Source: Ecdyonurus torrentis
Taxonomy: Eukaryota; Arthropoda; Insecta; Ephemeroptera; Heptageniidae
Assembly (NCBI GenBank): GCA_949318235.1
Contig: OX439128.1
Span: 48,106,530 to 48,170,529, forward strand
DNA: 64,000 nucleotides
Reading direction: 5' to 3'
This document shows, one piece after another, positions 1-64,000 of the stretch (the first letter of the stretch is position 1; each line of letters starts with the position of its first letter). Under the pieces are notes generated by a model, which made no database searches, was not told the origin of the DNA, and saw nothing but the letters and a program-made list of their open reading frames with translations. The translations under genes were made by a program, and so were the position numbers.

Positions 1-123
1 GGCATGTAATCCTGCAATTATTATGTATTAAATTACAGCATTTCTTCATTTTTAACAAGATCAACACTTAATGTTGTTAAACTAATTTATTTTTCCTCAT
101 ATTGTCTTAAAACATTAACGTAC

Positions 124-3100
124 CAGTAACTTGTTGTAAAGTGCCTGTAGTTTATTTTGAGGATTCTCTAATGTACCACAATGAGTACACAACTCAGCAG
201 TTAGCTTGAGAATCTCCAATGTTGTATCTGGTCCATCCTCTGGTTTTGGAAGCTCACCTAACACAGGTAGCACTTCCTCACACATAAATGCCACAAAGCG
301 AGTGGACTCTACCTTAGACTGAAACATTAGACGTACAAATAAATAAATAGTATTATGATGTATCAAGAGAATGATAGAGGGCAACTTACAGAAAAATAAG
401 GTAGAGCATGACGAGTACAAGCAATCAATCTGTCTACATTCTCTGGCTCTGGAGTTCCAAAAGGTTGGTCAAGTTCTGCTTGTTCTGCAACTAGGTTAAC
501 TAATTCTGTATGGCCAGAGATAGAACTACCAAGACGAGTTTCTCCCAACACAGACATCAACAAACGAAACTCGTCTGCTGTTACATCCTATACACAGAAA
601 CACACATATTTTTATTATCTTGAAATTAAAATATTATATATTTATTAATGTCTTACCTGGAGTACTTTTTTAGTCTCAGCAATGACAAGATCTTCTGCAT
701 CTTTTGAAATAATCTCTGAACCTAGCAGTTTGTACTTATTAGCAAGAAACTTGATGGAACGATCTCTCACAATATCTTCTCCGGTCAGAATTTGGTTGAA
801 TAATCCAGCCAATGTACCTGTGTATATTTTTTTTTATTAGGCCTATGTATTAAAAAAAAAAAAAACTACATACAGACACATTGAATTGAAAATTTAATCA
901 ATTTAATGAAACATGAAAATTCTCCCAAGTTGTAAATAGGACATAACTAGATAAAATGTATAGATAGATAATTAGATGTAAATAGCAAACAGATTATATA
1001 GATAGAAAGGTTAGCCCTATGATAATAGCATTCAGAGCTCTGAGCCTCCAAAGAAGAATTCTCCTTAGATATGCATTAAAGTTCATAGCTGCGCGATAGC
1101 GGACGAAGCATGATTGGCGGTCACAGCTTTGTTTATATCGCATCGTCAAATCAGGGCCGCTGAGCTCAGGCGTAGCTTTAGCATGGCAGAAAGCGCACTC
1201 AAATTCTAAGACTTAGCACAAAGACCGCAGCGAACGCTACCCTAGCCTCTCTTTATAAAATAACTCTATGGTAAATACTGTAGATGCTGTAATATATATA
1301 TATATATTTTTTTTTAAGCAGAGATTTATTTTTAAATTCTATAATTTGATTAGATCAAATAGATTTCTGGTAACAGGGCAAATTTATCTCATAGAACTTC
1401 ATAGAACTCATAGTTACATCCCACATTTTCTCAGATATGACAAAGCTATTTGATCTCATTGATTTTATAGTAAAAATAAAAAATCTTGGTGCATCTACAT
1501 TAGAAAATTGATCTCTCGTTCCATTATTTATTTATAAATTAGAGAATTTTACATTCATTACATTTTCAATCTAGCATGCTCTAATCTTTGCACATACTAT
1601 ATTTATTAATTTTTAATTATCATATATAAAAAAAAAATTGTACAGTAATGGACTAATAAAGGAACAACTGTTTTGAGGCCGACTACAAGCGATTTCGCTC
1701 ACATCCGCTTCTGTTTCTACTTACTACGCATGCACAGTATGTCGAAACGACAGTGGATGTGACCAAAATTGCTTATAAATGGCCTCAAAACAGTTGTTCC
1801 TTTATTAGTCAATATAATATACACTTATACAATAAAATTTTGAAGGTTACTAAAATGCAGCATTAACTCAAAGTAAACATTGGAATCTTACCTCTTGCTT
1901 CATGCTTGAACAATGACATTAAAGCATTGTAGACAATGCTGAGTTCTCCTGAGTCATCAACTTGAAGCAGCTGAGCCAAAATATCAGCAATCTTTTTTGT
2001 GAACTCTTTATTTTCACGACAGAAATTGGGTAAGTCACGGACAGCTTGCTTACGAATCTACAAAAATGGGAAAGAAAAAAATCCATATTATTTACAAAAA
2101 TAATAAAATGTACCGGTAACTGTGCATAAAAATATTTAACTTTTTAATATCTAATCATTTTATATTCATTTATAATATAAACTTGCAGTCCTTTTTTTTC
2201 TTTTTTTTTTTTTTTTTTTCTTTTCTTTTTTATATATATATAGGCTTATATATATATTATAAAATATCACCAACATTTATCAACTAGAAACATAATTACT
2301 ACTGTACATATTTCTGTCATATAAAGTAATGTCATGATATGTACTGGCACAATCATACAAGCAATGTATTATGCTTTTTGTTATAATTTTTATTTTATAC
2401 AGCATCAGTTATAAAAGTATGATAAAGACTTACCAAAATATCTTCATCTTCACAGAGGTCAAACTGGCTCTCAATAGAACGATCAATTAGATTGGGGAAG
2501 TGCTTGAAGAATCTTGGAATAAACTGTGATGCAAGACGTTTTTCTCTGTCGGAGCCCTTCACAGCTTCCAACAAGCTTACATATTCTTCTTCATACTAGA
2601 AAAATAGGTTTCATTAGAGATGCAATTACGTATGTATAAATTGTAAACTCAGAGTAGAAGAAGAGGAAGCATTGCACTTCAGAAACACCATGCACACAAA
2701 ATGTCAACGTTTTAATGGTACGAAAGGGGTGAGGGTAGATATTAATTTAATCATGTCTTTATACCTGAGAATAAAATAAACTTGATTGACCACAATGAAT
2801 TACCTAGTACCGTATATGTTCAATCATTCCTTTAAAACCATACAGAGACTATATTTTATGTATATTTGGGTGGGGGAGGGGTTAGAGGAGGAGAATGATG
2901 AAAATACTTAGGGAAGATGTTCAAAAACGAATTAAGACACACTACACCCCTATTCAGCTAACTGAACCATGGGCCAACTTTCAACTACCTCTTGAACTCA
3001 GGTAAGGCCCTACCTTCTACAATGTTAAGTGAGTCAGCATCTATAATTATGCCAGCTTTACCTTTTCCTTATGTACATATGGATTGGGTAACCCTAATAT

Positions 3101-4344
3101 TCAAAGAATTTTTTAACATTGCGAGCACCATAAGGTTCAATGTATTTTAAATAACACTTCCTCACTCTCATTTGTGGCTCATTGCTCAGGCCCTGGATAG
3201 GTCTATGAACTGCTAACAAACTTCTATGAGGTTGCATGGATGTGGTTACTGTATGTACCTTCGGCACAAAGTTTGGAAACACACAAATAGGTGATGAGCG
3301 TAGAGATGAAGTAATGACCCGACCAAGAGGGTGACCCAATACCATACTATAATCACAGTTTGTGTCACACAAATTTTAGAGGACAACAAAAAAGCAAACT
3401 TTTAGCTTTAGCAGTGAAATGTAGTAAAATACTACTACTGTACATATATAGATATGACAGGTAGAAGTGTTCAAGAACTAGTATTGCTTCATGGTTCTGC
3501 TGATAGAATGCACAGCTACATATGTATGTATAGGTATGTACAGTACATATAATATTGATAGAGGGTTCAAGGGATGGATGGAACTGAGGGGGAAACTTAC
3601 AGAAGGGACTTATATGGCTAGGGGTGATCATAATAGGAAATACAATAGAATGGTAAGAAAATTTATTGATCAGAAGATCAGAAGATTTGTTATACTAATC
3701 ATTAAGCATGCAAAGTATATATGTACATATGTATATTAATAATAATAATAATTAACGGCTTTTATTGGGCGAAATCAGGCGTACAACCTCTCATTTAACC
3801 CAACTGTTTTACAGTACAGTCAGTTACAAATTACAATACAACATTCATCTCTATGTAGAGGTCGGTGAAGGACTGGAATGGACTGCCAATGAACTTGGTA
3901 AACAGTGATACATACTTATAACTTATAACTATACATAAGTCATTTAGTGGGAATTTGAAAAAATTATTGTGGGGAAACAGTGAGTCACCGCAGCTGGGTC
4001 TGCATTTGTTCACGTTGCATCTGAATGTTCATAAGTACCGGTATGTATGTACATACATATTATGTATGATCACACTGATAGAATTTTACCTTACATATTG
4101 CCTTATTACATACATTAATATCTTGCTTTCGTACATATTACAAGGAATTTATTTACCACAATGCTTCAAATAAATGCATGGTCTCTGTACATACAACTAA
4201 AGTGAGATACCTAGAAACATTGGTGGGGTTGCAATGATCGTAAGATGTTATGATTAACCTAAATTTTACCTGGGTAATTTTATCTCCAGCAGTTGAAAGT
4301 ACATCATAAATTTGGTACAGTTTATCAATGTTATCTACAGCCAT
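124..4344 (-). CDS. API5: Apoptosis inhibitor 5, N-terminal part (gene runs off the left edge)
   Basis: Six minus-strand exons: 4270-4344, 2434-2595, 1892-2057, 657-817, 390-587 and 124-318, all with GT-AG borders and consistent phase, giving about 319 residues. The product aligns end to end with metazoan API5/AAC-11 (about 520 aa). It starts MAVDNIDKLYQIYDVLS and contains the HEAT/ARM stretches REKRLASQFIPRFFKHFP, DLCEDEDI, LVAEQAELDQPF and VESTRFVAFMCEEVLP. API5 is a nuclear HEAT/ARM-repeat scaffold that blocks E2F1- and Acinus-linked apoptosis and binds FGF2. The C-terminal half, with the leucine-zipper-like region and nuclear signal, lies beyond base 1: exon 6 ends in a good donor (GTACGT) at 123. 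I chose ATG 4344 because family members begin there; an in-frame ATG 11 codons upstream is possible. The gene is divergent from RIC8. Confidence 0.95.
876..1600. repeat. Degenerate inverted element sharing arms with the hammerhead family
   Basis: The left end (TTGAATTGAAAATT near 880) and right end (ATTTTCAATCTAGCATGCTC near 1563-1582) are imperfect inverted copies of the outer arm of the palindrome at 7888-8837, which has the words GAGCACGTTGAATTGAAAAT and AAAATTCTCTAATT. The middle contains an unrelated GC-richer insert. It lies in API5 intron 3. No ribozyme core is visible. Confidence 0.45.
1651..1810. mobile_element. 160 bp MITE with 30 bp terminal inverted repeats
   Basis: Starts GACTAATAAAGGAACAACTG and ends with its reverse complement; TIRs are about 30 bp and near perfect, and inner arms pair more loosely. 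A diverged relative sits in HELQ intron 7 (43765-43936). Non-coding. API5 intron 3. Confidence 0.8.
3079..3341. mobile_element. ~263 bp MITE ending GGGTGACCCAAT (copy 1)
   Basis: Ends are ATTGGGTAACCC and GGGTGACCCAAT, short terminal inverted repeats. The body is homologous, in opposite orientation, to 12945-13195 in RIC8 intron 10 (shared words AATGAGCC, AAATGAGAGTG, AGACCTA). In API5 intron 1. Confidence 0.65.
3850..4060 (+). pseudogene. LINE (CR1/jockey-type) ORF2 C-terminal remnant
   Basis: The plus strand reads SVKDWNGLPMNLVNSDTYL and, in a nearby frame, GNLKKLLWGNS. This is the pattern at the C-terminus of non-LTR reverse transcriptases (V-x-WN-x-LP...V...FK..L...W). Stops and frame changes show it is dead. 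A TATG-rich tail follows. In API5 intron 1. Confidence 0.55.
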
Positions 4345-4707
4345 TGCTTGTCGTTGAAGGCAACGAATTAAACACACAAAACTACAGAAATGGAAGGCAA
4401 TTTAATTTTAGGAATTATAACCGGGTGACGCACCGTGTTGTTAGACCTATTCCTTGTTCTGTAATCAATGAAATTGAAACTGGAATTAAAAAGTTAAACT
4501 TTTGATCATGTGACTAGTTCTCATTGGTTAAATTATTTAAAAATACACTTTGCCGCTTTTTTAAATTCCAGTTCCATTTGTTTACGTTCCGGTTTGCATA
4601 AACAAAACAACAACATCTAGAAAATCGGGAGGTCTTTCTCAATTTTTAGTTTTAAATTTTAATCTAATTATAAACAGCGAGTGCATAGAAATACTTCATT
4701 AACTATA
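4345..4707. promoter_or_regulatory. Bidirectional promoter between API5 and RIC8
   Basis: Only 363 bp separate the two start codons, so both genes probably share this spacer. It holds an inverted CCAAT box (ATTGG, 4523-4527), an E-box-like CATGTGAC (4507-4514) and an ETS-like CCGGAAC on the minus strand (within 4586-4594). No TATA box is clear. Transcription starts cannot be placed from sequence alone. The 5'UTRs of both genes must lie inside, so real regulatory space is smaller still. Confidence 0.6.
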
Positions 4708-7700
4708 ATGGAAGATAGTGATATTTTACTTGTAAACGCGGGCACACCGGAGGAAGTTTCCAAAACTCTGCAAGACTACACCGAAAAAGTAGGCGTGTAT
4801 TTTTTTTATCATAATAATTTTTTCATTTAAATATGTATATTGTATTACATATTATGTATGTATGTATAAAATGTGCTTTATATACATATATTTGTAAGCT
4901 TTTTTTTTTTTTTTAATTTTTTATTATTAAAGTTCATTTGTCATTTTCTTGATAAAAAGGTGTTGTAATAAAATGTCATTGACTCGATGTTTTTACGTTT
5001 CAGTTCAACCAAACCTTCGTTTTTGTTGATTTGAACAAAGGAGATAAACGAAGACGTTTTTGGGAAGCAATTTTCAAAAGGTTGAATGACCCATGTTATT
5101 CCACTTGCCATTTGACATGTCTTTGCACCATCCGATTGCTCAGGTAATTATGCTGCTACAGAATATAGTTAGTGTGTTATATTCACCCAGAGTCCCCTCC
5201 ACCTTAAGAGTCCCCTCTGTATTCACCTATTCATATTATCATGCATATATCTACTGTTTTTTTGTGAAATTAACAATGCACACATTTGTCATTTTTTGTT
5301 TCAGTCGTGACAAAACAGGCCTAGATGAATTGGTGCAAGAGGACTGGATTGATACGTTATTACACCTGAGTGGATTGTTTCCACGGGAAGCTTCAGAGAT
5401 AAATTTGCCATCACCAAATTACGAAGGTAGCTGACCAGTTCCCTTATAGGGTTCAAAGACAACATTTTTTTTTTTTTATATTTTGCAATTTTTTACTTAT
5501 GAATGAATTCTCAAATATCTGTAATCCATAAAGCCTAGCACAGCAGTCCTTTCTAAGCGATTTTCTTAGCGCAGCGATAAAGTTTGGACCATGCTAACTT
5601 TATAGACGCTATCACAGGGGTGGGATAAGAATTGTGCTAAGAAACGACCGCTGTCGTGCGCTTTAGTGACAGAATTATTGAAATTTAGCAAATTAATATT
5701 TTAATTGATAAGCCATAGACCGCATAAAACCACATGTGCTTTTTAATGAATAAACACAAAATGGGATCTTCAAAACTGATAACAATTTTTACCAGAATGT
5801 TAATGTAGCCCCACGAGAGAGCGTGAAAAAACTGTAAAGTATGCAATTTGTGTGAAAATTCATGTTTATGACGTCACAAACATGCAAAAATTAGTATGAA
5901 AATGATATGCGGGTTGCATAAATCGAATTTTCTAATCTCTGCTACGTGGCTACTCTTGGGTTTTGAGACAAACTAAAGTCATTTATGTAAATCCCATCTA
6001 GTGTTTTGTGATATAAATGCTTATGTTTTTCTCCGGTCTATTCCTATATACTTTCTTTATTGTCATTTGTCATCTATAATTGCTTCTGTTAATTTTATCT
6101 TTATAAATAGTATTTTGGTCTTTTGTTTCAGTTATGGCAGAGTCTCAAAAATGCATGAGTAATCTACTATTTAATAGTTCCGTTGTTCAGGCTTTTTGTA
6201 GTAAAAATTTCTGTGTGGAAAGTATACTCTTAAGATTAAGAACGTATAAAGATCCGGAAATACCACATTCTATCAAATACTATGATATGAAAATTCTGTT
6301 TCTCTTAACTGCATTCTGTTCAGAATTAAGGTGAGACTTTTTAAGATATATAAACAAATTTAATTCAGTATACACTTTAATTTTTTTAACATTGATATTT
6401 CTATATAATGTTTCTAATACAGACCCAGACTGAAAGAAGAGCTTCATGGATTGACATATCTTATGGAGACTCTAGCTTTGATCCTGAAGCAAGCAGCTGG
6501 CATCACAGAAGAAGAAGCTGAGCCTACAACACCTGGTCATGGCATTCTCACTCTCACTGTAAGCTTTCATTTGTCACGTCTCTATTTTTTTGAAGAACAG
6601 GGTCTAATATTAATTTATTTTTAGGCTGATCAACACAGCTTGATATGTGAAATATTGAAAGTTGTTTTTAACTTGACTGTGGGTGCTGAACAAGAGCCAG
6701 ATGAGGAGGAAGAAGCTCATTTCTTACGTTTAGTTCCACTATTACGTCAACTGCTTGTATGTCACTCGGAAGCTCCAGTAGCTAAAGATGAGCTGCAAAG
6801 GTATGCATTTGTTATTAAATTTGTATTATAAGATAAATTAAGGAAATTAAAGCATCATGGTTGGATAACTTTGATAAAATGAAATGAAAAGGACAGAGGA
6901 AACCAGCAAAGGCCTTATCATAATGAAACAATGTCCTTTATTTCAGTGATGAAGAAAACAAAATACGTAACCAAACTGTAAAGTATCATTCACATGGAGT
7001 GAAAATACAGCGTCCGTCAACGGATATTGACGGTTACTCGAATTTGTGTAAAAAATTCACATTACTGCGCATGCGTGGGAAAACTGACGGAAACTGACGG
7101 ATTGAGCTGCCCTAATATAAACATATCGCCCCTTTCACATGCGTTATTGTTGATGGATACTGATGGATGGAGCTGCGCTTATGTAAACAAATGCAACCGT
7201 TCACATGCATCCGTCAGTACCTGTCATTTTGAAGGATAGCGACAGGTAGAAAAATTGGGTGTTGCTAGCTTTGCCTGTCAGTATCCGTCAGTTTTAAAAC
7301 CATGTGAAAGTTTTTTTTTTTTTTTCATTATGTAAACAAGTTGCAACAATACTTTTCAACTTTGTTTATCCGTCAACGAACGTTAAATTTACGCGTCATG
7401 TGAATGATACTTAAGGCATGTCTTCCCAATGTTAAAGCCCTTGCTGTTTTCCTGTTAATGTTGATTTCCTTTTAATTTTATCAAAACTGAATGATACATT
7501 TTACAATTGATTTCTTTAAAATGTTTAAAAAAATTTTTTCCTATTTTAGCCACACTATCAATTTACTTATGACCATACCAGGTAAATGTTACGCTGACTT
7601 AATGCCACCAGTCTCCTCGCCTGAACAAACCCAGTTTGAAGGACGGGAAATGCAAGCTCTTGATGAACTCATAAAATTTCTTCATAGGAGACTTCAAGAA

Positions 7701-10700
7701 GGAAACCCTGTAAGTAATCCTAAATATTATTAACCTTTAAATTAATTTCTAAAATTTACAAATGTAATTTTGAAAGATTTTTGCTAGTGCCAGAAATACT
7801 GTACACACTTTTTTTTATGCAGTCCCCCCCCCCCCTTATAATTTTGGCATTAGAAAGACTTTTTATAATTAGTAATAATAATAATATGCGTATTAGGAAA
7901 AAACCATCGCGGTTAGTATTAATTTAAGTTTAAAAAAAAAATATTTAGAAAATAGTTGGTATAGATTAGAGCACGTTGAATTGAAAATTAATAAAACGCA
8001 AAAATTCTCTAATTTAAATAGTAAATTGGGACTAGGGATCAAATATTCTAGCTTGAGCTAGTTAAATAGTAGACGTTAAAGGGATGGATGTATAGTGTCA
8101 AAATAAAATACGATGTGCCTAGCATCTCACGTTCTCACACTACATCAAAGACACAACATTATAAAACAGCATCAGACTTACTCTTTGCCTTAGACCGGTT
8201 TCGTCCTTTACCTAGGACTCATCAGTAAGGCTCGGCAGAGAGCTCTGTACAGCTAGAGATGGCTCACACCACATCTGCTAACTGACTGAGCTGAGGAAGC
8301 AAGTGGCAGTCGCGTTTTTATACGCGATGCCCCCGCAGCTGCACGCGCTGATTGGTTAAAATCGCGCGCGCAAACTCGGCTTGCTGTTTGCGCGCGCGAT
8401 TTTAACCAATCAGCGCGTGCAGCTGCGGGGGCATCGCGTATAAAAACGCGACTGCCACTTGCTTCCTCAGCTCAGTCAGTTAGCAGATGTGGTGTGAGCT
8501 ATCTCTAGCTGTACAGAGCTCTCTGCCGAGCCTTACTGATGAGTCCTAGGTAAAGGGCGAAACCGGTCTAAGGCAAAGAGTAAGTCTGATGCTGTTTTAT
8601 AATGTTGTGTCTTTGACGTAGTGTGAGAACGTGAGATGCTAGGCACATCGTATTTTATTTTGACACTATACATCCATCCCTTTAACGTCTACTATTTAAC
8701 TCGCTCAAGCTAGAATATTTGATCCCTAGTCCCAATTTACTATTTAAATTAGAGAATTTTCGCGTTTTATTAATTTTCAATTCAACGTGCTCTAATCTCT
8801 ACCAACTATTTTCTAAATATTTTTTTTTAACTTAAATTAATAATACTAATATAGTAAAAATCACAGTGTGATGGCTGATGCGATAGAAAAATGGATAGAT
8901 TATGATTTCAGAGTGTACAAATACATCCCACTCCTTAATCTTCCATTCCCCAATTTGTCATATCTATTTATGAGATAGATATGAGATAGATATCTAGATA
9001 TGAGATGTGAAAAAAAAAATGTGGTGTAGTGGTTAGCGTGCTCGTTTGGCACGATGGAGGTTCAGCGTTTGTTACCAAGCCGGGTTGGCCTTGAAAGGCC
9101 AGCTTGTAAGAGCGGTGGTTAGAACGGTGAAGTTTCAGTGTGTTTCAATGAGTACGTTTCCGCTGCAATGCGTGGGTTGACCAGGCAGTTTGACCACCTC
9201 TCATCCATAGTGGCGGGTGCTGCCGTCGTAAGATTTTGTAGTCCGAGCTGCACAGGTCTGGAATTAGGAGCCCAGAGGAGTGTGGTATTAAGGGTAGAGC
9301 CTGTGGTCTGGTAAGCCACAGATCATTGTAAGCCCTCTTACTAGAAAGGATTCGTCCTGGCCTACCCCGAAAGGGATTATGGCGTCATGATATGTATGTA
9401 TGTGTATGTATAAAAATTGTATTCCTATACATTTATTTGTTATTTCTACTTTTTTTTTTTTTTTTTTTTTATTTATTTTTTTTATTTTTTTTTTTTTTAG
9501 GATGCTGTAGCAAATGCACAGATTGGCCTGGAACGTCTCTGCCCAGTTCTAACTGTACTAGCTCAGGGTTCACTAGTTCAGCGTCCAATGAGAAAGCATT
9601 TACGATGCAATGTTTTGCCACCTTTACGTGATGTTCATCATCGTCCAGAGGAAGGTTCAGAACTTCGAAACTCATTATGTCGTCTTCTCACGTCACCTGT
9701 CACTCAAGTCCGCGATCTGGCTGCAGATTTTCTCTTCATTCTTTGCAAAGAGAGTGGTAAGAACTTTTAAATTTCAGTTAAAGTGTGGTCAGTAATTTGC
9801 ACTTTAGTTAGTTTCTATCTAAGTTAATAATAACTCCCTCCCCCCTAATTTGATTATCATTACAATTTTTATTTCAAACTTTTCTTTTGACTTACAGTGG
9901 CTCGTATGGTAAAGTACACTGGATATGGAAATTGTGCTGGTCTTCTAGCAAACAGAGGACTCATGCTTGGAGGGCGTGGCAATAAAGGGCATTACTCATC
10001 AGAAAGTGAAGACAGTGACACAGAAGAATACAAGCAAAATCGAGCCCAGTATGTGCATTTTATTATTACTTAATCAATTTAACTTATAGGCATAGAACAC
10101 CTGAACAAAAAAGTTGTGTAATATCCTAACAAACCTGAAAATCAACGTTGATTTGTCCAGAGTTATTGATTTCTAATTTATTTTCTATTCACAAAATGGC
10201 ACGAGTGGTCAATAACGTCACAGTTCGCCTGGTCCACTCGCGCGTAAAACAAGCGAGCTGTGACGTCAAGGACCGCTCACGCCATTTTGTGAATGGAAAA
10301 TAAATTAGAAATCAATGACTCCGGCCAAATCAACATTGATTTTCAGGTTTGTTAGGATATTACACAACTTTTTTGTTCAAGGTGTTCTACGCCTTTATTA
10401 TGTCCAATTATCATTTTCAACGTATTTGTAAATTTTTAGTTTCTATTAACTGTAGGCCTAATCAAAACTCTATATTTACATTCTTTCTCCAGGATCAATC
10501 CCATCATTGGATGTTTTGAAGCTCCTCGTCCAAATCCAATGGAAAATATGTCAGAAGAACAACAAGAGTATGAAGCAATGAAGCTAGTTAAAATGATGGA
10601 TAAACTAACAAGGTATCTAAAGTATAAACTATAGACTAAAACTAAAAGGATAAGGTAGAGGAAACCAGCAATGATATTCCCATACCATCTTGCAAGCACT

Positions 10701-11764
10701 GAGCTAATATACACATTGATAGTTTTGGTACACTACTTTTAGAGAAATGGAGTATGTGTGCTATTTCACAGTTTCTCTCGATGTATGAAAAGGTTTACAA
10801 AGGAGGCAACACACATAGAGTGTTTCTTTAGGAGTGTTTTGCCAAAAGCTATCAATGTGTTTATTATCTCTGCTAGCAATTAACATTTTCTTTGAACATC
10901 TTTCCACTTTAGTATGCAGGGTCGGCCTGGGATTAAAAGGCCCGGTCCGCGCGATTAGAAAAGGGCCCGCGAATGGTGGGACCGAGGCCCCCCAAAACAG
11001 CGCCGCAGGCAAAAAAAAATTTGAGGCCACGCCCCCTTTTCAGTCGGAATTTACTTAAAATACTTACAATTTTTTATGAGATTTTTATGCAAGCAAACTA
11101 CAAGTAAAATTATTATACTGTTTTTAAATGAGCTAATGAGGAAGGTGAATTTTTTTTAACCCCAACTTTTTATGACATTTTTGAAAAGAGCGTTAAAAAA
11201 TTTTGAGGCGCTATTTTTTCTTAGAACGATTAGAGCATGGGAAGTATTTTTAATTAATTTTTGAAAATCGACCTAAAAAGACTGTGACGTCATCAATCGG
11301 GCATTTATTTCGGAAAGTATTGACCGTAGAAGCCTCAGAGTAGCCAGTTTTTTGAAATCCTGAGGACGAGCTGATTTCATTAAACTGGTTACTGAACCTC
11401 GAATGATTAGTATTTGCCGAGAAAAAAGTTGATTGATGACGTCACAGGCTTTTTAGGCCGATTTTCAAAAATTAATTAAAAATACTTCGCATGCTCCAAT
11501 CGGTCGTCCTAAGAAAAATAGGGCCTCAAAAGTTTTTAAAGCTCTTTCCAAAAATATCATAAACTCAACAAAAAATTTTCAATTCACCTTCCTCATTGAC
11601 CGCACTAGAGTTCACTAGGGGTGCGATTTTTTTAAAAATTAAAAGCGGATAGAATTTTAGGATTGAATGTAATTTCTTGGCGTCTTTTGAAAGAAAAAGA
11701 AAATTTATCAGTCTGAAATTGTCCTTTTATTTATTTCTTTTTCTTCTTCTTCTTCTTCTTCTTC

Positions 11765-11805
<41 letters not shown>

Positions 11806-13377
11806 CTTTGTTTGTTTGTTTTTCTTTTTCTTTTTAATTGGTGTGTTGTAGGCAAGGCAAGGGCCCGCGCCCGGGGGGGCCCGGTCCGCAATCGCAGACT
11901 AGCGGACCTGGCCAGGCCGACCCTGTTAGTATGACTCTTGTTGGTTTTTCAATAGTAAAGAAAAGGATAGAATAACCAGCAAGGGCCTTACCACAGTAGA
12001 AGTTCTATGGAGAGGTCGAAGTTTCGCATGGCACAGTGTTTTGTTATAAAAAAGTTCATTTTATAACTGAGAGCTTTCGTCATATATTAATGACATTATC
12101 AATCAAAGAAGAAAATTACTTGAGCACATCCATGCCATTGTACTCAAGACAAGACACTGCTTAGTGATGTGCTCAAGTAATTTTCTTCTTTGATTGATAA
12201 TGTCATTAATATATGACGAAAGCTCTCAGTTATAAAATGAACTTTTTTATAACAAAACACTGTGCCATGCGAGACTTCGACCTCTCCATAGAACTTCTAC
12301 TGTGGTAAGGCCCTTGCTGGTGATTCTATCCTTTTCTTTAATATTGATCCTAACCGCAATGTTTTTTTCCTTAAATTGATCTTGTTGGTTTTTTCAATTT
12401 TTGCCTTTTAATTTCATCATATCTAACCGAGATCGTTTTTTTTTTTATTATTATTATTTTTTTTTTTAAACTATAGGCCTATCAATTACTTTTATATTTG
12501 TATTATCAAGGAAAGAATAGCATGATGGAGTCTGTAGCTAGTTGAAAATATTTTACATTGCTAATTTTGTTAATGTAAATACATATATCGATGCTTCCAC
12601 GTCAAAAGAGAGCATCTGTACTTTCCACCAGCATGGCGAGTGGAGTATCTGCACTTTACACACAGCACGGTGTGTGGACTAGCAGCCATTTACTTAACAT
12701 TACAGATGCTCCACGGTGGAAAGTGCAGATACTCCACTCGCCGCTCTGGTGGAAAGTGCAGATTCTCTCTTTAGACGCGGAAGCATCGATATGTGTAAAC
12801 TGTACCATCAAGATCTTAAACTAGCTTTGAACTTCATTAAGGGAAGGCACTTTATGGTTTCCCTATTTTTTTGTTTGATAATACATTCAATCCAAAACGG
12901 GTTTTATTTTCAAAATTACTTTTATATAATATGGTTGTTTTTTTTTGGTCACCCTCTCTGTCATCCTTTCGTTTTGGGGTCTCTCAACTCGCACCATCTA
13001 TTTGTGTGGTTTAGAAATTCTGTGGCCAAATTTGCCACACCTTTACGACCTCATAAAAGTTTGTTTCAAGTTGATAGACCTACCCTACTAGGATGTGAAC
13101 AATGAGCCCCAAATGAGAGTGCAGAAATGTCACCACACATACGTTGAACCTTGACATTCACAGTGCTAAAATATTCTTCTAATAAGGGGGTGACCCAATA
13201 TCATAGTAGATAAAGAATAGAAGGGGCTCTAAAGAGAAAGTCTTATTTTTTAGGGGAGGTGTTGTACAGCCTTGCAGAATTGGAGAAGATGGTAGACCTG
13301 AACCTGTTCAGCATGTTTTACAACTGCAGGAAGAACTAAATAGACAACAACATGGGGACAACTCAGACTCGGACTAA
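4708..13377 (+). CDS. RIC8A: RIC8 / synembryn, G-alpha chaperone and guanine nucleotide exchange factor
   Basis: Eleven exons: 4708-4788, 5004-5143, 5305-5426, 6132-6330, 6423-6558, 6625-6800, 7550-7709, 9501-9756, 9898-10048, 10493-10612, 13254-13377, giving 554 aa and stop TAA. The frame is kept throughout. Matches to RIC8A run along the chain: [94 protein letters not shown]8 folds nascent G-alpha subunits and acts as a cytosolic GEF on GDP-bound G-alpha; it is an all-helical ARM/HEAT-type protein. The acidic stretch [14 protein letters not shown] corresponds to the CK2-phosphorylated region that boosts activity. Length is close to the vertebrate 530 aa. Introns 7 and 10 carry most of the ribozyme elements described here. 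RIC8A versus RIC8B is not resolved for a single invertebrate gene. Confidence 0.96.
5534..5668. repeat. Imperfect inverted repeat in RIC8 intron 3
   Basis: Left word TAGCACAGCAGTCCTTTCT and right word AGAAACGACCGCTGTCGTGC are imperfect inverted partners, and TTCTTAGC / GCTAAGAA and GCGATAAAG / CTTTATAGACGC pair inside. A foldback remnant of unknown family. Confidence 0.5.
6836..7488 (-). mobile_element. Palindromic element of the hammerhead-tail family, interrupted by a MITE
   Basis: The arms (left from 6867, right ending 7488) are inverted partners carrying ACCAGCAAAGGCC / GCCCTTGCTG and TTTGATAAAATGAAATG / TTTTAATTTTATCAAA. The left arm continues into a tail that reads, on the minus strand, CCAACCATGATGCTTTAATT then TCCTTAAT, matching the 3' tails of 7888-8837 and 11954-12380. 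A separate MITE (6979-7415) replaces the centre, so a ribozyme cannot be assessed. No duplication was found. RIC8 intron 6. Confidence 0.55.
6979..7415. mobile_element. ~437 bp nested MITE with GTATCATTCACATG ends
   Basis: Terminal inverted repeats AAGTATCATTCACATG and CATGTGAATGATACTT. Inside, the word CCGTCAGTATCCGTCAG and relatives (TGACGGA / TCCGTCA) recur in both orientations, giving a strongly folding interior. It is inserted in the centre of the palindrome 6836-7488. Confidence 0.75.
8181..8240 (-). ncRNA. Type I hammerhead ribozyme, left arm of P1 (canonical)
   Basis: On the minus strand: stem I 5' strand GCCUUA (8231-8226), core CUGAUGA (8225-8219), stem II GUCC (8218-8215) / GGAC (8206-8203) with an 8 nt loop, GAAA (8202-8199), minimal stem III CC/GG closed by A-U, cleavage triplet GUC ending at 8193, then UAAGGC (8192-8187), which pairs with stem I. 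An outer CUCU/AGAG helix (8240-8237 with 8184-8181) extends stem I past an internal loop. All core nucleotides are conserved. The stem III sequence ACCGGU is self-complementary, the hallmark of animal hammerheads that cleave best as dimers. Confidence 0.92.
8285..8322 (-). promoter_or_regulatory. Outward TATA/initiator pair in left arm of P1
   Basis: TATAAAA on the minus strand (8322-8316), with CTCAG and TCAGT initiator-like words about 28-35 nt downstream, then the ribozyme about 50 nt further. Exact mirror of the right-arm promoter. Confidence 0.5.
8439..8476 (+). promoter_or_regulatory. Outward TATA/initiator pair in right arm of P1
   Basis: TATAAAA 8439-8445 followed by CTCAG (A at 8469, 30 nt downstream) and TCAGT 8472-8476, the arthropod initiator word. 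Spacing fits a pol II core promoter. Transcripts would contain the hammerhead about 60 nt from the start. Confidence 0.5.
8521..8580 (+). ncRNA. Type I hammerhead ribozyme, right arm of P1
   Basis: Plus-strand copy: CUCU 8521-8524, stem I GCCUUA 8530-8535, CUGAUGA 8536-8542, stem II GUCC 8543-8546 / GGGC 8555-8558 (one U-G wobble instead of the left arm's U-A), GAAA 8559-8562, CC/GG 8563-8566, U8567, predicted cleavage after C8568, UAAGGC 8569-8574, AGAG 8577-8580. Core intact. It points away from its partner, so transcription outward from the centre in either direction makes a ribozyme. Confidence 0.92.
9016..9410 (+). mobile_element. tRNA-derived SINE
   Basis: Has a pol III A box TGGTGTAGTGG (9022-9032) and a B-box-like GGTTCAGCG (9059-9067) at tRNA spacing (GTGGTGTAGTGGTTAGCGTG head), followed by a ~300 bp unrelated GC-richer body and a TATG-repeat tail. 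Non-coding. RIC8 intron 7, just upstream of exon 8. Confidence 0.75.
10089..10393. mobile_element. 305 bp foldback with CRE-like palindromes (copy 1)
   Basis: Ends GGCATAGAACACCT and AGGTGTTCTACGCC; the long arms share TTGTGTAATATCCTAACA and ATTTCTAATTTATTTTC with few mismatches. The centre carries GTGACGTCA and AACGTCAC, cAMP-response-element-like words, around a loop. A second copy is at 54328-54641. RIC8 intron 9. Confidence 0.8.
10917..11925. mobile_element. Non-autonomous hAT element (1009 bp)
   Basis: Ends CAGGGTCGGCCTGG and CCAGGCCGACCCTG, flanked by an exact 8 bp duplication TTAGTATG (10909-10916 and 11926-11933). The 8 bp duplication and the CAGGG end are diagnostic of hAT. Subterminal GGCCCGGTCCGC words occur at both ends. 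No transposase. It carries the nested foldback 11135-11599 and a long poly-T, and is itself inserted in older repeat DNA of RIC8 intron 10. Confidence 0.9.
11135..11599. mobile_element. ~465 bp foldback nested in the hAT element (copy 1)
   Basis: Ends AATGAGGAAGGTGAATT and AATTCACCTTCCTCATT. The arms share GAAGTATTTTTAATTAATTT and CTGTGACGTCATCAATC. A second, similarly sized copy is at 25173-25637, so this is a mobile family and not chance. Confidence 0.8.
11954..12380 (+). mobile_element. Palindromic ribozyme retroelement P3
   Basis: Arms 11954-12130 and 12166-12342 are nearly perfect inverted copies around a 35 nt spacer (centre 12148). The right arm continues 38 nt (12343-12380) into the tail CCTAACCGCAATGTTTTTTT then CCTTAAATTGAT. 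Flanked by CTTGTTGGTTTTTCAAT (11937-11953) and CTTGTTGGTTTTTTCAAT (12381-12398), a 17/18 bp duplication differing by one T in a run. A hammerhead remnant sits in each arm. Plus orientation by its tail. It is inserted only 3 nt after the hAT duplication. RIC8 intron 10. Confidence 0.82.
12190..12229 (+). ncRNA. Degenerate hammerhead ribozyme in P3 (right arm; mirror at 12067-12106)
   Basis: Stem I UUGA 12190-12193, core-like UUGAUAAU 12194-12201, stem II GUCAU 12202-12206 / AUGAC 12213-12217, GAAA 12218-12221, stem III AGCU, triplet CUC ending 12225, then UCAG 12226-12229 pairing with stem I. Against CUGAUGA the core has a U-A in place of the C3-G8 pair and an extra U, so activity is doubtful. 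The layout matches P1. The mirror copy is on the minus strand. Confidence 0.6.
12581..12797. mobile_element. ~215 bp inverted-repeat MITE ending ATATCGATGCTTCC
   Basis: Ends CATATATCGATGCTTCC and GGAAGCATCGATATGTG. Inside, the module with AAGTGCAGATACTCCACTCG and relatives repeats in both orientations. The ends resemble the modular family at 34770-35001 and 48323-48622 (ATATCGATG). RIC8 intron 10. Confidence 0.7.
12945..13195. mobile_element. MITE ending GGGTGACCCAAT (copy 2)
   Basis: Left end GGTCACCC, right end GGGGGTGACCCAAT. Homologous over most of its length to the reverse complement of 3079-3341. Ends about 60 bp before RIC8 exon 11. Confidence 0.65.
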
Positions 13378-13901
13378 ACAAGTGTATTACAAAACTACAT
13401 GCTTAAATATTTAGTATTTACACTATTGATGTTGTGTGCCATTTTTATATATCAAGACTTAGAAGTTATTATGTGGCCAGTGCTATTTCTTTCTGCAACT
13501 AAAATATCACCAACTTATGTTATTTTTTAGAGAATTAACATAATCATTTATTATTATTTCTAAAATGAACCAACATTCCTATGCTTTAATTTTAAATAAT
13601 TCTTATTTATCCCTCTAAATCTACTGTTATTGTTAACAAAAGATTTTACATCAAGAAATTCTAGTCTAATTTAGACCCTTTTATAATATTTATTGATGTT
13701 ATATAACTAAGTAATGTAGTATTTACGATCTCGCCCTCATTAAATGTTTAATCCCATTATTTGTGGTCTACTTTTCAATATTGTAAAGCGATACTGTGTG
13801 TATTCTTGTAAGGGACCACATATTGAAATCAAAGCTAAACATTTTAAGCATAACAATGCATTTTGTATGAAAATATGCCATGAAATGTAAATATAAAAAG
13901 C

Positions 13902-13907
13902 AATAAA
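13902..13907 (+). terminator. Poly(A) signal AATAAA of RIC8
   Basis: Canonical AATAAA about 525 bp after the RIC8 stop codon, the last before the convergent NDUFA9 3' end, followed by a GU-rich stretch (GTGTTTAATTCTG). This suggests cleavage near 13920-13930. Confidence 0.6.
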
Positions 13908-14135
13908 AGCTTCTTTCTAAGTGTTTAATTCTGAGAAATTATTTATATTCAAGGAACCTTCATTGGGGATTTTCGCCAGTTAGCAATTAGAACAAACGAT
14001 TGAGTTTTTATAGTTTTTTTTATTTAAATGGGCAACAATGATTTCTACAAGATGGGCCATAATTTAAGAGGAGCTCTAACATGTTATTAATATGACTAAA
14101 CACAAGAAAAAAAACATTTTTATTTTTCTCCACAA

Positions 14136-14141
14136 TTTATT
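14136..14141 (-). terminator. Possible poly(A) signal of NDUFA9
   Basis: AATAAA on the minus strand (TTTATT on plus) about 210 bp after the NDUFA9 stop. The hexamer is common in AT-rich DNA, so the call rests on position only. Confidence 0.4.
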
Positions 14142-14348
14142 CCATTTTAAGAACTAACAATATCAGACACATATATTTTACATTATATACAAAACTCCCA
14201 GGAAAATATAAATTAAATTTGGTGGATATTAAGTTTCAGATGAACAAGCATAATTTTTCTTGGCGAGATTTGTCTGATTCTTGTTCTAGTCATTAACATC
14301 AGGAACTCCATTAACAAAGAATTAGTTATTTATGTACATTCTAAGGAC

Positions 14349-17300
14349 TCAAACGAGTGCTTGAGGGGGTGCTGGTTGTTCAAATTCTCCCAGCTCTTCA
14401 TCGTAATAAGCACCAGCACGGAATGGTCTAAGTTCCCAAGGTACCTGATCTTCCATTGCAGTCAAATTAACTCCAAGATCTTCAAGAGTTCGTACACCAG
14501 GGGTCAAGACATCAGAAACATGCTCCTATAAGTAAATAACAAAATTATTTGTTATAAATGTGTTAAAAAAAAAAAAAAAAAAAAAAAAAATCTGAATTTA
14601 CACGTAAAGTAATGATTTTATTTCTTAAGAGGCCGATTTACTCTCTATACGCTGCCTGCTTGCTGCCCATTCAAATCAATGTAATCGTAATTCCATGATT
14701 TCTCCGCAACTAATACACCTAGAGATACCAAATTTTTAACACATCTTTACAAAGATGTTATCTAGACCTTCACTGAAGCCGATTTTTGATATCTTTTTTT
14801 GTTCTGTTTTTAAATGATTAAAATGTTGCTATTGAGTTCATAAAAAAAAATCTTCAGTGAATGCCTTTGTTTTTTTATTAGCTTTCCATCGGTGTAAAAA
14901 ACATTTCAATCCGATGCTTAATTAATTGTATATATTGGAATTACGATGTTATATTTATGTTATATTTATTTTACAAGTAAATGCGCCACTGTGGACAGTC
15001 AAAGAATTACGTTCTGTTTTGCTTTTAGTCGAGTATATTTTCTCAATATTTTCTATCATTTCGATACTTTTATTATTGCTTTGAAAGTGTATGAAGGTCA
15101 GCTTCGTAAACTCCCAAAACAGCGGATTTTATGTAAAATACTATCTCGTCTGATATCAGAGTATAAAATAGTTTATAGGTGAATGAGAAAAAAGTTACTA
15201 TATTTTATAATATATGAGTTGCTGCGGCTATAGGCATAATCAAGCTAACATTCAATAATCCGTAATCGGGACCTTATTAAATTATTATAAATATGTCATG
15301 ATTGCAATAGTTATGGTCAGGTCAAGCATTGCTTCATCGTAAAGAAAATATATTTTAAGTTATTTGCTAATTAGAAAACCAATTAAAAGTAAAAAAAAAA
15401 AAAAAAAAAAATTGAGTGTTGCAAAGAAAAACAATTTATCTAAAGGATCAAGATGGTGGTAACTACAGGTTTATTAATCAATTGCACTAACATATTATAA
15501 TAATTAAATTAGTCATAAAAAAAAGTGGAAAAAAATTCACACAATATTTTTAGATTTACGTGCAACAAATAAATAATAAAATAATTATAAATAGTATGTA
15601 CAATATTATAATAAAACAACAATTTGGAAGAAAATAAATTGACATTGAACTCCGAATTGTGATCGGCTCACTCTATCTGCAAATTTGGATACAATATCAC
15701 ATCTTTATTTTAATGAAAATATATATTTATATGCTTGCAAATAATTTATATAATATCCAACCTTTCTGATGAAATGTCACATTTTGGATATCAACGGCAA
15801 TTTATTTTCGTCTCCAAATTTGTGTTTCCGTATTATATAATATTATTGCTTATTATTTAAATTTTGTATTTAGGAAAAGGAAAAGTACCATCGCGGTATG
15901 GACACAAATGTGAAGCTAAAATAGGATAGAGAGGAACCAAATGAGAGTTGACGCCAGGCAGCAGCGTCAACTGAAAATCTCAAATGGGGATAGGTTTATA
16001 AAATTATATATTTTGAGGAAATATATACTATGCCATTATGTCTCATGCCGTTATGCACGGCCCTAAACACGCGTTAGCGTTGTAAGGCGAGAACTTTATG
16101 CATATATTAATTAGGAGATATAGGAATTTGAGTAGGAGGCGGGGGGTTGCAAGCACAGCAATACATTGTACATAAAAAACAAATATAACTCAATAGTTAC
16201 AAACGTTTCGCCCTCCCACAGGCTAATCAGTGTAACGGGAAGAGTAACACAGTCAAGCTAGAGATGATGCTAACACCATGACATCTGCTAGCTGACTGTG
16301 CAGTGGTCTGCGAATTTTCTGGGCTTTTCTGTGGGAGGGCGAAACGTTTGTAACTATTGAGTTATATTTGTTTTTTATGTACAATGTATTGCTGTGCTTG
16401 CAACCCCCCGCCTCCTACTCAAATTCCTATATCTCCTAATTAATATATGCATAAAGTTCTCGCCTTACAACGCTAACGCGTGTTTAGGGCCGTGCATAAC
16501 GGCATGAGACATAATGGCATAGTATATATTTCCTCAAAATATATAATTTTATAAACCTATCCCCATTTGAGATTTTCAGTTGACGCTGCTGCCTGGCGTC
16601 AACTCTCATTTGGTTCCTCTCTATCCTATTTTAGCTTCACATTTGTATTATTTAAATTGTATATTATATCATTTGCACGTAGACTTCTAAAAGATACATA
16701 ATATATATTTTTATTGTAATATATGCATTATCATATTTTGAAGTAGCAAATTGCATATTTCTATGTGATTTTTTCTTTCTATGATATTATACAAAAAATA
16801 AATGCGTTATTATAAATTTTTTTGCTGTCTTTAGATTCAATATTGTATGTAAAAATACTCTCTTCGTTCTTTGCAAGGCTCTAGCTAGAATTGAAACCTG
16901 TTATTAATGCCTTACATACCAATCTATTGTATTCGTTTCCTGTGATTATTGGTCACTTTGATGACGTATGACCACTCGATTTCAGTCATTTAAGTTTCCT
17001 GCCTTATCTTAGATTTTGATCTTTTAGACAGTTTGTTTACATTTATATTTTCCAGAGAGTAAAACGGCCTCTTAAGTTTTAAAAATTTACCAAAAATATC
17101 AACAATATTATTGTCTTATGTATTACTGCAGTTACCCCCCCCCCCCTTTTTTTTTTTTTTTTCTTCTTCTTCTTTTTCCTTAAGAATGAGTAGGTATATA
17201 ACTTGTGTGTGCAATACATAGATCGGAAAACAGTCAAATAATAATAATGAAAGTCATATGACGATAGAAAGAAAGGATAGGATGGGAGAAAACAAGCAAA

Positions 17301-18994
17301 GGCCGCCTTACCATAAGTGAATAAAGTCCCATCTTTCATAGTTTCTCTCCGAGTTACTAAAGACTGACAAAGGCATAAAACACTTTTTCTCTTGAATTTA
17401 AGTGCCAAAAGATATCCAGTAGTGTGAGAACGTGAGATGCTAGGCACATCGTATTTTATTTTGACACTATACCTCCATCCCTTTAACGTCTACTTTTTAA
17501 CTAGCTCAAGCTAGAATATTTGATCCCTAGTCCCAATTTACTATTTAAATTAGAGAATTTTTGCGTTTTATTAATTTTCAATTCAACGTGCTCTAATCAC
17601 TACCAACTATTTTCTAAATATTTTTTTAAACTTATTAATACTAACCGGGATGGTTTTTTCCTAATACGCAAAAGATATCCAACGTTTTTTTTTTTTTTTT
17701 TTTTTTTTTTATATATATCTCTGTGCTAGCAAGATTTACGCCAAACTACTGCTCTCTCTTCACTATGATAAGGCCCTTGCTGGTATTCTCCTTTATATCT
17801 TTGTCTTTCAAATTCATTGTACTTAACTGCCTATAATTTATGTTCCTTACTACTCCTTTCATTATTTATTAAACACTAAACATTACTTGTTTTCAATTAT
17901 TCATTAAACAAAAAATGTACTTACTCGCTCCACTCTCTCCATGCACAGATAACCAATTGGGAATCCAGGAGAAATTTTCTCAGTAACAGCTACCTTGATC
18001 TTGAATAATGGATCCCAGCGCATATCATAACGCCAGTAACCCCACTTGTCATCCTTGCGCATCACACGATGGAACCAATCAACAAGTTCACTCAGCTGGT
18101 ATCTCTTGGGGCTGCAAAACAAGTTGTAATATTTAGTGATGTATTATTAATATATAAATATATAGATCTACTCACCCAACGGCTTGGTAAACATTGCCTG
18201 CAGATTCTGGATCTCTGATTGCATTGACAATGGCAGTAGCCACGTCACTGACAAACACTGGCTGCTTGACGGTACGCTCTCCCTTGTACCACAGAGGCAT
18301 GAAGCGGAACTGTCGCCTCCAAATGTGAGCATAATACCTATAACACACAATGCAGACAATAATTAAATGTGCTTTACAGGAAAAGTAATATAATAACTTT
18401 TTTTTTTAATGCAGTCCCATTCATATTTATGATGGTAAAAATGTAAATGAATGATATCAATCTTGTAGCGAAAAAAATGTCTATCTCATATTTTGTCAGT
18501 GGAAGCAAAAGGTCTATCTCGAGCGCCATCTCCATAACGTTCGGGAACGAGATAGGCCTTTTGCTTCCGCTGACAAAAAACAAGATAGGCCTTTTGCTTC
18601 TCCTGACAAAATACGAGATAGACCTTTTTATCGCAACAAGATCGATATAAAATGCTGTATTACTAATTTTACAAGTGCTAACAAGTGTTAACAAGTGGAG
18701 TCATAACATCTCCAGAACCCTGCTTACAGGGCATGCTTTAAAATTATTTAACCCAACCTTTCTCTTTAAGTTACTTATAAATAATAATAGCATTGTTTTA
18801 CCTCAGCCATTGATATCAATGTTGTAGCTAACAATATGTGTATCTTGTTTTTGCCATTGGAAGCAAAATGTGCAGTATTTTTTTGTCATAGTAAGCAATA
18901 TGTGTTAGTTGGGCGCCATCTACATTACGTTCGGAAACGACTTACACATTTTGCTTACACTGACAAAAAAGGACTACATATTTTGCTTACCATG

Positions 18995-19040
<46 letters not shown>

Positions 19041-20957
19041 GAGATAAATACTTTGCTTTCAATTTTAAAAATGAGATACACAACATATTGTTTGCCACAA
19101 CATCAATATGTGAAAATCTACTTTTTTTTTTTTTTTTTTTTTTTTTTTGCTTGCCATATTGTGTTATCGTGCTACACCAATCCCAGTCCCAGTAAAGACA
19201 TTGTCTTATCGACAGGTAAGGACTTTTCAATTAATGGAAAAGCACACACGGGCCTGCCACTGCCTAATTACACAGCCTGACATTCGCCATGACAGCCTAG
19301 AGAAACCGTGGAAACATCTAGGCAGGCTGGTTGGTGCAATCACATCGATCATGCACCTCCCGAATGCTGTGAGTATGCATGTAAGCATGCATCGTGCAAC
19401 GTGTTGTGCTCTCACACTTCAAGTACACACCCAACAGTGGCTTGAACCTATACTTGGTGAGGAGTACACAGTTACGAGTCAGCCGCCTTCATCACTCGGC
19501 TATACCAGCTTGGTAATTGCGAATAACTTAGGAAGAAAATAATTTTTACCTCAAGAATCTATCTTCCTGTCCATAGATGTCTGCTGGTCTGAAAATGATG
19601 GCATCTGGGAATTCATTTCTCACTGCTTCTTCTCCTCTAAACTTGCTGGCCAAAAACTTAGACCCTCCAGGCAGGATGCAAGGCTATAAGTTAAATTTGT
19701 TAACTTTAATAATCTAGAAATTATAATTAAATTATGATTTTCATGTACCTCTGGATGCTCAGTAGCATTAAGACTTGAGACGTGGATAAGTTTCTCAACA
19801 CCACATTCACGTGCCATCTTGGCAATACGTGCAGCACCTTGCACATGTACTGCATCAAAGGAGAAGTTCTTAGTCTCCCAATCACGTCCAACTAAGTTGA
19901 TAACAACATTAGAGTGCTTCATGGCCTTTCTTAGGGATGCCTCATCTCGAATATCATAAGGCATGAAGAGAACTTGACCTAGGTCACCCACAAGTCGCAG
20001 ACGAAGCACATCATAGTGATCACCACGATAGGGCAGGATTAACTGTAATCAAAATAATATATATATTATCTCTAAAGCTTTATACATACATGAAAGTTTT
20101 GAGTTTCTCTTTAAAAAATTGTTACATATTTGTGAATGTAATTACAAAACTATAGCTAAACGTATGAGAATACAAGATAACGTTTCATAAAGTAACACCA
20201 AAGTTTTTCTCGTAAAAGAAACAGTTTGTAAAGAAAGTAAACTAAACTAATGGTTAGATATGTATGTATTTAAAATTTCTTACTTGTGAACCAGTTTTCC
20301 CAAGTCTATTGCAAACATAACGACCAAGGAAGCCACTTGAACCCAAGACAGTAGCTACAATTCCATTGAAACTGGATCGACCACCAGTTCCTCGTTTCAA
20401 TGCAGCTAATCTTGCAGCTTTGATAGGCTTGACATCAGTACTGTATGAAGCATGAGTACATGCCACACTGAGAGCTGGCACTGCATGTTGACCTGTGGGA
20501 AAAATTATGTAAATTATAATACAAAGACACACACAAAACTCAATGATCTTATAGGATATGGGCTACCGGTCCGGTCGGTATGTGAACGTATGTAAGATAG
20601 GCGTGTATGCAGGCAAAATTTCACATCTCAACCAACCCTTTTTAATTTTATTTCTTTACGATAAATATATTTATTTTTTAATTGCAATTTTAATTTACTA
20701 TTTTCTCTGTCCTTGCCGTGTTAGCATTTCATTTCAAAGTTATAATAAGCATGATCGATGACAAAATCGGAGGCATCACAGATGTTGTTTGCATTAAGTT
20801 TAGAAGAAATAAATCAACATAATTTATGTCGCAAATTTTAGAGCCTATTTAAAGTTTTGATGATTTGCTCCAAGAAAGTGGTTATTGATAATTAGAGTGT
20901 TTTTATTATTAACTTACGTGCAGAATGCAGACCCAGCTGCAGTGCAACGGACGCCAT
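14349..20957 (-). CDS. NDUFA9: NADH dehydrogenase (ubiquinone) 1 alpha subcomplex subunit 9, mitochondrial
   Basis: Seven minus-strand exons: 20918-20957, 20284-20492, 19749-20042, 19550-19683, 18176-18337, 17925-18111, 14349-14525, giving 400 aa (human 377). The product is an atypical short-chain dehydrogenase fold accessory subunit of respiratory complex I. It sits on the matrix side near the Q site and binds NADPH. A basic, acid-free N terminus ([15 protein letters not shown]) fits a mitochondrial targeting peptide. The nucleotide-binding loop is [14 protein letters not shown] (around residues 60-73). Other family blocks are [59 protein letters not shown] and [19 protein letters not shown] use ATG 20957 because it reads in frame into exon 2. 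Intron 6 (14526-17924) is 3.4 kb of nested transposons, including a hammerhead palindrome; intron 4 carries a SINE and two MITEs. Confidence 0.96.
15864..16645 (-). mobile_element. Palindromic ribozyme retroelement P2
   Basis: Arms 15905-16221 and 16329-16645 are near-perfect inverted copies around a 107 nt spacer (centre 16275). The left arm continues 41 nt (15864-15904), reading on the minus strand ACCGCGATGGTACTTTTCC then TTTTCCTAAATACAA, the same tail type as P1. Exact 13 bp duplication TATTATTTAAATT at 15851-15863 and 16646-16658. The word CAGTCAGCTAGCAGATGT (16298-16281, minus) matches P1 at 8473-8490 upstream of its ribozyme, so P1 and P2 are homologous although most arm sequence has diverged. 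No ORF. Confidence 0.86.
16196..16236 (-). ncRNA. Hammerhead ribozyme with a core mutation in P2
   Basis: Minus strand: stem I GUUACA (16236-16231), core CUGAUUA (16230-16224), stem II GCCU/GGGC, GAAA (16209-16206), stem III ACGU, triplet GUU ending at 16202, then UGUAAC (16201-16196) pairing perfectly with stem I. Core G8 is U, which breaks the essential C3-G8 pair, so it is probably dead. The right arm (16329-16354) keeps only stem II 3' strand, GAAA and the cleavage side. Confidence 0.75.
17272..17800. repeat. Inverted element of the CCAGCAAGGGCCTTAC type hosting a P1 fragment
   Basis: Left word AAGCAAAGGCCGCCTTACC and right word GATAAGGCCCTTGCTGG are inverted partners, as in 6836-7488 and 11954-12380. 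The copy was split by the insertion at 17418-17668. The right edge leads into a tail-like TTAACTGCC. NDUFA9 intron 6. Confidence 0.55.
17418..17668 (+). mobile_element. 5'-truncated single-arm copy of P1 with 12 bp duplication
   Basis: Begins AGTAGTGTGAGAACG, matching P1 from 8618 (49 nt past the ribozyme cleavage site), runs collinear with the P1 arm and ends in the complete tail (CTAACCGGGATGG, CCTAATACG). Flanked by CAAAAGATATCC at 17406-17417 and 17669-17680. Truncated 5' end, intact 3' end and a duplication together indicate target-primed reverse transcription. Confidence 0.88.
18452..18648. mobile_element. Modular MITE, 33 bp repeat family (copy A)
   Basis: Ends GATATCAATCTTGT and ACAAGATCGATAT. 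Inside, 33 bp modules containing AAGCAAAAGGCCTATCTCG and TTTTGTCAG lie in opposite orientation on either side of a core with GCGCCATCT and AACGTTCGGG. NDUFA9 intron 4. Confidence 0.75.
18811..19110. mobile_element. Modular MITE, 33 bp repeat family (copy C)
   Basis: Ends TGATATCAATGTTGTAGC and CACAACATCAATATGTG; modules of the AAGCAAAATGTG type; core GCGCCATCTACATTACGTTC. Poly-A and poly-T expansions disrupt the right half. NDUFA9 intron 4. Confidence 0.7.
19150..19507 (-). mobile_element. tRNA-Leu/Ser-like SINE
   Basis: On the minus strand the head has A box TAGCCGAGTGA (19502-19492) and a perfect B box GGTTCAAGCC (19448-19439). The flanks do not close a tRNA acceptor stem, and a ~280 bp non-tRNA body follows, so it is a SINE and not a tRNA gene. 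NDUFA9 intron 4, ending about 40 bp before exon 4. Confidence 0.7.
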
Positions 20958-21150
20958 TTTTTCCACACAGAAATTTTTGCGGGTGCTGATTTTCCGTTGT
21001 TTCGTTTAGTTTTTTATAAACGAGCGCGCCATAATAAGAGACTATTTTAAAACCTCCCACTCTACCAGAGCCAGCAATGTCCCTCACATTTCTTCCAACT
21101 CCAGGCACTTTTTGTAGTCCACGCAACACTAGCGCCATCGCACGTGACAC
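20914..21150 (-). other. Upstream ORF overlapping the NDUFA9 start codon in another frame
   Basis: A 78-codon minus-strand ORF beginning at 21150 (second ATG at 21138) reads through the NDUFA9 start in a different frame. If the NDUFA9 mRNA begins upstream of 21138, ribosomes would meet this ORF first. The predicted protein (MALVLRGLQKVPGVGRNVRD...) has no family I recognise and no clear domain, so I do not call it a gene. Part of it (around 21068-21103) recurs inverted at 21259-21294, which suggests repeat-derived sequence. Confidence 0.35.
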
Positions 21151-21250
21151 CTGAACTACAATGCAGCTACAATGTTAAGCTTACGAAGCTTTTGTAGTTC
21201 CAGATTTCACTAATATTGGCGCATTGTCGTTTCTATTGGACTACGCGCTA
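20958..21250 (-). promoter_or_regulatory. NDUFA9 5'UTR and proximal promoter region
   Basis: Relatively GC-rich segment directly upstream of the NDUFA9 start codon. Two CCAAT boxes in minus-strand orientation (ATTGG on plus at 21215-21219 and 21235-21239) lie about 260-280 bp upstream of the ATG. No TATA box is evident. CCAAT-driven, TATA-less promoters are common for respiratory-chain genes; the transcription start is not visible. Confidence 0.45.
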
Positions 21251-22309
21251 GCATAGGGAGTTGGAAGACATATGTGAGGGACATTGCAGAGCCAGAGACC
21301 AACTGAAGACCACAACTCTATGCCAGAGGCCAGAGGCCCCTCCGAGATCCCTTACCGCCTTGGTCCTCACCTCAATGTCCGTACAGAATAAAGAACCGGT
21401 CCGTACCGTCTGTACAGAAGATACACCATAGTTCGGAGTGCCTTCCACACGAGAAAGACAGAAAATATAGCTATATTTAAAATTATGTACGAGAGAAATG
21501 AATATATGTATTTCTCGTAAAGAAATTTCTTTTATTCATTTTATTAATAAAATAAAAAGGGCTGGTTGTGAATAACTAATTAGTGTTACCCCAATAAAAT
21601 TCTGCTTCCAAGCACTGTACCCTTTCTTAGAAGAGGGTCTATATTTATCCTACCTACATGCAAACTTGTGTTAAACATATTATTCTAACTCTTTGCAACA
21701 TATGATATGACTTTCCTATGTCTGAAAAACAGGCTCAAAGGCTCTAATCAATTACACAAAGAAATAAATGCAGCATTGGAAAAAGGTACAGGTATTGGAA
21801 ATGAAAAACATAATAAAATGTTTTATAAAATACATTATTGTAATAATTATTATTTTACAATTAATATAACAGTTACATATGATAATATATTAGGCATTCA
21901 AAAGCACATAAGTGATAGAAATTTAGTTTTTTTTTCTTTTGTTTTTTTTGATACTTACAAAGGAAAAAATATTAGGCCTATACATAAAATCAAGCTCATT
22001 AAAATTATATATTTATTTATAATTTCAAGATGTGAACTTTGATACTTGATAGGGTTAGCTTTATATCGTTCCTGGCATGGCATTTGAGGGGTTATATAGC
22101 TAGCTATATTTATTTTAGTGCCATATATATTTAAAAAATAATCTGAGAAGAATTACAATGAATTAATAAATATAAAAACAGCAGGAAAATACATATTTCC
22201 AATCATTTCTGTATTGCAAAAGAAAAAAAAAAAAAGATAATTGATGAAAATCTAGTTTTTAAAAAAGAATAGAACCAAACAAAAAGTAAAAAGTGTTATA
22301 TAGTTTGCC

Positions 22310-22520
22310 TCATGCCCAGGCTGGACAAAAGGGGTGACTGACAATCCCAGTTGGGCCCTCTTGAAACACATAGCTGGGCACTTTTTTGCAAGTTATAGCA
22401 AAAAAAAAAAAAAAAAAAAAGTTCACCTCCAGCAGGGCAAGGTGGGCCGAGCCACTCTTTGTGTGTGCATCTCTCAGACCAGTTGCCAGTAGGCCCTGGT
22501 AGTGCCAGTCTAGCCACGGT
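22310..22520. repeat. GC-richer repeat-like block, unclassified
   Basis: A 210 bp block richer in GC than its surroundings, interrupted by poly-A, with GGCTGGAC near the left edge and GTCTAGCC near the right edge as possible degenerate ends. No family recognised. Confidence 0.3.
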
Positions 22521-23600
22521 CTAACTTAATAAAATTTAAAATTTTATCAAAATGGCACACACATAATATTTTTATAAATAGCTAAATTTTAATTTGTGTT
22601 TTTAAATATAATTTAAAAGTCTAACAATATTATTATTTAAGATATGTCTATTAAATTTGAAACAAATAAAATAATTATTGCACACGATCAAAAAACTTAA
22701 AAGCATCAACATGTTTTGTTAGCCCCCCCCCCCCCCCCCCTTCTATTTTACTTTGATATGTGTTATTAAAGCATTATTAAAATTGCTGAGTGCATTGTGA
22801 AATTTTATAATACACTGTTATTATATTTTAAATCAATACAATTACAAAATAAATGTACAAGTAATTATAATATGAGTAAATTTAATGTAAATAATATATG
22901 GCTTTGGAACGCAGAATGATAAGACCTTTTTATGTTGGTCCCTTAAAATTGATATCCTAAATTATATATGTACAAAAATATAATAATAATACAAATAAAC
23001 ATAATTAAATAAATGCTTTAAAAAAAAGCCTTAGAAGTGTTATTTTATATAAAAATATGTACAATTTTATGACCAATACAGCTTCTTCTTCTTTCTTTCT
23101 TTTTTTTTTTTTACATTTAGTGATTTCCTTTTCAATTATGTATTGCACCCAAAAACCATTATTTCTGAGAGAGAGAGAAAGAGAGAGGGGGGGGGGGGGG
23201 GGGAGAGAGAGAGAGAGATTACATATTACACGTTTCACTCCTATATTATGGTATTTAATGTAGGGAGCTTTTCTGTAAGAAAAAAAAAAGAAAGAAAAAA
23301 AGAAAAAAGATTGCTCCAAGCTGAAAATCCTCAGGTGCAGTTATCATATTAACAACAATTCAGCATTATTAAAAAAGGTCAAAATATATATAAAAGTAAT
23401 ATTGCATGATAATGCTGTGTAAGGAATAAAGGAAATTACTAGTGATTTTGGTGCAAAAATTAGTTTTAATATTGTATGTAGCCTATCTTGGTTTCTCCGT
23501 ATTGTTCATATCATTGATAATAATTAATAACAAACATAAGTAAAAGGAGGGGGAGCAATTTTATGCTCTACATGAAATCATATAATATAATAAACCACAT

Positions 23601-23840
23601 CACACAGTAGTCCATACACAGTACATCCACAGTATATTATACAGTAGTCCATCTCCTATAGCGGGAATGTCAGATCGAATGCGCGCCATAATTCCGACTG
23701 GGTGAAGTTGTCAGAACTACACGTAACATTACTTCAAATTACGGCTTCTAGTTCTGCCACCTTCACCCAGTCGGAATTATGGCGCGCATTCGATCTGACA
23801 TTCCCGCTATAGGAGATGGACTACTGTATAATATACTGTG
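23601..23840. mobile_element. Foldback element with perfect 80 bp arms and 9 bp duplication (Mutator-like?)
   Basis: Arms 23628-23707 and 23761-23840 appear identical as inverted copies (inner ends GGGTGAAG / CTTCACCC). AAACCACAT occurs at 23592-23600 and 23841-23849, a 9 bp direct repeat as made by Mutator-like transposases. The left end has an extra 27 bp with a partial direct repeat (CAGTAGTCCAT). Perfect arms point to a young insertion. Confidence 0.8.
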
Positions 23841-24717
23841 AAACCACATTTATTTATTATTTTTAACCTACTCTTACTTCCGTTAACTTTTAAAATATTA
23901 TCTTAAAAATTCTGTCAGATAATTGTTAGTTTCCAGTAATAATAACAATGTTACAGAACATAGAACTTTGAATACTGTACTTAAATTTATTATTAACAAA
24001 AAAAAAAAAAAAAAAAAAAGTAGCAATAAAAAATTATAGCTTTTTAAGTTTAAGACTTTTTAATACTAATTTCAACTTTACAAATACCTTCACTGTATTT
24101 CTTTGAATCAGTTTCTTTGAGTATGAAATCAGGCATATTGTTAACACTTGTAAAACAATTTGGAGAAGCAAATAGCAAGTTTTTACAAGATTTGTTAGTA
24201 CTAAATACATCCATTTTATTGCAGTTAAATCGTTATTTAAGTTTTCTATTTGGCTTCATTTTTTTCTTCTTCTTATCATTATTATTTTTTTATTAGTTGA
24301 AACAGAAGTAGAATTGAGAGAAAAGAGACTTTATACATTCAGCTCATTACAAATTTATCATTTACCTCTAGATTTCATATTTGTGGCACAACTTTGGGCT
24401 TAAATATAATCTTTGAATTGGATTTTATATGTTATACATTTTAGCAATTCAAGCAATAAAAAATACACATATTATATCTTTTTTATATATAAGAAGCAGC
24501 ATTATTTCTGTTAATAATATTTAAAATTAACTGTAAAATTAAATAGCATTTAAAGGTTCACAATCACTGGTAAGTCATTTTTGATATTCTTAAAAGAAGA
24601 AAAAAAAAAAATGTATGAGCTTGAAGACAGTAATTTTCTTTCTTACAATAATAATGTGCACGATATTGTCAGTAATTTAATTTTAAGACTGCATGTTATT
24701 GTAAGTAACAAGCTATT

Positions 24718-40081
<15,364 letters not shown>

Positions 40082-40586
40082 TCTACTTTGACAATCTTCT
40101 TGACGAAGATGAAAACACACGTCCTGCTCCTTTTACTAGATGTTGATGACTAAACGTCAAGTGCTGTATGATTGGCTAATGAGCCAAACAAACTTTAATA
40201 CAATGATCGCTATTGGCTAATATGGAACGCATGGACCAATCTAATTATTGTTTTCAAAATAATATAAAGAATAAAAGTAGTTATTTGGTAATTTTTTTGC
40301 ATAACTTAGAGTAAATTATTAACATTTATAGTTTTTTATATTTAATTAATATATTTTGTTATAACATTTGCTTCCAAAAATTAAAACTTTTTTTTTTTTT
40401 TGAAAATTGCCAGCTGTTCTAATGGCGCGAAATTTACAGTGATGGCTACGGTTCTGTTGTTTGTGTTGTTTTTCTCTTGACTTTTAGATTAATCAAGATA
40501 TATTTAGGAAATTTGAACGTTTTTTGTGTTATGTAGTATAAGGTATTAGTTGATAATTCATCAGCAGCTAGCACGTTTAGACTAAA
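40082..40586. promoter_or_regulatory. Bidirectional promoter between the GAB-family gene and HELQ
   Basis: 505 bp between start codons. It contains three CCAAT boxes (ATTGG at 40171-40175 and 40212-40216, CCAAT at 40236-40240) and, on the HELQ side, TGGCGCGAAA at 40423-40432, the complement of a canonical E2F site (TTTCGCGCCA). An E2F site fits a replication/repair helicase. No TATA box is clear. Confidence 0.6.
40423..40432. promoter_or_regulatory. E2F-type site upstream of HELQ
   Basis: Palindromic-core TTTCGCGCCA, read on the minus strand, 155 bp before the HELQ ATG. It is a full match to the E2F consensus TTTSSCGC in otherwise CpG-poor DNA. Confidence 0.55.
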
Positions 40587-42128
40587 ATGAAGTCTTCAGT
40601 TGAAAAATCTCAAAAAATCAATAGTCAGACACAGTCACAACACTCTCAACGATCTGCTCGAAAATGTCTTTCTTTGAAAAAGATTGCGGCTGATAAAAAA
40701 TGTAATAAATTTCCTAGTGCTATTGATAGTGTAAAAAATCAAACAGCAGAAAATGTCAATAATAATCCTACCAATTCAGTTAAAGTTAATTATTTAGATG
40801 ATACTTGTTTTGACGAGTCTGATTTTCAGGCAATAGATGAATTGATATTAAGTGGTAACATACTTGATAATACACAACTTTTATCATCTCAGAATATTGA
40901 AACATGTGATGTTGATTTGAACCCAATGAAGAAGCAAAGAAAATCTATAGATCATGATTCTGGAATAGCAGAAATATCCATGGGATCACCAACTATTTTA
41001 GATTCCAGTATGATGTCTCCGACTCCTGTCCCTCAAGTAACTCAAATTAAAAGTACAGAAGATACAAGCCAAATAACATCAGATATAAAATCAGTTTTAA
41101 TGTCTAATGCTGAAGCTCCTTCAGCATTAATTTCAAACAAACAAAGGTCAAAAGTTTTGGAAAAAATGATGGATATGAATGAAACTGCTATCATGAACGA
41201 ATCTCTCAATCTTGATGATTCTATGTTAAACTCGAGTATTATTAAATCAAATGACAAATCTTTCTATGGATTACCTGCTCAAGTTAGACAACTTGTCCAT
41301 GACTTCAAGGGAATTGAAGATTTGTACTGTACGTTACAACAACTTGGAATGGTCTACGGTGCGCACCACCTCGAGTGGGTACACAGGTCCGTGACGAATG
41401 CTTTCAATGTATCTGGTCCTCGTAAACACCACTTTATGGTAATTTAACACAGTGGTGCACACTGTATACCAGATGCATGGAAAGAATTCATCACAGACCT
41501 GTATTCAACAATGTGGTGCGCACTGTAGACCATTCCCAACAATTTGAAATCCACTGCAACTAAGCAATAATAACAATAAAAACTTACTTTATTCTTTTCT
41601 TATTTTGTTACAGCATGGCAAAAAGAGTGCTTAAATCTGGAAGCTGTGACACAAAAGAAAAATCTCATCTATTCCTTACCAACAAGTGGTGGGAAAACAC
41701 TAGTAGCAGAAATTCTAATATTAAGAGAAATTCTTTGTCAAAAAAAGAATGCTATCTTTATCTTCCCATATGTTTCTATTGTTCAGGAAAAGGTGTGCTA
41801 ACAAAATAATTTCAATGTAATTTTTAAGTTACCTATTTCTATTCTGTAGCATCAAACTAATTAAAATTTGACATGGTACTGGATCAATATAATGAATATC
41901 GAGGGCTACGCGGAATTTCGGTACTTGTGCAATCTCCGCGGGTGTAATTTTGGCACATGTCCAATCTACGCCACGCCTACTAATGGCACATCTGTATAAG
42001 CTAAGCGTATAAAGATGTTTCAAAAATGGTGAGCGCGGAGAATGCACATGTGCCAAAAATGCACCCGCGGAGATTGCACTAGTACCAAAATGCCGCGTGG
42101 CCCTCGATATGTAAATGACTTTTTCTTC

Positions 42129-42159
<31 letters not shown>

Positions 42160-44325
42160 AAAGATTATTGGCTTGTTGATTTAATAATTATATTTTCAGG
42201 TACGTTCACTGTCTCCATTTTCTCTGTCCTTGAACTTCTTAGTAGAAGAGTATGCTGGTGGGAAGGGTCACTATCCTCCAAGAAAACGTCGTTGGAAAAA
42301 TGTTGTTTACGTTGCTACTATTGAGAAGGCTCTGGGTCTGGTCAACAGTCTGGTGGAGACTGATCGACTGAAAGAACTTGGACTTGTTGTAGTGGATGAA
42401 CTCCACATGCTCGGAGATGGCTCTCGTGGAGCCTCACTTGAAAGTCTCCTCACGAGGCTTATGTACACAAAATGTAAGTTGTATCAGTTTGTATTTTAAC
42501 ATTTTGTTTGTATACTTTTAATTGAAATTTTAATGTGTTTTTAGTGCCTATCCAAATCATTGGAATGAGTGCAACTATTGGAAATCTAAAAGACTTATCA
42601 GAGTTTCTTAATGCTGAAACTTATACTCAAGACTTCAGACCAGTTGAATTGAAAGAGTACATCAAGTTGGACAATAAAATTTACCTTATTCAGCAAGGAA
42701 GTGAAGAAATATTTTATCCAGAACGTTCGTTACCTGTAAGTCCATATTAAATAATTTTTCTACATAGGTTTCAATATTATTTGTTGATATCATGTATAGT
42801 TATGTTGGCTACGAAGTTTAGAGATTATTATAGAAAAAATACAATTTTTTTAAAAATGGGTTTTCTTTATGTTTCTTTCCTTTAGATGCCAAAAGGACAA
42901 GAAAAGAACCTAGACCCTAATCAAATTGGAAGACTTGTTCGAGAAGTAGTGCCAAATAACTCCTGCTTAGTCTTCTGTGCTACTAAAAAGAACTGTGAAA
43001 ACGTAGCTTTAATGTTACTCTATGCCATGGACAAGTAAGATTATTACTATAACATCGTAAAGATTTTACCATTGCCTATTATGTATTTTATTTGGATTTA
43101 TAGAGAAGTATACAATCACAGACATTCAGAAAGGAAAGCTCTTTATCATGCTCTCTTGGTGGAGGGCAATGGATCTATTTGTCCAACCCTCAAGAAAACC
43201 TTACCTTATGGTATAGCTTACCACCACTCAGGTAAGTTTTTCAATTAAACTATACCTATCGTATGTATAGGGTGTGTGCGTATGACGTCTTATTTAATTA
43301 ATGCACTTGGAGGCCATACTGGAGTAATGAATAACTTTGCTCAGCATAGGAGAAACTTTGTTTTTGGGTATTTTCTTTAGAAAATCAGTTACTGTTTTGT
43401 TATGATTATTTTTCTCACATACTTGAGAGATTTACTCAACCTATTAACAGCATCAATGGTCTCAAAATTATTGTTTAGTATTTTTTTAAATTGCTAAATG
43501 AATTATTTTCCTATGCCGGCCCATGTATTGAGTTATCCAACGTGGCGGCGACTTTAACATGAATGCATATAGACCCTCCCTATAGCCTTATGCTGTAATT
43601 ATCTCTACAGGATTGACCATGAATGAACGTAATCTACTTGAGGAAGGATATCGTGCTGGAATTCTTTGTTGTCTTTGCTGCACATCTACTCTAGCTGCAG
43701 GAGTTAATCTGCCTGCTAAACGAGTAAGTACTAATTTGGAAATACCTTGTAAAATAATTTTATTGGTTAGTAAAGAAGATTTGAAGCCGACTATGAGTGA
43801 TTTTGCTCACAACCGTTTCTGTTTCTACGTATTATGCATGAGTAGAACATTGATGTGGGTGAACGTTGTAAACCAAAGTGAATCTGAGCAAAATTGCTTA
43901 TAGTTTGCCTCAAAACAGTTGCTTCTTTATAAGTCGATTGAAAATGATAATTTAAAATTTCTGTTTTCTAGGTTATTCTCCGAGAACCTAAGATTGCATC
44001 TGAATATCTTACTCTCAGTGTTTACAAACAGATGGTTGGTAGAGCAGGTCGTGCAGGACATGACTCAATTGGAGAGAGTATTCTTATTTGCAATCAGAAT
44101 GATATTCCTAAGGTATGCACAAAAATATAAAATTCTTGGACGTCTCCCTTTTTATAATTTATTATTTCAGGTACGAGTGTTGCTTAGTTCTGGCATGAAT
44201 CAATGTATAAGTCATCTGTATATTCCTGGTGGCAACAGCATTCTTGAGCAGCTTATAGTCAGCTCTGTAAGTACACAAGTACACACACATATAAAGCTAC
44301 TGTGTATACTTTCAAACATGTCACT

Positions 44326-44358
<33 letters not shown>

Positions 44359-47300
44359 CCCAGATTGGTTTAGGTCAGACAAACACACCAGGTGAAATCA
44401 AACTAATGATTCAAGGTTCACTTCTAAAAGTACAAGCTGAGAAATTAAATTTTGAATTAAATGGAATTGTAGATGCAATCATCACACTGCTCATGGAGTC
44501 CGAGGTAAAAATTCATTAGTTATTTTATGAGTTGAGAAGTTTATAACTCCTTGAGGAGGAAAAAAAGTAATGAAAATATATTTTAGGTATTATCAGAAAA
44601 TACAAAACCAGTGTCATCAACTACAGAAGCAACTACTAAAGATAGTGTTGTATCTCATAACATAGGAACCATCATAGATTCTACCAAATTGTGTATAAGT
44701 AATCTTGGTAAAGCAGCAATGAAAGGTTTGTACAATACATAGGCCTATTATATTTAAAAAAAAAAAAAAAAAAAAAATTATACCATATTGAAGAATGTGC
44801 TATAGTTTGGTGAAATCTTGCTAGAACACATAAGTGCTTTTTGGCACAACACTCGAAGCTAAGTGGAGTTTAAAATACGTGTACCTTTGTTACAGAGTAG
44901 GCTCACTAGGGTGTTGTGACGTCACATGAATCCTTTTGCCCATAAGGTTAACATTGCGTTTTCTGGAACAAGTGACGTCACAGCTGCTAGTGAGCCCCCC
45001 CCCCCCCCCCCCCCCCCCCCCGCCTTTGTTAGCCTTTTCAGATTTAACAAGTTTATAAACTATAAAACTATGATTTGTAGTTTCTCTCCAAGTTTTTAAA
45101 GACTGACAAAGATCTACACACTCACATACTTCGTTTCTGTCAAAGTACTGTGTAAAACACTACCAATGTGCTAGCTAGATTTTCACCGAACTGTAAGACA
45201 TCTTTCACTATGATACGTCTCCTGCTGTTTACCTCTATCCTTCCCTTTTAATTTTGTCATGTCCAACCATGGTAGTTTATTTTACTTAATTAATCTTGCA
45301 ATTAATTTTTACTACTTTATTTTGCATCACCTCATGATTATAAATAATTTTGTTTTCAGGAAACATGTCAATTTCTGGGGCCAAGTCATTGCAGAAAGAT
45401 TTAAAAGAAGCACAGAAATCACTTAATCTTCTTACTCCTCTTCATTTACTTTACCTTGTAATTCCTTATGATTCCTTCATGTCTCTATCCTACTCTCCAA
45501 TGATGTTTGCATCTGCAGTAAGTATTTAATCCATTAATAGCAACAACTATCTCTCTGGGCTCACAAGCGGTTGTGACCTCACTTGAATAGTTAAGTTAAC
45601 AATAATGTTAATGTCAGTAATAATTAAATTTATAATAGAAAATGGTAGAGAAACATTAGAGCATGTTGAATTGCAAATTAATAAAACGCAAAGATTTTCT
45701 AATTTATTGAGTCTTGGGATCAAATGTTCTGGTGCAATATATCAGCTGCAATGTTTTCCCCCCTCATTTTTATATTAATTTCCCTAAGCAAAGCTATTAG
45801 CGTGATTTTACTTTCACCTTGTGAGCCGATATTTATTATACTAGGGTATCTTGGACAGGGTTTGAAAAAACCCGGGTTTTTTCGAAAAAACCCACTGGGT
45901 ATGGGTTTTTTCGGGATTTTTCGATAAAACCCTGAAAAAAACCGGGTTTTTTGGGTTTTATCAGGGTTTTTTCAAAAAAAGGTGGGTTTAATCATTTTTT
46001 TTTATTTGAGTCTGTAAAAAATATTTATCATAAAATATACAAATGCTGGAAATATTTTTTAACAAAGATATTTTAAACTAAAATAACCATATATAACTTT
46101 TTTTTTGTCAATTTATTTTAATAAATAATAATACTCTGACCAACAAACTAAAATATCTGTCACTTTGATTGACAATACCCTGAAAAAGAAATAGAGTAGA
46201 GGAGGCTAGACAAAATATAATGTATAATTAGGTGTATATCATCTCACTCAAGCAGGTAGGACCCGTTTTGCTTGCCAGCCATGGTTTTTAACAATAAGTT
46301 AACCTTTGATACCCGTCACATTAAAAAAGTATAGTTTCGCGCGGTGTCAATAGCCATCAATAATTAAAGACTCAATTATTGCAGAAACGTATTATTATGA
46401 TTAAAAGTTGAAAACGTGTCATTCTTAAATTAAATCCTGCAATGCAAATTTTGCAAACCATGAAAAAAAAAAAAGTGTTGTCTCTCTTTGTTTTGCAACC
46501 ATGGCTGCACGTTAAATCTAAATTTATGTACCTGCACTTAAGGACTTGGTCAGAGTATTATTATTATTATTTGGTTGAGATATATTTATAAATAAAAGAC
46601 TGATTTATGATGAGGTCTTGGGATTTGAGGTATCTGTTGACCTTCACCATTATTTAAATTATAAATTAATTAATGAACTGATGATCAGCCAGACATTTAA
46701 AAACTCTACACAATCAATGTACTGTTTAAAAAGTAAATATAATGATTCCATATAAAAAAGTATGCATTGTAAGCAAAGTTAAAAAATTAAATAAACTATC
46801 TTTCTTTGCATTTTAGTCATTTTTTAAGAAGTGGGTTTTTTCGTGGGTTTTTTCGGGATTTTTCAAGGTTTTTTCGGGTTGGGCAAAATAGTCAAAACCC
46901 TGATCTTGGACAACAGTTAGGTCCTTCCATTAGCTTCAAATTTTATTGCACATTCTAAAAGAGCGTTATTTATTGTTATTGGCAGATAATTATTGTTTTC
47001 ACTTGGCTCAAAAAAAAAAAAAAAAAAAAAAAAAATAGTACATAAATAAAAATATTAATGACTGAACAAACTCTTTTAGAGAATGCTTATTATATGGAAC
47101 TAATAATGTATTTTTACTTACAATATGTTATTTTCTTAATTATTTCAGTACCAGAATCTTATCAATGATGATAAGTTCACTGTAAAACTACTAGGAGTTA
47201 CAGAGGGAATGGTAGTTAACATGATGACCGGTGGAAATCCAAGGGTAAGTTAATATCCATATCATTTAACACAAATTTATATTGTGATGTAAATCAAAAG

Positions 47301-50300
47301 AAAGAAAATGATTCAACAATAAAAGGATGTTACCGGTATGTTGAAAATTGTACTATAGTAAAATGTAATTTTCCATGACGTGCTTTAATTGTTACCAAGC
47401 TATTTTCTTTCCTTTCATTTGCATTATTATCAAAATGCATGATAATGATTATTATCATTATTAATATCAAAATTATCAAAGTAAAAAAAAGGGGGGGGGG
47501 TAGGAATAGGAAAACCAACAAGCGCTTTACTATGATGAAGCTAGGTGAAGATCGTGATGGTAAAGTTAACACAAATATTTACATACAGTACATTAAAGGA
47601 GTAGGGTACCGACCTTATATCTCAAAAACTAGAAATGTTTTAAGTCTAAATTTGGTGTCATAGTGTAGCTAAGGGTCACACCTAGCCGTGATAAAAATTT
47701 CATGATGTTTGACCGTCCTGAAAAAAAGAACAAAAATTATTGAAATTAACATTGAGCCTTATGGGCTTAAAATTTCAAAAAATCATATAAAATTAATTTG
47801 CACAGTGACCCCCCAAATTTTTTATATATTTGAAATTGTCTCAAGCTGAAGTATCATTGTGCAAACTTTCAGATTTTTTTGACGAGAAAAGTTTGAGTCT
47901 ATAGCCGACGTCAGTCCCCTACTCCCTGGAGTCGTTTTTAGGGTGATGGCTCGCTTCTTTAATTGATTGGAGTGACAGCTAGCTATGGACTTCATTGTGG
48001 TACAGCGCTCGTGACTTTTCCTATTCTTTCCGTTGATAATATATTCAAACCAAAATGCTTTTTACTTTCTAAAAAATTAATAATTATAAATTGAAAATGT
48101 TTATTATTATTTATGTTATGATTAATTCTCCTCTTATAGTCTGTACCAGTGATAAAATTGAAACGTATCTATGGAGCTTTGATGTTACGTCATGCATGGG
48201 AAAGCGCTAATATTTGGGAAGTAGCACGCAAATTTGAACAGCAACGAGGGACTGTGCAGCAAATCATGACTAGCTCTGCAGCTTATGCTTCTAATGTCCA
48301 GAATTTTTGTGAGGTACGTACAATATATCGATGTTATTGCGAGCAATATGAGTAACTCGTTTTTTGTCACGCAAAGCAAAATGTTTATCTTGTTAATTGT
48401 CACGCAAAGCAATATGTGTATCTCGTTTTTTTGACAAGCTAAGCAAAATGTGTAAGTTGTTTCCAAACGTTACGTAGATGGCGCTCGACTTACACTTATT
48501 GCTTCGCGTGACAAAAAAACGAGATACATATATTGCTAAGCGTGACAAAAAGCAACTTACACATTTTGCTTCGCGTGACAAAAAACGAGTTACACACATT
48601 GCTCGCAACATCAATACTGTATGAGAAAATAATAAGAATAAGAAAATAATAATATGGAAAAATAAAGAGAAAAAATAGTAATTAAAATTTATTACAGGAA
48701 TTACATGAAGAATTTTGGTGCTTCAATGCCTTGCTGTCTCAACTGTCAGAAAGATTAGCTCATTGCTGTGCAGTGGAGTTGTTGCCTTTAATGGAGTTAC
48801 CAGCTGTCAAGAAGGTAAGAAACTTTCACAACGTTGCTCTACTTTAATGAAACCAAAAATTAAATAATTAACCATTTTTGTTAGTACATCTAACACATGG
48901 CTAGGTACAGTATTTAAGGCATATCTATTGTTTTTCTCTTTGTTTTAACCATCTCGGAATTAATTATAGATTTGTATTACTTAATTTAGTAATGCTTTGG
49001 ATACCTAGTAGTAGGTATCTAATAGAAGATACCTAGTAGGAAATGTTATTATTATTTTTTATTTTATGAATTCAGCTTTGTCCCATGCACGGCAAATACA
49101 TTAGCAGACCATCAGTCATAGTGCAAAGCCTGATCAGAGCTTAGCTCATGAAGTAGATATGAGTTAAGTTTAGGGGCAGGCAAAAATAAATCTCCCATCA
49201 GTATATTTTGTGCACTGGTGTTCTCCAGTGTCTCTACTGTGGGATACAAAGCTAATAAAATAAAAAATTTGGGTAGAAATGTAGTTATTTTGAGCTTAAG
49301 CATGCTAGGTGCTAAGGTGTTGCATTTTAACATAGTGCATGTAATTCCCTTTTCTTTTAGTACAGTATCACTTTTATTTATTTATTTTTTTTTTTTTTTT
49401 GGTCTTTAATAATTTTTATGTTAATATTTGCAGGGTCGAGCTCGTCAGCTTTATGATGCTGGATACAAAACACTCCATGACTTATCTGTCGCAGATCCTC
49501 GAGAATTAGTTCAGAAGATTATCAATATGCCACAAAAAGTGGCTCGGCATATTATTTCTACTGCCAAGGTGAGAAATTAGAACTTTTTTTTAATTGTTAT
49601 TAAAGTGGTAGTAAACAATAGCCTTTTTTAATAGTTATCGCATCGCTAATTGCCCTATTATTAAACCTCTAAAAACGCTATCTCAAAAAATTTAATTATT
49701 AATAGAGAAAAAAAATTACAGTGACCCCGAAAGTATGTCACTGTTAAAGTTACTCTCACTCTAGCTTGACGAGAGCTTGAGTTACTCTTCTTTTTGCATA
49801 AATTATTTTGCTACATATGCCAGTAGACAAAAAAAAAAATAATTATACATCAAAATATTACATCAAGCAGCCAGCACAAAAAGAAAAGTAACTCAAGTTC
49901 GTGCCAAGCTAGCGTGAGAGCATTTTTAGCTGTGGCGTACGTTTAGGTTTGCTGTAACAACTTTTTCTCTTGTCGCATTAATAATTAAATATTTGAGATC
50001 GCGTTTTTGGGAGAGTTAATAACATAATGATCACTATTACAAAAAAATAAAAAAATAAAAAAAAAATAAAAGTTTTATATTACTACTTGGCTACTCCTTT
50101 AAACTATGGCTATGACAAACGTAATAATGTATAATAAATATATATAAATATAAATGTATATTTTAGATGCTGTTGGTTGAACGTGCTGAAACTCTGAGAG
50201 AAGCTGCAGAAGACTTGCTTGAGGGTTCACGTCATGACATACCTCCAGTCTTGCCCATATCTCCGTCTCAGTCACGCTCACCATCACAAGTTGTGTGGCG

Positions 50301-50394
50301 CTCACCTCGCCTAGCTAGAATCTCTCAGTCTCAGCCACAAGGACAACCTCTCAAACCATACTGGCCTTCTCATGAACATAAAGCATCTAGCTAA
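40587..50394 (+). CDS. HELQ: Helicase, POLQ-like (DNA repair helicase HELQ/HEL308)
   Basis: Seventeen exons: 40587-41328, 41614-41792, 42200-42473, 42545-42735, 42886-43034, 43104-43231, 43611-43723, 43972-44112, 44171-44266, 44364-44504, 44587-44725, 45360-45517, 47149-47244, 48140-48313, 48698-48814, 49434-49568, 50167-50394, giving 1066 aa (human 1101). All phases agree; exon 11 uses a weaker GTTTGT donor. HELQ is a Ski2-like superfamily 2, 3'-5' DNA helicase that works with RPA and RAD51 paralogues at stalled forks and in end annealing. Seen motifs: Walker A PTSGGKT (residues 270-276), DELH (373-376), SATIGN motif [18 protein letters not shown] motif V (here [15 protein letters not shown]), [10 protein letters not shown] motif VI (612-621), then winged-helix, ratchet and helix-hairpin-helix regions ([17 protein letters not shown]). 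The first ~240 residues are low-complexity and acidic. Introns carry at least eight transposons. Confidence 0.96.
41343..41549. mobile_element. ~207 bp MITE 14 nt after the HELQ exon 1 donor
   Basis: Ends TTGGAATGGTCTACGGTGCG and CGCACTGTAGACCATTCCCAA; further inside ACAGGTC / GACCTGT and AATTCATCACAG pair more loosely. It fills most of HELQ intron 1. Confidence 0.75.
41894..42111. mobile_element. ~218 bp MITE in HELQ intron 2
   Basis: Imperfect ~70 bp inverted arms: ATATCGAGGGCTACGCGG / CCGCGTGGCCCTCGATAT, AATCTCCGCGGGTG / CACCCGCGGAGATT. Confidence 0.75.
43765..43936. mobile_element. Diverged copy of the 1651-1810 MITE
   Basis: Shares the order AAGCCGACTA, GATTTTGCTCACA, CGTTTCTGTTTCTAC, AAATTGCTTATA, CCTCAAAACAGTTG with 1651-1810. 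HELQ intron 7. Confidence 0.7.
44902..44994. repeat. Short inverted repeat with TGACGTCA, abutting poly-C
   Basis: CTCACTAG...TGTGACGTCAC and GTGACGTCACAGCTGCTAGTG are inverted partners; a 27 nt poly-C (44995-45021) follows directly. HELQ intron 11. Confidence 0.6.
45600..45735 (-). mobile_element. P1 outer-arm fragment in HELQ intron 12
   Basis: GAGCATGTTGAATTGCAAAT, AATAAAACGCAAAG and GGGATCAAATGTTCT match the P1 arm at 7970-8050 in the same direction. No ribozyme part is present. Confidence 0.6.
45856..46902. mobile_element. Non-autonomous hAT element with GGGTTTTTTC arrays (1047 bp)
   Basis: Ends CAGGGTTTGA and TCAAAACCCTG with an exact 8 bp duplication ATCTTGGA (45848-45855, 46903-46910). 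Both subterminal regions (45860-45990, 46830-46880) are arrays of GGGTTTTTTCG and its complement. No transposase. HELQ intron 12. Confidence 0.9.
47596..47940. repeat. Inverted-ended element GGAGTAGGG in HELQ intron 13
   Basis: AGGAGTAGGGTACCGACC at the left and GTCAGTCCCCTACTCCC at the right are imperfect inverted ends. The interior is AT-rich without ORF. Confidence 0.5.
48323..48622. mobile_element. Modular MITE, 33 bp repeat family (copy D)
   Basis: Ends ATATCGATGTTATTGCGAGC and GCTCGCAACATCAAT; modules of the AAGCAAAATGTGTAACTCG, TTTTTTGTCACGC type; core CGTTACGTAGATGGCGCTCG. Begins about 10 nt after the HELQ exon 14 donor. Confidence 0.8.
49605..50100. repeat. Large imperfect inverted repeat in HELQ intron 16
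   Basis: AAGTTACTCTCACTCTAGC / GCTAGCGTGAGAG, TTGAGTTACTCTTCTTTTTG / CAAAAAGAAAAGTAACTCAA and outer AAAGTGGTAGTA / TACTACTTGGC pair over nearly the whole intron. Confidence 0.6.
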
Positions 50395-53300
50395 TACCTC
50401 TTCAGGCATCAATTTCCCTATGATGCCTCTTGAATCATTCTTGAGTTCATTCAGTGAATTTTATAACTTCAGTGTAAACATTTTTATTTTCCTGATTTGC
50501 ATTTAATATGAATTATTTTGGATGTGATAAAAAAAAATACATCAAAGCAGTAAAAACACTCACATTGCACAATGTAAAGCATAGGATATTTTACTATTTT
50601 TAACGTATTTAAAAAATTTTAAGCTGAAAAAGATTAACTATGTACTGTACTGTATATTTTTGTACAAATTACTTTTTATTTAAAAATAAATATATAGCCT
50701 GTATTTACATGCTGGACATATTAAAACTACATGTGAATATACAATTAAAATTTATTTTATTCATAATTATTTCTTTAAATACATTAGTGCGTATATTATT
50801 TTAATTTAAAAACTTATGTTTTGTAAGAAGAGGTGCATGTTGCATAATTTAAATTTAACCAACTCATATTTAATTAGTGTGCATCAAGAAGCATTTTTAG
50901 TAAATCAAGGACTAATCTAATCATATGGTAAGGCATTTTTATTTATTTTTATACACATTTTTCAAGACTTCCAATTTTAAGAAATTAAAACATTCTTTTG
51001 TGTTCCTGCTTTATTATTAGAATTATTTACTCTTTGTTAATACTATTTTTACTTTTTTTTTTTTTTTTTTTTTTAATTATTCACATCACGGATATACATA
51101 TTATTGTTCCAAAATATTTTGTTTTTATCATTATTACCACTGTCTGCAACTACCAGCTTCTTCTTTTTTTTTTTTTTTTTTTTTTTAATTTATTACACTA
51201 TTATTTTTTAATTTGTGTTATTAATGTTATTATTGTACTTTTATGAATATTTTTAAATGTTTTATTTCATTTCATTTCAAATGAATCAAATAGAAAAAAA
51301 GGTGCATGGGGGAAGGAAAAAAGAAGGAAAAAAATGCAAAAGTTACACATTTACAAATGTCTACACAGTAGATACACGCAAGTCGTAATTTCGATGTAAA
51401 ACCATCACGTAATAACGTCTATCTTAATTTGAATGAAATGCAAATATGTACTCGTTATATACAGTCAATATAAATATTTTATATAATTACAATAGAGCGT
51501 ATAATAAGTATCGATGTATAAGAGAGTGGGGTATTATAATATATAGTATTGTTCAATGCAAATGAATGCTAATGCAATACCGCGGGGACAAAATGCATTT
51601 TGAAGTCCCTGTGGTTCTCATACATAATGAGTATTTTCTCCCCCCATCGCCGCTCATTCTCTTTTTATCAGACTCTTGACAGAACAGAACAGACAGCCTT
51701 AGGATACATATATGCATGATATACAGTATACTATATATTCAACACTGACTACGAAATCATCGCGTTAGATAATATTAAAAAATACGAGCATGAGTGCTAA
51801 GTAAAGTGAAGACTGCAATCTGGTCAGTACAACAAACTGGCAGCTGATATATTTCTCTCTTATTATTATTATTTTGTCTCTACAAGGGTGGAGGAGGATA
51901 GGGATGATAGCTTTTAGTGTCTATTGTTCGTATATCTCCCTTATTATATATATTTTTTTTTTACTCTTTTATCCACAGCTAGTAACATTATCATTCCTCT
52001 CGTTGATATGTAATGTTCAAACTTTGATAGATATTATAGGATATAGGACAGCTATACAGTAGGGGCGGGGCCCTAACTGTTACATGTTAAACTGTCTTAT
52101 TGCATTTTACTTGCATTTATATATTGTTTTTAGACATTGACATTTTTGTGACCTTTCCCACAAACTGATGGTTTCCGTCTTTCATGCTTGAGATGTTTAC
52201 TTGACTGATGGTACTACCATGTTTTTCATGCCCCTATGCGTGGCCGTATTGCATTAGAACACTTTATATCATCGGGAAAAAAAAAAGGTCTGGTTAAGAC
52301 TTTGTTGAGTTCCCTTGGGGTCGAAAAAGCGCGGAGATTCCGTGAGTCACCAGCAGCAGTAGTAGCAGGACGTATATATCGCCCCATCAATAAAATACCA
52401 AACTCTTCTCTATCTTACGCCTGATGCAGCATGCAAACCTAACCAACCCTCGTCGCTCGTTGCATCTTATCATTTTTCCAATATATCGAAGTTTTATTGT
52501 TATCATTATTATAATTTTTATTTTATTACATATATGTATATTTATATACCACGTCATAAATAAATACGATATGTCATTTATATTTGGGATTAATAACTTA
52601 CGCGTACTTTATTTCTATAGTTTTAAAAATAACGTAAAAAAAAGCAGTAAAAAAATAACATTTAAAAAAAAGTGCGGAAGAATTTTTTATCCATATCGAA
52701 ATAATAAGAAAAAAAAATGAATAGAGGGTGGAATACCGATGTATGTAATTCAATTTTATTAATACTACATTTTATATACCACATAGTGTAATAATATAGG
52801 AATATAATGTTACTTTTTTCATTTCATAAAAAATTATATGTCTCATATTAAAAAATAAAGCCACGTGCGTGCTCTCTTTCAGTCGCATATATATATAATA
52901 TCGAAGAGCAAAGTTGTGTTTTTTGTTGCTTTAGTATTATTCATTTCTCTTTTGTATTCCCTCAGACATCAAAATCTCCCCCTATATACACGAGTTTCCC
53001 CTTATTGCCCCCCGATATAGAGACTTCCGCCCCCCATGCTGCTAGTAGCCCTGAGCGCATTATTGGTGGGATGTGCGGTTAGTGTTGCCGAATGACACCT
53101 ACGACTCCCTATTTTTTGTCTACGAGTACAATGGGCGCGTGGCTCGCTTCAGTAACCGGGGTACGAACAGCTGTCCTCACGCGGACCCTTCACCACTACT
53201 GCAGTAGCAGGGTTGAGGAGGACTCTCGAGCACGCGGTGTCTTTCACACAAAAATCATCCCCCTCTCATCAAACAGAATATTGAAACCAAAATATTATGA

Positions 53301-54117
53301 GCACTTCAACGTTATATGAGAACTCGACGGTTATTCTATTATTATTGAGATCTGTAGCATTGCGCTTTGAATTATGTTTATTCATATCAGAAATACAGTA
53401 AAATAGTCAGGAAACTATTTTACAATAATCTACAGAAAAATGTTCCTAAATAAACTCGATTTATCAGATTAAAAAAAAAAAAAAAAAAGTACAATATTGT
53501 GTACTTGAATGAAAAGGAGCTTCTAAATAATGTGAATAAGTATTTTATTTGCTATTTTTTATTTTATTCATATTTACATCTTAATGCATACAAGAAAGTA
53601 ATTTTACATGCATTAATACGACGCTCTTATTTGATTACACAGCCACATTTGCCTTAATGAAACAAAAATATCAATGAGGTAGTATGAAGTTTACGTATAT
53701 ACACGCAAAAAAATTAATACTAACAATTTAATAGGTAGACATATAACCTAGAACACAGGTATTATTATACTACAATAATACCTAATGCAGGTGAACTGTG
53801 CTACAATAAAGGTGTGACTTACTTAGATTAAGTGCTATTGTAGTTTTATAACTATCTGTTCCAAATTCAAATGTACTTATTACAAAATACAGGTTCATGT
53901 ACCTGCCATTAGTACTAATTTTTTTACGTGTATATTTTTTTCTTTTTCACAATTAAATCCATTCATTATACATATCCATTTAAATTCATTATATAAATTA
54001 GGTCTACTTTACAAAATATCCATGTATATCCCTTTAAAAATATGAAGCTCTAAAAGTTATAAGTTATAATTTTATATTTTAATAAAAAATATCTTATGTT
54101 ATTATTTAAAAATATGA
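50395..54117. other. Convergent spacer between HELQ and TMTC2
   Basis: Holds the HELQ 3'UTR and the TMTC2 3'UTR. No coding region is supported. Two GC-richer patches (52220-52460 and 53030-53240) interrupt the AT-rich background; their ORFs are short and unrecognised. Poly-T, poly-A and TAn runs are frequent. Confidence 0.6.
50685..50690 (+). terminator. Poly(A) signal AATAAA of HELQ
   Basis: AATAAA about 290 bp after the HELQ stop codon, the first canonical hexamer in the 3'UTR. Placement is by position; later hexamers cannot be excluded. Confidence 0.5.
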
Positions 54118-57100
54118 TTATGTCTCGTGTCGTGACAACTTCAATCTACGAAGACGTTCAAGATTCATACGAGTAATTTCATCTTCTGGGTGTAAATTTA
54201 AAGCTCTCGAGTAACTTTCTTCTGCTTCACGTAATTTTCCTGCAAGATGCAGAGCTGCTCCTAGATTTGCGTGGCTAGTTGAATCCTGAAATAATTTTGA
54301 GTTTGTAAAACACAAGTTTACAAAAAACTTGAACATAAAAACTTGTCTAATATCCTAACACCTGAATTTGATTGTCCGATTTAATTGTTGATTTGTCCGG
54401 AATCATTGATTTCTAATTTATTTTCCATTCACAAATTGTCAGATGTGGATTCTGACGTCACATCTCACCTGGTCCACGCGCGCCGCGCGTAAAACAAGTG
54501 AGCTGTGACGTCAGAGTCCGCATCCGCCGTTTTGTGAATGGAAAATAAATTAGAAATCAATGGTTCCGGACAAATCAACTTTGATATTCAGGTATGATAA
54601 GAGGATATTAGAAAAGTTTATTGTTCAGCGTGTTCCGCCTTAAAGTACACACCTGTGGCCTGAGATCGCGTGCACCAAGATACAGCTCCACCGCTTTGTC
54701 AATATCTCCAGCTAGACGTAACGCTGTAGCAGTGTTGACCAGGTCATGGTATCGAGGTGAAACCGTCAGGTTCAATACTCGCTCAAGTACGTGAGCTGCG
54801 CGACCATTGTGGCCTTGATGGACCAAAAACTCGCCTGAAAAAAGTTCACATTTTTTTTATAGCGAATGTATCACTTATTATTACATATTATATTTATATA
54901 AAACGTACAATAAAAAATTTATAGTTAGAGAGAAAGCATCGTTTTAAGATTATGAAAAGGGGTAACATAAAAGGCAATTAGCATGACATTTATAGTTATC
55001 TATACATGTATATTCTTAATTAACAAAATAATTTATATATTCAAAAAAGTTTCCTGTGAACTTCCTCCGTTGTATTTAAATATGTAAAATTTAATCTCAA
55101 GAAACAGACGTAAAATATTATTATACAATGTGCATTTGACATAATTTGATTAATGAATGTGGCTTATTATATTGAAACAAACTTTAAATTTATATTAGAA
55201 GAGAAAATGAATTAGGGGAGATAGCGAGCGCGACGCGACACGACGGTCTATGCAGATAACGCCTGATGATTATGCATTTTGTCTTACTTTTTTGTTGAAA
55301 AAGTTGCCTAACATGCAAGGCGCACTATACAATGCATTCTTTGGTAATTTCGTGCAATTAGCTCGCCACATGCGTCTGTCTTTTTGGATTATAGATGGAC
55401 GTTACTTAGTATTAAGGGGAGAGAGGGAGAGAGAGAGAGAGAGAGACTAATATAGGAAGGGTGGTGGTTGTTTGTCATAGGTTTCCCTCCTTTATTTCTC
55501 TAGTCAAGCTAGATTAATTTCCAATAAGACTTCATGCTGCTATATATATAATACGTACAGTACAGTACGTGATATTAGATTTATTATTATAACATAACCA
55601 AACAAATCTTAAGTGTATTTATTTACTTGAATACTTAAATAAATATAATGTTGCGCGTTCATTTGAAAAAATATTATATTATAGAGTTGAGAAACTTTTC
55701 ATAATATATATTTTTCCTTTTTCTAAATTGTTAGTTATATATTGCATAATAGTATAAATGCATATTATGTATTTATTTATACTATGGTTATAGCTACAAA
55801 ATAACAATAAATAAAGTTTCATTTATTGCTACTTTTAAATTATTTATGTTTTATATATTACGGTATTGTTATTATACTATTTATCATTTTTAAATGCAAT
55901 ATCAAATGGACAAACATTAATGGTTAATGAAGATTAAAAACGTTGCAGCAGTAAAATTTTATACATTGCATTACAACGAGGTAATAAAAATAAAGAAGCA
56001 CTGAGTAATTTTAATTTCTAAAACAATTATCGTGCTTGTATAATTTAGTAGGTATTTTTCATTCTTTTGTTTTGTCGCTATATATGAATGCCGTACTGTT
56101 GCTTTGCGTGTAATACTATACACGCGCGCTCCCTCTCTTATACACTACTAGGGGGTTGATGACTGATGTTTTGTACTAATTACGCCGCCCCTAAACGAAG
56201 AATGCAATTACGTGCGTACGTACGTATACAGTACAGTTGCAATTCGCTTTGTAATAATTGTTAATCACTCTGCGTGTAGGCTTCACTTATAACAAAAAGG
56301 ACTCAAAGGAACACGAAGCTATATAGTAATCAAAATAAGTGAAATAAAGTAATGAATATGAACATGTGTTTTACTGGAATCTTACTCTTGATTGTGTCGG
56401 TAATAGTTGATTTTGTGAAGTTTGATTTTAGAAATCACTTCCAATTTTCAAACAAATGTCCCCCGTTGTTCTTTTTTTTTTTTTTTTTTTTACTTATTTA
56501 TTTATATATATTCTTATTATTTTTCATTTTCTTATACTGAATCATACTTAATAAATCACAGCTTTCTTACCATACTGACGTAGTACAGATGTGTCCGAGG
56601 GTGCAAGTTGTAGTGCTCTCTGAAACCAGCCTTCAGCCTCGTGCACGCGACTTTTCTATATAACAATTCAACATTTGCTATACTGGTTATCAGAATCAAT
56701 CACGTCTTCGTTATTACTCTCTTGAGGGAGAGGGAGAAAATAAAAATATCCATTTTTTTTTTGGTGAAATAATATTTTTACGAAATAAAGAACTATATAC
56801 CCCCTCTTCCTCAATATACTCTGTATTATATAGACATAATTTATTACAGATTCATTTTTATATTATTTATTATCAGGAATACATATTGATTTAGATGCCC
56901 TCATTATATATAATTGTTATTATTGGTATATGTTGTTATAGTGGCAGTGCATTGTTATAATTTTAAATATGATACTGAAATTGAACCCTTAAAATAATTA
57001 TTCTGCAATTATGGTTCTTGAATATGATCATATTCAAGCAACATGAGAAGGTTTTTATTTTTGTATGTATTTATTATATTATAATTATTTTAATAATGAT

Positions 57101-60100
57101 TGCAATGCAAAAATATAAAGAACAGTACTTACATTAACTGCGAGAAGTTTGGCGTATGTGAGATGAGCTGGAATATGATCTGGACGTGCATTCAAAGAAG
57201 CTTGAATCCAAGATTCAGCTTCACCAAGTCGTCCTAATCTTGAATAAGTTTCACCAAGCAAGTTATAAACACTCTGAAACAAAAACAATATATTTATATA
57301 GCATAATTTTAAATATTTAAAAATAATTGAAAGGAATACTGGCCTCAAAAAATTAAAACAAAAACTTAAAATATATCAGATGGAGCCATCATTCAGGAAT
57401 GTTTTTTTAGGCAAGTATCTCTTTAAATAAAAAGATTTGAATTTTAAAATATTTAGAAGCAATTTTTTTTTTTTTTTTTTTTTTTTTACCTGTGGCTGAA
57501 AGTTGGATGGCATTACGTCTTTTGCACGTAAAAAAGCCGAAAGTGCGTCCTGTGCATGTCCTTGTTCTAATTGCAATCGTCCGAGGTGAAATAAAGCAGA
57601 TGCTCGTGCAGATTCATGTGCTCTGGGATCTCTTAGCCCTGTACTATCCAACTGGGATGCACGTTGAAGAACAGCTAATGCTTCAGGAGATTTTCCCTGA
57701 CGTCCTAATGCTACACCAAGACTCACATGTGCAGCTAAACATACAATGGCGTGATTATGGACTATTATATACCAACCCCTAACCTTATTATAGCTAACTT
57801 TAATGTTTAAAACTATTACTTTGTTACACAAAAAGAACTAACTAATAAAGTTTGAAACATTAGTTGATATACAATATGTATACCTGCAAGTTTAGGTCTA
57901 CAGGCGATGGCAGCTTCAAAACATCGTACAGCCTCGTCCAAGCGTCCCTCATCTTGCAGCAGTAATAGTCCCCTGAAAATATAAATTAAGAACAATTATT
58001 TTAAAATAAATTTTCCTACATTTTCGTAGCAATTTTTATGGCTGATTACGTTATAAAACATTTAATAATGCTATGGAAAAGTATATATTATATACTTACA
58101 AGTTGTAATGCACGTCTGCCATATTTGGTCGGTAGTGCAGTGCTCGACGATAGCATACCTCAGCTTCGCGAGTTTTTCCTATGGTACTTAGCACGCTACC
58201 CAGATTACCATAAGCTATTAGAACAAAGTATATTTTAGTATAAAAAAACTACTGGAAAAAAAAAAAAACGATAAAATAAAATATAAAATAGATATAATAA
58301 ATTCATTTCACTGAAATTTTTTATTTGTTATTTTTATTAGATCACTAAATGAAATAATAATAATAATAATAAAAACAGCAACATAAGAATAAAAATTTAC
58401 CCTTGGGTGGATTAACGGATAGACCAGATCGGTAGAGAGCTTCTTCAGATTTCCAGTCCTCGTTTCTGCGCCAAGCTCGAGCAGTCAGACAGAGTACGAG
58501 GAGGAGAAGTGAGACTGACAGCAGAGCACGATGAGTACTTTGATTTCTGACGTGATTCCAAACTCTCGTGATTCCAATCCCCAGTAGTAAACTAAGTCCA
58601 ATTGAAGGAGCATACATCACACGCTCAGCAGCAACAAACCCCACGTACCCTGCCAAGTTACTGGCGGGTAGAAACGTCACTCCCGTGACTACCAGGGCAT
58701 AAGCAACACCTCGACACTGTGGCTTACTACTTAATACTGACATAGCTTCTCTGAATACTAATATTGTAAACCCGATGTAGAAAATAATGCTTTGCAAATT
58801 ACGAACATCACTCCAGTGCTCAATTAATGGTATTGCACCCATTGACCAATCAAAACTTAACGTAACAGGACAAATAAATAACATAAAATTAAATACTGGT
58901 AAATAAAGAAATGTTAAAGTTCTTGTAAGGAATGATTTTGAATGTGCAGCAGGATTATCAGCCGATGCAAATTTTGGTAAAGCTCCTCCCATAATTGATA
59001 TTCGAAGAGTAAGAAGCACGACACTAATTGTCATTAAAGTATAAATACTAGAACGCATTGCTCTTAATTTATTATTAAATTTTAGCATGTCTTTAATTTT
59101 TGAACAAGAAATTGTGTCACAGATTGCACATAAAACTAAAGTAACGAGTCCTTGTTCTTTGAAGAGTGAAGCCAGGACGCTGAACATAATTGTCAGTGAA
59201 AGAAAAAGTATAGATCGATGTGGTGAAGAGCTGTCTCTTGCTCGAATGTGTGCACGATGCAAAATTAATGCAGTTAGTATGCAGGCTGTACATGCTAATT
59301 CAGCTCGACCCACCACTCCCGCTACAGCTTCGCAGTGAATAGGATGCACTGCAAATATAATTGTAGCAAATAATGCTGCAAATCCATGTGGAACCACAGA
59401 TCTTGCCCATGATAAGAATAGCACAGTGACGATCGCGTGGAGTAAAATATTTGTCACGTGGTAGCTTTGAGGACGAAGACCACTTAGAAGGTGATTCAGT
59501 CGGAATGATAGCACAGTTAATGGTCTCCATGATTTGTGTGAACCAGCATGGCTTAATGGTGTACCCCAGAAATCATGTGTGAGTACAGACCAAAGTGGCG
59601 AACCCCACCGAACATCTTCATTTGCTAAAATAGCTCGGCTGAAACATACAGAGAATACATGCTTTGATAAAAAGACAGTTCTTTCATCGCAAATTTTTGT
59701 TTCATTTTGTAATTAAAACAGTATAATGTTTTATGTTTTATTTATTAATTAACTGTATTAAAATAAAAAAATTGAATTGTCTTTATATATGAATTTATTT
59801 TTAATATATCATTATACAATCGTTGATCAACAAATTTATTTATGTATTTTAAATCTTTTAGTGCTGTATAAAAAATATGGGTAAAAATTAAAATTTTAAT
59901 AATAACCTTATCTTGTATAAAAATTAACAGTCCAATTAATGCTGTTCGATCTTTTGTGTTTATTGATAAATTTTTTTTTTTTTTTTTTTTTGTAATTTTC
60001 TTACGTTTTACAGTAGCAAGTGGAAAAGTAAATTACCCAGAAAGTATCAATTTTCCTCGTTTCTAAATTAACAGTAAATCTTGTTAGTCTGAGCAAAGTA

Positions 60101-63044
60101 ACATAATATGTGAATCCCGCATGGGCAGTAAAAATAGCCACATCTAGAATTTCCTATATATATATATATAGGGTGAATCTGTTTCCATTTCATTTTAACC
60201 CAGACTATATAATAGCCTAGCAACCAATGATGGAAAAAATTACAACAATCACGAGCTCCATTAACCTAAGAATCGCATGTCTTTATATAAAATTTATACA
60301 AACTGGAGAGAGAGAGAAAAAATTACTTTTTTTTTTCTTCTTCTTCTTCTTGATCTCTGTTGGACGTATCACAATGATTAATGACATCAAAAAAATTGTG
60401 ACACGTACTTATACTATATAAATAAAAGTATTTGTAAAGGAGAATTCTCTATTTGATGAAAAATGTCACTCACTTTCATCAACTTAGTAATAATAATAAT
60501 AAAAAAAAAACAGAAAAAGAAAAATGAACCGTATAAAAATTGTGTAATCTCAGAGAAATTAGCTATTACAATTTTTCTTCTACCCTCCCTCAATGTAAAA
60601 TGTTTTAAACTGTCATTGTTCGCTGCACATGACAGTAAAATCTTGTGTTATTGTTGCCAACAGCAACCAAAGTATCAGTTGTTAACATTGATGCTTTTTC
60701 CCCCCTTATATACATTACGTATGATATCACGTTGTAAAATCTAAATGATCTGAAAAATTCAATCAATATACAGATTGTTTCTTTGTTCATATTCTTAGAT
60801 TGAAGACTCCCTACCAAAAAGATTCATTATGCGATCATCATTTTGCATTTGCTCTTTTTCTTATGATTATTTTATTTATTAAGTTATATTTGATATAATC
60901 AAAAATAAGAAAATTGATCCAGGCAGTTGATATTAACAAATATAGTTAAAACAAAGCGTTGATCTATAGTCATTATTTATAATAGTAAATTACTGTATAC
61001 AAACTGTATATAATTAAAAATAATTGGTCCAAATTTGAGTGTGTGATATACATAAGTATCGATTTTAATATTTTTCGCAACAGAGTGTATTATAATTTAG
61101 ATTTATATACTGATGAATGATGATTGCAGATTATCGTATATTTTTTTGAATAACTTAATATGGTCTCCTTTTTATATATAATTTAGACTTATGTCGTGGG
61201 ACAGAGACTTTCATGGAATTTCAGGTATTATAATTATGAATATTTTCATATTTTATATGAAAATCTATGGATTATTTCTTGTTTTATTTTATTTCATTTT
61301 TTTAATTACTTATCAAATCTTACTTCAATTATTTAGCAAAAGAGTGCAATGAATTTTTTTTCAATTGTCATTTGGGGAAGAAAAAAATGTTGCATAATAA
61401 TATGCAGATTTGTTGACTTTTCAGGCACAATCTGTTTGTACCGCATATACTATTTTGACTTGCACATTTATTAAAACTATTGTTAATTTATGTACGCTTT
61501 CCTCTTTCTTGAAGTTAAATATGTTTTAATGTTTATTCTACTTTTTTTTTATGTTTGTGCAATGTATTCGTTGTTCTGTAATTGTGGACTTGCTCTATTG
61601 CTGAATAAACAATTTAAATTAAAATTATATAATATACATATATACACTTTTGAACAACGTTACATGGTTTAAGGTTACAATTTTAAATTAAATTTTTTAA
61701 GGACTGGTATTATCGAATTACTATTAAATTAAGTAGTGACCTTATACATACATTACATACAATACATAAAGTAACAATAGCAAAATGTTAAGTCATTTTA
61801 CCGTGGCATCCCATATAATATATGAGAGCTCACTTGTTTTTAAAGGTATATATAAAGGAAGTTACTACAATGTTTTTCAAAGTAGCGTAATTGTCAAATT
61901 CAAATTGTAATTTGTTAAACTTTCTAATGTTATTAATTGCGAAATATGTTTGTCTTCTCTCTAACATATTAATTTTTTATAAGCTTTTCAATCTTTAATA
62001 TAAGTATTTGTCTTTTTTGTATATGAAAGTTTAAGAATTGATAATTATTATGCTGTTAAAGAACTAGCATATTACTTTATGCGTATTAAGATTTCTGACT
62101 TTTTAATGTTCTCGTGTCCTTTTTCTTATATTTTATTTCATTATTTATAGGGTACTTATTAATTAATTTTACTTAATTATGTGTAATTTAAAAAATGTAA
62201 ATTAATACGACGTGTGTAAAAATATCATGAACCGACCGATAAGGTTATGCTTATAATGAAAAATTTAAGAATTAACGTAAGTCACTACATCTGAGCTAAA
62301 TTTATTATTATTATTACTATAACTAAATATAATAATAATAATAACATTACTATACATTATGAAGCAATTATAAACCAACTCTAACTTTTCTAACGATTAA
62401 TTGCATTGCAGCTAACTTTATCACACATACAACTATTAATGAGAATATAATCTGATATATAAACAAAAACTATCAAAATAATGAGTTGTTAGATCATAAA
62501 AGTTACACAATCGCATTTTTGCACAAACTACACAAATTGTGCAATACTTAATAATGCACGCAGCATTCGTTTATACATGTTAAATTATCAACATTTTTAC
62601 CTCATTGGCTTTTATTTCTTTTTGATAGTTGAAATTTAATTTACAGCCAAAAAAATTTAATGAATAATTTTAGTAGAATTTTATTATTATTATTATTTTT
62701 TAAACATCATAAAATTTATATTAAAACAAAAATAATTGTAATGTTTAATTTTTGCAAGTCAAGCAATAACAATTAATACAAATATTAATAATGTCGGTAA
62801 ACTCACTGAATTGCAAGCGTAATAAAAAAAATGTTTCTCTTCCTGTAATTAAAAAATGTGCACCACGGAAATATGACATTCTAAAAAAAAAAAAAAAAAA
62901 GTTATATAATAATAAAAAAAAATGAAATTTCCGATGAAAATATTATACTTACTTATCATCGTAAACAAATCCAGCATCCAGCGTGTTATAAAATACAAGT
63001 ATAGAGATCGCGACACACGCGAGTGGCGCTACGAATCGCGCCAT
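54118..63044 (-). CDS. TMTC2: Transmembrane O-mannosyltransferase targeting cadherins 2 (TMTC2-like)
   Basis: Ten minus-strand exons: 62953-63044, 58401-59638, 58100-58214, 57884-57972, 57490-57734, 57133-57273, 56571-56655, 54653-54834, 54118-54285 (nine coding blocks in total listed here, phases 2,1,2,1,0,0,1,0), giving 784 aa (human 836). Count the list as nine exons. The N-terminal half is a multi-pass ER membrane domain with GT-C glycosyltransferase features (FVYDDN, HDFWGTPLSHAGSHKSWRPL, HPIHCEAVAGVVGRAEL) and the DUF1736 block (DNPAAHS...TRTLTFLYLP, SFDWSMGAIPL). The C-terminal half is a run of about nine TPRs, e.g. GNLGSVLSTIGKTREAEVCY. TMTC proteins add O-mannose to cadherin-type domains in the ER lumen. 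SGLSVNPPKG, YRPNMADVHYN and ARPDHIPAHLTYAKLLA match TMTC2 better than the TMTC1, 3 and 4 I know. Intron 1 is 3.3 kb. Confidence 0.93.
54328..54641. mobile_element. Foldback with CRE-like palindromes (copy 2)
   Basis: Homologous to 10089-10393: AATATCCTAACA, TTGATTTGTCCGGA, CTAATTTATTTTCCATTCAC and TGTGACGTCAGA. Ends 11 nt short of the TMTC2 exon 8 donor. Confidence 0.8.
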
Positions 63045-64000
63045 AACCTCATGAAAAAGACGTCATTTCTGATGCGGAGTAGCCGCAATACTGACTAACT
63101 TGCCTTGGATACAAACTATCACAACTCAGGGGGTTGATCGAATTGCGCACTTCCAAACCCTCGGGCTACACTCATTGGTCCTTGCAACAATACACTACCC
63201 CCTATGTACAGTAAAAATTTTAACCCCCCCATATACCAAAGTCATAGAGTCTCAAAGGACATTTAAAATTTAGTACGCTGTTAAAGTATTAATTATTATC
63301 ATGATGAAATCACGTGTCATCTTTGTATTAAAATGAATTATGAGTAAGTTTTCTCATATATATTTTTTAAACTCAATATTTTATTTAACGACAATATGAG
63401 TCATGGTTTCTTTTGTTAATCAAAAATGTATATAATACAAATTGGGAGTGAATTTTTTTGAATAAAGTTTCAAACTGCGTTGTTACTTGCAACTGCGTCA
63501 TTGTCATTACATAGTGAGTGAGTGCAGTGTTTTCTAATTAAATTGAAATTTTGTCTGATTCTGGTATTTTAAAATACCAAACGTCATTAAAAATTCATAC
63601 AGTGGTTTTTAAAAAAAAGTCATGTTATCAAAGTGTTCAAGAGATCAAAAGAGCAGACGATGATAACAAAAAGTGACCATGTGTATTAATGTGATACATT
63701 ATTTTTTTAATTGAGTATATTATACTATCATGATATATTTGTTAAAAAAAAAAGAATAATGAAAAGTATATTATGTCATTACTTTCGTTAAATACTTTTA
63801 TTATAGTCAACCTAAAATTGTTATTATTATTTTCGACAAAAGTATCTCAAGCCGTTTAAGATAATTAACGAGCGTAAAAACGTTTTTCATCACTTTATTA
63901 AATATATGGATATTTTTACGCAAAACTGCGCACACAGGCAAACATGAAGTACACGTATTTATTTACTTTCCTTTAATTAAGTTCAATTAGTTCTCGGTTA
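63045..64000 (-). promoter_or_regulatory. TMTC2 upstream region
   Basis: 5'UTR and putative promoter. On the minus strand an arthropod-style initiator-like TCAGTA occurs about 50 bp upstream of the ATG (TACTGA on plus near 63092-63097), and a CCAAT box lies near 63172 (ATTGG on plus). Beyond 63250 the sequence is plain AT-rich DNA with nothing recognisable. Confidence 0.35.

Follow-up and report, generated by a model that had tools for sequence, protein, structure and literature searches.

The locus lies at 7888–8837 of the window, that is, of the whole 64,000-nucleotide stretch of DNA that was analysed, and consists of a palindromic element (P1) whose two arms stand head-to-head and which contains no open reading frame longer than 72 codons. 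The inverted-repeat search placed the arms at 7933–8375 and 8386–8828 (443 nt, 99% complementary), with a 10-nt centre between them (8376–8385). The gapped alignment of the arms gave 98.05% identity over 462 columns, with 7 mismatches and 2 gap columns; one of these mismatches falls within the flanking target duplication, so that the arms themselves contain 6 mismatches and a gap of 2 nt. The two copies of the target-site duplication, TAATAATAATAATAT at 7873–7887 and TAATAATACTAATAT at 8838–8852, are identical at 14 of 15 positions. The preliminary description of this DNA had reported an ORF-less palindrome between these same limits. The palindrome is indeed real and near-perfect, positions 7888 and 8837 are exactly the bases adjoining the two duplications, and the longest stop-to-stop frame between them has 72 codons, with no room in P1 for a reverse transcriptase coding sequence of the type found in Penelope-like elements (PLEs).

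The left arm together with the centre (7888–8385, sense on the minus strand) bears a 3′ tail with the core ACTAACCGCGATGGTTTTTTCCTAATACGC (7888–7917, minus strand), which amounts to 34 nt if counted from the point where the other arm stops. The right arm (8386–8837, plus strand) is tail-less and, in the alignment, ends 8 nt short of the ACCG position. The GC content of the outer arm is 0.31. A CCAAT motif and the TATA-like box TATAAAAA stand upstream of the hammerhead in each arm, at 8351–8355 and 8315–8322 on the minus strand in the left arm and at 8406–8410 and 8439–8446 on the plus strand in the right arm, which also has an Inr-like CTCAGTCAGTT at 8471–8481. These are putative promoter elements, judged from their sequence, and outward transcription from both arms is possible.

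A type I hammerhead ribozyme motif was found in each arm of P1, at 8187–8231 on the minus strand and at 8530–8574 on the plus strand, by a motif descriptor as well as by Rfam. The covariance-model check suggested in the preliminary description supported the motifs in part, with full-length matches to RF00163 (model positions 1–45) on both arms, and with scores of 30.0 bits (left) and 26.8 bits (right) that lie below the family gathering score of 34. In the Rfam scan of the whole window no family scored at or above its gathering score. MicroRNA-like Rfam matches on the palindrome, such as MIR851 at 8304–8457 (68.3 bits against a gathering score of 90), were set aside as a likely product of the long perfect hairpin. 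As had been described, both hammerheads face outward and each comprises a six-pair stem I (GCCUUA/UAAGGC), CUGAUGA and GAAA, with ACCGGU replacing a closed stem III. Stem II is GUCC/GGAC in the left arm and GUCC/GGGC in the right arm, a change that preserves the pairing as U-G. Cleavage is predicted after 8193 (minus strand) and after 8568 (plus strand), the same positions as those proposed earlier.

The descriptor required a stem I of 6 bp, 3 bp or more in stem II, GAAA, UH and no more than one core mismatch. It returned three sites in the 64 kb, two in P1 and one with one core mismatch in a second palindrome, P2, whereas 20 first-order Markov sequences averaged 0.15 sites per window. For the core pattern CTGATGA...CGAAA, two occurrences were counted in the window where 0.09 were expected. 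A search of viral_contigs with the exact P1 hammerhead pattern gave 0 matches, in a collection from which records of the window's own genome were possibly excluded.

Stem III of the P1 hammerheads consists solely of the self-complementary ACCGGU. The minimum-energy fold of the homodimer is a double hammerhead formed through intermolecular ACCGGU, with −31.9 kcal/mol for the left motif and −30.7 for the right, against −14.7 and −14.1 for the respective monomers. Unforced P1 folds were not hammerheads, either as the 45-nt motif or with flanks, and in the presence of flanks the forced hammerhead was 4 kcal/mol worse (−22.4 vs. −26.4 for the left arm and −21.8 vs. −25.8 for the right). When forced into the hammerhead, P1 and P2 can each form a further 4-bp helix, CUCU/AGAG in P1 and ACUC/GAGU in P2, beyond a small internal loop in stem I; the chance of such a helix in composition-matched flanks is 0.49. 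One transcript of the P1 palindrome contains a single motif in sense orientation and, with the motifs on different strands, a dimer requires two transcripts. The type I hammerhead of a newt satellite is similar, having a very weak helix III, an expected efficient action as a dimer and a possible internally looped helix I, whereas its units are direct tandems (PMC6155905).

Two other head-to-head palindromes, P2 and P3, are found within ten kilobases of P1. P2 (15864–16645) has repeat-finder arms at 15904–16221 and 16329–16646 (318 nt, 100% identity) and a centre of 107 nt that is contiguous with the tail-bearing arm. Its 3′ tail, CCATACCGCGATGGTACTTTTCC, is present at one end only (15866–15901, minus strand), and the element is flanked by a target duplication identical at 13 of 13 positions (15851–15863 and 16646–16658). 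P3 (11953–12380) has arms at 11949–12130 and 12166–12347 (182 nt, 98%), a 35-nt centre and, again at one end, the tail CCTAACCGCAATGTTTTTTTCC (12349–12380, plus strand). The target duplication of P3, at 11937–11952 and 12381–12397, is a 16–17-bp repeat with one T indel and 13/13 identity before it. The descriptor scan detected no hammerhead in P3, which was recognised through its tail, a route by which tail-less palindromes of the same kind would escape detection. The leader plus hammerhead of P1 recurs in P2 (70% over 105 columns), as does the tail, and the middles of the two, of 270 to 295 nt, gave no significant match to each other; P1 and P3 have the tail alone in common.

The P2 hammerhead (16196–16236, minus strand; descriptor and fold) is diverged, with the core CTGATTA, in which G8 is replaced by U, and the stem I GTTACA/TGTAAC. 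P2 has just one such motif because the other arm begins inside stem II. Between P1 and P2, 4 of the 6 stem I pairs differ on both sides with the pairing retained, which is a compensatory pattern. The minimum-energy fold of the P2 motif contains stem I and stem II, and its homodimer fold is not the canonical double hammerhead. A PLE hammerhead no longer cleaves once G8 is changed to C (PMC11167929), so that the P2 hammerhead, with its core CUGAUUA, is probably dead.

Apart from the palindromes, a solo copy of the P1 arm, C17, was detected at 17419–17669 (plus strand), with 96.1% identity to the left arm over 257 columns. It reproduces the outer 250 nt of the arm and lies about 8.6 kb from P1, with its own tail (17640–17669, plus strand) and a target duplication identical at 12 of 12 positions (17407–17418 and 17670–17681). 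Target duplications of variable length, as in the four insertions, and 5′ truncation, as in C17, are traits of target-primed insertion, shared with LINEs. From its sequence, C17 looks like a 5′-truncated, target-primed insertion and, therefore, the arm would have a defined 3′ end, ACTAACCGCGATGGTTTTTTCCTAATACGC. Two older, diverged relatives of the 3′ part of the arm were also aligned, at 45603–45730 (minus strand, 73.7% over 137 columns) and at 1501–1630 (plus strand, 72.4% over 134 columns). Only inverted or solo copies of the P1 arm are present in the window, and no direct tandem. The preliminary description had considered that the palindrome might prove unique and immobile in a genome survey. 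Within the window this is not so, given the C17 copy and the two palindromes that share the tail, and its proposal of a mobile, non-autonomous, ORF-less retroelement carrying ribozyme motifs in inverted-dimer form is supported by the 12-bp duplication of C17 and by these same two palindromes.

The related 3′ tail, ACCGCGATGGT followed by a T-rich stretch, is common to P1, P2, P3 and C17. A 20-position matrix built from these four tails scored 27.0 to 30.8 bits on them, which, the four being its training set, expresses their mutual likeness and is no independent test. Elsewhere in the window the score did not exceed 19.4 bits, and 10 Markov sequences reached 19.7 at most. If no more than 2 mismatches are allowed, ACCGCGATGGT has 10 matches in the window against 4.06 expected, a number reached by 0 of 100 shuffles. 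A hairpin reading of ACCGCGATGGT was rejected, as no single RNA structure is shared by the tails of the three families. The tail is present at one end only in all three tail-bearing palindromes. The opposite end breaks off ahead of ACCG, by 8 nt in P1, 7 nt in P2 and 12 nt in P3, with 34, 39 and 40 nt missing, respectively; the target duplication follows directly in P1 and P2, and three extra bases intervene in P3.

All four insertions are flanked by directly repeated target sequence of 12 to 17 bp, with 14/15 identity in P1, 13/13 in P2, 12/12 in C17 and an indel in P3. The probability that a random pair of places matches at 12 or more of 13 positions is about 7e-5, a figure that serves as a guide only, the junctions having been picked by eye. 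These flanks bear on the possibility of an assembly or amplification artefact, that is, a hairpin chimera. Artificial palindromes are known from sequence data. P1, P2 and P3 are, however, all flanked by direct duplications beyond which they do not continue (inverted identity over 60 nt of 0.33 for P1, 0.37 for P2 and 0.28 for P3), and the P1 arms differ internally at the positions given above. On this evidence the artefact was rejected and is considered barely conceivable.

The inverted-repeat survey, in which each half of the window was searched separately, gave 17 pairs in 1–32000 and 37 in 32001–64000, of which 25 were listed. Five other pairs that were inspected (10102–10379, 12580–12797, 23628–23840, 34764–35007 and 48332–48613) are MITE-like in appearance and have no tail match among the places listed in the matrix scan; the MITE-like reading covers these five, the survey having also given further pairs such as 41896–42110 and 54387–54579. 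The existence of such neighbours, along with the long inverted repeats of P1 itself, would agree with a fold-back DNA transposon or MITE in which the hammerhead-like sequence arose by chance. Such an element is at odds with the unequal ends and the one-sided tail, with target duplications that vary from 12 to 17 bp, with the existence of C17, which is truncated at its 5′ end, shares the 3′ end and has a separate target duplication, and with the covariation of stem I between P1 and P2. It was rejected on these grounds and is regarded as very improbable.

The reading that we favour, with a probability of roughly 0.77, is that P1 is an ORF-less element derived from a PLE and mobilised in trans. 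P1 is probably a head-to-head inverted pair of pseudo-LTRs (pLTRs). Each of these would consist of leader, type I hammerhead and 3′ region, and a PLE tail would terminate one of the two. The identification rests on the tails, the target duplications, the covariation of stem I and the shared leader/hammerhead module. Among the traits of PLEs, a hammerhead within the pLTR is present in both P1 arms, in P2 with a diverged core, and is absent from P3, whereas the inverted pLTR pair with a tail of 30–40 bp on one member is present in all three tail-bearing palindromes. P1 is classified as PLE-derived and non-autonomous, and not as a full PLE, because neither a direct tandem nor a partial tandem (pLTR-ORF-pLTR) was found in the window. 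Against the PLE reading stand the Rfam scores below gathering, the unforced P1 folds other than hammerheads, the G8 change and non-canonical homodimer of P2, the lack of a hammerhead in P3 and the fact that no PLE protein gene was seen among the scanned ORFs: of the 18 window ORFs listed, 7 were scanned with Pfam, and 4 of these gave domains (TMTC, epimerase/3Beta_HSD, TPR and API5), none of them RT or GIY-YIG. These domains would be compatible with an animal genome. The possible looped extension of stem I, as in type I motifs outside PLEs, decides nothing at its chance of 0.49.

The closest published counterparts are the Penelope elements of the rotifer Adineta vaga (Pen2a_Av and others), whose copies are bounded by inverted pLTRs with an optional 31-bp tail on one of them (PMC3846280). 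In these elements the inverted pLTR is 37 bp shorter, the pLTR contains a TATA box, targets are AT-rich, and target duplications measure 8 to 10 bp in some copies and are lacking in others (PMC3846280). P1 resembles them in its head-to-head inverted pLTRs, the tail on one, the shorter partner, the TATA-like box, the target duplication and the AT-rich target; it differs in being the inverted pair alone, whereas the A. vaga elements enclose an ORF or captured DNA and often have direct pLTRs too. The inverted form had been regarded in the preliminary description as an odd substitute for the usual direct tandem, a view that is not supported, head-to-head being the inverted-repeat arrangement most often observed in the Penelope elements of this rotifer (PMC3846280). 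A word search of PMC3846280 gave no occurrence of "hammerhead". Hammerheads have been described in all available PLE sequences, usually in a minimal form (PMC6155905), and inverted pLTRs and short 3′ extensions are listed among the peculiarities of PLE copies (PMC8969392).

The biochemistry of a second PLE, Poseidon of Anolis carolinensis (PAc), is also relevant. The purified PLE protein cuts and extends both target strands, and reverse transcription begins at two adjacent internal sites, the stretch between which is the genomic tail, published PLE tails being of 30–40 bp (PMC11167929). PAc is like P1 in its tail, which in PAc is defined by two RT start sites, and in its AT-rich target. Unlike P1, it carries an ORF and has its pLTRs in tandem, and stems I and II are both present in its hammerhead (PMC11167929). 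As far as these sources go, P1 would agree with published PLE traits except for the absence of an ORF and of a direct pLTR.

The analogy drawn in the preliminary description embraced both PLEs and animal retrozymes. Its retrozyme half is the weaker one, with no direct tandem in the window. Like P1, metazoan non-LTR retrozymes are small repeats of the non-autonomous kind, in which type I hammerheads occur and target duplications exceed 4 bp (PMC7229834), and P1 might be such a small circular-RNA element inserted as an inverted dimer, in keeping with its hammerheads, the absence of an ORF, the outer-arm GC of 0.31 and the looped stem I that both P1 and P2 allow. Since PLEs have been named a strong candidate for moving retrozymes (PMC7229834), this reading is close to the PLE one. 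Retrozymes are nevertheless direct tandem repeats yielding circular RNA, and the canonical ones have contacts between loop 1 and loop 2 (PMC7229834). No single transcript of an inverted dimer could be cut twice to free a unit, the tail at one end is a feature of PLEs (PMC3846280; PMC11167929), and the retrozyme dimer was rejected as improbable.

For the formation of the PLE-derived palindromes the following sequence of events is proposed. A PLE protein with RT and GIY-YIG endonuclease would act in trans, recognising the leader/hammerhead and tail modules, and would cut both strands of the target site. Sense RNA would then be reverse-transcribed from both 3′ ends, at one from the distal start site (with tail) and at the other from the proximal one (without tail), and the two cDNAs, running inward, would be joined at their 5′ ends to give a palindrome set between the two copies of a target duplication. 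The hammerhead may act best as a dimer of two sense transcripts held through ACCGGU and trim the RNA at the predicted cleavage site. Two-sided priming would yield outward 3′ ends, a tail at one end only, a fixed tail-less end, the unequal 5′ ends of P2 and a direct target duplication. Among accounts built on demonstrated activities, two-sided target-primed reverse transcription would be the simplest; the joining of the two sides is a proposal made here, and the priming step is advanced tentatively, at somewhat less than an even chance. It has to be assumed that the source transcript is longer or tandem, because the CCAAT/TATA part would remain uncopied from a transcript starting at that TATA box.

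The main rival to two-sided priming retains the same PLE identity and derives the second arm from self-priming, the cDNA folding back near its 5′ end and being copied into a head-to-head palindrome. Palindromes at inverted junctions led to this proposal for the Penelope elements of A. vaga, in a variant with self-priming on an antisense template (PMC3846280). The identity of the arms (98, 100 and 98% in P1, P2 and P3) is explained equally well by fold-back, to which the perfect identity of the P2 arms over 318 nt and the extra P2 centre, which belongs to the tail arm as predicted, both lend support. Copy-back on a cDNA already joined to the target should, however, pass through the tail into target DNA. 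All three tail-less ends instead lie 7 to 12 nt short of ACCG, beside a direct target duplication, so that fold-back would have to be supplemented by a further block at the tail. Random 5′ truncation is unlikely to end three times within so narrow a stretch: if it were uniform along the arms, the P2 and P3 stops would fall within 5 nt of that of P1 with a probability of about 0.0015, a post hoc figure for which arm lengths of about 370 and 220 were assumed. Fold-back is considered a real possibility, well below an even chance. A one-ended tail in 3 of 3 palindromes has a chance of 1 in 8 if the start site is random at each end, and the asymmetric tail alone does not prove two start sites per event. 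At the three readable substitutions that distinguish the P1 arms, C17 has the left-arm state at two and the right-arm state at one, a pattern that neither shows different arm sources nor separates the two formation models.

The origin of the head-to-head inverted PLE copies is left open in the papers compared here. The three gene-less palindromes, with a near-fixed tail-less end and target duplications, offer a clean natural record consistent with reverse transcription primed on each of the cut strands. Movement in trans may require no more than two short modules, the tail and the leader with its hammerhead. Among the literature matches listed (titles and beginnings of abstracts), neither ORF-less PLE inverted pLTR pairs with hammerheads nor two-sided priming was found, which is weak evidence for the novelty of gene-less, hammerhead-bearing inverted pairs and of two-sided priming. 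A broader and rather unlikely proposal is that the palindrome is the propagating form of a gene-less PLE parasite. According to this proposal, the inverted pair would arise in one step by two-sided priming, adjacent sense transcripts from its divergent promoters would assemble the dimeric hammerhead, and unrelated middles would be swapped between the constant leader/ribozyme and tail modules, so that inserted DNA is mobilised as an inverted pair. In the right arm of P1, an ATG (8539–8541) stands directly before stem II; the predicted cut follows 27 nt further on, and the frame of this ATG ends after 4 codons.

A tail-like match, weaker at 19.4 bits, was detected at 12422-12441, 25 nt past the target duplication of P3, the third palindrome carrying the Penelope-like element (PLE) tail. 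An older element of this type may therefore have been the insertion site of P3; the match may also be due to chance, since maxima in the Markov sequences reach as high as 19.7 bits. Diverged stretches resembling the P3 arm were found at 17705-17849 (66% similarity) and 6835-6920 (69%), which suggests that the P3 family, too, is repeated.

Among the tail matches listed in the window, none fell in the MITE-like palindrome at 10102-10379 (arms of 139 nt, 88% complementarity, no spacer) or in two more inverted-repeat elements with short spacers, 12580-12797 and 23628-23840. The palindromes 34764-35007 and 48332-48613 have related ends, TATCGATCTTGTTGCG and TATCGATGTTATTGCG, share the centre ACGTTAYGTAGATGGCGCTCGA, and apparently constitute a single MITE-like family containing internal repeats.

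A second dispersed repeat was present as inverted copies about 14 kb apart (11151-11575 and 25201-25622), the pieces of which were 90 to 97% complementary. Additionally, the stretch 9022-9300 resembles, as judged by reading the sequence only, the head of a tRNA-derived SINE (TGTGGTGTAGTGGTTAGCGTGCTCG...).
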